Assembly: GCA_964036045.1 (NCBI GenBank)
Contig: OZ038379.1
Coordinates: forward strand, 68,416,719 to 68,480,718
Origin: Eutreptiella sp. 'Long Island Sound 2002'
Lineage: Eukaryota > Euglenozoa > Euglenophyceae > Eutreptiales > Eutreptiaceae
Direction: 5' to 3'
Length of the DNA: 64,000 nt
Part shown: piece after piece, positions 1 to 64,000 of the stretch
Position numbering within the stretch: position 1 is the stretch's first letter
Layout of the letters: the number at the start of each line of letters is the position of its first letter
The notes under the pieces: model-generated
Database searches by the model: none
What the model saw: only the letters and a program-made list of their open reading frames with translations
What the model was told of the DNA's origin: nothing
Made by a program: the position numbers and the translations under genes

Positions 1-23
1 CATCACAATAAGATGGTCAGAAG

Positions 24-440
24 GTGCGCGCAAAACCTTCGCGTCTGGACACTTTGAAGAAGGCCAAAAAGCCCTGTGTGCTGGAAAAAGTTAAAATTGC
101 ACTGAAGTTTGAAAAGTATGGAAAATATGGTCTGTATGACAACAACGGTACACTGTGCTGCAAGCCATGTGGAAACAGGATGGATAATACACGGGAGGAC
201 TCCCTCACAAAGCACGTTACCTCAGGCATTCATGATGTTGCGTGCACTTCAGCCCTTTTCCACAAGGAAGGCGTCTTGTGCATCATTTGCACACAGGCAG
301 GTTCCAATGCCATCAAGTGGTTTGCATCATCTTCACCTCATTTAGTGGGTACTGCAACAGCAAGTTCTAAAAATGATCAGCCAACTGCAATATGGCATCA
401 GGTGGTCTCCTTGGTATTCTTTGCTATTCTTCGCTGTTGA
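24..440 (+). CDS. BED/CGGBP-like zinc-finger exon fragment
   Basis: The open frame encodes about 138 residues. A Cys-Cys-x2-Cys cluster (Cys45, Cys46, Cys49) is followed by His64-x5-His70, spaced like the BED-type or CGG-repeat-binding fingers at the N-terminus of hAT-like transposases and their domesticated relatives. A lysine-rich N-terminus precedes the finger. No ATG opens the frame and an in-frame stop lies at 9-11, so this is an internal exon or a remnant truncated by the window edge. The last third (from about 256) is repeated at 8040-8228, and the frame runs into the LINE boundary near 442. A DNA-binding role is inferred only from the finger spacing. Confidence 0.35.
   Translation: MRAKPSRLDTLKKAKKPCVLEKVKIALKFEKYGKYGLYDNNGTLCCKPCGNRMDNTREDSLTKHVTSGIHDVACTSALFHKEGVLCIICTQAGSNAIKWFASSSPHLVGTATASSKNDQPTAIWHQVVSLVFFAILRC
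256..440 (+). repeat. Dispersed duplicate, copy 1 (pair at 8040-8228)
   Basis: The sequence from the phrase encoding VLCIICTQ to the T-rich stretch before 440 recurs in the same orientation at 8040-8228 with point differences. Copy 1 ends where LINE coding sequence begins, so the LINE appears to have landed in or beside this copy. Confidence 0.6.
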
Positions 441-442
441 TG

Positions 443-1233
443 CTACCCCGGGAGGGGGGCTTCGCCATAATGCTCCAGGACACGGGGATCCCCACCCAAA
501 CGCAGGAGATGCACGTGGCTGCGGCACTCCGGGACAAAGGGTACATCCCCTTCTTCAGTAGCCGCTTGGTGGCAACGGGCTCAACCCCGCAGGGGGGTTG
601 CCTGCTCACCACGGTCAGCTGCAAGTACGTGGCCGAGCACAAAGTGGTCCGCTTCACGCAAATCGTCCCAGGAAAAGCCGCAGCCCTGGAAATCCGCACA
701 GACAAGGGGGGCCTCACCCTCATCAACATCCACCACCTACAGGCGAGCAGCTCTCCCTTGGCAGGGCAAGCGGCGTTCTGGGACGACATCCAGATGTACG
801 CCGCGGCGTACGGCCTGGGCGGACGGCACCCTGTGGTAGTCGCTGGCGACACCAATATCTACATGGATGCCATAACCAATCGGGCCGCGGAGCACTTCCG
901 CTCTGGCTGGGAGGCCTGCTGCTTCTCGAGGGGCGCGGCGGGCGCAACAGAGGACATGATCCCCACGCTCCAACTGCCCCAGCACAGGATGGACACCTTC
1001 CTGGGGAACGAGCCCCTCCTGCCGTGGTCCCTGCAGGAAAGTGTCTTGGCCGGACGCATGGCGCGCCGCAGGTTTTTGGATCCGAAAACCTTCCGGTCCT
1101 CCTGGTCCTGCCAGGCCTCCTCGACGCGACGGGAAGGGGGGCGGTACCCTCCCCCTACAGCCACAGCGCGGGCCAGCTCCTCCCGTACCACCCTGATGCG
1201 ACGGCCGTCCAACGCTGCCTGTGGGCAGCAGTA
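443..1233 (+). pseudogene. LINE endonuclease domain (EEP family), 5' truncated
   Basis: The translation contains an LQDTGIP block near the start, matching the QET catalytic region of AP-endonuclease-like LINE nucleases (here QDT). Next come a GGCLLTTV strand, an LTLINIHHLQA strand, and a VVVAGDTNIYMDA block at about 833-871 matching the family GD(F/T)N motif. An HRMDTFL segment near 992-1012 sits where family members have the SRIDYIL strand. In LINEs this nuclease nicks the target DNA to prime reverse transcription. The N-terminal strand is missing. The frame stops at 1232-1234, and homologous-looking linker sequence continues in another frame to 1500, so at least one frameshift follows the domain. 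Confidence 0.7.
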
Positions 1234-1545
1234 ACCTCCGCGGAGGACGAACCCTCCCTGGCGCCCTGGCTGGGCCCTTTCGAGCAGCATACCTACGGGT
1301 CAATACCCGCGGCGGCCGTGAACAAAGTGTTTGAGCACCTCCACGCGGCGCAGAAATCCCTGCCGCGTGTGGTAGCGCGCCAACACCCCTTTTCGGCGGG
1401 GTTGGACCCGTCGGGCAACTACCGCCCCAAAACCGGGAAACAACTCCAGGCAGCGATCCTCCGGTATGACACCCTGGCAGCGTGCGCGCCAGCGGCGTAG
1501 CAGGCGAACGCGGCTCAGCAGGGCATCCGCTCAAAGGCAGCACTT

Positions 1546-2657
1546 TTGCTGGTGGAGGCGCTCCAGGACGTGTTGCCGGCGATCTGCCCTACCGCGATAG
1601 GCCAGCTGCAGGAGGGGCAGGAGAGGCAGGCGACCGCCGTGGAAGAGGACATCCGCCACCTCTGCGCACTCCTTGTGGCCGACCGCAATTCCGCCATCAA
1701 GGACCCCTCGCGCTCCAACGCCCAGGAAGGCCGTCAGGGGGGCCATCGAGGTGGAGGCCCCGGGCCCTTCGGGCCTGTGGAACGTGAGAGTTCCCAACAC
1801 CCAAACGCTCCTGACGTGATGGCTGCGGTCCACGCCTTCTGGCAGGAGCTGTATGGCAAGCGCCCGTTGGATCTCCCCAGCTTCCAGGCTAATCTTGGTC
1901 GCCACATGCCCCCAGTACCGGAGGGTGCGCGGGCCAAGGTGCAGCAATACTCCATTTGAGACCTGCAGTCCGCGCCGGATAAGGCCAACAGCAAGGCCCC
2001 AGGCCCCAACCACATTGAGGCCCGCTTCATCAAGGCCTTGCCAGCGGCCGTCCAGTGGCTCCTCGCCCACTCCTACCAGGCTATCCTCCGGGGCGCCCCG
2101 CCGCCGACCCACTGGCGAGATGCACACATCTGGCTCAGCCCAAACTTCCCGGGCGCCACCAAGTGGGAAGACTGCCGACCCATAGCGCCGGGCTAGGTGG
2201 ACATGAAGCTGCTCACGGACCCCCTCACTCAGCGGATCGCAGAGGTGCTCAAGCGATATGGCGTGGTCAGTGACTGGCAGCAGGGGCCCTCCCTGGCTCC
2301 AACACCAGGCCTCCCTCGTTCATGGCGTGGCCGCAACTCCAGCGGGGAAAGCCCAACTACATCTTCTCCTTCAACGCCTGTAAGGCCTGCGAGACCTCCC
2401 TGCACCGAGCACTCCATTTCATCATGCACCACCTCTCCGTGCCGCCGGCAGTCATCGACCTCCTGCTAATCCTGCACGCGGCAGCCAGGCTGCGCATCGC
2501 CACAGCACACGGGCTCAGGCAGCCGGTCCATATGCAGCGAGGGCTCAGGCAGCGTAACTCCGAGAGCCCCCTGCTGTATTCACTCCTTCTGGAGCCCCTG
2601 CTCAGGGCCGGGAGGCACCGCCTATGTTTTTGGGGAGAGGCCCAGAGGGGCCTCATC
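1546..2657 (+). pseudogene. LINE reverse transcriptase, N-terminal half
   Basis: After a linker (1546-1956, ended by TGA at 1957-1959) the frame gives NSKAPGPN at 1989-2012 (RT motif 1), a WRDAHIWLSPN segment, and CRPIAPG at 2173-2193 (motif 2) followed by TAG. A frameshift near 2280-2330 leads to a block FNACKACETSLHRALHF, and then QRNSESPLLYSLLLEPLL at about 2550-2606, which corresponds to the family QGDPLSPLLF motif. The catalytic core continues after the inserted MITE at 2891. Domain order and motif spacing fit non-LTR RTs, not LTR or viral enzymes. Confidence 0.75.
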
Positions 2658-2659
2658 TA

Positions 2660-2888
2660 AACCCCCCCCCCCTTTTTAATATCACGCGCGTCATATTATT
2701 TCGGTTATTTCGGTTGTTCCTGGTGTTGATGGTGATGCTGATGAAGTGGCTCATGCTGCTGCTGATGATGCTGTCTGCGATGTGCTCAGCTGGCCGAAAC
2801 GCATGCGTGATATTTTTTTAGTGGTCCAAAATATTATCATGCAAGCGTGATATCATTTCGGTGCGTGATAATAAAGAGGGGGTTGGTT
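2660..2888. mobile_element. MITE with TA target duplication inside the RT gene
   Basis: The 229-bp segment is bounded by TA at 2658-2659 and TA at 2889-2890. The left end begins AACCCCCCCCCCCCTTTTTA and leads into ATCACGC. The reverse complement of the right end begins AACCAACCCCCTCTTTATTA and also leads into ATCACGC, so the terminal inverted repeats span about 28 bases. It has no useful reading frame, and its T-rich interior differs in base composition from the GC-rich LINE. It lies between the RT QGDPLSP-like block and the YxDD block. A larger relative with the same kind of ends is at 44630-45234. TA duplication suggests Tc1/mariner-type mobilisation, an inference from target choice only. 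Confidence 0.75.
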
Positions 2889-2890
2889 TA

Positions 2891-5452
2891 GGCCTACTTT
2901 GACGACCTGCTGGTGGTGGCCAACACCCTGCAGGACGTTGCTGAGGGTGTAGAGGCAGTGGCCGCATAGCTTGGGATAACGGGCATGGAGCTCGACCCCC
3001 GCAAGGGCGCCATGGCCACCACGGAGGGAGTACTGGGCTTGCACCTGCACCGGTGTCATCACCTGGCGAACCCTGGCACTGGGTACCGGCGGCAGACTCT
3101 GTCCCCTACCTGGGGCTCCAGTCGAAGCCGGACAGGGAGCTCTCCCTGCAGCACAAGCACCGGCTACGCCTGGCAGCAGTACACCACTGGTGCCTCAACA
3201 CCCTCGCGCCGCCCAATGTGATACAGGATGTCATCCTGGCAGTCGTGAAGGTGGTGATACAGTATATCGCCGGCTTCATGGCTGACGACTCCGACACCGG
3301 GCGGCACCTGGACCATGTCACCACCCAGGTCGCGAAGGACAGGGCGCAGTACGCCGTCGACGCCTCCCGGACCAGAATGCAAGATGACAGTGATCTGCGG
3401 CTGACAAGGGTACCTACACGGTGCCAACAGGCAGCGGTAGCCCTCGTGTGCACCCTCATCCACAACCGCCAGCCTCGATGCGCACGGAGGGCACAAAGAT
3501 GTTCTGGGAGATTGCACGCGCCCAGGGATTCTGCCACCAGGTGCACTACCCCGTATACCCAGTGTATACCCCGGTCCCTGGCTGCCCTGGGGGTGAGGGT
3601 TAAAAACCCCAGCGAGTGCCCCAGGGCGGCCGATGTCCAGCTACAGTCCCCGCCGGGCAATGGCGTTATGGTACGCACCGCTCGGCTCAGGCACAGGGAC
3701 GGATGCTGCCTCACAGTGTCGTACGTGACGCCCTGGTACGGGCACCACAAACCGCACCACCCCTTCCCGGGCAACGATGACCCATGGCCGGCGGCGGTGC
3801 GAGAGTGTCTCCACCAATGCGCCGAGGACCACCTTCAATACTGCCGCCGGGAGCAAGGGCCCACAGACCTGCCCGGATGGCGCGAGGCCCTAGTCAAACT
3901 GTTCCACACCACTGGCACGCGGGACCCCCGCCTGTGGCTCGTCCATTCCACAAAAGCCAAACAGGACGCACAAACAGGCCCGCGAGTGACCCCGGACGAC
4001 CTACACCTCAATTTGGGCGGCTATCGCCGTAAGGGCGACCTGACCCCCCCCCCACGGGGGCTGGCATACGATCCGCCGGTGGCCCTCATGTACATCCTCC
4101 GCGACATCCTCGTTGACGGCGCACACCAGGCGCCCAACGCGGAGGTGGCGTGGCCCCATCAGCTGCGCCCGCAGCCCCACGCGCCAACATCGCTGTGGCT
4201 GGTGACGACTGACGAGCATTGCGCCCAGGCGGCGGGACAAGAACCTCTCTAGAACGAGTGGGTGGTGGTACAAGTGGGGGCAGTCCAGCCCTGGCCCCGG
4301 GGTCTGCCCCGCGGCGCTACCCTGCTGGTGGCCACGGCGTTGCATGACACATACATGGCACTGCACGCCCTAGAGGACTGCCCCAAGGACGCAGGGCACC
4401 CGGTGGTGCACCAGCGCGGCGGCCCGGCATGGCTCCCGGAGCACATAACAGCGCTCTGGTCCTGAGCAAGCACCCTGGCCGGGGCCGAGGTCTGGTTCCA
4501 GGACCACCCGGCGGTCCGCTCAGACAGCACATTGGCCCAAGGAGTACATCAGCTTACCCCCGCCCACTCCGACGTCCGGTGGTACTCCGCGGCCCTCAAC
4601 GCGGGCTGGCTCAACCCCAGCGGGTACTACTGGATCTCAGAGGCCTGGGGCCACACGTCCTCCGATGCGTCGGGGGGCGGGCCTTGCAGGCACGTCATTG
4701 GCGTCGCCCTCGCGGCCGACCTCGCCCGCACGTAGGCGGTGACCATCCAGGGCACGGTACCCCACAGGAAGGGGGTGGCTGCCTCCCTCCCCCTGCAGCA
4801 CGGCAACTACAGACCATGGGTCCACGCGATGGACGCCGAAGTCATACTCCACCTCCTGCGACATGCGGACCGCGAGAGAACCACGGGGATCCCTGCAGGG
4901 GAAGACAAGGCACTCACCCAGCTGCCCCTGAAATGGCTCAGGGTTGGTCTGAGTCTGCGCGGGCGGCATGATGAGCACCCCTTCCGGTGGGCCCGCGCCA
5001 CGTCCCACCACAGCGACGCGCTACTGCACAAGACAGACTGGGCGGCGTACAAGGAGGCCGTACTGCAGAACACACCGCCAGACCCCAGCCACCTCAAGCT
5101 CATTGTCGCCGGCGACAACGGCCACCTTGAGTTGCGGCGACACACCATGCCGACGCTTGGTGCCGTGGCCACGAGGGCGCAACACAGCCACGCGTTGACG
5201 CACCGACGGCACACGCCCCTAGGCACGGCCCATGTCTCGGCCTACATCCACGCCCGGGACCTCACCGCGGCAGCCACCAACGCCCCGCCCCTGCGGGCCC
5301 GGGAGGGCCACATACCCAGCCACACACCGGTGCAACGCAGGCTCGACATCCGGAAGGAACCGCTCTCCGGCGTGTCCGTCCTGCCCCGACCCTGCCCCCT
5401 CTGCGGAGGCAAGAAAGAAAGCCCGCTGCACGTGCACATGGGCTGCACTTGA
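2891..5452 (+). pseudogene. LINE reverse transcriptase C-terminal half and CCHC finger
   Basis: AYFDDLLVVA at 2892-2921 is the YxDD catalytic block. After a frameshift near 3050 one frame runs from 3053 to 5452, about 800 codons interrupted only by TAG 4250, TGA 4463 and TAG 4733. It holds VPYLGLQSK (RT palm-thumb junction), a helical thumb, a long connecting region, and at 5393-5446 the finger CPLCGGKKESPLHVHMGC, the C-terminal knuckle typical of LINE ORF2-like proteins. The two TAG codons are one C-to-T change from CAG and the TGA one from CGA, consistent with methylation-driven decay. Product and reaction (target-primed reverse transcription) follow from the family. Confidence 0.8.
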
Positions 5453-5459
5453 CAAGCAT

Positions 5460-5625
5460 CAGGGGCGAAGATTTTTTTTAGATGTGAAATCTTAATTTTT
5501 AGCACTTATCTTTTTTTTTAGCATAAAAAAAGGATTTCGCGCTAAAAAAAAGATTTTGCGCTGAAAAAAAAGATTCCGTGCAAAAAAAAAGATTCCACGC
5601 TAAAAAAAAAGATTTTTACATGATC
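5460..5625. repeat. A/T-tract hairpin-like repeat, locus 1
   Basis: Runs of 7-9 T followed by AGATGTGAAATC on the left face runs of A followed by GATTTCGCGC on the right, giving imperfect inverted repeats. The unit AAAAAAAAGATTYYGCGC repeats about four times. A related array lies at 8330-8612. Confidence 0.6.
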
Positions 5626-6300
5626 ATCTTGTATGTCTCAAAAAGTTGCAAAGGGGGGTTACAAGGAGTGCTACTGCATCAAGCCGACCCCCGCCCATGT
5701 TCACCACTTCATACAATAAGGGAACCTGGGTTTCGAGACTGACCCCATATGCACCCAGTGGCCCTCTTTCCTTGTTGCCTGCTGCATGCGGTGGGGAGGT
5801 ACCCTATGCAAGAATGTCATGAATGTGGAAGGTTTTGGGTGCATTACGCAGAACTTGTGTTTCACAACAGGGGTGTTGCTTTGGAGCTGGGGGGCCTACG
5901 CATAGAGTTCATTGGAGAGGATCATAGGTAATGTCTGAATGTTGTAAAGTAGGGTACTTAGCCACCTTGGCCAAAGCCCATGTGCACAATTCCATCTGCT
6001 CAGAGAACAGGGGTTTTCCTTCGGTGGGGGACCAATGCAGAGAGGTCATTTGAACGGATCATAGGTAATGCCCGGATTTTGTGAAGTAGGGCACTCAACC
6101 ATGTTGGCCGGAGCCCAGGGGCACAATTTCAAAACTCAGCGGAACCGACGTCTCTAGATCGAGGAAGGGACTACATGCTGGTAGCTGGAACAAATGTCTC
6201 ACTCCTACCCCCCTGCCCCCCTGTCCTTCTTGCCTTTCACACCCATGCTTGACAATTTGCTGCACTGATTGCCCCCCTTTCACTCCAGTGTTTACAACCC
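5626..6300. other. Non-coding stretch with a 136-bp tandem duplication
   Basis: The segment with GGATCATAGGTAATG at about 5919-5933 recurs about 136 bp later (about 6056-6070). The following 50-60 bases, including GTAGGGYACT and GCCCANGKGCACAATTYC, are also conserved. No reading frame here has recognisable features. Confidence 0.5.
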
Positions 6301-7324
6301 ATGCCTAACAAGTGTGTTTGTGGGGCAGATGCAAATGTGTCCCTGGCCGAACAGGGCGCCGCTCTCCAACGTGCTGTTGTTGCAATGTACCCACGGTACC
6401 CCACTATTTGCACAACATGTTTCCAAATCATCGTGAAAGGTGCCCTACTTGCTGCAAAAGCGACGCTAAGTGCAATGCTGAAGACCCACCGCGTTCCCGC
6501 ACTGTCCCCCCAGCCCAGCCACTCCCTCCGCATTGGAACATGCCCCTGCCGAACTCTCAGAACCCAGCCCACCGCCTTCCCCTCCCTTGGAGCATGCTTC
6601 TGCTCCAGTCACAGAACCGAGCGCATCCCCTTCCCCTTCCCCCGAGCATGGCTCTGCACAAGTTCCAAAACCCAGCCCATCTCCCTCCTGTCCGTTGCAC
6701 GGTCCATCAGTCAACTCAGTGCCTAAAGACTGGCATCGCAAAGCCTCAAAGGGCGACAATGTGTGTGCAGTGTTCACTCATTACACGCGTACAGGGGACA
6801 AGGGTTATTTGCATTGGGGTAAGGTGCTCGCAGTGGAGGGCTCTGAGTGCACGATCAAGTGGCAGACTAATAAGAAACCCAGTTCTCATTCCATTGCAGA
6901 TGTGTTTCTTACTGAGGCAGCTGCATGGGCTGCTTTTCATAGCATTCCAAGTTCTGATTGTGCATCAGAGGCCCCTGTGTATCCAGACTCCGACAACGAA
7001 GCTACAGGCCCAAAAACGTCCCTGCGCTAAGCTGCAGAGGTGAATACCCAGCCAAGAACATCGCAAAGTCGTGAAGCCTTGTACATCAACAAGAAACGTT
7101 TTGAGGTGCCCGTGGGGTACACTGGTAACCTGCGCAACGACCAACACAAATGTGATGAGTTCTGGAAGGTCATTGTACATGACAGGCGCAAGTCTTCTGA
7201 GACCCGCCTTTCACCTACGAACCAGGCACGCGCAGAGGCCTTTGAGAAATTGACGGGCCAGAAGTTTTCCAGGGAGCAGCGTGTCTTTCTGCGGGTGTGT
7301 GGCCAGTACATGGAAGAAGAATGA
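6301..7324 (+). pseudogene. Uncharacterised gene: zinc-ribbon-like start, Tudor/SH3-like middle
   Basis: I do not recognise the family. From 6301 one frame starts MPNKCVCG and carries Cys5-x-Cys7 and Cys37-x2-Cys40, a possible zinc ribbon. Frame 2 takes over near 6533 with a Pro/Ser-rich linker repeating the EPSxxPSPxxEHxSAxV pattern. It continues with a compact segment containing GDNVCAVF, YLHWGKVLAVEG and CTIKWQ, which looks like a small beta-barrel (Tudor, PWWP or SH3-like). A single TAA at 7028-7030 separates this from an in-frame helical tail (7040-7321) rich in Lys/Arg/Glu. The frame change could be an unrecognised intron or a frameshift. It lies between two copies of a dispersed duplicate, so it may be transposon cargo. 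Confidence 0.4.
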
Positions 7325-7384
7325 CAGTGATCTCCACTGTTTGCCTATCCACACAAGCAGTGTGTCATGGTTGCTGAGTGGGGA

Positions 7385-7850
7385 CCTCTTTTCAGAGGTA
7401 GAGTGATCCAGCCAGGGTTTTTCTGCTCATTTGTTCTGCACTGCAAAATGCCACCCACCTTCCTGTACATTGCTGCAGTGTCTGACAGCCATAGTCATCA
7501 ACTCTTGGGACATTTGCATCCCAACAAATCCGTTCCTGCATTGTATGCTCACTTTCTGGATCTTTGGAAGTTTGCCCAGTTAGTCCCCAGTTCCAGATTC
7601 CTTGCTCAGATTTTGTTGACAGGGAGGTTTTTTCACAGTTTTTTTTGCGCATTTCTTCTGCGGTGCATTGTGCCACCCACGTGCTTGTGCTGCATTGTCT
7701 GCCAGCCATAGTGATCAACTCCTGGGAACCCTGCATTCAACACTTCCGTTCCTCCATTATATGCTCATTTTTTGCAGCCTTTGCTGTCTGCCCAGTCAGT
7801 CCCAACGTTCAGATTCCTTGCTCAAACTTTGTTTAGAGGCATTCTTCGGT
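7385..7850 (+). repeat. Two-copy tandem duplication, about 215 bp each
   Basis: Blocks such as TGCCACCCAC, GACAGCCATAGTCATCAACT/GCCAGCCATAGTGATCAACT, TTTGCCCAGTTAGTCCC/TCTGCCCAGTCAGTCCC and CAGATTCCTTGCTCA occur twice in the same order about 215 bp apart. Divergence is substantial and no reading frame is preserved across both copies. Confidence 0.65.
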
Positions 7851-8039
7851 GCACAAAGCCGAGTGGCATTGCCTCGTAGAGGTAGTTTTCAACCACTACT
7901 CGGTGGGTGCACAATTTTGCCCATAATTTCATGCTCAAGCTTTGCTCGTTTCAAATATCTTCAGGTGCACACGGGGAGGGATGCTGCTTCAGTATTTGTT
8001 TGGCATTTCCAAAAATCAGCGGCATTTTAAGCCTTCTCC

Positions 8040-8228
8040 ACAACGAAGGCATCTTGTGCATCAGTTGCACAGTGGCATGTCCCGACGCCATCAAGTGGGT
8101 TACATCATCTTCACGTAATGTAGTGTGTACTGCAAAAGCACGTTCTGCAAATGCTCAACCATCTGCTCCGGTCTTGTTGGCATTCTTTACCGTTCTTTGC
8201 TTTGTGCCTTGTTTTGCAGAGTTCGCCT
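8040..8228 (+). repeat. Dispersed duplicate, copy 2 (pair at 256-440)
   Basis: This copy matches 256-440 through GGCRTCTTGTGCATCA, GCCATCAAGTGG and GTACTGCAAMAGCA. It lacks the LINE junction and continues into a T-rich stretch, so it serves as a partial empty-site reference for LINE insertion near 442. Confidence 0.6.
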
Positions 8229-8329
8229 CAGGAATGTGGATGATTCGTCCGGTGGGGTGCCCCTAGGAACTGCATTTCTGCCTCCCCTCCCCACCCCTGG
8301 CTTTGTGTTCTCTTAGTTTTACCAAAATC

Positions 8330-8612
8330 TCACTTTTTACCTGGCCATCTAAAAAAAAACAATTCTGCTTTTTTGACGTTTTTAAACATGCGAATGACTT
8401 TTTTTTTAAATTTTGGGTTTTGTTGGAATCTTATTTTTTAGTAGGGAATGTTTTTTTTTAGATGCGAAATCTTTTTTTTTAAGATGTTTTTGCTCATTTT
8501 TAGCTGTTTTTGCTCATTTTTTAGCTGTTTTGACTCAAATTTTAGCACTTTTCTTAAATTTTAGCGCATCTAAAAAAAAAGATTTCGCAACTAAAAAAAG
8601 AGATTACCCCCC
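8330..8612. repeat. A/T-tract hairpin-like repeat, locus 2
   Basis: TTTTTTTTTAGATGCGAAAT on the left and ATCTAAAAAAAAAGATTTCG on the right form inverted partners around a core containing two copies of GCTCATTTTTNAGCTGTTTT. It is the same motif family as 5460-5625 and could fold into a large cruciform. Confidence 0.6.
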
Positions 8613-8821
8613 AGCATCAGGGTACTTGTCCCGCAGAAAGTTTGAAAAGTGAGGGGACAATGAATCCCAGGGGACCAGAGACGCGTCGTTTTGCAGGCAG
8701 TAAAAACACTTCATGGTGCCAATCTGAACAACCAATATAGAAAGAAAAGATATTATCCAGTGTCCCAAAGCAAATGATGCACATCTTAGAGTGACACGTC
8801 CAAATCAGGTGTCCTAGAATA

Positions 8822-8952
8822 CCAGAAGCCCCAAAAAGTCGGCAGAACGAATCGGCAAAATCAAAGAAACCCAATGAATTGGCAGAACAAATTGGCAGAA
8901 TTCAGAAACCCAACAAATCGGCAGAACAAATCGGCAAAGACGGCCAAATTCG
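8822..8952 (+). repeat. Short tandem repeat, about 40-bp unit, three copies
   Basis: The core CGGCAGAACAAATCGGCA followed by a spacer containing AGAAACCCAA recurs three times with single-base drift. Apparent proteins over it are low-complexity by-products. Confidence 0.65.
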
Positions 8953-9852
8953 GCCACCGATTGGGGGGGCGGGGGCGGTTGGTGTGTGCATGGGAGACAA
9001 TCGGAGGTTTTCCACTGACATGTCACAAACAGTGTTCTTGGGTAACAATTTGGATGTGCAGTTGTGTTTTTTGTAGTCAAGGATGGCCCTGGCATAAAGC
9101 ATACCATAAACTGTGTCCCGTACCACTCAACACACACAACTTGTACTTTCCTTACATACACAGTACCCATCAACACAAAACACAACACATAACAACATGT
9201 AAAAAACTGAAGTGGCCCAAAGGCAGATTTTGTGCGGGTGATGTACTGTACAGGTAATGTACCAGTGCAGAAGGAATGAACCATGGGGAGACAATTGTAT
9301 TGTAGGCTTCCTCACGCAGGCAGGAGTGTCTTCATCATCAGGACTGAAACAGTATGGAGATGTGCAGTACGAAGATTCGGTTTCACTTCAATGGAATGCT
9401 GGCTGGTAATGTGGATGGTGTTTGCACCTGTCCAATAAATGTGTCTGATGGATGCTAGACCTGCTTGTACTGCACTTCCATGCTGGTCTTGGATGCTGCA
9501 CACTGCGGCTACAGCCACATGTCCTGACAAGGGCCAATGCCCCTGTCAAGCAATGCAAGAACCCCCCCTGATTGCAGACAAGCGCATTGAAGCGTTTCAC
9601 TCAGCTGTTTTTGGGTTCTGAGTTAGCTGCTTAGGTGTTGCTAACAAGCACCAAGCAGAAGAGGGATGTATGTTGCCCTTTCCAATTTCACAAGGGGGGG
9701 GGGGGGGGGCATGCACTGCGCGCGCTCATTGGGCGCTGTGCCCATGCTATGCAGCTGAAAGGCTGTTTCACAACACTGAGCGCCAATGGTGGTGCCACTT
9801 CTGATCTTCGATACTCAAAGAAACGCACAGCTGACCTGGACATGCAACAACG
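8953..9852. other. No supported gene
   Basis: Several short open frames exist on both strands but none shows domains, coding-like composition or splice support. A G homopolymer lies at about 9697-9709. Confidence 0.4.
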
Positions 9853-9932
9853 GATGAATGGTGGGCAGATAGACACATCTAGGGCATGTTTGGGTCAGAG
9901 GTCAGAAAATGGGCAGGCAGTGCCCCTTACAT

Positions 9933-9986
<54 letters not shown>

Positions 9987-10181
9987 CATGCGCAAAGTGG
10001 AGCACATTGAAAACAAAGAAAATATCAAGTCAAAGACTTATGGCCATAGCTGTACAACACAATGGGCAAATGCGGTATCACTCTGCTTGCCGGCCTGCGG
10101 ATTGATGCACATTGTTTGGTCTTTCATCATGAACCATTTCAATTTGCACCACACTGCTTGTGTCACTTTCTCATCCAACAG
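9853..10181. repeat. Direct repeat L, about 330 bp with (CA)n (pair at 11498-11822)
   Basis: From AATGGTGGGCAGATAGACAC to CTTTCTCATCCAACAG the sequence is nearly identical to 11498-11822, including a long (CA)n tract. Differences are a handful of substitutions, a 4-bp indel (CTGC) and CA length. The two copies flank an antisense LINE RT segment. Confidence 0.85.
9934..9984. repeat. (CA)n microsatellite
   Basis: An uninterrupted CA run of about 25 units lies inside direct repeat L. Confidence 0.95.
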
Positions 10182-11497
10182 GTCCACGTGCACCGGAATG
10201 GGTATGGCATACGATTGGTGCCAGCCCGTCTCTGGGTCCGCCACCACCAGGCCCCCCCAGCCGAGTGGCTGGGGTACCAGGAGGCATCTTGAACAAAGAC
10301 GGCCTCATCCGGGACACCCCGTAAATGATGCCCTCGGGGGGTTGCTCCTGGGCCCATTGCATGTTCCTATGTTCCTAGGCCATGGGGGGAAGGTCCCCGG
10401 TCCGCAAAACCGCGAGGGCCAACCGGCCCTGCGGGTGCAGGTCCAATCCCGGCAGCCGACCGCTAGGGCCACATGAGGGTTGTTTGCCTCGCCAACGGTG
10501 CCCGCGACCCCCAGGGGGTGTTTGGGCACCTCCACATGATGGTCCTCCAAGACAGCCCAGACTCAGATGTCCATGAGCCAGGTGTACCAGAGGAGTCTAT
10601 CGTGGTCCGTGGGGTGGCACTCACAATCCGCTAGACCCCCACGCACGCAAGGCATGTCCGGGCTAAACCGCCAAAGGGCACACATTAGCCCCCATCTGGC
10701 GGAGGCGCGGGTGAGGGGTTTGGGGTGGTTCAACTGGTGGGCGTAGTTGAGCACGAACGTGGTCAACATGTCGGGCCCAACGGGTAGGATGCCCGAGAGC
10801 CCCGCCTCCACCGGCGCTAGCAGGCGGTGTGCTGGCAGGTTCTCCCCTACAACAGCGCACAGGGCGGATACGGCGGGGAGGTCCGCCAAATGCCACACCC
10901 ACACCGGGGGGGGGGGGGGGCAAACCCCGGCCTGGAAACGCGCCATGCCGCCCGCCTTCGGGTTGTACATGGCCGGGGGCTATTGTGCCCGCAAAGACTT
11001 GAGGGGCGCCAACGCAGACGCACGGTGTGATGCCGTCATGAGCTTGCGAAAGTCCTCCCTGTGATAAACATGCGGGACGGCATGCCGCCCCAGGGAGCGG
11101 ATGTATTCCGACTCCGAGGGTACGGGCAGCCGGACCCCATTCATCCAGACGGAGGGTGCCCCATACCGAACCCGCTGCCCTTCCATCCAAGTGCGCAGCA
11201 CGTGCATCTTGGACACATCTGATTCCAGCGCCACGGCGTCTTCCGCCGCGGGTAGAGCCCCGGCGATGGCATCCGCATCCTCCTTGGAGCCGCCCAGCCA
11301 CACCGTGTCGTCGGCCTAGGCCACGCTGTGCAGGAGACTCGCCGGGTTGCGTACCCCGGGGTAGGCCTTGGACACCATCCTCGCCCGAACCTCTCCCATG
11401 GGCACGTAGTCCAACGGGGAGAGGGGGCAACCCTGCCCGGACCCAGCATCGAACCACCCCGCTACGTGGTCCACGTTCTCCGTTCCGCCCTCAACGG
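10182..11497 (-). pseudogene. Antisense LINE reverse transcriptase fragment
   Basis: On the minus strand the translation shows AGSGQGCPLSPLDY at 11406-11450, which is the QGxPLSP RT block, and then ADDTVWLGG at about 11289-11315, which is the YADD block with the Tyr codon position read as TAG (11316-11318). Next come a VSKMHVLRT segment and a helical thumb region down to about 10980, with a further stop. A Pro-rich and Trp-rich tail continues to about 10563. The EN, N-terminal RT and zinc-finger regions are missing. The motif set is non-LTR, and the sequence differs from the LINE at 442-5455. It lies exactly between two 330-bp direct repeats, which are not LTRs: they lack TG...CA ends and no gag or integrase is present. 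Confidence 0.7.
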
Positions 11498-11576
11498 AGA
11501 AATGGTGGGCAGATAGACACATCTAGGGCATGTTTGGGTCAGAGGTCAGAAAATGGGCAGGCAGTGCCCCTTGCAT

Positions 11577-11630
<54 letters not shown>

Positions 11631-11822
11631 CATGCGCAAAGTGGAGCACATTGAAAACAAAGAAAATATCAAGTCAAAGACTTATGGCCATAGCTGTACA
11701 ACACAATGGGCAAATGCGGTATCACTCTGCTTGCCGGCGGATTGATGCACATTGTTTGGTCCTTCAGCATGAACCATTTGGTGTTGCACCACACTGCTTG
11801 TGTCCCTTTCTCATCCAACAGG
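11498..11822. repeat. Direct repeat R, about 325 bp with (CA)n
   Basis: Second copy of the repeat at 9853-10181, with (CA)n at 11578-11628. It begins after ACGGAG, which differs from the sequence left of copy L, so the pair is a duplication with intervening insertion and not one element. Confidence 0.85.
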
Positions 11823-13799
11823 CTCCCATAGTGCCAGTGAGCACTTCCCGTGTGAATGAATCAAACATCAACAAATCAGGGAAGCTACAACAATAAAAAC
11901 ACACTGAAATTGTTCTGCATCGATGTGTCGCCTTGATGATGCAGTGGCACTAACACCACCGCCACAACTGGCCTCCCGCACCCTGCGGACATGTCTGTGC
12001 TTTGGAAAAAGCAGCCTGAGGCCCAAGAGCAAGTGAAGAAGACGAGAAGGTTGAAGGGTCTGGCTAATGTTTTGCTCACGGGCACAGTGTATCACTCACC
12101 ATTTCCTCTAGGCCGGCTGCAACAGGACAAGCGCGCAAGGTTTGGAGTTCAGGGGCGGAGCCAATGAGGCAGAGGGCCCGGGGAACAAAAAGGAAAACAG
12201 ATCGGTCAAAGCATCCGGTGTTGGCAACCCTCCCAAGGCCAGAGTTGGCAGAGTTCATGTTTGTAAGAAGCGGAATGTGTAGAGGTTTCATTCGTGCAGA
12301 GCCCCTTTCCCCCACCTGGTTGCACCATGGCCTTCAAGCCCACCTCCTTGCCGTGCGACCCTGGCGGGATGTCTGCCCACAAGCCCACAAGCCCAAATCA
12401 GAACAAGAACCAACGAAAAGTAGTGACTAGCCCATGTGCTGTACCGCTGGCAGGAAGATTCGGCGGCATGGGCATCTCCCATTGCAGATGCCCTGCTAGA
12501 ATTTGCCAAAAACTCCAATGGGTTTGCCCTGTTACTTGCAGCAAAACGTGCTGTGTGTTCCTTAAAGACCAAATGGGGTCAAGCTGCGGTGAGACAGGCT
12601 GCACGATTGTGGTCATGACGGGGATAGAGCTATGCTACTACAGCTGCCTCAACCTGCATTCTCATGCTCAACCCCACTTGCGGCAACACCACTACCTTCT
12701 CCACATAGACTCCACCTTCACCTGTTCTCTGCACCCAGAATCTGAGATGGAGCATTGCTAGCCGGATCGGAGGCCGTTTTCTCGGCACAATGGAGGTTGG
12801 AATTTCCTTTTCCTATTGTTAAGGCAAGCCATTACATGCTTGCCCTGCTCATATTCAGAGGTGGAGGTTGATGCAGAGGTAGAGAGAAAAGCTAAGAAGG
12901 TACGGTAAGGTTTGCGGTAAGATTTGCGGTAAGGTTTGCAGAAAGTGAACAAGAACAATTAGCCTCAGAGTACTTTCAGTCATCCTGGAACTGCTGTCAG
13001 TGACCTCCAACCGCCGTCGCCCATTGGCTGTCGTTCTCCAGGCTGTCACACAAAAAGACATGCTTCCTGAGGTCGGTAACCCTGACTCCAACCATATTCC
13101 AACCCCATTTTCTTTTGTAATCTGATTAGAGCTTGCGAAAACTGCTGGTGAAGCAGCAACGAGTGACCTTGAACCAGTGGCCGGCAACAACTTTCGCAGA
13201 TCCACGCGACATCCCATGCGGCACTGGCGATGCAGGCGATCCTGAGCCAGCACTACCATACTGTTAGGATGACAGTGCAAAATGGCACACGATTGGACAT
13301 CGAAAAGCAAACAAAGGAGCTGCGCCCCTTTTCGTTGATGGTGCGCCCCTCTGCCTCCAGAAGCTACAGCATGCCACTGCGCTACTTATTGCTGATACAC
13401 CAATCATGAATGATTGGGTGTCAATTCTACAGGTGATCAACGCAGGGCATCCACTCGGTGCCCTGCATCATTGTCCGCTGTGTAAAACGTACAAAGATGG
13501 CCTTCGAGGCTGATGATGGAGCTTTGGTCAACAGATGGATCGTAGTCACACACGAGGGCCTACAGTGCAAATGGAATATCGGGGGCGGATGCCTTTGTCG
13601 GCTGTGCAGTGCACAAGCGTAGCACAAGATTGAATGGGCAGGGGGCAGGGGGCTGAGCCATTTCTCCAGGACAATGGCTTGAAAGTCTGGTTCTGTGGCC
13701 CCCTGCTTCCCAAAATATGGATCTTGGGCAAAAGCATGCCCATTCATGTTCTTTGAGGTGCGAAATGATGTAGTTGGGTGAGACAAAGTCACGGAAATC
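11823..13799. other. Mostly uninterpreted stretch
   Basis: A plus-strand frame at 12436-12618 encodes a short helical peptide (ADALLEFAKNSNGFALLLAA and onward) without domain resemblance. Around 12896-12945 a GGTAAGRTTTGCG motif repeats three times. Minus-strand frames at 12855-13310 and 13427-13822 look fortuitous. I see no gene I can support. Confidence 0.35.
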
Positions 13800-15236
13800 G
13801 GACCGCTGTTTGAACGTGCCACTCCAACAGTGGCTGTCTAACCAATGGGACAGGTGACAGCAGTAAATGTGTGACCGGGCGCAGTGGCTGTGTGACAGAT
13901 GGGAGCAGCTATTTGACTGAGGGTATAAACTGCCGAACTGACGACAGTGTGGCTGTCTCACTCAGGGCTGTGGCCGTGGTACTAGCGGCAGTGGCTGTCT
14001 ACCTAATGGCCTTGGCTGTCAAACTGACAGCAGTGGCTATCTGCCGAATGCCAGTGGCTGTCTGACTGACAACCGTGGCAGTAGCGGTGCGGTTAATGAC
14101 AGTGGCTGCCTGACTGGCGGAAGTGCCTGTGAGAATGATGGCAACTGAGAGCAGCGGGAGTCCGACAGCAGCAACATTATAGCTTACAGTAGTGGCAGTC
14201 TGACTGAAGCCTGTGGCGGTTTGACTGGGGGGAAAGGCTGTCTGACCAAAGCGGCCTTGCTGACCGCAGTCCTGTCTGCTTGGCAGCAGCAGCTATCCCA
14301 CTTGTTCAAGTGGCTTCTTACTGACGTGGCTGTCCAAATGACGCCAGTGGCCGTCTGACAGATGACAGGGCTGTCAAAATGATGGCATTCGGACGGCATT
14401 GGCTATCTTGCCGACAGCAGTGGCCGCATAACTGACACCCGTAGCGGTTGTGGTTGCAGAATGGACGGCATGTCTATCCTACTGATACCAGTGGCTGTCA
14501 ACATGACAAAATTGGCGCCTAACTGACACCTGTGGCGGCGTGACTGTCAGCAGTTGCTGTCAAACTCACATGGTGGCATATCATCGTGCTCTCCCACTAA
14601 TTGACAAAATAGGATATCCAACTTACAATGATCGCTCACTAAATGACAACGGTCGATGTGTAACTAACGGCAGAGGTTGACTAAAGGAAAACAGCGGATG
14701 TCTAACTCACAACATGGGATCACTATCTAACAACAGTGGATGTCTAACTAACGGCAGTGGCGCATTAATTGACAACAATGCATGTCCAACTAAGGGCAGT
14801 GGCTTACTAAGTGACAATAGTGCATTCCAAATAGCGGAAGAGGCTCCCGAAATGACAACAGTGGATGTCTAGCTCACGTGAATGGCTCAATAACTAACAA
14901 AATTGAACGCCTAATGGAGGCCAATGGCTCCGCAACGGACCACAGTGGAGGTCCAACGAATGGCAATAGCGCACTGGGTAAGAACAATGGACATGTAACG
15001 GACGGCAATCACTCACTGGCTAAAAATACTGGATGTGCAACTCAGGGCAGTGGCACACTACATGACAACAGTGCAGGTCTACCCAAGGGCAGTGGTTCCC
15101 GGGTGACAACAGTGGATGTGCACCTTGTAGCTAACTACTTGACCACAGCAGATTTCCAAGCAACAACCCCGCCTCAGTAACTGACAACAATAGATGTTCA
15201 ACTATTGGCAGTGGCTCACTACGTGACAGCAGTGGA
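13800..15236 (+). repeat. 21/42-bp minisatellite, left block
   Basis: The first part has a 21-bp period with core GTGGCTGTCTGACTGACAGC. The second half resolves into a 42-bp period alternating GACAACAGTGGATGTCTAAC with GGCAGTGGCTCACTAACT. Copies are diverged but stay in register over 1.4 kb. Because 21 and 42 are multiples of three, a spurious long peptide (14878-15180) appears. The array is interrupted at 15237 and resumes at 17151. Confidence 0.85.
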
Positions 15237-15343
15237 TGCAGGGGGGGGGGGGGCCAACCGACCCTCGCGGAGCCCCCCCCCCCCCCCCCCCAAGCCCCTC
15301 CTATACCCCCCCCCATTCGCCCTCCCTGAACGCCCCCCTCCAA

Positions 15344-15376
<33 letters not shown>

Positions 15377-15801
15377 GGGGCCTCCGGCCAACAGTTAGTT
15401 GGGGGGGGGTAGTTGGCGTGCAGAACCAAGGGGGGTCCAAGTGGGGCAATTTAGGGTGGTGGGGGGGGGGGGTCCAGGTGGGGTGATTTGGGGTGTTGGG
15501 GGGGGAGGGGGGGCACAGGCTCCCCTTACCTCCCCTTGCCCTCACCATAAACCTAACGCTAACTTTTGCAGCCAGCTAGTTTGGCCATGCCAGCCATGTT
15601 GATTGGGCTGAACAAGATCCCCCAAATTTCGTTCATGGCTGCTTTTGCCACATCATTGCTCCATTTTGGACCCCAACACTCACTCTGACCCGAGCCTAGG
15701 GTGAGAGCTAGGGCTAGGGTTAGGGTCACCGAGCTGGTGGAACCAGTCTTGGTTTTATAACCCTTTTTAGTGTCTAGGGTGGACCTACCAGGTTTAGCAG
15801 C

Positions 15802-15832
<31 letters not shown>

Positions 15833-17150
15833 GCATGCGCGAAATGGCTAAAAATCAGAACTCCGTCGTGGTGCTTCACATTCGGGTGAAATTTTGGTGG
15901 ATGATACCTATGGGTGTGAAGTACAATCACACAAAGTTTGAGCAAGAAACTCAACGGTGGCAGCCGGGAACGGGATTCGCAAGTGGTGGACCTCAGTTTC
16001 AAAAACTGCAGTTTAGGGCCCAAAACAGGCATTTTTGGGCCAAAAAAGCCCTGGAACACATTCAAAACGGCCAAACGAAGGGAAACGGTGGGTACACTCT
16101 ATGTGCGGCTTGACTTCCCCGGGTCATCGAGCTGTTTGCGGCCCTCTAACTCCATGATATGTCCCGGAAACGACCCAAAAAATTCCCCAGAGGCTCCAAA
16201 TGCCGACAGCCACAAACCAAGAATAGGCCATATCTTTGGCTACATGGCTCAAAATGCGATTCCGAGGGCACCTACTCCACCCGCAACCCCCCACTTTTTG
16301 TGGTTTCCACCCCTCAGTGTTGCCCAAACAGACGCCTAGACCCCAATACCTAGGCCCACAAGGCTGCAGCAAGCTACAAGCTCAAGGCCAAACAGGTGGG
16401 TGCCCAAATGGGTCAACAGGGTCCAGTAGGGGCAAAAAGATGACTTTTCTCAAAAATGATCCTAGACCATGTGCACGCTAAAACAATAGTTTTTGGACCG
16501 TTTTGAGCTTGTGGTGGCCCATTTTGGTCCTCCGAAAATCCCAAAATGCCTGGAAAATGGGCTGTTTTGGGACCAAAAATGGGTCAAAAATGGGTCAAAA
16601 CCGCATTTTTCCAAACCTCATCCTAGACCATTTATGGTGCACAAACGGGTGAAATGAGCCCATTTTGAGCCCATTTTGGGGCATTTTGGCCCCACACAAG
16701 TCCACAAAGCCTTGAAAGTGGGCCTCGTGGTGATGGGGTTCACTTGCAAGCTAATTTCACTTTGTCAAGAGCCATCAATGTTCTGAATCATTCTTGATGT
16801 CCCTCACCAGTCATAGCTAATGTTCCCTCCCCCACCAGCTCGGTCCCAATATTCAGTCTTGATTAGGGTTAGGGTTAGGTGTAGGTGTAGGGTCAGGAGT
16901 AGGTTGAGGGCTGGTGGTGGGCGTTAGAATCAAGGTTGGGTTTAAGGATAGTGTTGGGGTGCAAAGTGGACAAAATTTTCCTTGGGGCACCTTTGGTGTT
17001 CATGGAGCGTTGGGCGCCTTTGGCGCCCATGGACGCCTGAGGGCGAGACCTTTGGCAACTAACTGTTGGCCGGAGGCCCCTTAGGGGTGGGGGGAGGGAG
17101 GGTTAGTTGGCGTCCTAGGAGCCGCGGAGTCGCCCCCCCCCCCCCCCCGG
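15237..17150. mobile_element. 1.9-kb TIR element with G/C homopolymers inserted in the minisatellite
   Basis: The minisatellite stops after GTGGATGCA at a G13 run and resumes after a C/G run with GAGTGGATGTC at 17151. Near the left end the segment 15375-15400 is a perfect 26-base inverted match to 17057-17082. Flanking C and G runs, and direct copies of TAGTTGGCGT (about 15409 and 17103), are also paired. No transposase is present. The central part is the telomere-bounded unit described separately, so this is a nest of at least two insertions. Homopolymer lengths may be unreliable. Confidence 0.6.
15709..16882 (+). mobile_element. Telomere-repeat-bounded unit, copy 1
   Basis: The unit opens with AGGGCTAGGGTTAGGGTCAC and closes with GATTAGGGTTAGGGTTAGG in the same orientation. 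Just inside each end lie inverted 13-mers, ACCGAGCTGGTGG on the left and CCACCAGCTCGGT on the right. The interior of about 1.1 kb is non-coding and AT/GC-mixed, with repeated ATTTTGGG/CCCAAAATG phrases. A second copy lies inverted at 33045-34225. It may be a subtelomeric repeat or a non-autonomous element that targets TTAGGG arrays. Confidence 0.75.
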
Positions 17151-17450
17151 GAGTGGATGTCTTAATGATGGCACAGGCTCGCTAACTGACAACAATGGAT
17201 GCGTAATTGACGGCGATGCCTCGCTAACTTGCAATAGTTGATGTGTAAGCGAAGGCGGCAGCTCACGAACTGGCAACAGTGCATGTCTAACTGGTGGTTG
17301 CGGCTCACTTAATGACAACAAGTGATGTGAGACTCACAGTGGTAGCTCACTACCTGACAGCGGTGGATGTATGCCTCACGGCAGTGGCTCAATGACTGAC
17401 TGGGGTGGATGTTTGGCAGTGGCTCACTAAATGACAACCGTGGATTTCCA
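17151..17450 (+). repeat. 21/42-bp minisatellite, right block
   Basis: Resumption of the 13800-15236 array, with units such as GACAACAATGGATGCG and GGCAGTGGCTCA. Loss of register around the inserted element supports a secondary insertion. Confidence 0.8.
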
Positions 17451-17550
17451 TAGCTAGTAGCGGGTTGCAGCAAGCAGCACCAAGCACGCAGCCAGGTGAA
17501 GCAAGGCTGGCAGCACGCTGGTTGTGGCTGTTTAGAATGCAAGATGATGA

Positions 17551-17552
<2 letters not shown>

Positions 17553-17585
<33 letters not shown>
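17553..17585. repeat. (CA)n microsatellite
   Basis: About 16 CA units, followed by GAGGAGAGGG. Confidence 0.9.
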
Positions 17586-17588
<3 letters not shown>

Positions 17589-18583
17589 GAGAGGGCATAG
17601 GGTTTTTGAGACGGGAATAGATGATTTTTAGTGCATATATGGCACGTGTTTAGTTCTGTATTTAGAGGTTTTGGGACATTGAAAAAATGTGAGAAACATT
17701 TATCAGGAATGATTTCACTGCCAGCATGTTTGTCTGGGTGCAAGGAAGGGTTGTGTTTTTGTGTTTTTGAGAAATATTCCGGTTTTGGGGGTTTTGGAAA
17801 CGAGCGCTAATGGGTTTACCGCAATAGGACAGATCTCTACCTGAGGACCCATGCCGTCTGTGCCGCAAAGACTAGAAAAACCATCCGTAGACTGACTGTT
17901 CAATCCACGAGAAGGTTTTGTTGCGCCTAGAAAGCAATAAGAACCGGGTGGCACAGGAACACCGCGCCCAGGTGGACCAAACGGCCGCAAAGTCGTTAGC
18001 ACAAACTTGGAGGAAAGCGTACCTCGATTGTGGAAATAACTGTAACTCGCTTGTAGTTTTTTTTGGCGCAAGTCGCGCAACTTTTTTTTTGGCGTAAATC
18101 ACGTTTTTTTACACCGAAATTTTTTTGGCGTAAGTCGCGTAAACTTTTTTTTGCCGTAAATCCCGTATGGAAAAAAAACCTTTTTTCAAAAAGAAAAAAA
18201 AGGCGGGGAAACACAACACCCACCCAATAGCCGCCATTGCTACCACGGGAGGTGAAGCGTGTAGCCCTGACGAACATTTTGGGTACCTCCGGCACGGATA
18301 AAGCAATGGAGCCGTGGCGTGAGAGGTGGTTTTCATACTGATCGCCGGCAGATGGCGGAAATACTGTGGAGCACACTCATCATGCCCGCAAACGAAAAAT
18401 GCAATTTGCCCTTCGACCTTGGGTAAGGTGTATCATCACGACTATATTGCTGCCGGCGCCATCTTGAAGCTCACGCCAGCGATACCACGTAAGTCCGGTC
18501 ACCTCCATCCAACTACATTCTTCGCATGCAACCATAATGGCATGGGGCCAACTACAAAAAGCTGGCAAACACACGCTTGTAGA
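17586..18583. other. Non-coding stretch with GGCGTAART tandem tract
   Basis: Between 18055 and 18200 a unit of about 30 bases, runs of T plus GGCGTAARTCGCG, repeats four or five times and gives spurious RDLRQKK peptides on the minus strand. The rest has no supported gene. Confidence 0.5.
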
Positions 18584-20270
18584 TCATATCAGACTTTTTG
18601 TCCGATGCCTTGAACTTTGCACGCAATTTGTGTTCCGCGCACAAGCGTCACGGATGTCCTTCGCAAGCAACTCTTCCAGCTCTCGAATAAATTGTTGGTT
18701 GTTCACCAACCGACCCTCTGCGCCCTTTGGGTACGCCTCGGGCACCTCAAAAAGCTTCCCACGGATGAACACGTATGGACGGGCATCACTTGTGGGGGAG
18801 TTAGAAGAGGAAGTCGGCTGCATGGTGTGTGGAGGGGCCTTAACATTGCCCTTCACTGACTTCCCATCTTGGGGCACGTCCTCGGGGTTGGAGGCCAGGA
18901 AGGTAGGAGATTCAGCAACGGCTGGCTCCGAGGAGGAGGCAGCAATGTTGCCCTCGGGTTCTGAAAGAGGATGCTCTTCATTAAAAAGGAGGGGGGAAGT
19001 AGATGGGGGCGGGGACACAGGGTTACAGGTTGGGGCAGGAGGAGATCCGGGCTCCCTGGAAATCACCTCCCCCTCCCACCCATTCTCCTGGATGGTGCCA
19101 AGGACTCAAACGGAGCGATCCGCAGTGATGACACGTAGTGCTTGCTTGATACATCCTTTCGGCATGGGTGTAACAACAACGTCGTCCACGCTTCTCCTTT
19201 GGCCAGCAATCTACTCACAAAGATGTAGCGATTGATAGCCACATGACCAACCATCCTCTTGAAAACCGAAAGCCCGAGCATGTGCAGCAACGCCCTTTGA
19301 CGGCACGGGTTTCAACGTTGACTGGACCAAGGAATTACCACACAGTGGCTCCCAAGGCCCATACTGAGACTTTGCAGTCGATGGCACAAAGAAACGAATG
19401 GAGCCCTTCACAATCGCCACCATTAACAATAAATATGTGGTGGCGCCTCCAAGCCAAACCAACGGTTGTATGGTTGGTGCCCTTACTATCTTCGCACTTC
19501 CTTATCCTTTTCAAGCACGACGCAATGTAAGTCACCATCATAGCCCATGCCCGTGGATCCTTGACCTCATTGTGGTACAACTTGTCGTGAAGCCACGCAA
19601 GAATGACCTTGTCGCCGAACCCATCTCCAACAACAAGAGCCTTGGTTTCATCGACGGGTGTCTGGCGCGTCGCCATCTGTGCTGGAGCCACAGGGATGGC
19701 AATATCCTCCTCTTCAGAAATGCCGGCGTCCGACGGCTCGGCTCCGTTGAAGGGAGTGGCAAGCATAGGCACCATGGCATCTTGTTCCGGAGTGGCGGCA
19801 TTTGAAAGCTCGCTCACCCTACCACCTAGTACGAACGCCTCGTATGAGTCCACCTCATCCTCAACAGGATTGGGGGGCAAGGTGGCTTGCAGGAGGCAAT
19901 CCACATCAACCTCTCTTTTCCACTTGCGGTACAACCACACATCCTCATCAGGAGGGATGCGGCCTCGCATGGGGTGCTGCATTGTGGTCAAGCAAAAACC
20001 AGAGCCTTCGCAATACATCCACCGAAAGTGCACTTTTCGCGCGCGCTGCCCACAAGTCCAAACGGGGATGAAAAGGTTTAATTGGTGCCGCGTCTTCCTA
20101 TGCAAGGCAGAGTCGCCTTTGGAGGGCACTGCCACAGCATCGTTGGACGCATCTGATGCTGCACCATCCGTACTGAATTGCGGACCTCGTTGTTTCAAGC
20201 CCTTCGTGTGGGCTTTCTTTGAGGAAGGCTGTTTTGCTGGTTCCGCCCGTGCAATGACCAAGCCTTCCAC
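18584..20270 (-). pseudogene. Ulp1/C48-type cysteine protease segment of a transposon
   Basis: Read on the minus strand, a 311-residue frame (20270-19335) ends with a C48-like core: ILAWLHDKL (substrate-side helix), HHIFIVN, and GLHSFLCAID, whose His codon is at 19398-19400 (the family has HW at this place). After a frameshift the core continues in frame 19462-19211 with GPWEPLCGNSL and QEDGWSCGYQSL, the conserved Q-x-D-G-x-S-C-G block with the nucleophile Cys at 19241-19243. A Ser/Pro-rich and acidic tail follows (19066-18584). Ulp1-type proteases cleave SUMO-like conjugates and occur as second domains in MULE/Kaonashi and CACTA-type plant transposons. The domain lies just downstream of MULE-like sequence on the same strand, so one transposon gene is likely. 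Frame breaks may be introns or decay. Confidence 0.6.
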
Positions 20271-21345
20271 ACAGCCAACTTAAAGGACCGTTGAGCAATC
20301 AATTCCCGGGAGCACGTGGTGGGAACCTTGAAGCCTGAAACCTTCACAATGTGCCACCAAAAGAAGCCTTCACACATGGCATTTGTGCCGCAGGTTGGGC
20401 AAGTGCAACCCTCTGCGTTGACCCGTTGGATTGACATGAAGGCAAGAAAAACATTCCGTTGCCTTTCTCTATCTTTCGCAATGCTTTATTCCACCACGCC
20501 ACTGCTGCGGCATCAACAAGAGAGTGTGTCCTCACCCGCTCGCCGTTGAGTCCACTTTTTTTGAACTTCTCCCCTTGATGAAAAAAGAGGGCATCTCCTA
20601 CATCAAAAAACGTGGCAGCCTCGTGAATGCCTTGGCTTTCTTGCCACATCCACGGTTCTGGGAGCAGAGCATGGCCCATGAAAGCGTAAGAATGCTCACT
20701 CTAGCATTTGCCAAGGTTATGAATCCCATTGACAAGGAATTCTGCAAGAGTGGACATGTGATGCTCAGTTTCAAACTTCGGCACACTTACACTAGGCTCG
20801 GAGGGCTTGGCAACAGGAATGCCCGGGGCTGAGGCACCACTGCACCAATATGTGCGCTGGTCAATGTACTCCTTCTACAAATAAGCAAGGAATGTAGGGA
20901 AGGCAGAATACTGTGCACACAGCGAGGCCCATCCCGCCACTAACACCGCCAAAGACCACGCAAAGGATAGTGTCTTGTGGCACCTGCGGAGTTCGGCGTG
21001 ACCGGTTTTAACTGCAACTAAAGCCATAAGCGAAACAGTCATTGCGGCCAAGCTTTGAGATGGGAACATATCTTCTTGGCTGATGAGCCAATGCCTGTGG
21101 CCCCATCGCTCATCACATAATACACGTCGCAATTGAAGTCGGGATACATGCGCTCCATGGCTTCTTTCACCTTCCTCAAAAAGAATTGCAGCACAACTTT
21201 GTTTTCCGTACCAACCACGGCCACGGCAATTATCACCATGGTGTGGGCCGTAGTTAGGGTACACGGTAGCAAGGTTCGGTTCAGTTCACATATGCATTCT
21301 CGATTGCCATCAACGGCTATCCAGATCGTTGGACCGCTCTTTGTG
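20195..21345 (-). pseudogene. MULE-like transposase core and zinc-binding segment
   Basis: The minus-strand frame entering at about 21345 reads GPTIWIAVDGN, with a first candidate catalytic Asp at 21309-21311. A hydrophobic strand MVIIAVAVVG and a helix FLRKVKEAMERMYP follow, and then YYVMSDGATGIGSSAKKI, with a second Asp at 21105-21107 (family pattern vsDGxxgi). This is the order seen in MULE DDE domains; the third acidic residue is not resolved. Further downstream, at about 20437-20360, CTCPTCGTNAMCEGFFWW gives a Cys-x2-Cys pair and a WH-like block, possibly a zinc finger. The protease segment follows on the same strand. Stops and frame changes show this copy is broken or heavily spliced. 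Confidence 0.5.
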
Positions 21346-21439
21346 GCCTCTGCAAAATGGAGTCAAGCTGCACCAAGCCACTACAAAGCGCTATACGCAA
21401 TGCATACCTGGTCCAGATTCTTCATTGTGGATCCGAGCA

Positions 21440-23350
21440 ATATTCGCACGCGTGGCGTTGTCAATTCCTAACACTACACCAATAGGATCGGACTTCATTT
21501 TGTTGTCCCACATGAAATTTTGATGCGGGGGGAATCCATTTTTGGACGTTCCCCCATGTGGCAATGTTCATTCCTAACGCTATGCCCATTGGAAGAAAAT
21601 GGGTTTTTCGTGGCTCACTTGACTTTTTTGGTGTACGGAAACCATTTCCACGTATTCCCCCACGTGGCATTGTTCATTCTCAGCCCTACACCCATGCGCT
21701 TGGAAATTCATTTTTGTGTCCCACGTGAAGATTTGATGTGGCGGCTATTCACTCTTGAATATTCCACCAAGTGGCTTCGTTAGACCTAACCGTATTTCCA
21801 TAGGAGTGGCTATCGATTTTGGTGTCCCTGATGAAAATTTGATTTCGAGGGAATCCATTTTCAATGTTGTCCCAAGGGGTAATGTGACATCCTGACTGTA
21901 TAGCCATAGTGTTGGAGTTCGATTTTTGTATCCCGAATGAGGCTTTGATTTTACGCCCAAATTGAGGATTTGACTTCAGCGGGGTTCCATTTTGGATGTT
22001 TCCCCAAGCGGCATTGCCAATTTCTAACCCTATAGCCATAGGGTTAGAATTTCCCTTGTGTATCGCACATCCAGTTTCGATGCGCAGGGAATGCTTTTTT
22101 TGGATATTACCTCATATCACATTATTAGTCAATAACCCTACACACAAATCATTGCAATTTGATTATTGTGCACTACCCCAAAACTTGAATGGAATCCATT
22201 CTTCAATACTCTCCCATGTGGCACTGTTCATTCCTAACTCTATACCCGTAGGATAGGAATGTGTTTTTTGTGGCTCACTTGACTTTTTTCGTGTGGGGTC
22301 CATTTCCGCGTATTCCCCCTTGTGGCATTGTTCATTCCTACCCCTACACCCATGCGCTTCGAAATTCATTTTTCAGTCCCACGTGAAGATTTGATTTCGG
22401 GGGATCGCATTTTCGATGTCGTCCCAAAGGGCATTGTCAAATTATGACCCCATAGCCAGAGAATTGGAATTTCATTTTTGGATCCCCCATGAAATTTTGA
22501 TGTGGGGGGAATCCATTTGGAGATATTCACCCATGTGGCACTATTCATTCCTAAGCCTATGCCCGTAGCATAGGGATGCGATTTTTGTGGCTCGATTGAC
22601 TTTTTTGGTGTACGGGAGCCATTTTCGCGTATTCCCCCATGTGGCGTTGTTCATTCCTAACCCTATACCCATGCACTTAGAAATTGATTTGTGTGTCCGG
22701 CATGAAGATTTGATGTGGCAGCTATCAATTTTTGAATATTGCACCATGCGGTAGTGTTACTTCCCAACACGGTTCCCATGGAGTGGAATTTGAAGGGAGG
22801 GGGGGGGGGTGGCATATTCTCGTTATTCCCTCATGTGGCATTGTTATTTGTGTAATTATAAGAGCACATTAGTGGACTGGAATTTTGTGTCGTACGGGCA
22901 CTATTCATGTGTACAACATCCATTTTTACATATTCCTTCGTGTGGCTTTGTTCATTCCTCCTTATGCCCATAGAATTGGAGTTTAATTTTGTGGTCCCAC
23001 ATGAGTTTTTGATGTGGGCAGGTGCCATTTTTGGATATTCCCACATGTGGCACTACTACTTCGTAATCCCATGCTACGAGGATACGAATGTGTTTTTTGT
23101 GTCTCACTTGACGCTTTGATGTGGGGGAATATGTTTTCGGATATTCCCCGATGCAGCATCGTTCATTGCTAACCATATACATGTACACTTGGAAGTTCAT
23201 TTTGTGTGAAGATTCGATGTAGTGAGTATGCAATTTTGAATACTCTACCATGCGGCAGGGTGGATTTCGATTTTGTGTCCCAATTGAGGATTTGATCTCA
23301 TGGGGTCCCTTTTTGGATTTTCCCCTAAGTGCCATTGTCAATTGCTAATC
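21440..23350. repeat. 107-bp satellite array, main locus
   Basis: About 17 units share the phrases CCCCCATGTGGCATTGTTCATT, read in parts as CCATGTGGCATTG and TTCATTCCTAACCC, then TTTTGTGTCCCACATGAAG and TTTGATGTGGGGG. Successive GTGGC landmarks at 21558, 21664 and 21771 give spacings of 106-107 bp. Units are 70-85 percent alike by eye. Smaller blocks occur at 47745-48345 and 54740-54880. Confidence 0.85.
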
Positions 23351-23579
23351 TTATATCCATACCCTTGGTACCTATATCAAAGGTAGTTTTGTTCATATAA
23401 ATGTTATTTCATGAAAAAGGAACGTATTTTGCTCTTGCCAAGGTACCCATGGGCAAATTGTGTTCAAAACTTGGGGGGCTGCGTCAACACCCTGCAGGTG
23501 AGTTTTTTCTTGTGGAGCGGGGTTTTTATGTAAAACTTGCCATTTTTACTACTTTAGGCAAACTATGAAAACATACTCT

Positions 23580-23690
23580 CCTGTTCATCATTTGATTCCT
23601 AATTCGGTTCATCATTCAGAACTCGTTTTATGAACACACCCATCAATTTATGAATACATTTTATGACTGTCTGTTATGAACAAGTGCACG
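23580..23690. repeat. TTATGAAC palindromic spacer 4 of copy C
   Basis: Contains TTCATCATT, TTTTATGAACACACC, TTTATGAATACATTTTATGA and TTATGAACAAG within about 110 bases, so both motif orientations occur. Confidence 0.6.
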
Positions 23691-23779
23691 GGCACACAAA
23701 AAAAGCTCACTTTTCAATTTATTTTGTCCATTTCACTGTTTTTCCTCGTCCCTTGTCAATGCTTTTCCTTGCTGCCATA

Positions 23780-24840
23780 CACCTCAAGGCTGCGGCGTGT
23801 CGTGTCTTCCCAAAAGGGGGACCGTAGCCTAGGTTTCGCCCCCATCCGGGGCCTAGGCGTGCGTTGGGGCACGGGGTTGGGCTAAGGGTTGGAACAGGGG
23901 TTGCACTCGGGCATCCACCTCCATGGGAACCGCCTCAGGGGCGGCTTTGGGCTGGGGCTGGGGGGGGCGTGCTTAGCCTTAGGCTCGGGGTTAGGCTGTG
24001 CGGGCTTGGGAGCGGCTGAACATGCACTTCTCGGTCCAGTTTGGGGTTAGGCTTCCTCTAGAGCAGCTTGACGCTTTCTTGGCAGCGGCGGCAGAGTCCT
24101 TCTGCCGTTCCCAATGGATTGGCGCTACAGCATGAGAAGCATACAAAGGAAGTGTCTCAACCAAAAAAAATCTCCTTTTTCCCTTGGGTTTCCTCCCACA
24201 CTCCCCCCCCCCCCCGAACAACGGAGCTCGCAACTCCCGGGTACACACCATCATTGTAGGGCACGAGAAATTGTGCACCAAGCAGGGGGTCGGGTGGCTC
24301 ATTGACCTTGAAAAAGAGGGGGGTTCCCCACACCGATTTTGCAGCTGCTGCTGCTCTTTCCCCTTCACCTCCTTCCCCTTTCCACGGGGAGGTACGTGCC
24401 ACGACAGCGACGAGCTGCTCGACTAGAAGAAGTTGCGCTTGCTACCTGGGCCTTTTGGGGTTTGGTGGGTTTTGGGATGGGCAGGGCGGGGGAGTTGGGG
24501 TTCTAGTCGGGGCGAGGGCTTTGGTGGAGAGGCGCTACGGGGGCTTGGGGGGCTTAACCCACAATTGGAGATCACGATGTCCTCATCGGCACAACGCTCC
24601 CGTCCCAGCTCACCTAGGCTAGCCCAGCTTGGGGTATTCGTAGCCCAAGTGTCCGAGTGCCGCCGGGACCGTTCCCACTGGCGCGATGCGGACAAAATAG
24701 AGCACGCTCGCTGCGGGTTGAGGGGGAACCGCTGGTACAGGGGGGAGAGGCCACAGGTATACGCAGCGAACTACAGCCCGTGGCAGATGCGAACCCCGGC
24801 GACGTCCACCGAGTTCACCTCCGCGTCTCAAATCCGTGAC
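23780..24840 (-). pseudogene. Low-complexity C-terminal region of copy C
   Basis: On the minus strand 24000-23840 encodes a Pro/Ala/Gln/Lys-rich stretch containing PNPEPKAKHAPPQPQPKAA. It resembles in composition the PPLAKPKAKPEPQPQ stretch of element B exon 4. Preceding minus frames (24891-24000) are Arg/Gly/Pro-rich, with an uncertain register. No fold is recognisable. A nucleic-acid-binding tail is a guess from charge alone. Confidence 0.3.
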
Positions 24841-24964
24841 ACTACAGTTCATAAAATGGGTGCATGATACGCATTCAGAAAACACATCCAACGCTCACAT
24901 TTGGGCAGCGCGGCGTCGCTAAATTATGAACGGTGAATGATGATCGGATTATGAACGCAAATAC
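24840..24964 (-). other. Intron-like spacer 3 of copy C
   Basis: A GTATTTGCG donor (minus, from 24964) follows an exon ending RILLSW in phase 2, the same phase as intron 3 of element B. The spacer holds GTTCATAATC, TTCACCGTTCATAATTTAG and TTTTATGAACTG. The exact acceptor is ambiguous between CTGTAG and TTTGAG. Confidence 0.45.
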
Positions 24965-25114
24965 CATGAAAGCAGGATGCGGTCCAACGGTGCCCATGGC
25001 GCCCAACGTGGTGCGAAAATGTGCGGCCGCAGAGGGAGTGGTGCCATAGGGGGCGCCTGTAGGGGCCGTGGTGCTCCTTGTGGCCGGGGCTGCCCGGCCA
25101 AGGGGATTGATGGG

Positions 25115-25692
25115 TCAGGTGATGGTGACGTCCTCGGCAGCCCCCTGTACGAGGCCTCCTACCAAGGGTCGTACACCCCCAAAACAATGGATTCCCCCTG
25201 TGGAACGCACCCCAAGCGCTCCTGTTTCACGCACCCTTTTTCCTCCCATTGGAGGAAGCATAGTTCCCAACGGGACCCCAGCATTAAGGCACTGCGCAAA
25301 AACTTTACCTTGTGTCAAGTCCACAGCACCAATTGGTTCGGAGAAGGGGAAAAGGGGTTTTCCCCGCTAGGGGTTCCATGTTTATGCCCCCCCCCCCCCC
25401 CCTCTGTGTACCGCGAGGCCTCCCCCTCACCCTTGTTCCGGATTCCGTGCCGCAAAAGACGGCAAAACCCCCAGCGCAAGTGGACCATCGCCACGTCGAT
25501 CAACGTAAAAAGCGGGAAATTGGGGGCGTACCCACCGTCCACCGCCGCTTGCACCCACAGAACGGTCAACACATTGCGGTGGTTGGCGTGGCCCAAGCCC
25601 CATTCATGGCCGGCCTCCCATCTGAACCACGGGGTCACAACCAAATCCCCCCCACCCCCTGTGTCCTCCACTTCCGTGTCGGCCCTCACCAA
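25115..25692 (-). pseudogene. Exon segment of copy C, unrecognised domain
   Basis: The frame 25692-25315 encodes a Trp- and Leu-rich segment containing TPWFRWEAGHEWGLGHANH, then TVLWVQAAVDGGYAPNFP and DVAMVHLRWGFCRLLRHG. It looks like real protein and not low-complexity noise, but I do not recognise it. It lies between the Lys/Pro-rich exon and spacer 3 of copy C, where element B has the GKAWSWTPTWSALMDFGG segment. A shared small domain there is possible but unproven. Confidence 0.35.
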
Positions 25693-25699
25693 CTCGATG

Positions 25700-26015
25700 C
25701 CCTCCTCGGGCCCCTGCTATTTCACCCTCCTCCCCATGCGGCCCCCTTCTTCTCCTCCTCCGCCTTCTCCTTCTTCTTGTTCTTCTTCTTTGCCTTCTTC
25801 TTCACCTTCCTCCTCCTCTTCATCTCTTGGGCCGACGAGTCCGGGGACACACTACTAGACGAGTCACCGGCGGGTCGGGATGCGGGGTGAGCGGCCGGGC
25901 GTTGCCTAGAGGAATGGGCTTGAGTCGGGGCTTGAGGGCGAGGAGGAGGTTGATGTGGAGGTGGAGGTGGAGATTGAGCTTGAGCTTGAGCTGGAACTAG
26001 GGCTGCCAGCAGCTG
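25700..26015 (-). pseudogene. Pro/Gln-rich then Lys-rich exon of copy C
   Basis: After the intron ending at 26016 the minus frame reads QLLAALVPAQAQAQSPPP, a Pro/Ser linker, then a run of Lys/Arg (KRRRKVKKKAKKKNKKKEK). Removing the intron joins VPRALV to QLLAALVP in frame. Element B has an equivalent exon (NAATQALIAQVLEAHKQAQ, then a Pro/Lys-rich stretch) at the same place in the gene. A coiled helix followed by a basic, probably nucleic-acid-binding or nuclear-targeting tail is inferred. Confidence 0.5.
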
Positions 26016-26177
26016 CTCGTGTGGGAGTGTCGCAAGTTGTTCATAAGTTGTTCATAAAGGCGGTTCATAATTCATCCGTTCAGAACTCGGTTCACAGACA
26101 TTTATGACGGCAATTTCGGTTTTATGAACACCGAATCATGAACACAATATGAAGGCAAACAGCAACAGACGGCATAC
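26016..26177 (-). other. Intron 2 of copy C carrying a TTATGAAC array
   Basis: Minus-strand donor GTATGC (after codon GTG, phase 0) and acceptor CACGAG/CAG give a 162-nt intron. It contains GTGTTCATGATTCGG, GTGTTCATAAAACC, ATTATGAACCGC, TTTATGAACAAC and TTATGAACAAC. Its splice phase equals that of intron 2 of element B at the matching gene position. Confidence 0.6.
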
Positions 26178-26559
26178 CACTAGGGCGCGGGGCACCTTTT
26201 GATTATCCTCCGGGAGCTTGCTCGATTCGGCGGTGTCCATGTATGGGCAAAGAGTAATAACGATGAGCGACTGAGAGGTCGCTTGGGTGGAGGGTAGTTG
26301 GGAACTCTTGCTTAGAACTGCAGCGGCGGTGGACACCGTAGTGTGTGGGGTGTTATAGTGCAACAGTGGTAGGTCAAAGGTTAGAAACCACCATTCCCAA
26401 ACCTACTGGACAACCATTGCTTCGCAGTCCAACGCATTCTTAACCCCACAATTACCCCCAAGAGGAGCGCATTGTGCCCCTTCTTCAAAATGTAATTGGT
26501 GCTCTCCTAACCACCCCCTGACACGGCAACCCATCCCAACCTGTTTGCATCCGCTCTCA

Positions 26560-27230
26560 CAAGCATTGTATCACAATCCTCTTCGGGGAACAACAAATCC
26601 CGAAACGCAGCAGCAACAGGTCAAGACGCAGGGAATGGCAAAGCGGGAGGTGGCGAGTACAAAGTGCGCAAAAATGTTCGGGGACCCATAGTCTCTTGCC
26701 ATGTGTGGTCCTCCTCGGCGTATGCAAGCCGGGGCGCAATCTGTTCCCGCGCAACCAACCGCAGCCCACAACGGTTCCCGTATAGAGTTTTATGTACCTC
26801 CCCTGCAGTCTAATGGGGATGAATTCCAACCTTGGGCCCCCAAAAAGGCCACAAAGAGGCGTCCCATGGCCATACCACTGTGTAAAATGCACAAAAATAC
26901 CTAGTTTCCGGTTATGACCGGCAGCGGCTCGACGGTGCATCCTGCCGCATCCAAACTTTTACCGGTCACCCGATACCGACGATGATTGGCGGCGCCGGAC
27001 TTGGTTGTCTTCCGCACGTCAATGCCATTCCACCGCTTGGCTGTATTGTCTCGCACGGCTTGATCGAAAATATTCCGCACTGTGGGACCCACATTGATGA
27101 CTATTAGCAGCCGCAGCCACGCTTGGTCCTAGCCACGGAGGATTGCTGCCGGCACCCAGCTGTCGCACCGGTAAAACTTTTGCAGTCAATGATGGGCTGC
27201 AGGAGCTGTGTTCATAAAGCATGTTCACCA
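26560..27230 (-). pseudogene. DDE-lineage transposase block, copy C
   Basis: The minus translation aligns by eye with copies A and B. ILRG-stop-DQAW at about 27130-27156 matches the GGDxPW block, and the Asp is kept. VGPTVRNIF matches the PQVGSMFNE stretch, and KSLDAAGC matches the SLQAAGC block. After exactly 12 codons (the last being TAG) VFLCILHSGMAMGRL follows, with the CILH codons at 26880-26891. The downstream frame is degenerate. In this lineage these blocks lie between the first catalytic Asp and the ExxNRFLK Glu block. The copy has at least two nonsense codons. Confidence 0.6.
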
Positions 27231-27335
27231 TTTGTGTTCATAAAACCTGTTCACACTTCATAAATCTGCGGTGCGGCGTTTTATGAACCGTATATTCGAT
27301 CTCTGAATGGCTTAATCAAGAACAACATATGAACG
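27205..27335 (-). other. Spacer 1 of copy C with GTTCATAA array
   Basis: Holds TTTATGAACACAG, ATGGTGAACATGC, TTTTATGAACACAA, TTTATGAAGTG, TTTTATGAACCG and CATATGAACGCG. A CTGCAG acceptor-like site precedes the GGDxPW-encoding exon. Spacers occur at this same place in copies A (29281-29400) and B (40046-40114). Confidence 0.5.
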
Positions 27336-27344
27336 CGGAAATAA

Positions 27345-27725
27345 AGACTACAAACGTGTAGCACTTCAGCTCTTCGTGGCAGGTGCTAGCCACTGCAGAC
27401 CATCTGCAACGCGGGCCACCGCCTTTGTGTTGTCGACATATTCTCCGGTGGCGATGTCAGCCCTCGCTGGGGCCTTGCGTGACTAGGGCGACGTCTTCCG
27501 GGCACTCTTCGCAGGGAGCTCGTTGGTGCGGCAGGGTCGTGGTGGTCACTACCACATGCTCGCGCAGGCCATCAATTTGTACTTCGCAGACTCCGGTCAA
27601 GGGATTGATCAAGACAACTGACAGCGGGTAGCTTTGAAGAGCGCCGTGAGTCGCTTTCCACCAAGCCCCAACAGTGTCCGGTAATTTAATCACACGGCTG
27701 GGCTTGGCGTACATAGGCTCCATTG
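27345..27725 (-). pseudogene. Upstream exon of copy C (candidate first-Asp block)
   Basis: An 88-codon minus frame reads KLPDTVGAWWKATHGAL, then YPLSVVLINPLTGVCEVQID. The Asp-Thr-Val-Gly-x-Trp-Trp stretch may correspond to the GDAxPVTGGNW block of element B, but the match is weak. The frame has no internal stop until the spacer region. Confidence 0.3.
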
Positions 27726-27789
27726 CTCGCTACACTCCGGGCGACATCCAAAGGCGCACGCAGACGTCAAACACAATACCTTGTGGCAT

Positions 27790-28160
27790 GAGGTCAAAGC
27801 ATTTCCGGTGATCCGAAGCGGGTTCACGCAATGGAGATTCAACGCCGTTCCACGCCGGTTCACACAAAGGAAACCAAATCCGGTTTAACACAATGGTGAT
27901 TCGCATCGGTTCACACAACGGTGATCCAAAGTGGTTCACACAATGGAGATCCCTGGCCGGTTGCCGGAATATAAATCCTAAACTCGTTCAGCCAATGGAG
28001 TTGCGCCACGAATCATGATTGCTGTTGGCACGCATTTGAACATAAAGGTTGTACCGATGAGAACAGGCCAAGTGGGAAGAATTTTGGTCCAAAACATTTC
28101 GTACCGGAACACCACCCGAACAAGTTGCAGGGACTAGATAACCAGGTCAGCTACCATAAG
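27790..28160. repeat. CGGTTCACACAATGG tandem tract and CCGGAACACC motif
   Basis: About five units of CGGTTCACACAATGGAGATC-type sequence with a 33-36-bp period, then ACCGGAACACCACCCGAACA at about 28111. The same two blocks occur in the same order on the minus strand of each unit of the tandem array at 36661-46392, so this is a partial inverted copy of that unit. Confidence 0.55.
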
Positions 28161-28600
28161 TTCCGAAGTTTGCAAATAATGGTATTCGACCTTTTTTTGC
28201 TTTATGAGTGTGTCTAGGGCCTACTTTTGTCATTAGGGGCCTGCTAGCATGTTGTGTGGTATGGGTCCTACTCTACCCTAGTCGTACACATTTCAAACTT
28301 TTGTCGTCCATCTTCAACGGAACTGTCATTTCTTGTTCGGCGGAATGATTCTATGTCTTTCCAGCGGTGGGGCATGACCTTTCCCGCTACGCTTGTGCCT
28401 TGCTACTATGTCTAGTGCTCCATTTTAATGTTGTTCCCTGGTACAACTACGTGGGTCCAAGGATACCTTCCACTCCGGCTATGCATTTTGAACTTTGGTC
28501 ATTCATGTTCATTTTTCTCAGATTACCATGCCTACGAGACAAACCTGGGTTATCGCAATAACCGCCCACTGTGTCCGTTTGGCGGGTGCGGTGAGCCTTC
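28161..28600. other. No supported gene
   Basis: AT-richer intergenic stretch between the divergently oriented copies C and A. No repeat or frame of note. Confidence 0.35.
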
Positions 28601-30180
28601 AACACAATGATTGTGCTGGGAAGCTTCCGGTTCAATGGGCCGCCCCCACCCCCCAAACTCGGCGTAAGGTTGCTGTGGCCGTGTGTTTGGCCCAACCTGG
28701 TTGCGTTCGGGAGGTGCAGCAGAAGGCAATCACTCAGTATGCCTCCGAGGTCCTTCCCCTAGATGAGTTTTGCGGACTCATCTTAAACCTACCTGCGCCC
28801 AAATGAGCATGGTGTACCCTTTCCAAGGTGCACACGCTCCGCGTGTTGAAACAAACGGCGGCTACTGGGTTGCCTTTTGCTCACCCGCTGTGCCCCAAGA
28901 GGGCTTTCTCGTAGCGGTGACATGAGCTGTTGGCCCCGCTTTAGTTGGAAACCCCAATGAACAAATCCGACCCGAAGCCCACAGGTGTCCACTAGCCGTG
29001 GGTGTCGTGGTTTCGCTATATTGTGAGCCAGCCCCCGTTGTGCCGCATGATTGAATGGTCTTTCCCCTTAACATTCATTGTCACGGGGGATGGCTAGAGG
29101 CCAATGCCTCGACAAACGCTCACGGAAGACGGGCGCTCAAGCAGTGCAAGTGCTAAATATGAAAAACAACCGGGTGAAGGGCTGTTATTGGTGGCATAAG
29201 TCAAATCAAACCAGGATCCTTGGGCAAGCGGTGGGTTGCTGTCTTAAGGCTGCCTGTGAAGTTGTACGGGAAACTTGTAGTTAGCTCTTGTCCACATCAA
29301 TGCGGCGACGTTCCAGCAACTTGTTCTGGCGACGTCCCAGTGTTGTGGCGGTCATTTTTTTTGAACGCCCATGGGAACAATTTGGTTCCAACGATTTGCT
29401 TTTGTTTTTTTGAGGCAATCCACCTCATCATGGACACCAAACAAGTGCTCTGCGATGCCCGTAATCACCCGGCGGGTGTTTGGCTGGGTGGCGACTCCCC
29501 TTGGGTGCGTCGCATAATTGGAATTTCACCGGCCCCGCAAGGTGGGTCCCGAAACAATAAGGCCATCTGGGACTCTATGCCCGCGTTTGGCTGGGCAAAG
29601 ATGTGGTGCGGACGACCGAGAGGGATCATCAGCAACGAACATCCTTCTTGTTAGACACCGTCCCTTAAAGCAGCCGGGTGCTCCGCGGACCCGGTCGTGG
29701 TCAACGTGCACTACCGCGTGGTCATGTGCATTTTGCACTGTTGCATGGCCCTCGGGCAGCTACAAATGGCCAACATCGAACAGTTGGCCAATGACCACCT
29801 TGCCCCCGACGATCAGGGAACTTGCACAGCCATCCAAGCCACGTTACATGAAGACGGCATTGGATGCCGTCTACGGAAGGGTGCCTCCCCGAACGATGAG
29901 GAGACCTCTCGTGTCTTTGCTGCATGGCCGTAGCTAGGCTTGTTGTTGGCCGTGGCGCCGGATGACTCGCTATACAAGGCGTTTGTTGATATGGCACGTT
30001 TGCTACGAGACTTGTACCACACTTATCGGATGGGTCCACGCGCCCAATGCCTGGGTGTAGCGGTTGCCTTCGATAAGCATTGTGCCGAGTGTGCATCCAC
30101 GGGGTGGCACCTACAACTGGTCCTCATGCAACCCATCCCCCAACTTTCTTCCAAAACTTTGGGGGGGGGGGGGTCAGCCG
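28600..30180 (+). pseudogene. DDE-lineage transposase, copy A
   Basis: Recognisable blocks are: LTFIVTGDG (about 29066-29092, followed by TAG), the candidate first Asp; GKRWVAVLRLPVKLYGKLV (about 29221-29278); a spacer with GTTCCAGC/GTTCTGGC; VWLGGDSPWVRRIIG, with Asp at 29493-29495; SLKAAGC; VMCILHCCMALG, with CILH at 29726-29737; ASPNDEETSRVFAAWP; and LLRDLYHTYRMGP. The ExxNRFLK block seen in copies B and E is missing. The sequence runs into a G run at about 30161-30175, where B also has a Gly-rich G run. Stops and frame changes make this a pseudogene. Its intact GGD is informative because B has GGG there. Confidence 0.6.
29281..29415 (+). other. Spacer 1 of copy A with GTTCYRGC motifs
   Basis: Between two conserved coding blocks lies GCGACGTTCCAGCAACTTGT, then TCTGGCGACGTCCCAG and a T-rich tail, resembling a degraded intron. 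The position equals spacer 1 in B and C. Confidence 0.45.
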
Positions 30181-30433
30181 GGACTGCTAGATGAAGAGCA
30201 GAGGGGGATTTGATTTGATTTGATTTCACTGAAGGGCCGATCTTGAGGCTCACAGGCCGCCTGGGGGGCGCACAATGGCTTTCCCGACGACTCTCCATAT
30301 CGGTCGGCCATACATGTTATGTGCTGCCCGCGGTGTGGGGTGGGGGGGGGGGGGGGCAGGGGGGGTGAGAGGGGGGAGGGGGGAGGGCCACGGTGGCCTC
30401 AGCGGACGGTCGCCCGGTGCCTGCACACTTGGG

Positions 30434-31160
30434 TCAGGGCGCATGGAACACGACCTGCACCCTACGGCGCTGCCGCCACGCCTCCACGAGTGCGCGGGCC
30501 GCAAGCCGCTCCCGAGCGTTGGGGTCGTTCACCACGCGGGGGTCCCGGTGATTCGGGGGTGGCTGGGGCGACCCCAGGGCGGGCATCACCGCATACCACA
30601 CGGCATACACCCGCATGACGTAGGCCAGCACCGCGCCGGCGGCTGCAAGCGGGTCCGGGGGTGCGCCGAGGGACTTGTCGCCCCGGAGGAGGCACCTGAC
30701 GGTGCCGTTGTGGCTGACACCAACCCAATGGCGCCCGGAGCATTGCGCCTCGTCGTCCCACCCCTGGAGCATGAGCACCCGGCGGCGGGGGGCACTTGCC
30801 TAGGCCTCCGGGGCGGCGGCTGCAGCGCGGCGGACGGCGAGGGGACCCAAGTTTCGGAGGGGCACCGGCAGGGTGGCGATCAGGGAGGGCTGCGTGCCCT
30901 CCCTCCAACGGAAGCGGGGGGACCACAAGAGCAGGGCCGCCACGCCATACCCCTAGCTCAGGGCCTCGCGGAGCGCGGGGCCTTACACCGCAAAGCCTTG
31001 GGGGAAGGCGCTGTAGGGCTGACAGCCCCCATCTATGGGGGCGTGCCCGCGGCCATCCATTTGAGGAAGCACCCCATGACGATGTCCTGCAGGCTGAGAA
31101 GGCGGGGGAACGGCCCCTCGAGGGCGTGGAGCGCGCGGGGGGGTAGGGGGGGTGCGACAT
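30434..31160 (-). pseudogene. Possible LINE C-terminal tail fragment
   Basis: The minus frame 30778-30434 reads WVGVSHNGTVRCLLRGDKS, then AAAGAVLAYVMRVYAVWYAV and ERLAARALVEAWRQRRRVQV. Helical Trp/Val-rich tails of this sort follow the CCHC finger in some algal LINEs, but I cannot align it firmly. Upstream minus frames (31160-30780) are Pro/Arg-rich and shifting. It separates copy A from the next GTTCCGGC array and may be an insertion into copy A. A (GATTT)n stretch lies at about 30208-30227. Confidence 0.3.
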
Positions 31161-31551
31161 CGTTCAGGTGGATGTGGGTTTTGGGGGGACCCCGAGGGGA
31201 ACTCTGTGGTTCCCATGAACCCATCAGGGCGATCCCCCTTCATGTTGTCCTTGTGGTCGTTGTTGGTGTTGCAGGTGGTGTGGGTATTGACGGGCTAGAG
31301 CGTTACAGGGGCGGCCAGCGATGCCAGTTGGGCTACGGCGACACAAGCCGGTAAAGCAAGTTGAGCGGGGGGTTGAATTGGGGTTGAGGTGTGGCTGTCG
31401 AAGCCTGCACAGAGCTACTCGGTGGCCGTGAGGGGCAGGGGGTGAGGTCCACGGGTGGCAGGGCCAAATCTTGCCGCAAGCATCCCCCTCCGACACCCCC
31501 TCCTATGAACATATGAAGGAGGGTGGTGTCGGCTAGTTTTCAAAATATTGT

Positions 31552-31660
31552 TCCGGCGAAATTCTAGTAGCTTGTTCCGGCAACGTTCCGGCGGTGTTGC
31601 AGTGTCCGCTGAACCACTGCCGGAATGTGACCGGAGCAAGTCACCGGAACGTCCCTATAA
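31552..31660. repeat. GTTCCGGC/GCCGGAAC palindromic spacer
   Basis: Contains TTGTTCCGGCGAAATTCTAG, CTTGTTCCGGCAACGTTCCG, GCCGGAATGTGACCGG and CACCGGAACGTCC, so the motif faces itself across about 100 bases. It is the same class of array as spacers 1-4 of B, with a CCGG centre in place of CTAG. Confidence 0.6.
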
Positions 31661-31744
31661 GGACGAAAATGAACAGCATGTTCCACGCGCCCTTTGTGCG
31701 CAATGCGCACTATGGCCGGTTGGGGGGGGGGGGGGGTAACCAAG

Positions 31745-32065
31745 ACAGGGCGCAGTGCTCCTAGGGGTTTGGCTAACCCCCAAAGGACCACAAAGCCGGG
31801 GGCACAACTCCTGGGGATTTGGCTTACCCCTTAAGGGACGTCAAAGCTGGGAGCACACTCGCCGGGGGTTGGGTAATCCTTGAAGGGACAACATACGGGC
31901 CGGCACTGCCCCTTGGGGCCTAGCTAAGCACTTAGGGGGCAACAAAGATAGGGGCGCTGCCCTGGGGGTTTGACGAACCCCTCAGGGGACAACGAAGCTT
32001 GGGGTAGCGCCCCAAGGAGTTTTCTTAACCCCTCAAGGAACCACGTAGCAGGGGGCACCGCCCCA
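31745..32065 (+). repeat. 50-bp tandem repeat, six units, each with a stem
   Basis: Landmarks at 31761, 31811, 31862, 31911, 31961 and 32011 mark a 50-bp period. Each unit has CTGGGGGTTTGGCTAACCCC followed by TCAAGGGAC and CAAAGCNGGGGG, so GGGGTT/AACCCC forms a local stem. Units differ at up to a third of positions. Confidence 0.8.
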
Positions 32066-32089
32066 ATCTCGCACCGTGTGCGCCCGCCT

Positions 32090-32295
32090 ACCCCCTACGG
32101 CCTAGCTCGTAGCAAAGGCCACTCGCGGCGATGGTATGGCATGATGCACAAATGACCCACCTAGACCCTGGCCCCTACCGTGTAGCCCATAGCAAAGGCC
32201 ACTTGCGGCTATGGCATGCCATGATGCAAAAATGACCCGCCTAGCCCTTGGCCCCTACCCCTTAGCCCTATTCGGCCATGGCATACCATGATGTA
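32090..32295 (+). repeat. 80-bp tandem repeat, two and a half units
   Basis: AGCAAAGGCCACTYGCGGC at about 32111 and 32191, with conserved GGCATGNCATGATGCAMAAATG downstream, shows an 80-bp period. The third unit is truncated near 32290. Confidence 0.7.
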
Positions 32296-32469
32296 CGAGA
32301 TGCACAGTCATTCACCGGCATTCACACACATTCACACACAACAAACTTCATTTTCGTGTCGCCTTCGACAGGGCAGTCACCTTGCCCCGCATATCGCCGT
32401 CGATGGGCACGGCCATGATGCGGAGCACAGGACAAAAGTGAGCTAATAAAGGGGGGTGCATAATGGGGT

Positions 32470-32775
32470 ACGGACTCTAGGGAAGCCCTGGGAACACAAG
32501 GAACATGGTGAACAACATTGTTTTAGTGTAGAAAAGTCCATTGCAGCATTTGCCCCACGGTCTCGGCATGTGAGTCCACAAAGGCCTCGGGGCGTCCACA
32601 GGCACTTTGCCCGTTTTTTGCTGGCCCCCGCCCCAGGCAGTATGCACGTCAAAAGCCTGCTTTAGGAACCTGTTCAGGATCTCAACAATGTTGTTGGGGA
32701 ATATTGCCATGCCGAAAGGCCATGTGTCCTCCGACAAGCGGTCAGCATCCTCCTCCAAAAAAAGGAGCTAGTGGG
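32470..32775 (-). pseudogene. DDE-lineage transposase C-terminal piece, copy E
   Basis: The minus translation LLFLEEDADRLSEDTWPFGM continues AIFPNNIVEILNRFLKQAF and then HTAWGGG. It matches element B residue by residue at LLSLEHDVDTILQN, PFGLAMF, ExxNRFLK and the terminal Gly run. The candidate catalytic Glu codon is CTC at 32681-32683 read in reverse. Only this block remains. It begins beside a C/G-rich run at about 32820-32850 and its continuation past the Gly run is not recognisable. Confidence 0.6.
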
Positions 32776-33044
32776 ATGCAGACACGGGGGGGTGGCCAGG
32801 CCGGGTCCTTGTATGCGAACCCCCCCAGCCCCCCCCCCCCACCCCCCCGGAGTTTTGAAAGATAGTGCTGCCGGGGCGGCCACCAACAAGTGTTCCTAGA
32901 TAAATCTCTCCGGCGCCAATTTTTTTCATACAATGTGTGTATACTCAAAATACTCAAAATTTTGTAGACAATCCATACTTTTTTAAAGCAACAAGAAAAC
33001 TTTTGACCTGAATGAGGGCTATAGGCGCGCTGCACGCCTAAACA

Positions 33045-34225
33045 GCAACCCTAGCCCTAACCCTAACCCTCTCTCTAACCCTAATCAAGACCGAATGATG
33101 GGACCGAACTGGTGGGGGAGGGAACATTAGCTATGACTGGTGAGGGACATCAAGAATGATTCACACATTGATGGCTCCTGTGAAATCAGCTACCCCATCA
33201 CCACGAGGCCCACTTTCAAGGCTTTTGGGACTTATGGGGGGCCAAAATGCCCCAAAATGGGGTCAAAATGGGCTCCTTTCACCCGTTTGTGCACCCCAAA
33301 TGGTCTAGGATGAGGTTTGGGAAAATGTGTTTTTGACCCATTTTTGACTCATTTTTGGTCCGAAAAAAGCCCATTTTCAAGGCATTTTGGGATTTTCAGA
33401 GGACCAAAATCGGCCAAGCTCAAAAGGGTCCAAAAACACTTGTTTTGGTGTCGCACATGGTCTAGGATCATTTTTTAGAAAAGTCATCTTTTTGCCCCTG
33501 CTGGACCCTGTGGACCCATTTGGGCACCCACCTGTTTGGGCTTGAGCTTGCGGCTTGCCGCAGCCCAGTGGGCCTAGGTATTGGGGTCTAGGCGTCCGTG
33601 TGGGCAATTTTGAGGGGTGGAAACCACAAAAAGTGGGGGGTTGCGGGTGGGGTAGGTGCCCTCGGAGTCTCATTTTGAGCCATGTAGCCAAAGATATGGC
33701 CTATTCTTGGTTTGTGCCTGTCGGCATTTGGAGCCTCTGGGGAACTTTTTGGGCCGTTGCCGGGACATATCATGGAGTTAGTGGGCCGCAAACGGCTCGA
33801 TGACCAGGGGAAGTCAAGCCGCACGTGAAGTGCAGCCACCGTTTCCCTTCGTTTGGCCGTTTGGAATATGTTCCGGGGCTGCTTTGCCCCCAAAATGGCT
33901 GTTTTTGGCCCTAAACTACAGTTTTTGAAACTGAGGTCCGCCACTTGCAAATCCCGTTTGCGGCCGCCAGCGTTGAGTTTCTCGCTCCAACTTTCTGTGA
34001 TTGTACTTCACACCCACAGGTATCATCCACCAAAATTTCACTTGGATCTCAAACACCACAAATCAGTTCTGATTTTTGCCCATTTCGCGCGAGCTGCTGC
34101 TTGCTTGCTGCTTGCTGCTGCTGGTGCTAAACCTGGTAGGTCGACCCTAGACGCTAAAAAGGGTTATAAAACCAAAACTCGTTCCACCAGCTCGGTGACC
34201 CTAACCCTTACCCTAACCCTAACCG
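33045..34225 (-). mobile_element. Telomere-repeat-bounded unit, copy 2 (inverted)
   Basis: Reverse-complement copy of 15709-16882, collinear over about 1.15 kb including the TAGGCGTC, GGTTTCCACCCCTC and TTATAACCCTTTTTAG stretches. It is again bounded at both ends by telomere-like arrays, AACCCTAGCCCTAACCCTAA at 33047 and ACCCTTACCCTAACCCTAAC at 34202. It is not surrounded by the 15237-17150 TIR arms, so the telomere-bounded segment is the common repeat unit. Confidence 0.8.
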
Positions 34226-34985
34226 CAACCGTACAACTAACCCTAACCCCCCCTGCCTCCCTCACTCCTCGCTAGACGCCCCGCTTACCCACGGCCACAC
34301 ACGCCCCGACCCCCGGTAGGAACACCCCCCCCCCCGACCCCCGCGACGGTCGACCGTCCCCTATGCCAATACACGCCATTTTGCCTCCAACTTCTCAACC
34401 GCCCATTGAACCTCCCTTAGTGGGCACTTCCTGCCCAAAAGTTTTCGCTTGAAACGACCCCCCCCGGAACATCCCGAAGCTCCCGACAACGCGCGAACAC
34501 TTCCTCAGATGCTCTGCATGTTTCCCGTCGCCTCCTTGACTAACGGCAACACCACACCCCAATATGCTACCCCCCCCCCCCCCCCCTTCAGTCCCTGTCG
34601 TCCTATGCGAGGGCACCATCAACACTGAGTGGATGGGCAAGACGTTGCGTACAACCATGGCAAACAAAGGTGCAACCTTCCCCTAAACAAATGAGATAGT
34701 GGGTCCTAACTCCCCTCCCCTAGACGCCTGCATCCTGAAATCGCCCCACCCAACCATCTACACTCTTCGGTGGTTGTTGATCCTTATACACAGCAAGGCC
34801 CAAAGCCACTGCTTGTGGCGCCCGGAGGATAGGGATGCACCGGGTGGGACCTTGGTGACGTGCGTGACGGGGTAAGGGAGCTCAACGTCCCTCCCAAATT
34901 ATCAGTACCCCACCCATGCACCGAGTGGGGGGGGGGGGGATTTCTTACCGCCGCGGGGCAGATGGCGGGCAGCTGCCACTGGCAG
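34226..34985. other. C-run-rich stretch without supported gene
   Basis: Contains C homopolymers at about 34327-34338 and 34570-34587 and a G run near 34926-34939. A minus frame (34667-34395) is open but gives Gly-rich sequence over a C run and has no support. Confidence 0.35.
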
Positions 34986-34989
34986 CTCA

Positions 34990-36520
34990 TTTTTTGACGT
35001 GGGCCTAACCATCGTCTAACGGGCGTGAAGCCCACGCCCGAAAAGGACGTTGTGGTCTTCCAGCCAAGTGGGTCAAGATCTTGAAGGAGGGGAACTACCC
35101 GGTCGAGGACGATGACAACTCCCACCGCCACGTCCCCGGCCAAACCCAGGTGCCCTCACGTGACGTGCGAGAAGGACACACAGCGCAACCACCTGAACGC
35201 ATTGCAAGATGTCCTTGCGCAGAGAGAGAGGAAGCCGTCCGCACAGCTGCGGCACGCTTGGCTGCCCTAAAGGGAAACTTGGACACGCAAGTGCGGGTAT
35301 ACCCCTTTCCGGCATGCCTTAGGGGGCCAATAGGGCCAGAAAAACCGTGTGGTGTTCTCCCCCACACTCTATTCAGATGATGTTGAAGCAGCTTGTTCCG
35401 GCGGTGTTCCAGTCTGTAGCACTCAAAAACCACCGGCACTTCGCCAGAACGTCGCCCGAAAAGCTTGTTGGAACGACGCCGCAACACATTTTCGTGGTGT
35501 CCTCTTTGTAGATGGAGGACATTTAGCTCAATCGTGACGACCCCCGAGCTGAGCACCTCATCATGCGGTGGCCGGGCTTCGACCACGGGCCCATCTACGC
35601 CCTGGTACAAGAGTTGCAGCAGCATCCTATTGCAGCATTGGAGGTTTTGACAGCACTGCCCGACCATCTAGCCGGCCATAGTAGTGTCCTAGAGACGCAA
35701 ATGGAGCGCTCAGGTAGCATTGACAACCTATCTCCGGCCCCCGCTCACCGCCAGCATTTGGTATCCACCGTCGCGAGTGCCGCCCCCTCGTCCCCTCCAG
35801 CCCTACTCCTAGTGCCAATACTTGCCCCCATGACCAGAACCAACCCCTCCCTTACCTCGAACTTGTCCGCTTGTTTTGCGGACTGGCCCATGCGCCGCAA
35901 GTAGACACCCCAGCCCCCCAAAGAGAAGCCCGCCCTCCCCCCTCTAATACCCCAAGAAGTCCCCGAAGACTAGCCCACAAACTGCCGCCTCGCCGCACCC
36001 AACCCCCAACTCCCCAGCAGCGGACATGCCGAGGGATATCCCCACACCTAAGCTCAAGCCCAAGGCGAAGGCAAGGGGGGTGTAAGTACAAGGCAGGGCA
36101 AAATGTTTATGTCATTTTTTGCGGGAAGGGGATGTGGGGGATCAAGAACGGCAAGGAGGCCCTGGCCGGGGATGGACCCCCCCGAAAAAGGGAAACGTGG
36201 GTGGGGTTCCTAGGGTATGAGGAAGTTTTTGGTGTGCCGAAAGCCCGCGTGTGGTGGACCTGAAGGCAAGCCAAGAAGCACGTGGGAAAGAAGAGGAAGG
36301 AGAAGAAGGCGGGCGAAGACAGGGAGGGTGACAAGGACGCCGAGGACACGGAGGCCGAGGATGGAAACGGGGATGGGGTGGGGATGGGGATGGGGGAGAC
36401 AAAGGGGATGGGCAGGAGGCAGGTGACGGTGCCCCGGCGGCTAGCCGGGATGAGGGTAAGGGGGTGGGGGTTGCCGGGGTGTAGAGTGAAGGGGTGGTGG
36501 CTGACGGGGTGGTGGTCGAC
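34990..36520 (+). pseudogene. C-terminal exons of another DDE-lineage copy (GTTCCGG subtype)
   Basis: The first exon (about 35060-35380) encodes a helical segment, read across one frame change as NHLNALQDVLAQRE and EEAVRTAAARLAALKGN, like the coiled segment before intron 2 of element B. A GTTCCGG-bearing intron-like spacer follows. The second exon (35512-35904) reads DDPRAEHLIMRWPGFDHG, then YALVQELQQHPIAALEVL, before Ser/Pro-rich sequence and a Pro-rich frame (35871-36263). That frame ends in a compact segment with YKAGQNVYVIFCGKGMWG and WVGFLGYEEVFGVPKARVWW. Gly/Glu/Lys-rich sequence follows to 36520, as in the last exon of B. The assignment rests on layout and composition, not clear alignment. 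Confidence 0.4.
35384..35511 (+). other. Intron-like spacer with GTTCCGGC array
   Basis: Contains CAGCTTGTTCCGGCGGTGTT, ACCACCGGCACTTCGCCAGA and TTGTTGGAACGACGCCG, and ends with a good acceptor, CCTCTTTGTAG at 35501-35511. The donor is not resolved. Confidence 0.45.
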
Positions 36521-36660
36521 CAGAAAGAATGAGAGGTAAGTCCCGGGGCGCCATGCACACCGGTGACAAGACAGGAGGAGTAGCCAAAGAAGGTACGAAG
36601 TGACTAACCCCATATGCCCTTGCCGGCACCCGAACTTACAATGTATGTTTCACTTACCCT

Positions 36661-37907
36661 TTATCCACACTTTGCTTTTTCTCTCGCCTGTGTGTTCTAG
36701 TGCTTACCCGTAGCTTGATCCGGCGGTGTTTTGGTGGTATTCCGGTAAAAACCGATTTGGAACGCAACTTTTTTTCGCACGACAACATGTAAAACAACAA
36801 ATCTGAAAATTCCAGCAGCACAACCTTCAGCTACCGAACAACAATCTTTCTTAGCATGTATGGGTGTGCTTGGTTCGGGCGGCTTGGATCCCATTGTGTG
36901 ACCCGGCTTCGGATCTCCGTGGGAACCTCCCTTGCATCACACAGTGGAGATCGTACATACAGCAGATATGAAGTCTAAAACAAATGAGATGCGGCGCGTG
37001 GTTGAAACACCGGAGACAACCCTTTGCTTAGCAACGGGGGGGGGGGTAAGGGTGGGGGGCAAATGAAAAGGGGACCCACCCACGTTTTGGCTAGAGGTAA
37101 AGCTCTATGCCTAGTCCTATGGGGGGGGGGGGGGTCAACCTCACGAGGTACCTACCCACAAAACTACCAAGACTGCGCAAGGGAATGTACACAAAGAAAA
37201 AATTTCCGGAAACAGGCCAACCTTTCATGCGGCTTAGTCCCATCAGGGGCGAGTGCCTCCACACCCTAGGTGACCGCAGCCCCATGGGCCGCGCTGCGGA
37301 AAGGCCAAGGGGTGCACCAACTGTTCTTGCCACTCCATCATCTCCTACAAGCGCACCCCTGCCAAGCGTCTGTAGACCACCGACACGGAATGTGAGCGTA
37401 GGAGTGTCGAGGGCCCCCAACAAACTTTCCTTGGGTACCACAACGGTGTGCCAAAAGCTGCGGCATCACGTCAACTTATTTAGCTTTTGCGTGCTGTGCA
37501 TACACAGGTTAGCGCAAAAACATGCCGTCGGCGTGGCCTCATGCCGTCTCCCCATCCCTTCGCCTTAGTGTACAGGGCACGAAAAGAGGACCCGCACCAA
37601 GGGCTCAAGTGTCATCGCAACTATGCCTACCGTGGCCCTCTTCTCAGGCCGCCGATCTTCTTCGGGGTGTCCGCGCTCTCCGTTGCCCCTTCTCCTATGG
37701 AAATGTCGCACTCCATGCCAACTTGGTGAAGTCCACAGCAAAGAGGCCGTGTGAGACTGCGGACCGTCCCAACGTGTAGCTAGCGCCTTCCCTACCTTGG
37801 TGGAATCAGCACCCCGTGGCTGCGCGTGGACTTGCTGAGCGTTGAAAGCTGTGGCGACCCGGTATGCACTGACCTATTGCCTGCGGCCGCTGATCAACGC
37901 TTCCCGT
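36661..37907 (+). repeat. 1.25-kb tandem unit 1 (intact empty-site reference)
   Basis: Runs from TTATCCACACTTTGCTTTTT to the next TTATCCACAC at 37908 (1,247 bp). Inside are TTCTAGTGCTTACCCGTAGC, a CCGG-palindrome tract, the GGATCTCCATTGTGTG and GGATCTCCGTGGGAACC pair, a long G run and a conserved region of about 600 bp with open but frame-shifting ORFs. It supplies the uninterrupted target sequences for both insertions found in units 2 and 3. Confidence 0.85.
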
Positions 37908-39059
37908 TTATCCACACTTTGCTTTTTGTCTTGCCTGCATGTTCTAGTGCTTACCCGTAACTTGTTCCGGTGGTCTTTCGGTGGTGTTCCGGTAAAAACT
38001 GCTTTTGAACGCATCAATTTTTTCGCACGACGACGTGGAAAACGACGAACCTGAAAATTCCAGCAGCGCACCCTTCGGCTAGCAAACAACATACTTTCCC
38101 CGCATGCATGGGCGTGCTTGGTTGGGGCGGCTTGGATCTCCATTGTGTGAACCGGCTTTGGATCTCCATGGGAACCGGCTTTGCATCACACAGTGGAGAT
38201 GGTACATACCACAGAGATATGAAGTCTCACACAAATGGGATGCGACGCCTGGTGGAAACATTGGGGACAGCCGTTTGCTTGGCAACCGGGGGGTGAGGGT
38301 TGGGGGGCAAATGAGAAGGGGACCCACCCACGCTTTGGCTAGAGGCAAAGCTTTGAGCCCAAGACTATGGGCGGGGGGGGGGGGGGTCGACCTCACGAGG
38401 TACCGACCAAAAAAAAACGACCACGACGGCATAAGGGAATGTACACAAAGAAAAATTTGCGGAAAGCGGGCAATCTTTCATGCGCCTCAGTCCCATCAGC
38501 GGCGAGTACCTCCACACCCTATGTAACCGCGCCCCCTTCGGCCGCGCTGCGGTAAGGCCAGGGGGTGCACCCACCGTTGTTGTGCCCTCAACACTCCTCC
38601 GCTCACATTGCGTGTCGGTGGTCTACAAACTGTGGGCAGGGATGCTCTTGTCGGAGATGATGGAGTACCCAACAGAGTTTCCTTGGGTACGGCAATGGTG
38701 TTCCAAAAGCTGCGAAATGCGGTTAACTTATTCAGGTTTTGCGCGCTGTGCACACACGGGTTGGCACAAAAACATGCCATCGGCGTGGCCTCATGCCGTC
38801 TCCCCATGCCTTCGCCTTAGTGTACATGGCACGAAAGGAGGCCCCGTGCCAAGGGCTCAAGTGTCATCGCAACTAGACCTACCGTGGCCCTCTTCCGGGG
38901 CCGCCGATCTTCTTCGGGGCGTCCACGCACTCCGTGGCCCCTCCTCCTATGTAAACGTGGCACTCAACGCCAACTTGGTGAATTCCACTGGAAAGAAGCC
39001 GTTTGAGACTGCGGACCTTCCTAACGTGTTGCTGGCGCCTTCCCTACCTTGGTGCAACC
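37908..39059 (+). repeat. 1.25-kb tandem unit 2, left part
   Basis: Collinear with unit 1 (about 85 percent by eye) up to CCTTGGTGCAACC, where element B begins. The remaining roughly 100 bp of the unit lie beyond B at 44488-44590, giving 1,255 bp when joined. Confidence 0.85.
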
Positions 39060-39062
39060 CTT

Positions 39063-39102
39063 GGTACACGCTAGAAGACCCAATCTCGTTCTAGCCTAGA
39101 AC
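39063..39102. repeat. Left terminal inverted repeat of element B
   Basis: Forty bases matching 44445-44484 in reverse complement with one mismatch at position 15. It contains CGTTCTAGCCTAGAAC, and the motif goes on as further TTCTAGCC copies to about 39150. Confidence 0.85.
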
Positions 39103-39287
39103 ACTCTAGCCTAGATGTTCTAGCCTAGATTAGATCAATACTAGAACGATATAATGTTTACCTAGGTGTGCCAATTTCTTCATTGTTGCGCCGTGCATGC
39201 TTCCTATTGTCCGTAGTGCATTGTTCCATGGTTCCTTCTTTCCCCCTTAGATATTACACATTTCTTTGCAATGAAACGCCCCGCATG

Positions 39288-40045
39288 TCCCCCCTTGCTC
39301 CCTCCTCAACCGGGAAGGATACTTCCCTCTTGTCTAAGGCACTACGGGAGTTGAGTGGGGCATCTACCCTCAAGGATGAGCGGGTGGGCCATTACTTGGC
39401 CTGGGCGGTATCATGCACCCTAGCACGGCGGCATTTCAACAACGCCGTCCAATATGTGAACTCCGCCACTTCTACCCATACCACGGGTGAGGCATGCAAG
39501 GCCGCCGTTGAGGCATACACCGCCTCCCTTCTCCCCCCACCGCCATGTGTGAACTAGTGATCAACACGAGGGCCCCCAAGTCCTCGTGGTGGACCCTCTC
39601 GGAGCTCTACACGCTTCGTAAGTTGGAGTATCACTGCACCGTCCCTAGTGGCCCCTACTCCCGTCCAATTTGTACCGTGCGGGCTTTCCAAGCCCGTTGG
39701 AAGGAGTTGGTCGCCCCGGTGCAATTGGATGACCCCGTTGCCACGGTGTTGCCCAAGGCCACCGGGATCTCATGGCCCTTCGCCTCATGGGTCACGTACA
39801 TTCTCTCCCGGTCGGGCTTGGTGCGGTCAATCAACCGCAACTTCCTGTTGACGTTCATCGTCCGGGGAGATGCCTAGCCCGTGACCGGGGGCAATTGGAC
39901 CCAACTTACCATCTCCTTGGCCAACTCCGACCGCTTGGCCCGCTACCCGGCGGGGCTTTGGGTGTTGAGCATGGCCAATTGCGATCACAAGGCCATGGAC
40001 ACCCTTGGGACGTTGTGGAAGAGCAATTGGGAGGTGCCTTTCGCT
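39288..40045 (+). pseudogene. Element B transposase, N-terminal exons with first Asp block
   Basis: The frame from 39168 gives a helical segment (ERVGHYLAWAVSCTLARRHF and onward) to LLPPPP, where a shift at a C-run (about 39530-39545) moves coding to the frame 39545-40045. That frame holds KSSWWTLSELYTLRKLEYH, a WPFASWVTYILSRSG helix, and LLTFIVRGDA with Asp at 39869-39871. It continues PVTGGNWTQLTISLA, LWVLSMANCDHKAMDTLGTL and NWE. A TAG directly follows GDA; copy A has TAG at the same point. Copy D keeps GDPWADGSW and FVWVIGVAG in the matching place. The Asp in an open beta-strand context is a good candidate for the first catalytic residue of a DDE fold. Confidence 0.6.
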
Positions 40046-40114
40046 CGTTCTAGTTTTGATCTAGTTGGCCTGGAACGCCGCTCGCTAGACGCTAGATTGG
40101 ACTACACTAGAACG
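40046..40114 (+). other. Spacer 1 of element B, GTTCTAG array
   Basis: Contains CGTTCTAGTTTTGATCTAGT, GGAACGCCGCTCGCTAGACG and CACTAGAACG. It lies between the first-Asp exon and the GGD exon. A GAG/GTGCCT donor-like site precedes it, but no acceptor restores frame in my reading, so splice sites are unresolved. Confidence 0.5.
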
Positions 40115-40130
40115 AACTTAACCATCCCCC

Positions 40131-41237
40131 ATGTCTCGTGTTGGGGTGATTCAAGATATCATCGACACGGGGCTGGTCCAATGGGGGGCCTCCAAGGAGG
40201 AGGCAAAGGTGATCCTCGGGGGGGGTCAACCGTGGACGCGAAGGGTGATCGGGGTTGCCACATGCCCCCAAGTGGGCTCCATGTTCAATGAGGGGATATG
40301 GAATGCCCAAACGAAGACTTGGGAGGGTAGTGCTATCCCGCGGACCATTGAGGGTGATGAGGCCAACTACACGGCCTTCCTCCTTGGGAAGCCTTCCTTG
40401 CAAGCCGCCGGCTGCAGTACGCCGCGCATTTTGTAATTGCCACGTGCCTGGGTGGTCTTGTGCATTTTGCACTTGACAATGGCCATGGGACGCTTGTTGG
40501 GGGAGTTTGTCAACCGGGAGGCTAGGTCGGTCACCCCTGCGCTCCGTCAAGACCTGCAAGTTCTCCTGTCGGAGGGGCGTGCAGGTTGGAGTGTTTATGG
40601 GTCAGCTTCCCCGGACGGGGAAGAGACTGCCATTTTTTTTGACGCATGGCCGCATATTGCTAAGTTCCTCGGCAATAGGCCGAGCTCGGCCAAGTACAAG
40701 GCCATCACGAACATGCTGGACCTGCTGCAGGCCCTCTATGGTACATATGACGGCCCTAACCCATTGAATCGTGCTGCCGTGGCCAGCGATTTCCGGCGCC
40801 ACTGTACTGTCGGAATAGCATCATGGTATCTATTGAGCCTTGAGCATGATGTAGATACCATCTTGCAAAACATTAAGCCATTTGGGCTAGCTATGTTCTC
40901 GGGTGACATTTCGGAAAGCATCAACCGCTTTCTGAAACATGGTCGCAACGAGCACAGCAACCGGGGGGGGGGGGGGGCTGTCGGGTGGAGGGGGTGGACA
41001 GGGTGTCGGGTCGTCAGTGGTCGGCCATCCACAGGGAGGCCAACAATGCATGACATGGTTCTGCATACTTTGACGTGTCGTGGGTTGTGCATGGGGGGCC
41101 GCGGTCACAAGTGCCAAGCTCGGGTAGGGATGCCATGGAGGTAAGGAGGGGCGAGGGCCACATGCAGGCTTCCCTGAACCAGACTATGGAGCAACAAAAT
41201 GGCATTGAAAGAGTTGATGGACGAGGTGCTACGCCAG
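40131..41237 (+). pseudogene. Element B transposase, C-terminal exon with GGD, CILH and Glu blocks
   Basis: One frame from 40131 reads VILGGGQPWTRRVIGV (second Asp replaced: GGT at 40224-40226 where copy A has GAC and copy C an Asp), PQVGSMFNEGIW, PSLQAAGC and then a TAA at 40434. After it come VVLCILHLTMAMGRLLGEFV (CILH at 40461-40472), SPDGEETAIFFDAWPHIAKF, LLQALYGTYDGPNPLNRAA, YLLSLEHDVDTILQN, PFGLAMF, and SESINRFLKHG with Glu at 40914-40916. A G run (about 40964-40976) follows. A short helix ALKELMDEVLRQ closes the exon at 41237 in the same frame, after stops that suggest another unrecognised splice or decay between 41000 and 41195. Confidence 0.65.
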
Positions 41238-41386
41238 GTATATTGTCTTGCTGTGCGTTCTAGCGTCGATCTAAGGAATAGTTCTGGTCTTGATCTAGGC
41301 AGCACGATCGGTCGCTGCACTGTCGCTAGAACGCCACTAGAACGGTTGCCTAGAACGCCGCCAGAACGCTCCTGTGTCTGCTACAG
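41238..41386 (+). other. Intron 2 of element B carrying the GTTCTAGCG array
   Basis: CAG/GTATATTG donor at 41238 and TGCTACAG acceptor ending at 41386 define a 149-nt phase-0 intron. Splicing joins ALKELMDEVLRQ to NAATQALIAQVLEAHKQ as one continuous helix. Inside are GCGTTCTAGCGTCGATCTAA, GTCTTGATCTAGGC, TCGCTAGAACGCCACTAGAA and CCTAGAACGCCGCCAGAACG. Confidence 0.75.
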
Positions 41387-42733
41387 AATGCGGCGACCCA
41401 GGCGCTGATTGCGCAGGTGCTGGAGGCGCACAAGCAGGCACAGCAGGCGCCGGCCGAGGAGGCCGAGCCAAAGGCCCAGCAGGCCCCGAAGGGCAAGCCA
41501 CCCCCCCTCGCCAAGCCCAAGGCCAAGCCTGAGCCCCAACCCCAAGCCCCACATCCACCATCGCCACCCCCTCGCCCCGTTGGTCGCCACGAAGTTGGCG
41601 GCGACGGTCCCCGCGTAGCACCCGGAAGTGGAGGAGGTGCGGGGGGGAGCTCAAAGGGCTCTCGGCTTCCCTCGCAGCCTCCAAGGGGGCCAAGGCCAGG
41701 GCTGAGGCCAAGGTCTCCGAATGGGAGACCAAATTGGCCGCCCTCTGGGCGGGGGGGGGCTGCAGATAGGATCCGCATGGCGGAGGACACCCTCCGCAAG
41801 GCGAAAGGGACGGTTGCGTAGAAGGAGGAGGCGATCGAGGCGCTCGATCGCGGGGTGCGGTGGATGGAGAGAGAGTTGGCGGTGGTGGTGGAGAGGGTGA
41901 AGGAGGAGGAGGTGGACGAGGCGGTGGAGGTGGACGTGGAGGCGGAGGAGATGGAGGAGGGGATCGTGAAGGAGGAGGTAGAGGCGAAGGTGGTGGTGGA
42001 GACACCGGCGAGGGGGGGGGGGGGGGGGCAGTGGCTCAAGGGGATGATGGGGTCGAGGAATGCGGGGGCCCTCCAGGACCTGCCATGGGACCCGCCTGTC
42101 CTGGCTGGCCCCCACCCCCCAAACCTGGACACCCCCCTCCTCGTCGCCCCAGAGAGTCCAGGTTGGACTCTCCGGTTTTGTTGCAACGGGTGCACCATCG
42201 GCTGTTGGGGGCGGGGCGGTGTGTATGGGTGGACGAGGGGGGGGTTGTCCACCTGGACAGGCCCCTGCGCCTAGGGGTGATCAACGGCTGGTGGGGGTGG
42301 CAACGTGAGTTGCCGGGGCCGAGGAAGGGATGGGGGGAGGTCCCCCCCCCCCCCCCGAAATGGGGCCGAAGATGTTCGAGTTGGCGCAAACCAACATCTT
42401 CACCCCCGAGAGGAAAAAGGGGGGGGGCCACCCACGCCAACTGCTAGCGGGGGCTGGGCTTGGGGGGGGGGAGAGGGTTGAGTATGCGGGGAAGGCCTGG
42501 AGCTGGACGCCAACCTGGTCGGCGCTCATGGACTTCGGGGGTTTCAACCCCGAGGCGGCGAACCGGGGGGCGTACGCCGGGGCGGTGCACGGCATCGCCT
42601 CCCGGCCCAACTCCAAGCCCAAGCCCGCCGCAACCCCCGCTGGGGCCCCCACGCAGCCGCACCCCCCCAACCCCCGGGACGCCTTCGCCAAGGCCCTAGA
42701 GCCATCTTTCCCGCCCTGGACCGCCAAGGCACG
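41387..42733 (+). pseudogene. Element B: coiled helix, Lys/Pro-rich exon and unknown domain
   Basis: Starts NAATQALIAQVLEAHKQAQQ, then a Pro/Lys/Ala stretch (GKPPPLAKPKAKPEPQPQ) and Gly/Arg-rich sequence. A Glu/Val-rich helical segment follows in one frame (about 41822-42000), then a segment reading GRCVWVDEGGVVHLDRPLRL and GVINGWWGWQREL, and finally GKAWSWTPTWSALMDFGGFN ending FPPWTAKAR. G and C runs make the frame jump, so the true exon structure is uncertain. Composition suggests a nucleic-acid-binding accessory region, an inference from charge only. Confidence 0.4.
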
Positions 42734-42888
42734 GTATGTTGATTGCGTTGTAGCGTTGATCTAGCGAACCGTTCTAGTCTTGATCCAGCCACCGCCGTGC
42801 CGCCGCCGCTAGAACGTCCCTAGAACGCCGCAAAAACAGTTGCCTAGAACGCCGCTAGAACGCATCTGCATCATGTTTCTGTCTTCAG
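42734..42888 (+). other. Intron 3 of element B carrying the GTTCTAGCG array
   Basis: Donor GTATGTTG at 42734 and acceptor TGTCTTCAG ending at 42888 give a 155-nt phase-2 intron. Joining exons reads FPPWTAKAR then LSACRRVEPTPVGVRVEWRD with no stop. It contains GTAGCGTTGATCTAGCGAAC, CGTTCTAGTCTTGATCC and CCTAGAACGCCGCTAGAACG. It closely resembles intron 2 in sequence, so the two spacers are relatives. Confidence 0.75.
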
Positions 42889-44110
42889 CCTGTCAGCGTG
42901 TAGACGTGTGGAGCCGACCCCCGTTGGGGTGCGCGTGGAGTGGCGCGATGGCGGAGGGCGAACGCGCCTCGTGGGGGTCACCAAGTTGGGCGAGATGATG
43001 GGGACGGACCCCAATCTGGCTTCTCGGTGTTGGAGGCTTTGGGTAGATGGGGATCGGGGAGGAGTGCAGGGGCCATGGACCCGCAGCGCAAGGGTTGGGT
43101 GAGGTTGCAGGACGGGACGGGGGAGACCAGCAGCAGCAGCAGCATCAGCAGCAGCAGTAGCAGCACCACCACCACCACCGGGAAGAAGACCCCCCCCCCC
43201 CAGTCTCCGAAACCCTCGCCCAAGGCCCCCAAGAAAAAACCCCGCCGCTTCGAGAGTAGCGAAGAAGAGCCCCCCCCCCCCCCCCCCTAAGCCCAGCAGA
43301 GCAAGCCCAAGGCCAAGGCCAAGCCCCAAGCCAAGGCCAAGGGCAACGCCCCCCCCCCCCCAACCCCAAGCCCCTCCCTTGCAAGATAGGGGTCGGGACC
43401 CCTATGGGAATGTGCCGGGTGTGGGGGACACCCGGTATGTCCCTTGGAGGGAGGGGGGCAATGGGGGGGACCGTCAGCCAAGTGACGGTGTTGGGGGATT
43501 GGGATGAGGAGTTGGACCCGGGGGAGTGGTTGGTGGTGTCGCAGGGGTCCAATGGGGAGAGGGAGGGGGGGAAGAAGGGGAAGAAGGGGAAGGAGAGAAG
43601 GCGGGAGAAAGAGGGGGGCACCTTCCGGGTGCCGGGAGAGCTTCTCTTCCGCACCAGGGAGGAGGCGGAGGCCCACCTCCGGGAGGCCTTGGGGGCGGGG
43701 ACGAGGGGGACGAAGGGGATGACGGGGATGACGAAGGGGATGAGGGTGGTGACAAGGGGGGTGAGGTGGGGGGTGACAAGGGGGGGGATAAGGACGGGGA
43801 CACGGGGGGTGAGAAGGGGGGTGCCGGGAGCAAGGATGAGCCCCGGCAACCCCGAAGGAGGGGTAACCTGCATGTCGCGACTCGCGAATGGGGGCCTGGG
43901 GGGGGGCAGGGAGGCTAATGGGGCTAACCGGGCGAATCGGGCTAACCCACCACCAAGTGACCCGGCGCCGGCCCGCCAAGTGACCTTCCAAGTGACCTGT
44001 GGGGTGCGGTGGGGGGCTAACCGGGCTAACCCGGGGGTGGGGGGGGGGGGAACCCGGCGCTCCGTGAGTGGGGTCCAGCATCGGGACCTTATGATTGGCC
44101 ACGGCTGGCC
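42889..44110 (+). pseudogene. Element B last exon: VEPTPVGVRV segment and Ser/Lys/Glu/Gly-rich tail
   Basis: After intron 3 the frame reads RRVEPTPVGVRVEWRDGG, RTRLVGVTKLGEMMGTDPNL and CWRLWVDGDRGG, a compact segment that could be a small beta-rich domain. Poly-Ser/Thr, KKTPPPQSPKPSPKAPKKKP, an acidic SSEEE, and then Lys- and Gly/Asp-rich repeats (GGDKGGDKDGDTGGEKGG) follow, across frame jumps at C and G runs. I do not recognise a family. The tail chemistry suggests nuclear or chromatin contact, without proof. Confidence 0.35.
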
Positions 44111-44159
44111 ATGGTAGCCAGGGCGGCTTCTCTTTGAGGAGTGGCGGAGCATTCATATA

Positions 44160-44245
44160 TATTGTTCTAGCAGGGTTCTAGCGAACCGTTCTAGCGGCGT
44201 TCTAGCAACGCTCGCTAGAACGTCGCTAGAACGCCGCTAGAACGA
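44160..44245 (+). other. Spacer 4 / 3' subterminal GTTCTAGCG array of element B
   Basis: TTGTTCTAGCAGGGTTCTAG, GCGAACCGTTCTAGCGGCGT and TCTAGCAACGCTCGCTAGAA, then repeated CGCTAGAACG. The left half reads GTTCTAGC and the right half GCTAGAAC, so it can fold into one long stem. A duplicated GTATGGGCCCCCGAGTATGG-type direct repeat lies just downstream (44302-44371). Confidence 0.7.
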
Positions 44246-44444
44246 AAAAATTTTGGACTCCAAAATCAGGTGAAAATAGTGAAATTGTGAAAAAAAAAAA
44301 AGGTATGGGCCCCCGAGTATGGATAGGGGGGTCCGAAAAAAGTATGGGCCCCGAGTATGGATAGGGGGGTCCAGGTTAGACACCTCACCCCCCCCCTGCG
44401 GGGGGGGTATCCCCCTCTCTTTTTCGTTCTGGCCGCTCTAGCCG

Positions 44445-44484
44445 GTTCTAGGCTAGAACGAGATTGGGTATTCTAGCGTGTACC
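44445..44484. repeat. Right terminal inverted repeat of element B
   Basis: GTTCTAGGCTAGAACGAGAT at 44445, ending TTCTAGCGTGTACC at 44484. Partner of 39063-39102. Confidence 0.85.
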
Positions 44485-44487
44485 GGG

Positions 44488-44590
44488 GGAACCGGCAGCC
44501 TGTGGCTGCGCTTGGACTTGCTGAGCGTTGAAAGCTGTGGCGATCCAGTATGCTCTGGCCTATTGCTGGCCGCCGATCAAAGCTTCCCGT
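44488..44590 (+). repeat. 1.25-kb tandem unit 2, right remnant
   Basis: GGAACCGGCAGCCTGTGGCT and onward matches unit 1 at about 37803-37907 and completes the unit begun at 37908. Confidence 0.8.
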
Positions 44591-44629
44591 TTATCCACAC
44601 TTTGCTTTTTGTCTCGCCTACGTGTTCTA

Positions 44630-45234
44630 AACCCCCCCCCACTTATTACCCCCCCCCCGGGGGTAGTAGCAGTGCGGATTGGTTGAGGGTGCCGGGGGGT
44701 GGGTTATAAGTGGGGGGGGGGGGGTAGAAGTCCCTTGGTGGCATGGATGCAACCACATTTGCATCTTCAGACGTCATTCATCTTTTTGTAATGGAAATTG
44801 ATTTGCACCGATCTGTGGGAGACCCTAGTGGTGCTGCAGCTCCTGATGATTGCTCAACTTGGGCATGTAAGAACCCAAATCTTAAGCTCACGTCTGATGG
44901 TAGCCACATTGATTTGACAGAACTGCCTGGTTATCAATATGACGCCAATGATGCATTGATTTGGTTCCGGCCAAAGCATGCTCTTGAGTGTGTGAATGCC
45001 AATGAGCAGCGCCCTGCAAAGAAATAGGCACAAGTCTCATTGATGCAGCTCTGGAAGAAGTAACCGATTCCTGATTATTGGCAATCCATCCGCTGGCACT
45101 TCTCGTTCTTGCTTGTGTGCTGACAAAGGGGGGTTATAAGTCCCTGGGTGGCACGGATCTCCTAGGGGGGGGGTGTTATTAGTGGGGGGGTATCATAAGT
45201 GGGGGGGGGGATAAGTGTGGGGGGGGGTGGGGGT
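44630..45234. mobile_element. 605-bp TIR element with TA duplication and internal ORF
   Basis: The flanks are TTC-TA at 44628-44629 and TA-GTGCTTACCC at 45235-45236. Units 1 and 2 have the uninterrupted site TTCTAGTGCTTACCC with a single TA. The left end reads AACCCCCCCCCACTTATTAC, and the reverse complement of the right end reads ACCCCCACCCCCCCCCACAC then TTATC. The ends match the MITE at 2660-2888 in their AACCCCC start. Extra GGGGGTTATAAGT-type repeats are found near both ends. Confidence 0.85.
44743..45027 (+). CDS. Small ORF inside the TA element
   Basis: The 94-codon frame starts with ATG and ends TAG; it reads FASSDVIHLFVMEIDLHRSV, a Cys-containing stretch, then GYQYDANDALIWFRPKHALE. 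The base composition is balanced, unlike the G/C-run ends, and the product looks like genuine soluble protein. It does not resemble a Tc1/mariner transposase, so it may be a captured gene piece. The function is unknown. Confidence 0.35.
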   Translation: MDATTFASSDVIHLFVMEIDLHRSVGDPSGAAAPDDCSTWACKNPNLKLTSDGSHIDLTELPGYQYDANDALIWFRPKHALECVNANEQRPAKK

Positions 45235-46392
45235 TAGTGCTTACCCGTAACTTGTTCCGGCGGTCTTTCGGTGGTGTTCCGGGTAAAACTTTTTGTGAAC
45301 GCAACTATTTTTTCACACGACAACATGGAAAACAACAAAATCTGAAAATTCTAGCAGCGCACCCTTCGGCTAGCGAACAACATACTTTCCTAGCATGTAT
45401 GGGCGTGCTTGGTTAGGGCGGCTTGGATCTCCATTGTGTGAACGGGCTTTGGATCTCCATGGGAACCGGCCTTGCATCACACAGTGGAGATCGTACATGC
45501 AACAAAGATATGAAATCTCACACCAATGAGATGCGACGCGTGGTTGAAAAATTGGAGACAACCCTTTGCTTAGGAAAGGGGGGGGGGTAAGGGTGGAGGG
45601 GCAAATGATCAGGGGGCCCACCCATGTTTTGGCTAGTGACAAAGCTCTCAGCCTACTCCTATGGGGGGGGAGATTCAACCTCACGAGGTACCTACCCACA
45701 AAACCACCAAGACTTCATACGGGAATGTACACAAAGAAAAGTTTCCGGAAACCGGGCAACCTTTCATGCGGCTGAGTCCCATCAGCGGCGAGTACCTCCA
45801 AACACTATGTAACTGCAGCCCCATCGTCCGCGCTGCGGGAAGGCCAAGGGGTGCACCCACCGTTCTTACCACTCCACCATCTCCTACAAGCGCACCCCTG
45901 CCCGCATAGGGGTGTTGAGGGCCCCCAACAGACGTTCCTTACGTACCACAACGGTGTTCCAAAAGCTGCGGAATCCGGTCAACTTATTTAGGTTTTGCGC
46001 GCTGTGCATACACGGGTTAGCAAAAAACATGCCGTCGGCGTGGCCTCATGCCGTCTCCCCATGCCTTCGCCTTAGTGTACACGGCACGAAAGGAGGACCC
46101 GTGCCAAGGGCTCAAGTGTCATCGCAACTAGACCTACCGTGGCCCTCTTGCGGGGCCTCCGATCTTCTTCGGGCGTCCACGCTCTCCGCAGCCGCTTCTC
46201 CTATGTAAACGTCGCACTCCACGCCAACTTGGTCAATCCCAGACCAAGGAGGCCGTTTGAGACTGTGGACCATACCAACGTGTAGCTGGCGCCTTCCCTA
46301 CCTTGGTGGAAGCGGCACCCCGGAGCGTTCAAACATGTGGCGATCCGGTATGCAATGGCCTATTGCCTGAAGCTGCCCATCAACGCTTCCCT

Positions 46393-46729
46393 CGGGGGGT
46401 GGGCTGGGGGGCTGGGGGGATTGGGAGCCTCCCGCTTCCCCCACCCCTCTGGGGTTGCCGCCCAGCCATTGCCCAGTGCTTTTCTCGGCTACCCATGGGG
46501 GGGGGGGGGGGCTCCTGTGCTGGCCCTCGAGGCGTCAGTGATTGTAGCCTCTCTCCGTCATGGGACAGGCCGGCCCATGTCGCCTTGCGCGGTGGTTCCT
46601 TCTCCAAGTTGCCTTTCTGCCAAGGGCGCCAAAGCCACTCTTCCATACCCCTTGCGACCACGTTGGTCTACACCAGTTGGTGAAGTGGTGGACCCAATCC
46701 ATATCGTCCCCGGGTGCCTGAGCCCTTCG
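46393..46729. other. G-run-rich junction without supported gene
   Basis: Lies between unit 3 and copy D; includes a G run at about 46497-46510. Open frames differ between strands with no support. Confidence 0.35.
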
Positions 46730-47640
46730 CTACCCGCGGGTGTCCCAAGTGGGCATACCTTCAGCAGTTGGCGAGCCCTTGCCAAGGCGCACAGCAATGG
46801 TCGCACAATGGTGCGCAATGAAAGGCGCAAAGACCACCGCTGGCTCTTGTGCCCTTCCAAACCTCTGGTGCACATGCGGAGCAACCACCGCCATGAACGA
46901 TGAGGATGCTGCCGATGCCGGCATTGCCGCCCAAATTTGGCCCAGGGCAACCGTATCCTGGCCCCTTGTGCCGGCAACGCCGATGACCCACACAAAGGCG
47001 GGTGTTCTCGCCTTTACCTTATGGTTCGATAGACCAATCGGTAGGTGTGACCAACTCCCATCAGCCCACGGGTCCCCGACACCCGGCACCACAAAGCCGG
47101 GGGGACGTGCCGAGTAAATGGACTGGCCGGCGCTGGCCTGAATTGCACGTGTTGTGGCCACGAGCGTAGGGGCCAACAGCCACCGGACGCCGAGGGGTCG
47201 GCACATTCCATTAGGCGGGGGGGGGGGGGGGGGCAACGCAGGCGGGGCGCTCAATGACCTCCATTTTGCGTCAAAATGGGGCCATATTGGGATGGGTACT
47301 GGGAAGGGTAGCCTAGTGCCAGCGGTGTAGGTGTCGCCCTAGCAGGCGACGTACTTAGACAAAACAAGGAAGGCGGACCAGGTTACAACCAACTCCAAAA
47401 GGAGCCCTACGAAATGGGGTGCGGGAAAGAGGGCCTCCGCATACATACGGATGGCATGCACCTTGCTTTTGTGGAACGCCCGGAGGGGAGTGTGCTAGAT
47501 GGCCTCCGAGAAACAGGCCCGGATGAGGGGGGTCGATGACGTCCATTGGACGATCACATTGGACTACTTGCTGTCCCGAAGAATGTTGGCACCACTAAGC
47601 CCAAAAAGTGTCCTCCTCGGCTCCGTGAAGACAGAGTAAG
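46730..47640 (-). pseudogene. DDE-lineage transposase N-terminal half, copy D
   Basis: Minus translation: HAIRMYAEALFPAPH (about 47445-47490) matches AVEAYTASLLPPPP of element B. After a G/C run (47215-47235) the frame 47254-46730 gives FVVPGVGDPWADGSWSHLPI, then GLSNHKVKARTPAFVWVIGV, which lines up with FIVRGDA-stop-PVTGGNW, TISLANSDRLARYPA and LWVLSMA of B. The Asp is retained and no stop follows it here. The GGD, CILH and Glu blocks are missing. It lies beside a TTATGAAC array (47675-47745), the motif also used by copy C. Confidence 0.6.
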
Positions 47641-47674
47641 GGTAAGACATAACGAACACTTTGGACAAAGCAGA

Positions 47675-47745
47675 GTTCATAAAAGCTATTCATAGTTCAT
47701 GGTTCATTTATGAATCGTTCATGGATGAAAAATAAATTATTAACA
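47675..47745. repeat. GTTCATAA/TTATGAAC cluster upstream of copy D
   Basis: AGAGTTCATAAAAGC, ATTCATAGTTCATGGTTCAT, TTATGAATCGTTCATGG. Marks the 5' side of copy D (minus strand), parallel to the motif-rich termini of B. Confidence 0.55.
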
Positions 47746-48345
47746 ATGCTGCTATTCACGCAGGTACCAACGGTAGGATTCGAGCTCCTTTTTTGTGTGC
47801 CACATGAAATTTTGATGTGCGGGCAACCCATGTTTTATTAGTCCCTCAAGTGGCCCACAATTTCCTGACTCTAAACCCTAAAGATTGTAATTAGATTCTT
47901 GTGTCCCATATGAATTCTAAATGTTGCACAGATACATTTTTGGATGTTCCCCCATGTGGCATTGTTAGTTCCTAACAGTTACGAAGAGGATGCGAATGTA
48001 AATTCTAGATTCCACATGACGTTTTGATGTGCGGAGGATCCATTTTGTATTGTTTCCCCAAGTGGCATTTATAAACTCCTAAACCCAAACCCATAAAATA
48101 ATGGTTTTTTTTTGTATCCCACATTAAGTTTTCATGTGGTGTGGATGCAGTTTTGGACATTCCCCCATGTGTCATCGTTAACTCTTGGCCCTCATTAATA
48201 GGATTGGAATGTGGCTTTTGTCTCCCTCATGCAGTATTGATCTCCGAGGGAGCAAGCATTGTATATTCCCTTCTGTGCCATTTTTAACTCCTAACCCCAT
48301 AGCAATAGGATTCGAAATTCATTTTGTGGCCTACCTAAGTTTTCA
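47745..48345. repeat. 107-bp satellite, second locus
   Basis: Five to six diverged units with TTCCCCCATGTGGCATTGTT, TGTGTCCCACATG-like and TTTTGATGTGNGG phrases, as in 21440-23350. Confidence 0.75.
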
Positions 48346-49005
48346 TTTGGCTTAGGCCACGCTAACTGCCCACCCCCCTACCCACAGGCTCAACTCCGCG
48401 GGGCCATACTGTAACCCCCCCCCCCCGCCCCGCCAAAACAGGGTATGAATTTTGCACCTAGGGGACCCCTTACTCCTGGTAGGAAAAAATGAGTATCTCT
48501 ATTTACCTAAAATGCCATTCTCATATAACCACATCCTAGTCGTCAAAACACAAGAAGCATGTATGCATACTGAAAAAGCACACGAAGAATGCAGGTTTCT
48601 TCAATACAACAAACCTTTCTGTGTTACACACAAATGTATCAACCTGCGAAGCGATGCAGTGCAAGAAGTAGGGTAGCACACACTTGGCAAGGGTTGCTGC
48701 ACCCTGTGTGTGCCCAAAAACTGTCAATTGACAGTCACTCAAATTCATGCATCATAATCAAGGTCTCTATTTGCCATTAATGAGTCCTCTGGGCAAAATT
48801 TAGTCCCGCTTTGCAAAAATGTAAAAACGAACTGTGTATTCCAAGAAATACCTGAACTTGGGCGAAATTACTTCTAGCTTTAGTAAAGCACAAAAAAAAC
48901 AGTGCCCAAAATGTCAATGGTATCTGTAGAGACAGCGCACAACGCCATTGTGACGTGCAACAGGGAAAACATACAACACAGCAGTCAGCACACACCACTG
49001 TCACT
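48346..49005. other. Low-information stretch
   Basis: C run at 48417-48426, short frames without support, and a half-site TGGGCGAAATTACT near 48868 related to the 20-bp palindrome of the next region. May be the 3' flank of the minus-strand gene at 49006-51298. Confidence 0.35.
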
Positions 49006-51298
49006 CTATCGCCGCTTCCTCAGGCCAGGTGCCTTTGGTTTGGCACCCTTACCAGTAAACTGCCCACCATTTGCTTGTGGTGCCTGGTGACGAGGCATCT
49101 CACTGTTAGCACTACCAGTGGCACCACGTCCATTCTGTGTCTGATGGGACGGTGTGAAGTGGGCTGCAAACATGCCCATCGCCTTGTTGGGTGAAGGCTT
49201 TGCTCCAGGCTTGGGGCTCTGCTGTGAGGGGCTTGCTCCACCCTTTGATTTTTTGGCCTTGGCGGGGGGCCGTCCCCGTGCTTGCCGGTTGCCTTTTGGG
49301 GGGGGGGGGTTCTGGGATTCACCGTCCACTTCCTCTGGTTGGGTGGCCTCCTCTTCTTGCTCTACATACCTCCTTCCCGTACAATCTACTGGAAACCCAT
49401 CTGCAAGTGCTTCACACACTCGGTCCCACTGGATTGGTGCCACAGCGTCGCAATTCTACACAGCGGCCCTCAAATTAGTAACAATTGACTCAAGAATAGA
49501 CTTCTCCTTAGAGAAATATGCAGCTGCAATGTTCACAGGAAAAATGCTCTGAATGGACAGGGCTACACAAAAATGTGGCTGCTGTGTGCAGACCGTTACC
49601 CCTGTACTATTCTGGTGAATCAAATCCAAAGCATACAGCAAATAACAGAACACTTCAACAGGAATGGCAGTCGTCAGGGGCCCTGAATATAAGAAAGATA
49701 TCGAGGTAGGCGTGCAGAAAACTAGTGCAGACTACGCAGTGCAAGAGCAATCTGTCCCATGCTGTACAGTGCTGATGGCTTGGACAAGTTTCACACACAT
49801 ACATCGGCATGGAAAAATTCCTCAGCACAGGCAGCTTTCAGGTTGCGAACACGAGCCTGAACATCAGCAGTCTCACCAGTGACTGCCATCAAAATACCAT
49901 TCAATACAAATTGTGCCACAATATTGTGCAGGGCCAACGTCCACATACGTGGGACCTCAATCAGGATGCAGACAAATGGTAGTGCACTAATAAAGCTGGG
50001 AACACGGCAGCCTCCCCACAAAGGGAGTAGCTCAACTCTACCCTCGTCCTTCAGAACTTTCCCTGTGTTTGTCTCAATAATGGTGTCACCCAGCTTAAGA
50101 CGCATATGCCCACCGTCAGCCTTTTCAATACTTGGCGTCACACGGGGCTTGTGAAGCCTGTCACGTAACCCTTGGTAAAGGTCGGAGGTCCAAAAGACTG
50201 CCTTGACAACAGAAGCCCACGGTGGCCAAGGTGACTCGGGACTCCACACTCAGCTGCCATACAGGAGCCGGATATGGGCCACAACACGACATTGTTCTTT
50301 GCACATGGTCACAGTACCGAGATTTGCTGCAGAGGGTATACACAGGACACAAATGAGGCAGTTGAAAAATGGTATGCTTATGAACAAAAATCGAGGGACC
50401 TGGGCGAAATTTCGCCCAGCTCCGCCTAGGCAACGAAATAAACACCACGAAATCACTACCACTGAGAGTGCAGAATAATGCAGAATAAGTCAGCATACCC
50501 GTGGACTCGTGCACAAACCCCTCTGTGACTGCATCCGGATGGAGCACATGACAATTCCACAACTGCTCAACTTTGGCCAACTTTATTTCACGTTTGATAC
50601 CCAGTACTGAGCTTTTAGTACCCCACATGTAGAGGACAATGCTTGACAGTCTGTCTGGCATCAATCCTTCGCATTCTTTGAAAACCCCAAGCGCCGGTTC
50701 AACATCTCGCTTCTCCATCCCATGGACTGCATAAACAGCTGGCTGCCCAATGAATTTGACAAGTTTGCCCAACCCTGCCCAACGCTTGGCTACAGCCACC
50801 TTAAGACAGCAAGAGACACGTAAAAATACAGGCTGAAAGTAAGGTATAACGGATACAGTCGAAACGTTGAACACACCACATTGCCTTCATCAGCTGTAAT
50901 ACCAATTTCAGCCAACATGATTTGAGTATGGGTGAGCAGGGGGGCATCTGGATCCTCCGCAATATGCTCTAGTAGGAGTGCCATCCGCTCACTGGTTGTT
51001 AACACACTACTGCTTGTGGTCTGCACTTGATGAAGCCCTGCTAGCTTTCTTCGTATGGGCAAAGGAGTGTCTCTTCTAACCTCAAAGCCTTCGAACTCTC
51101 TCGTCCATATAGGCAGGGGGTGATTTTTGGATTCCTTGTCCTTGCGATGTTGCATAGCAGCCGTGTAGATGTGCTGACCCCCCATGGCATACCAAAACCT
51201 AGCTGTACATGAGCTAACAGGCGGTACAGAGTAACATCAAATGGCACTAAAGATCGAGTACAATCGAAACACGACAGGGCAGAACATACGCACGCCAA
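49006..51298 (-). CDS. Spliced transposon-like gene F, function unknown
   Basis: Minus-strand exons, in order: about 51185-50880 (LHQVQTTSSSVLTTSERMAL, then LLTHTQIMLAEIGITADEG); about 50797-50499 (AVAKRWAGLGKLVKFIG, then KRDVEPALGVFKECEGLMPD, ending VHEST); 50326-49791 after a verified intron (TMCKEQCRVVAHIRLLYGS, then WASVVKAVFWTSDLYQGLRD, GGHMRLKLGDTIIETNTGKV, VLNGILMAVTGETADVQARV); and a terminal exon 49443-49006 with an acidic then Lys/Pro/Gln-rich tail ending RKRR. One in-frame TGA near 50250 may be decay. Exon content is real-looking but I do not recognise the family. The basic disordered tail is like those of the DDE-lineage elements. Confidence 0.5.
50327..50498 (-). other. Phase-1 intron of gene F with a perfect 20-bp palindrome
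   Basis: Donor G/GTATGC at 50498 and acceptor CTCTGCAG at 50327 (minus). Splicing joins VHEST to ANLGTVTMCKEQ in frame. The intron holds CTGGGCGAAATTTCGCCCAG at 50400-50419. Confidence 0.7.
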
Positions 51299-51373
51299 GT
51301 ACCAGCAATAAATCGTAAGGAGTACACAAGGTTGGGACTGATTTGATTGTGTTATATGCTATTGTGCTTCCAG

Positions 51374-51463
51374 CTGGGCGAAATTTCGCCTAGGCGCCCG
51401 ACTTTCATGATTTTGAGTGTGGTATTATTTGAAACTGCCAGACCTGGGCGAAATTTCGCCCAG
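51374..51463. promoter_or_regulatory. Two copies of the 20-bp palindrome between genes
   Basis: CTGGGCGAAATTTCGCCTAG at 51374-51393 (one mismatch) and CTGGGCGAAATTTCGCCCAG at 51444-51463. They lie between the 5' side of minus-strand gene F and the plus-strand ORF at 51601. A shared regulatory or transposase-binding role is possible but inferred from position only. Confidence 0.5.
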
Positions 51464-51600
51464 CTTTCCAGTCATTGCGAATTTGGCATCCTTCAGCATC
51501 GTGTCATCCCTGTTGAACAGCAGTTTGTGTTTTTGGACCTGGGTTCTCCAAATTTGATCTAATTTGGCTAATATCTCTGTCGGAGCACCTGAATATCACC

Positions 51601-52074
51601 ATGTCTGCACTCTGCACCTGCTGTTTTGTTACCTTCCAAGCAATGTCTGCTATGGAAATCTCTCAAAATGTTGGTACACCGCCCGAAAACCTGGCCAATG
51701 ATGAAGATCATCTTAGCGGAAGTGAGAAAACTCCTGCTGCTGAAGCCCCCACACCAGAACCAGAGCCCAAACCAGCCGCCAAACCGAAGCCAAAGCCCAA
51801 ACCCAAAGGAAAAGCAGAAATCAATCTGGCAAATTACCTCACTTCCACAAAACGCGTTCGTGTGCGATGGGATCAGATCCTGATTGATAGAGACCGCGCA
51901 GAAGGCCAGGTTCGTGGGCTGAACCCTGACCGAGTCCAAGCCCGCTATGACGATTTATTACGGGCACCACCACCTGATTGTATCCTCCCAACTCCTCCTC
52001 CTCATCAAGCACTTCCAGGGACGAGTCACTGCGCACCTCTTCTGGGCCCTCAGTGGCACTGTCAACATCATTGA
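51601..52074 (+). CDS. Plus-strand first exon: Lys/Pro linker then basic segment
   Basis: ATG in a good context (ATCACCATGT) opens a frame with a Ser/Glu-rich start, the PEPKPAAKPKPKPKPKG linker, and a structured-looking segment INLANYLTSTKRVRVRWDQI continuing to PDRVQARYDDLLRAPP (about 51955-51975). Past that point the frame turns Pro/His-rich and is probably outside the exon. The linker resembles those of other transposon proteins in this window. It converges with minus-strand coding (52105-51975, acidic tail), so one of the two is likely truncated or an insertion boundary lies near 51970. Confidence 0.45.
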   Translation: MSALCTCCFVTFQAMSAMEISQNVGTPPENLANDEDHLSGSEKTPAAEAPTPEPEPKPAAKPKPKPKPKGKAEINLANYLTSTKRVRVRWDQILIDRDRAEGQVRGLNPDRVQARYDDLLRAPPPDCILPTPPPHQALPGTSHCAPLLGPQWHCQHH

Positions 52075-52080
52075 AATCAT

Positions 52081-52548
52081 CTACCACCGGTAGAGCAGCA
52101 TACATGGGGTGGAGGGCGAGGGGTTTGGGGGGGGGGGTCTAGGGGGAGGGGTGGGGGGGGCCGGGGGGACAACCACCGGCACACCGTGCGCTGGGGGTTT
52201 GGCGGCTGGTTTTGGAGCATTACCACCGGCTGTGTTGATACTCTGGTAGTGTGCACTTCGCTGCCTCTGATCAACATTGGAGCGTTTCTGATTGCATGCA
52301 TTCAGAAAATCCTCAACACCATTGGGTATTTTAGTCTTGGCAATCAGACACCGTAGGCTATGCCGAACAAAGCTCAAAAATTGCTCCTCTATAACCCTTG
52401 TACGCGACAACACTCCCGGAAATTGCATGCGGGGGGCTTCATCAAGACGTTTGACCACATACTTATCCTCTTCCAGGACAGCAATGGGGAACCAGGAATG
52501 TGATATGTTCTGAATGAACAAACGCACGTGCTTTGTGTACTTGTCCAC
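52081..52548 (-). CDS. Gene G, C-terminal exon
   Basis: Reads FIQNISHSWFPIAVLEEDKY, VVKRLDEAPRMQFPGVLSRT, RVIEEQFLSFVRHSLRCLIA, then KTKIPNGVEDFLNACNQKRS and a Pro-rich tail over G/C runs. It follows the 416-codon exon on the same strand after a gap of about 33 nt with stops. Together they probably encode one protein. Family unrecognised. Confidence 0.5.
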   Translation of the reverse strand: MDKYTKHVRLFIQNISHSWFPIAVLEEDKYVVKRLDEAPRMQFPGVLSRTRVIEEQFLSFVRHSLRCLIAKTKIPNGVEDFLNACNQKRSNVDQRQRSAHYQSINTAGGNAPKPAAKPPAHGVPVVVPPAPPTPPPRPPPPNPSPSTPCMLLYRW

Positions 52549-52581
52549 AGACTTCTGCGTCCGGACACCCTGGCACTTTTT

Positions 52582-53832
52582 CTAGCCTGGAAGTGTGGGG
52601 GGGAGAGTTAAAAAAATATCGGTTGTCTGCTGCACTGATTGCGCGTTATCAACCTCCCTTGACCTCATGAGTAGGCGACTAAGCATTGCTTCGCCGTACT
52701 CCTCAGAAAACAGGCAACCAAGTGCCCGGGTGTACGGGTCGGACCAAAAAAGGAGTGCTACAGTATTGGTACGCAGGTATTCAGTGCTCAGCCACTTGTC
52801 AGAAAGTATGCTATTCATCATCAAGACAGTACTCATTCCAATGCATTCTTTTGCAGCTGCACTGGAATTCAGAGAGCGACCGTTCCAGTTACATTCACGC
52901 ACAACCCCTAGTGCCTGAAGTGCTGCGCAGTACGAGTGTAACAAGGCCTTCAGGGCTAACGGACATTTTAGACCCAGTCTTTGAGCATTAGACAACTCGG
53001 CAAGATTACTCATAAGGACCTGGGTAGTACTATCAAGCCGTGCTTTGTTAGCAGATGTAGCCAGGAACAAACCAACAATGGTTTTTTCCATGTGACGCAG
53101 TTTGACTTTCATGGGCACCACAGCCCTTGCCTTCAAGTCCCAACCCTCCTCAAGAAATTTAATAATAGGGGCAAATGCCTTATAGGTTATTTCCACAGAA
53201 TACTTATATGGGTGCCAGACACTGTGAAGCAACGGGTGTCCCAACAGGAACTGGTCTACGTGCCAAGGGGCATAGCTTGCTCCCAACGACATTTTCAGGA
53301 ATGCGCAAAAGATCTTCATGTCAATGAGAAATGGCACAGTCCGTCTCGTCTTCACCTGCAAGCATTCTAGCCCACTAACAAACTCCAATAACTCAACATG
53401 ACTTCCGCATTTCAGGGGTGATAACAGAAAGGGCCTCCAGTTGAGGGATACCATAGCATTGCGAGCATAGTCCAGAGGTGCACAAACCCAGGTCCGCAGA
53501 ATAGGCCCATCTGGCAGTGTACTTGTTTGCAACAGCAACCCAACAGAGCGAACAAGGGAGTCCACAACCCCGGGTATACATTGTGCCACATCATCCAGAC
53601 CGGGCAAACCGTGGTACTGGGGCGGCTCAGTACTGTGCAACACACCAACAGCAGTCACAGTCAAAGTCTTATCAGGGCTATGGGGGTCCACCCCATTGAT
53701 GTAGCGATGGTAATTGTCGAACCACAGTGTAATTTGCTGTCTCTCCAATGAATGCCACAGGTGTGAAGCTTGAACACACGCCTGGGCCGAGATAGTAAGA
53801 GCATTGATAGTGCATTCCCCTGCCATTGCCAC
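52582..53832 (-). CDS. Gene G, 416-codon exon: transposase-like protein
   Basis: This is the longest coherent coding frame in the window with no stop. It follows an acceptor-like GTCTAG/G at about 53833. Notable blocks are ITLWFDNYHRYINGVDP (an Asp-Asn in a beta-strand context as in several DDE and DUF6589-like proteins), LTVTAVGVLHSTEPP, a second Asp in VPFLIDMKIFCAFLKM, then WHPYKYSVEITYKAFAPIIK, and a long helical C-half with RMRSREVDNAQ-like polarity near its end. These are consistent with an RNase-H-fold transposase, but I cannot name a superfamily and the Glu is not placed. Neighbouring exons on the same strand are 53934-54149 upstream and 52081-52548 downstream. The frame is intact, so this copy may be young. 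Confidence 0.55.
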   Translation of the reverse strand: MAMAGECTINALTISAQACVQASHLWHSLERQQITLWFDNYHRYINGVDPHSPDKTLTVTAVGVLHSTEPPQYHGLPGLDDVAQCIPGVVDSLVRSVGLLLQTSTLPDGPILRTWVCAPLDYARNAMVSLNWRPFLLSPLKCGSHVELLEFVSGLECLQVKTRRTVPFLIDMKIFCAFLKMSLGASYAPWHVDQFLLGHPLLHSVWHPYKYSVEITYKAFAPIIKFLEEGWDLKARAVVPMKVKLRHMEKTIVGLFLATSANKARLDSTTQVLMSNLAELSNAQRLGLKCPLALKALLHSYCAALQALGVVRECNWNGRSLNSSAAAKECIGMSTVLMMNSILSDKWLSTEYLRTNTVALLFWSDPYTRALGCLFSEEYGEAMLSRLLMRSREVDNAQSVQQTTDIFLTLPPTLPG

Positions 53833-53933
53833 CTAGACTACGTCATTGTACCGCGATATGAGGCTCCAGTGGCTCTCTCCGCACGGGGATATGTCAGCGC
53901 TCGCACAATGTTGTATAGTGAGAAAACTTGCTT

Positions 53934-54149
53934 CTACAGTACCAAAAACCATCTTGGTGGACGACTAGAACTGAAGGCAGCCCGCACATGCCCAGCATTA
54001 CGTCTAGTCTTTCTATTGTGACGCAAATCGAGTGCCAGCTGCAGCAGCGGGAGTGTCCTCCCTTTGGTCATTGCCACCCAAATGAGAGCCTTCGGGGTAC
54101 GAACGCGAGTACCCCCGACGGCTGTTTGAAGAAAGCGCACATCAATCAT
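53934..54149 (-). CDS. Gene G, upstream exon
   Basis: Frame reading TPKALIWVAMTKGRTLPLLQ, LALDLRHNRKTRRNAGHVRA and AFSSSRPPRWFL. Lys/Arg-rich, with a short non-coding gap to the 416-codon exon (53833-53933) that ends in a pyrimidine-poor AG. Likely part of the same gene. Confidence 0.4.
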   Translation of the reverse strand: MIDVRFLQTAVGGTRVRTPKALIWVAMTKGRTLPLLQLALDLRHNRKTRRNAGHVRAAFSSSRPPRWFLVL

Positions 54150-54239
54150 GTCTCACAGCCACATTGGCAGAAGCACCCCTAAGAGTCAGTGAACAGAAAC
54201 CAACAAAGGTACCACCCCGTAGGTAAAGGGTGTCAAGGC

Positions 54240-54515
54240 AAGCTGGAAGAAATTTCGCCCAGGTTCAACTTTATCGACCGGTGGGCCTAAGTGACAGGCA
54301 GGCAAAGGGCAACATATCATGCACAGGACAAGGAAAGAAACAATTGGGGGGGGGGGCTGGAAGGAATTTCGCCCAGGATCACTGATTGGTGTTTTTTAAG
54401 CTATATATTTTGCAGAACAGGCGTAGCTGGGCGAAATTTCGCCCAAGGTCATCAAGACATCAAAATATGTATACCTTTTTTGCTATCGAGGGGGGCTGGG
54501 GGAAATTTCGCCCAC
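54240..54515. promoter_or_regulatory. Cluster of four full or half copies of the 20-bp palindrome
   Basis: GAAATTTCGCCCAGG near 54249, GAATTTCGCCCAGG near 54364, CTGGGCGAAATTTCGCCCAA at 54427-54446, and CTGGGGGAAATTTCGCCCAC near 54495. They lie upstream of minus-strand gene G. Together with 51374-51463 they bracket gene G. Confidence 0.55.
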
Positions 54516-55350
54516 GTCTGGGCAAATTGGCAAATAGAGACAGTGAATTTGAGTTTGGAAGTGTGTATGCATAGGACACGCAAGAAATGTAGAACTATTC
54601 TATACCACCTATTACAATACAGGCGACACATGGAAAACATAGGCACAAAAACAAAGACACAGAAAAGGCGACAAAGTGCACATGTTTGGGTCGTAAGGGG
54701 CGGGAAATTAGTGTGGCCTAAGTTTGGATGAGATCCGTTTTTGGGCATTCGCCTGGGTTACAGTCCTGATTCCGAAATCTAGACCAAGGGGGTTAGAATG
54801 TCATTTTTGTGGCCTGCAAAAAAATTTGATGGAGGGGGGGGGGTCGAAATTTGGATGTTCCCTCAAGTCTTCATGTTTTGGGCGGGATAGGTAGCATGTT
54901 CGAGTCCCAACTCTTGCCCCACTGTCGTTCCACGTTTTTTACCGACAGCTCCATCTATCACGGACCCAGCACGGCCATAGTGCGCATAATGATAAGTCTA
55001 CCTCATTGGTATTGATGTGAAAAGGCTTCGGGTGAAGAGAGTGCAAATTTCACACGAGATATGTACCAATTTCATGCCAACTTCGTACCAGTTCATGTGA
55101 ATTTTTGTGCCATTCACTCACACCATCACCAATACGCCCCCCCACCCCACCGCGCGGTAAAACAGACTCCAAACCTTGTCACACAAGCCACCAACGCCAT
55201 TGTGCACCATCCATATCCTTATTCTTCGTTTTCGGCATCCATACCAGCATGCAAAGGTTCAAAAGCTGTCTATCACGTTGAGAGACGGCCTCCTACCACA
55301 TTTGACCTATTTTTTTTTGTATTCACAGGCCCCTACCCACATTATGCCCT
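54516..55350. other. Non-coding stretch with a 107-bp satellite fragment
   Basis: 54740-54880 carries TTTTTGTGGCCTGC, AAATTTGATGG, a G run and TTTGGATGTTCCCTCAAG, a remnant of the satellite. The rest has no supported gene. Confidence 0.5.
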
Positions 55351-56689
55351 CTACGTGACATCCCACCAATGAGGTACTCGGCTATCATCAATGGTTTCGT
55401 TGTTCACCACCACTTGCATCGCCAACATTCGCCGGAGGAAATTAGGGCCCTGTTGTTGCAAAATATGCGCATTAGCCTCCTGTGAGTCCCCTTCATTGTG
55501 AAGGAGGAGAACTTGGACAAGATTCTCCACTTCTTTGCAAATCAATGCATGTGGTCCATCCAAAGGTGCGTCCACAAATCTTTGCCCCAATTGAGGTAAT
55601 TCTGGGTTTTGCCCATGGTCAAACTAGAGTTGTGCAGCCTGCTCACGTCGCCAAGAATGTGCCAACACGCCGCCAACACGGATACCAGCAGACTGCCAAG
55701 CGAACACCCTGATTTTTTCACAATGCTCGCACCATGTGGGAAAAACAATCTCCCAACTTTTCCCTCCCAATCAAAGCCATTGCACACTAAGGTACAGAAG
55801 GCAGGCAACAATGGCCTTCTCTCACGCCTAATTTGGTGAAACATACCGCAGCAGCACACTGCAGCCTCACCTAACCTTTCTTGTTTGCGTTCTATTTTTT
55901 GAACAAGGAACGGGTGCAAGTGTTTGCAGCACACCATGCCTCATCTGAAATCGACTGCAAATGGGTTGGGCAACCGTGGCGATTGCCTTCCCAATCACCT
56001 GGGCAGGGAGTACACGTGTCTCATTCTGCCACACAACAAAATATTGAGGACCCCATGCAGTCCAAAATTAAACACGTGAATGCCTATTGTAACGGGGCAA
56101 TAAAATGCCGATATAGACACTGCCATTGGCCATTCAGTGTCATTTACCTCTACAGCATAAACGGTTGCAAGGCAAAGAGCATGATTTCTCGAGCACACCA
56201 AGCACACGTTCAACCCTGGCGCTTCCGCCTAAAAATTTTGGCACCCTGCCATCAGCACTTGTGCCATCCTATGGGCACATCGGGAAAAAAAGCGACCGGC
56301 TCTTAGTCGCACCCTTGGTGTGAAAACTTATGTTTGCGGGGAGGGTAACTCCTCTTTGGAGAGTCGTGGCTGTTTGAGACGACCAATTGAGAGGCTGCAT
56401 ATAGTGTCTTCCAATGCTTGCTGCCACCAATCAACCACCAACTAGACAACCAATTGGGGCTTGTAGTGCAAACCAACGTGCCCTGCAAAAAGGAGGCTTC
56501 AACCCTTGCTTCGCCATCCACAATCATGGATAGCCGATTGAGCTCCCGCTCTCCAAGCTGCCTGATGTTGGTTGGCTCGGGAGGGCACCAATTGTAGACG
56601 TGCTGCACCAGCTCGGGGAGGGAGCATGCATCCCATGGAGAGATGCATCGTACTGTGATCCATTGTATGTACATGCGGCTCACTTGCAA
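55351..56689 (-). pseudogene. Minus-strand gene remnant H, unrecognised
   Basis: The upstream frame 56689-56306 reads SPWDACSLPELVQHVYNWCP, then PTNIRQLGERELNRLSMIVD and GEARVEASFLQGTLVC. Intermediate sequence (56300-55600) has stops and shifting frames. A downstream exon (55590-55351) reads FVDAPLDGPHALICKEVENL, then VQVLLLHNEGDSQEANAHIL and MLAMQVVVNNETIDDSRVPH. The exons look like real protein with helical character but carry no motif I recognise. Probably another transposon-derived gene with introns or decay. Confidence 0.35.
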
Positions 56690-56892
56690 ATGTCAATTTG
56701 GGGCTCAGTTGGGGCTAAAACGGCTCATTTGGGGCTAAGTGGTGTTTTTCAAGGGGTTTCATGTGAAAATTTTTGGCTTTCGAGGGGGGGGGTGTGGTTT
56801 AGGGGTGTCACCAAAGGGATCCCAATCCCTAGTCCAAGGAGATTGGACCAGGGGGTTTTTTCTTCGACGGATTAGTTGACTAAGCACCCCGA

Positions 56893-57005
56893 CTGAGCCG
56901 TCACTGAGCCGTCACTGAGCCGGCTCACTTACCTCTCACTAAGCTCTCACTTAGCTCTCACTGAGCGCGCCAAATGGCTCACTGAGCGCTCACTGAGAGC
57001 GAATT
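56893..57005. repeat. 12-bp tandem repeat (CTCACTGAGC type)
   Basis: About nine units of TCACTGAGCNGC/TCACTTAGCTC in direct order. Confidence 0.75.
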
Positions 57006-57990
57006 AGGGGCACAATCAGGGCCCACTCAGGAGTTTCACCCCCTTTCCGCCCTCTCTTCCCAACCTTGCCGGCCCACACTTCACCCTTTTCATGCCAACA
57101 TCGGTCCGCAGTTGTCACCATGTCTTTTCTCTAAGAACTTGAGCGTGCTTGCACACATACATACTTGCATACATGTACCCACCGTGACAAACATAAAAAC
57201 ATCCAAACACACACACTTCGTGAGGGACACAAATATCCCAACACATACACACACATACACCCATACACACGTCCACACACACATGCACATGCACAAATTG
57301 ACAACCACATTAATTCTTGTGTGCAATTATCTTGCGTGCACATAAACACATGGCCACATTGAACCATGCGAAGTGAAGGGCTAGGAAGAGATGGTTACGG
57401 GGTTGGGGTTCCGGGATATGAACCTAGCCATTTGCGAGGGTGTTCCCTGTTGCCTTATGACAATGGCACCGACCCCCACAGACACACTCAGGCGCGCGTG
57501 CCATGAAGCACAAATAGGGCACAGAGGATATTGCTCGCTTTTGTGAGGTTCATCATACAACCATCTTGACCTACACCATGACACATTCAGTCCCCTCCCT
57601 CCTTATCCCCACCCCTCCCCTTTTGCCATGCCGCGCCTCCCCGCTTACCCCATGCGAACCCCTTCTGTTATGTTGCCTGTACCCTCCCCATGCCCTACCC
57701 TTACCATGCCTTTCCTATCTTTTGGCCATGGCATCAAGTGCATGATGGTGGCGGCAATGACGATGACCTTTGCAGGTATGTTGTGCTATTGCGTGTGTTC
57801 ATGTGTGTGTGCTTCTGCCCATGCGCATGTGCGCAAGTGTAGATGGTTTGTTCGCTCTTGGCTTAGTGTGTTCGTATGTATGTTTGTGTGTGAGTCGGGG
57901 GGGGGGCTTGCTTGGATCGATGCGTGGGTGAAGGTTCCTTTGTGCGTCAATGTGACTGTGTGACTGCATACTTTGGTTTTTCGTTGCGCA
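57006..57990. other. Microsatellite-rich stretch
   Basis: ACACATACACAC-type tract at about 57135-57330; no supported gene. Frames over it are by-products of the repeat. Confidence 0.5.
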
Positions 57991-58027
57991 CATTTGTGTG
58001 TGTATGTGGATTCGTGAATATGTGTAC

Positions 58028-58082
58028 GTGCAGGTGTGTGTGTGTGTGCCAATGTGTGTGTGTGTGTGTGTGTGTGTGTGTT
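58028..58082. repeat. (GT)n microsatellite
   Basis: Imperfect GT run, pure from about 58052 to 58081. Confidence 0.9.
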
Positions 58083-58179
58083 GTAGCTTTTGCACCTGTT
58101 GTTTTGGATGTTGTTGTTGGTTTTGGTGTTGCATGGCATACGCTTTGATTGTGTGCGCACAACATTGTGTATGTGGCTG

Positions 58180-58375
58180 CAGATGCAGGTATGGTTGTGG
58201 TTGTGGTTGCGGCTGTGGTTTTGGGCTTGCGTGAGGTTTTGGCCATGGCCGTTGTGGTAGCTCTGGTTGTGGGTGTGGCTATGGTAGTGGCCGTGGTTGC
58301 GGCTTTGGGTGTGGGTGTGGGTGTGGGTGTGGGTGTGCGTGTGGGTGTGGGTGTGGGTGCGTTTCTCCAAGCTGT
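58180..58375. repeat. GGTTGTGGC / GTGTGGGT low-complexity tract
   Basis: Six-base and nine-base units GTTGTGGTT, GTGGCTATGGTA and GTGTGGGTGTGG merge into one purine/T-rich tract. A long plus-strand peptide over it (Val/Gly/Ala-rich) is spurious. Confidence 0.75.
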
Positions 58376-58575
58376 GTTGTGTGTGGATTTCGTTGTGGTT
58401 GGTTCAGTGTGTGTGGCCCTGGCTGTGGTGAAGGCTGCACTAGCAGCTTTCACTGTGGCCGCAGCTGTTCTTTGGGTTCTGGCTGCAGCTGTTGGGGGGG
58501 GGGGGGGTAAAGGACTGCCAAGAGGGGGGCTCAAATTACCATCAACCCTCTCCAAAAAAAATCGCACCAACGTTA

Positions 58576-60056
58576 CGGTGACAGTGTACAGTGACAGTGT
58601 GCAATGACAGTGTGCAGTGAGAGCATACAGTGAGTGTAGAGTGACAGTGTAGAGTGCTAGTGTAGAGTCTTGGCCATTGTAGCGGACACACTGTGTGTGG
58701 GGAGACATTCTATGAGACTTTGGGGAGTACAGTGTACATCATATCATGGTAGCGGGTGGTGCAAAGGTATGCCCCCTTTATCGTTGCCAAAATGGTCATG
58801 GTTCGAATCTCGAGGTCATGGAGACACTATTCACCAAGCAAGATCATGCAGTATCCGGGACATGATGTAGACTTTTTCGCTCCCAGAAACTTCAATGTTA
58901 AATGAGCAGAAATCGTGTCTACACAATCGGCTAGTGAATCTACCGTCCCGTCCTTGACCACGCCCGATTCCCATGAGCATCAGTCAGAATCAGCCATTTT
59001 TGGCCTCACGATAGACCACACCACATGTGATTTATTCGTTGATGCTCTACTTCACAAGTTTGACACCGTGTCCAACAAATCTAACGACGAATATCGTCCA
59101 CTGCAGGCGGATCTTGAGAATGTCTAGTGTTCATTGGACCATGTGTGCAAGTATTCGTCGCAACAAGAAGGCCGTGTGGCCCGGAAAAAACCAAATGGAT
59201 AGAAGCTATGGCCTCCACTAAGGAATCCCACCTAGACGAGGTGCGCACTCTACATAAACGCATTGGTGCCCTTGCATCGGATCTCAATGCGGCTCAAGCG
59301 GAGGCTCAAAGACTCCAGTCCCTCCAACGAACCCCCTTGGACCTTCTTCTATTCATTGGTATTTTGAGGGTTGTCCACTCCCATCTGGACCTACCCTGCG
59401 AACCAGCCTTGCGTGCACTCACCAGTGACCTTCCTCGAGGCAAGTACCCGCTGCCTTCATTTTCTTGGCCATTGTTCTTATGGTTCATCCCCCGTATTGT
59501 GGCTATCGCTTTCTGTGTCGGCACCTGGGGACATTGACTGGACACCCCTAGTGCTTTCCATCCGACCGGCAAGGAGAGTCGGTTTCGAACTCCCAGAGGT
59601 TGCACCCTCTACACCCCGCAAACTCTCCTCCAATGCATCTTGTGCCCCCTCCCGCTCCCCTCAAGATTCCTCTCGCCGGCGACCCCGGCTTTTGGTGCGC
59701 GTCCTAACCATCCCAGCGCCATGGCCAATCCCAAAGAGGCCTATTGCTCCGTATATCATATGAAGGGTCTCGTGTCACCCCGACTAGTGCAGCGGCTCTC
59801 CAGTGGCACTTGAGTGTTGCAAACAACGCGGTTCGAACCATGACCATTTTGGCAATGATAAAGGGGGCATACCTTTGCATTACCCGCTACCATGGTATGA
59901 TGTACACTGTACTCCCCAAAGTCTCAAAGAATGTCTCCCCACACACAGTGCGTCCGCTACAATGGCCAAGACTCTACACTAGCACTCTACACTGTCACTC
60001 TACACTCGCTGTATGCTCTCACTGTACACTGTCCTTGTACACTGTCACTGTACACT
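58576..60056. mobile_element. 1.5-kb element with about 230-bp terminal inverted repeats
   Basis: The left arm, 58576-58806, starts with GACAGTGTACAGTGACAGTG and includes GGAGACATTCTATGAGACTT. It is inverted at about 59833-60056. Arms stay collinear up to GGTTCGAA, where they diverge. The outer 100 bases consist of a 10-12-bp GTGTAGAGTGACA-type tandem repeat. The interior (58807-59832) holds two overlapping frames described separately. Confidence 0.8.
58915..59537 (+). pseudogene. Internal ORFs of the 1.5-kb TIR element
   Basis: Frame 1 (58915-59127) has a Ser/Thr/Pro-rich start and DLFVDALLHKFDTVSNK. Frame 0 from 59127 contains a coiled-coil-like helix KESHLDEVRTLHKRIGALAS continuing DLNAAQAEAQRLQSL, then a hydrophobic C-terminus. 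Read together across one shift they suggest a broken protein with a central coiled coil. No catalytic motif is visible, so the element is probably non-autonomous. Confidence 0.35.
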
Positions 60057-60399
60057 GCAACCGTTGTTGACCCATTGTAGATAACCTGCTAGGGATGTGC
60101 CCTTGGTGGGGAGGGTGGGGGAAGGAGTGGAGGCATGGAGGACAATCAGCCCCTGCCTATCAGAGGCCCACATTGCTGCAACGGGTGTGCAACCACAGAA
60201 ATTAGCACTTGGTGGTTGTCGAAAGCATAATCAAAATGGGGGAGTATCACGTTCTCCAACCGCCTCAAGCGTTCAAACGACCAACTTGTGCAACCTATGC
60301 AAAGTCCTTAGTACCCGAGTGGAGGACGGGCCTCATGCCGAATGCGAAGCAATTCGCTGGCTGAAGGTTCCGTGTGACTGGAGGAACAAGGGTTGGGCA

Positions 60400-60650
60400 T
60401 AGCCTCCTGGCCCCGAACTCGAGCCTTACGCACCGCAACTCCCTCGGTCCTTGGACTGCGCCTCTGTTCCAGCTCCTGCAATGATAATGCCTTGGCGTTT
60501 GAAAACTCCTTCATGTACGCCACGTCCCACGGCTGTGCTATGCCTTCTGGAAGAGCACGACAAAATGCACCTTCCAGTCGTAGAGAACGAGGGCCCCTAA
60601 CGGAATGCAGCCAACCGTTGACGATGAATTGGTGAAAAGAAATGTCTAGA
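60400..60650 (-). CDS. Exon in left palindrome arm (pair of 63530-63760)
   Basis: The minus frame reads FIVNGWLHSVRGPRSLRLEG, AFCRALPEGIAQPWDVAYMK, then EFSNAKALSLQELEQRRSPR. It follows a pyrimidine-rich acceptor. The twin in the right arm differs at several residues yet stays open through the compared block, suggesting coding sequence duplicated with the palindrome. Family unknown. Confidence 0.45.
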
Positions 60651-61330
60651 AAAATCCTAAAAGAGGAAACACAAATGGGCACAAATGGGGTGTTGTGGGG
60701 TGTTTCATTACTGGATAGTCTGCACTCCAATTGGGTGTTTATTTGCCGGATAGTGTGCACTCCTGTGGGGTGTTTCGTTGCCGCATAGTTTGAAGTTCTA
60801 CAGGGTGTTTCATTGCCGGATAGTCTACACTTCAATGGGGTGGTTCATTGCCGGATAGTTTGCACCTCAATGGGCTGTTTCATCGCCGGATAATTTGCAC
60901 TCCTGTGGGTTGTTTCATTGCCCCATAGTATGAAGTTATATGGGGTGTTTTATTGCCGGGTAGTCTGCACTTCAATAGGGTGCTTCATTGCCGGATAGTC
61001 TACACTTCTTTGGGGTGTTTCATTGCCGGATAGTTTGCACTCCTGTGGGGTGTTTCATTGCCGGATAGTCTCCTCTGTTGTGTGGTGTTTCATTGCCGGA
61101 TAGTCTGCACTCGTGTGGGGTGTCTCCTTGCCGGATAGTCTGAAGTTCTATGGGGTGTTTCATTGCCGGATAGTCTGCACTTCAATGGGGTGTTTCATTG
61201 CCGGATAGTTTGCACTCCTATGGGGTGTTTGGTTGCCGGAAGTCTACAATGTTATGGGGTATTTCATTGCCGGATGGTCCGCATCCTATCGGGTGTTTCA
61301 TTGCCGGATAGTCTGCAGAATAGGTGCAAG
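60645..61330 (-). repeat. 35-bp repeat array, left arm, about 18 units
   Basis: On the minus strand the unit is CCGGCAATGAAACACCCCAT followed by a variable GNAGTGCAGACTAT-type half. Period 33-35 bp. It starts beside an acceptor-like CTCTTTTAG (minus) next to the exon at 60400-60650. Confidence 0.85.
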
Positions 61331-61828
61331 CAACACAGGACCAGATGAGTTAGACATGATTCCACTAAAAACACTACATAAGAGAGGGGCACGGAGCTTA
61401 CCCGAGGGGTGAGTCTTTGGTGACGGAAATAGGTGTGCCGGGGTGCAACGTATTGCGGCCCACATTGATAGGGCTGCTACCGTGGCTTGATGGCAGGATG
61501 GGGTTGGGGTTTGGGGTGGGCCATTTGAGTCAAAGTGCGCGTATCCGGGCTCAACCGAAGGCGCCGCCTCACGGGGGTATGGGCGGGTTGCGGTGGTGGT
61601 GGTGGGTGGGGGTGCGATGGCAGCAGCGAAGTCCGCAAGGGCAACAGCGAAGTCTGCTTGTGTGTCAGCACACCGGGCAGTGTGGTGTGACCCGGTGGCA
61701 CAGGGACTGCAGGGGCACGGGAGGGTTGCACACGGCGGCGCCCGAGGACCGAGGTGGCGAGGATGAGGCGTGCCCTCTCTAGACGACCATCCCGAAAGTG
61801 AGGGCGCGAAACCCGCTGCCCAAGTTGC

Positions 61829-62348
61829 CTATTTGCCTTGTGCATCCCTTTTTGTTCTCTTCTTTCCCCCACCCCCTCCCGTTTATCCCATCTGCCACGT
61901 CTTGTGTTTTGGATCCCGTCCTCCCCGACAGGGTGTCAGAGTGGCAGGTACCCAAGCTGCAGTTCTTGGGTGATGGCCCTCCCTCTCCATGGGACAGCGA
62001 CGCTGAGATACCCCCTTCGGAATTAGCTTCCCCGCCACCCACTCTGACCCCCCCTCCCACACCTCCGTCTCGACCACGCTATTCCCTCCGACCCAGCCGA
62101 AATCCCCCATGACGGTACTCCATCTCGCCACCCACACCTACATCGATGCCACCTCAAGTCTGTGCACCGTCTTACTCCACCCTACCACCCAAGATCGTAA
62201 CAGCAGATGCCAAAACGCCCCCCGCCCCCTAGCAAAGGCTACCGACCCCACAACACCCCGCACAGAGCAGTGGGTCACCTAGGATACTTTGACATTCGGT
62301 GGGCGGGATACCAATTCGCTATGCGCCGGAGGGGGTAGGTAGCGCTCT
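61829..62348 (+). other. Central spacer (loop) of the giant palindrome
   Basis: Unpaired 520 bases. A plus-strand frame to 62112 reads RVSEWQVPKLQFLGDGPPSP, then a Pro-rich run ending RYSLRPSRNPP, which resembles proline-rich spacers of retroelement or transposon polyproteins. Possible acceptor CCCCGACAG before GGTGTCAGAG. Confidence 0.45.
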
Positions 62349-62859
62349 GGCAACTTGGGCAGCGGGTTTCGCGCCCTCACTTTCGGGATGGTAGTCTAGA
62401 GAGGGCACGCCTCATCCTCGCCACCTCGGTCCTCGGGCGCCGCCGTGTGCAACCCTCCTTTGCCCCTACAGTCCCTCTGCCACTGGGTCACACTACACTG
62501 CCCAGTGTGCTGACACACAAGCAGACTTCGCTGTTGCCCTTGCGGACTTCGCTGCTGCCATCGCACCCCCACCCACCACCACCACCGCAACCCGCCCATA
62601 CCCCTGTGAGGCGGTGCCTTCGGTTGAGCCCGGATACGCGCACTTTGACTCAAATGGCCCACCCCAAACCCAAACCCCATCCTGCCATCAAGCCACGGTA
62701 GCAGCCCTATCAATGTGGGCCGCAATACGTTGCACCGCGGCACACCTATTTCCGTCACTAAAGACTCACCCCTCGGGTAAGCTCCGTGCCCCTCTTTTCT
62801 GTAGTGTTTTTAGTGGAATCATGTCTGACTCATCTGGTCCTGTGTTGCTTGCACCTATT

Positions 62860-63490
62860 CTGCAGACTATCCGGCAATGAAACACCCCATAGGATGCGGA
62901 CCATCCGGCAATGAAATACCCCATAACATTGTAGAGATCCCGCAATCAAACACCCCATAGGAGTGCAAACTATCCGGCAATGAAACACCCCATTGAAGTG
63001 CAGACTATCCGGCAATGAAACACCCCATAGAACTTCAGACTATCCGGCAAGGAGACACCCCACACGAGTGCAGACTATCCGGCAATGAAACACCACACAA
63101 CAGAGGAGACTATCCGGCAATGAAAAACCCCATAGGAGTGCAAACTACCCGGCAATGGAACACCCCATAGAAGTGCAGACTATCCGGCAATGAAACACCC
63201 TATTGAGGTGCAGACTATCTGGCAATGAAACACCCCATAGAACTTCATACTATGGGGCAATGAAACAACCCACAGGAGTGCAAATTATCCGGCGATGAAA
63301 CAGCCCATTGAGGTGCAAACTATCCGGCAATGAACCACCCCATTGAAGTGTAGACTATCCGGCAATGAAACACCCTGTAGAACTCCAAACTATGCGGCAA
63401 CGAAACACCCCACAGGAGTGCACACTATCCGGCAAATAAACACCCCATTGGAGTGCAGACTATCCAGTAATGAAACACCCCACAACACCC
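62860..63490 (+). repeat. 35-bp repeat array, right arm, about 18 units
   Basis: Units of CCGGCAATGAAACACCCCAT plus a variable half, in the mirror order of the left-arm array. It sits between a GTAAGC donor-like site (about 62778) and a CGTCTCTTAG acceptor (about 63520), so it looks intronic, although the two flanking frames do not join in phase in my reading. Confidence 0.85.
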
Positions 63491-63529
63491 CATTTGTGCC
63501 CATTTGTGTTTCGTCTCTTAGGATTTTTC

Positions 63530-63759
63530 TAGACATTTCTTTTCACCGATTCATCGTCAACGGTTGGCTGCATTCCGTTAGGGGCCCTCGTTCTCTACGA
63601 CTGGAAGGTGCATTTTGTCGTGCTCTTCCAGAAGGCATAGGGCACGGGTGGGACGTGGTGTACATGAAGGAGTTTCCGAACGCCAAGGCATTATCATTGC
63701 AGGAGCTGGAACACAGGCGCAGTCCAAGGACCGGAGGAGTTGCGGTGCGTAAGGCTTGA
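63530..63759 (+). CDS. Exon in right palindrome arm
   Basis: Reads FIVNGWLHSVRGPRSLRLEG, AFCRALPEGIGHGWDVVYMK, EFPNAKALSLQELEHRRSPR. Ends TGA at 63757-63759. Twin of 60400-60650 with conservative differences (IGHGWDVVYM versus IAQPWDVAYM). Confidence 0.45.
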
Positions 63760-64000
63760 GTTCGGGGCCAGGAGGCTATGCCCAACCCTTGTACCTCCAG
63801 TCACACGGAACCTTCAGCCAGCGAATTGCTTCGCATTCGGCATGAGGCCCTGGCATCCACTCAGGTACCAAGGACTCTGCATAGGTCATAGCCAAGTTGG
63901 TCGGTTGAAGGCTTGAGGCGCTTGGAGAACATGGTACTCCCCCATTTTGATTATGCTTTCGGCAACCACCAGGTGCTAATTTCTGTGGTTGCACACCCGT

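Follow-up and report, generated by a model that had tools for sequence, protein, structure and literature searches.

INTRODUCTION

Subterminal arrays of short motifs are well described in CACTA/EnSpm transposons such as maize En/Spm and soybean Tgmt*. The motifs form direct and inverted repeats and stem-loops, vary from family to family, and are considered targets of a protein encoded by the element, the elements combining a transposase with a DNA-binding-protein function (PMC2613891). The literature excerpts searched contain no report of such arrays inside introns. EnSpm, Mirage, Chapaev, Transib, and RAG1 make up the CMCT clade, which is characterized by C(2)C and H(3-4)H between the second D and the last E, target duplications of 2–5 bp, and, in most cases, 5'-CA..TG-3' termini (PMC12730594). 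Introners are repeated, related intron sequences linked to DNA transposons; many copies form introns in unrelated genes, with intron borders that correspond to an insertion and its target duplication. The intermediate and nonconventional introns of euglenids have foldable inverted repeats, and an origin from MITEs has been proposed for them (PMC4770533, PMC6221363).

Element B, described here, shares features with each of these systems. Like CACTA/EnSpm it has arrays of subterminal direct and inverted motif repeats, and a transposase plus a DNA-binding-protein function is likewise proposed for it; unlike CACTA/EnSpm it has CCCTTGG ends and a 2-bp target duplication rather than CAC..GTG ends and a 3-bp duplication, and its arrays occur in introns as well. 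Its introns are related to each other, as in introners, but they are found at fixed positions within the transposon's own genes, with no spread to other genes in the material searched. They also contain foldable inverted repeats, as in euglenid introns, but are GT-AG in most copies, unlike nonconventional introns with their non-canonical borders.

RESULTS AND DISCUSSION

Structure and insertion of element B

Element B is a true insertion at positions 39058-44489 of the window (the whole stretch of 64,000 nucleotides analyzed). Other copies showed that its ends start 5 bp (CCCTT) further out than the boundaries of the initial annotation (39063-44484). The termini are CCCTT...AAGGG, the inverted ends begin with CCCTTGGTACAC, and the 40-bp terminal inverted repeats (TIRs) recognized initially match at 97.5%. 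A recognizable end was missing at five of 20 element B loci, and a 2-bp target duplication was present at 13 of the 15 loci with both ends. Duplications of 4 bp (AACC) or 9 bp, considered from the window alone, were ruled out by the other copies. A tandem unit of ~1.25 kb has two flanking copies without element B, which represent element-free sites (compared by eye). The element has many copies in a large genome, and searches by DNA pattern or protein found no further copies in the viral contigs or genome contigs searched. The copy in the window is decayed, with stops and frameshifts, and has the following features:

39058-39102, plus strand: 5' terminal inverted repeat of 45 bp (CCCTTGGTACACGCTAGAAGACCCAATCTCGTTCTAGCCTAGAAC), preceded by target duplication AA
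39086-39149, plus strand: 5' terminal/subterminal GTTCTAG array
39272-40033, plus strand: exon 1 of the transposase-like ORF1, decayed; start based on relatives including P0045
40034-40145, plus strand: predicted intron 1 with GTTCTAG array (spacer 1)
40146-41141, plus strand: ORF1 exon 2, predicted RAG1/Transib-like fold; end approximate (poly-G frameshift tract)
41202-41237, plus strand: candidate first exon of ORF2, short, reading MALKELMDEVLRQ in the window copy; approximate ATG position; parallel in L023
41238-41386, plus strand: predicted intron 2 with GTTCTAG array (spacer 2)
41387-42733, plus strand: ORF2 exon 2, NAATQALIAQ..., proline/charge-rich, decayed
42734-42888, plus strand: predicted intron 3 with GTTCTAG array (spacer 3)
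42889-44139, plus strand: ORF2 exon 3, low complexity, decayed; end approximate
44163-44245, plus strand: 3' array (spacer 4), with the strongest hairpin (z -10.7)
44445-44489, minus strand: 3' terminal inverted repeat; target duplication AA follows

Pfam and PDB sequence searches gave no significant match for ORF1. None of the 10 scanned ORF pieces of B had a Pfam match at E 0.1, no recognized DNA-binding domain was found in ORF2 by the same scan, and Rfam and tRNA searches returned nothing useful. The structural model of ORF1 exon 2 (mean pLDDT 66, pTM 0.63) predicts an RNase-H-like transposase fold of the RAG1/Transib type. The proposed first catalytic D is in exon 1 (GDA[Y]P), and the proposed second D (GGDQPW) and E (SESIN) are in exon 2; the second D is weakly placed because the first 55 residues of the exon-2 model mostly have pLDDT <50. 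Exon 1 was modeled poorly, and the model of P0079 (pLDDT 43) was too poor to use.

The predicted fold and the 2-bp duplication agree with the CMCT clade. The termini are not CA..TG, and the C(2)C and H(3-4)H signature was not found: P0012 has a near-invariant C106-x2-H109, and between D27 and E257 its only H residues are at 74, 102, 109, and 219, with no H(3-4)H pair. Element B differs from the Transib, RAG1, and ProtoRAG recombinases in its 2-bp duplication, its CCC ends, its lack of H(3-4)H, and its zinc motif, with C(2)H in place of C(2)C. The target duplication of Transib is 5 bp. Together these features suggest a transposase group that is still unclassified and has a fold resembling RAG1/Transib.

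Introns and GTTCTAG arrays

Introns and splice sites were counted in 16 aligned copies, including the copy in the window. The introns at 41238-41386 and 42734-42888, recognized in the initial annotation, are present in all 16, intron positions are identical across these copies, and no intron-less copy was seen among them; in copy L008, intron 2 is mostly deleted. Spacer 1 is also an intron (GAG/GTACTC...GTTTAG/GTGATTC, slashes marking the borders), and spacer 4 is an array behind the last exon and not an intron. Splice sites are retained in most copies (intron 1, GT 16/16 and AG 15/16; intron 2, GT 14/16 and AG 13/16; intron 3, GT 15/16 and AG 16/16). The one intron 1 without AG is that of the window, which lacks 16 bp near its 5' end relative to the other copies and has lost the acceptor. 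Intron removal had initially been described as restoring an open frame. This was the case locally, with open stretches of 164 and 212 codons that were not the longest among the GT/AG pairs tried, and was not the case throughout, where stops and frameshifts interrupt the frame. Splice signals, frames, and conservation together suggest that introns 1-3 are spliced.

There are 29 GTTCTAG/CTAGAAC sites in the window versus 3.45 expected (maximum of 100 shuffles, 9), and 24 of them fall within 39063-44484. Chance or low complexity was rejected as the source of the motif on these counts, and low-complexity sequence independent of the element is excluded for the window. Arrays are located in the ends, in the three introns, and 3' of the last exon, and all four spacers hold the motif as first described. 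Across the 16 aligned copies, 382 sites occur in these regions (ends, 50 + 39; introns, 27 + 75 + 99; 3' array, 92) versus a single site in exons. An unsupervised 7-mer scan independently recovered spacers 2, 3, and 4 and the 5' end, and missed spacer 1, which has just two exact motifs. The motif had been called self-complementary, a description that fits the arrays (direct copies, then inverted) and the CTAG core but not the whole motif.

Whole arrays are not better conserved than exons (identity among copies of 0.915-0.933 and 0.869-0.941, respectively). Within arrays, the motif core has a change rate of 0.029 versus 0.048 at other non-CpG positions (154 columns each, column permutation p 0.007), with no core effect in intron 1 taken alone.

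Related elements carry other motifs at the same places

In relatives at ~26-58% protein identity, the arrays found at corresponding places consist of a different motif. These motifs are GTTCATAA, GTTCCGG, and GTTTAAA, and each recurs within one element or lineage. The window contains several decayed relatives and their arrays:

26038-26147, minus strand: relative E1, GTTCATAA array, interpreted as intron 2 (acceptor assigned by eye)
26280-27191, minus strand: relative E1, decayed ORF1 exon 2, 28-43% to database relatives
27210-27334, minus strand: relative E1, GTTCATAA array immediately before exon 2, in the place of intron 1 (acceptor assigned by eye)
28576-30119, plus strand: relative E2, decayed ORF1, 70% to P0079 in part of exon 1
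31550-31655, plus strand: GTTCCGG array, hairpin z -7.5, near P0089-like pieces (32391-32812, minus strand)
46931-47773, minus strand: relative E4, decayed ORF1 exon 1, 26-31%

Relative E4 also has a GTTCATAA-type 5' array at ~47674-47730 and a possible end, CCGTTGGTACC. The intron-1 region of E2 (29265-29410) is a degraded array with zero exact motifs. Intron 1 is at the same place as in element B, with another motif, in both P0079 (40% identical) and L023. Exact matches are limited to one motif per element (GTTCTAG in B, GTTCATA in E1 and E4, GTTCCGG in the array at 31.5 kb, and GTTTAAA in L023), a pattern in which independent support comes only from recurrence in an element's further arrays, the motifs having been chosen from arrays of the same elements. 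All seven exact GTTTAAA/TTTAAAC sites in L023 (7.5 kb) are within its four array regions, a number reachable by shuffling (largest of 200, 8). A short first ORF2-like exon in L023 is followed by an array-bearing GT-AG intron; its removal leaves the frame open for 73 codons, and the unspliced frame stops within the intron. In the other lineages, E1, E2, and L023 among them, the end motif may match the intron motif, as it does in B.

The end CCCTTGGTAC was considered as a mark of relatives and proved weak (13 matches with <=1 mismatch versus 6.4 expected, two of them exact). Separately, the flank of locus L014 (7270-7401) has a GTTC cluster with yet another motif, GTTCCCC.

Function and origin of the arrays

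The spacers had initially been interpreted either as transposase-binding arrays hidden in introns or as intron-forming MITE-like units mobilized by B. The first interpretation is better supported because the motif is common to TIRs and introns, nearly absent from exons, slower to change than the remainder of the arrays, and swapped for another recurring motif in related lineages; the transposase is a putative binder, and ORF2 an equal candidate. We consider it an evenly balanced call that the arrays are binding sites for an element-encoded protein, co-evolving with the element and placed in its ends, introns, and 3' region. Element B would then represent a group of DNA transposons that move by cut-and-paste, have CCCTTGG ends, duplicate 2 bp of the target, and encode ORF2 as well as an ORF1 whose fold resembles RAG1/Transib. 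Its GTTCTAG arrays would be bound by a sequence-specific protein, either ORF2, acting as a helper in the manner of TnpA, or ORF1. Transposition complexes would form at the end arrays, and the arrays in introns and behind the last exon would take up no coding space. Feedback would be the most probable role of the internal arrays: once abundant, the protein would bind them and either lower the transcription or splicing of the genes that encode it or form a loop in the element. If the specificity of the protein shifted in a lineage, the arrays would shift too, giving each lineage its own motif at the same places.

More tentatively, the intronic end-motif arrays may constitute an internal control organ, with the motif in ends, introns, and 3' region replaced in concert across long-split lineages while the places stay fixed, and with introns acting as cis-regulatory docking sites that co-evolve with an element-encoded DNA-binding protein. 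If so, a selfish element uses introns as protein-binding sites tied to its own ends, and such introns would be a ready source for introners. The lineages would provide a natural motif-switch series for studying the evolution of transposase-type DNA recognition, and the element a concrete case in which the ends of a transposon meet spliceosomal introns, an idea whose main basis to date has been introners and the introns of euglenids. Alternatively, the likeness of the arrays could be maintained by gene conversion between them, without binding.

It is unlikely that selection for pairing maintains the arrays as RNA (or DNA) hairpins, for instance to join splice sites in the manner of certain euglenid introns, with their likeness to the ends a by-product. 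The arrays of B are foldable (introns 1, 2, and 3 and the 3' array, z -1.6, -2.5, -3.3, and -10.7), as are five of six tested arrays of relatives (z -2.0, -2.6, -7.5, -1.4, and -3.4), and euglenid introns with secondary structure have been described (PMC4770533). Conservation inside the arrays nevertheless tracks the motif rather than base pairing: paired (0.049) and unpaired (0.047) non-core positions change to an equal extent, and there are hardly any compensatory changes (2 cells versus 143 broken pair cells, four arrays together). The end motif is not needed for pairing, the 3' array is outside any intron, and the hairpin of E2 intron 1 is not significant (z -0.9).

An origin of the introns as introners, short non-autonomous relatives that inserted into the element's genes with their end sequences and kept their likeness through ancestry and gene conversion, also appears improbable. 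DNA transposons are thought to be the source of most introners (PMC9860276), and introns 2 and 3 share 76% identity across 120 bp and have motifs in common with the TIRs. The intron positions, however, are the same in all 16 copies, and introns 1 and 2 occupy positions common to divergent lineages with other motifs; any insertion is therefore old and cannot alone explain the motif. With these fixed positions, intron-forming MITE-like units mobilized by B are also unsupported. Stand-alone GTTCTAG arrays were absent from the limited material searched, comprising 17 read-through ORFs outside the window (69-220 residues), in all of which the intron-2 array comes immediately after the exon before it, and 56,240 bases flanking 19 other loci. 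Motif clusters in those flanks are more parts of B copies or TIR-like pieces, plus single matches in L006 and L014.

Neutral concerted evolution, in which recombination-prone tandem and inverted repeats are homogenized within each element and have no function, is very unlikely: the lengths of the 3' array and intron 2 do differ among copies in steps of ~10-11 bases, the repeat spacing (by eye), but the places are fixed across lineages, the motif is nearly absent from exons in the 16 copies, and its core changes more slowly.

Insertion, termini, and genome copies of element B

Element B (39058–44489 of the window) is a DNA transposon insertion. A ~1.25-kb unit occurs in three tandem copies around it; the two copies without B serve as empty sites for comparison. 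Comparison of genome copies showed that the end of B reads CCCTTGGTACACGCTAGAA...; the terminal inverted repeat (TIR) described in the initial annotation is present, with the true end 5 bases further out than the boundary proposed there. The target duplication is 2 bp in 13 of the 15 loci with both ends, and a recognizable end is missing in 5 of 20 loci. In the genome containing the window (G000; 2,280,300,865 bases, 2,205 contigs), the search yielded 3,735 candidates; 30 of these were scored, and the copies studied are the best-scoring ones rather than a random sample. Given this number of candidates, the B family is probably large in G000.

The tandem tract (36653–46391) has three units that are ~82–83% alike, one split by B, and carries GTTCCGG twice at each of two places (37964, 37986; 45254, 45276). 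Beyond the matched copy at one locus (L017:6130–6190), a diverged B-like 3′ end suggests older B subfamilies.

Introns and motif arrays of element B

An alignment was constructed with 16 copies, L001–L016 (84%–100% identity to B; L001 is the copy in the window), including three that match only part of B's length (L007, L009, and L016); L017–L020 were excluded as partial. Three introns occur at identical places in all 16, with most of intron 2 deleted in L008. Splice sites GT and AG are present in 16 and 15 copies for intron 1, 14 and 13 for intron 2, and 15 and 16 for intron 3. Intron 1 is inside the transposase-like ORF1, between the codons of WKSNWE and VIQDII. Further downstream are introns 2 and 3; they appear to belong to a second gene, ORF2, which would start with a very short exon (MALKELMDEVLRQ followed by NAATQALIAQ in the window copy); we infer this frame assignment, because an ORF1 frame also reaches the same donor. 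The end of exon 1 is present in 21 of the 105 database proteins found with ORF1, and 15 of these 21 are F-terminal at the position at which TTC followed by TAG would arise from the first intron motif in the deduced DNA. The intron-2 array lies directly behind the preceding exon in all 18 ORFs found with the array, one being the window's own.

Over the 16 aligned copies, GTTCTAG/CTAGAAC was counted 50 times in the 5′ end, 27, 75, and 99 times in introns 1, 2, and 3, 92 times in the 3′ array behind the last exon, and 39 times in the 3′ TIR; exons 1–4 contain 0, 1, 0, and 0. Whole arrays are conserved about equally to exons (identity among copies, 0.915–0.933 for the four arrays and 0.869–0.941 for exons); the TIRs have identities of 0.869 and 0.947. 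Within arrays, change per site and copy is 0.029 in the GTTCTAG core vs 0.048 at other non-CpG positions (permutation P = 0.007, an indicative value because cores were defined on the consensus, with a slight bias in their favor, and the copies are related to one another). The core effect is absent in intron 1 alone (0.022 vs 0.023, paired non-core, non-CpG positions), and, among non-core, non-CpG columns, the 3′ array comparison is based on 9 that are paired and 3 that are unpaired. Outside the core, paired (0.0488) and unpaired (0.0471) positions show no difference in change rate. Paired cells of the four arrays include 2 compensatory changes, 88 one-sided changes still pairing, and 143 broken pairs.

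Relatives with other motifs

Decayed relatives of ORF1 in the window:
26280–27191, minus strand, E1
28576–30119, plus strand, E2, with further pieces at 32391–32812, minus strand
46931–47614, minus strand, E4

An unsupervised scan identified inverted GTTCATA arrays at 26038 and 27210 and an inverted GTTCCGG array at 31550, along with arrays of unrelated motifs elsewhere. The GTTCATA arrays, with splice sites judged by eye, lie on either side of E1 exon 2, matching the positions of introns 2 and 1 around exon 2 in B. In E4, a GTTCATAA-type array precedes exon 1, and CCGTTGGTACC is a possible end of this element. At 23357–23690, an end-like CCCTTGGTACC with a GTTCATAA-type array is possibly the 3′ end of E1. 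Another inverted array, of GTTCCGG type, lies at 35354–35474.

A database protein with 40% identity to B's ORF1 (P0079) reads through its own intron 1, whose position matches that in B, and the letters of this intron would back-translate to GTTCCGG-like repeats. A fifth locus (L006 end and L023) is 58%–70% identical to another related protein, P0100, and 56% to B exon 1. Its intron 1 is positioned as in B; a short ORF2-like exon precedes another intron, and the frame opens once that intron is removed. The locus also has an additional array region near 3150–3330 and an array about 80 bases ahead of an end ...CCAAGGG. Its array motif, GTTTAAA/TTTAAAC, occurs 7 times, always within the locus's four array regions, compared with an expected 1.95 and a maximum of 8 in 200 shuffles. 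The flank of a B copy (L014:7270–7401) contains six clustered GTTC/GAAC with a GTTCCCC-like motif.

When motifs were tabulated by element, exact matches were confined to one motif in each row having any, and scattered off-diagonal matches appeared at ≤1 mismatch. None of the four motifs has an exact match in the degraded intron 1 of E2. The motifs were picked from the very elements compared; independent support therefore comes from finding them again in other arrays of the same element or lineage.

Comparison with known systems

The closest working analogue of these putative binding arrays is the CACTA subterminal repeat system, in which, according to PMC2613891, family-specific, stem-loop-forming subterminal motifs are thought to be recognized by an element-encoded protein. 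In the B group, arrays are also placed in introns, and the motif differs between lineages at fixed places. Both features are provisionally new: no report of such intron arrays was found among the papers listed in the mainly open-access literature searched. The most likely role of the intron arrays would be feedback on the element's own expression, with looping or synapsis as putative alternatives. The views of these arrays as introners or as euglenid introns were weighed against PMC9860276 and against PMC4770533 and PMC6221363, respectively.

Other features of the window

Inverted CTAAAAA/TTTTTAG arrays (5475–5613 and 8455–8597) bound a ~3.1-kb stretch that is perhaps another transposon with array-type ends and an unrelated motif. 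An ORF at 377–1231, perhaps a LINE, has an Exo_endo_phos match just below the cut-off (22.8 vs 24.5 bits). Two inverted copies of a dispersed repeat (15818–16739 and 33192–34109) are 90%–92% alike, and interstitial, telomere-like TAACCCT repeats occur at 34160–34244. Two inverted 1.5-kb arms at 60328–63850 are 97% complementary, each with a 35-bp tandem array.
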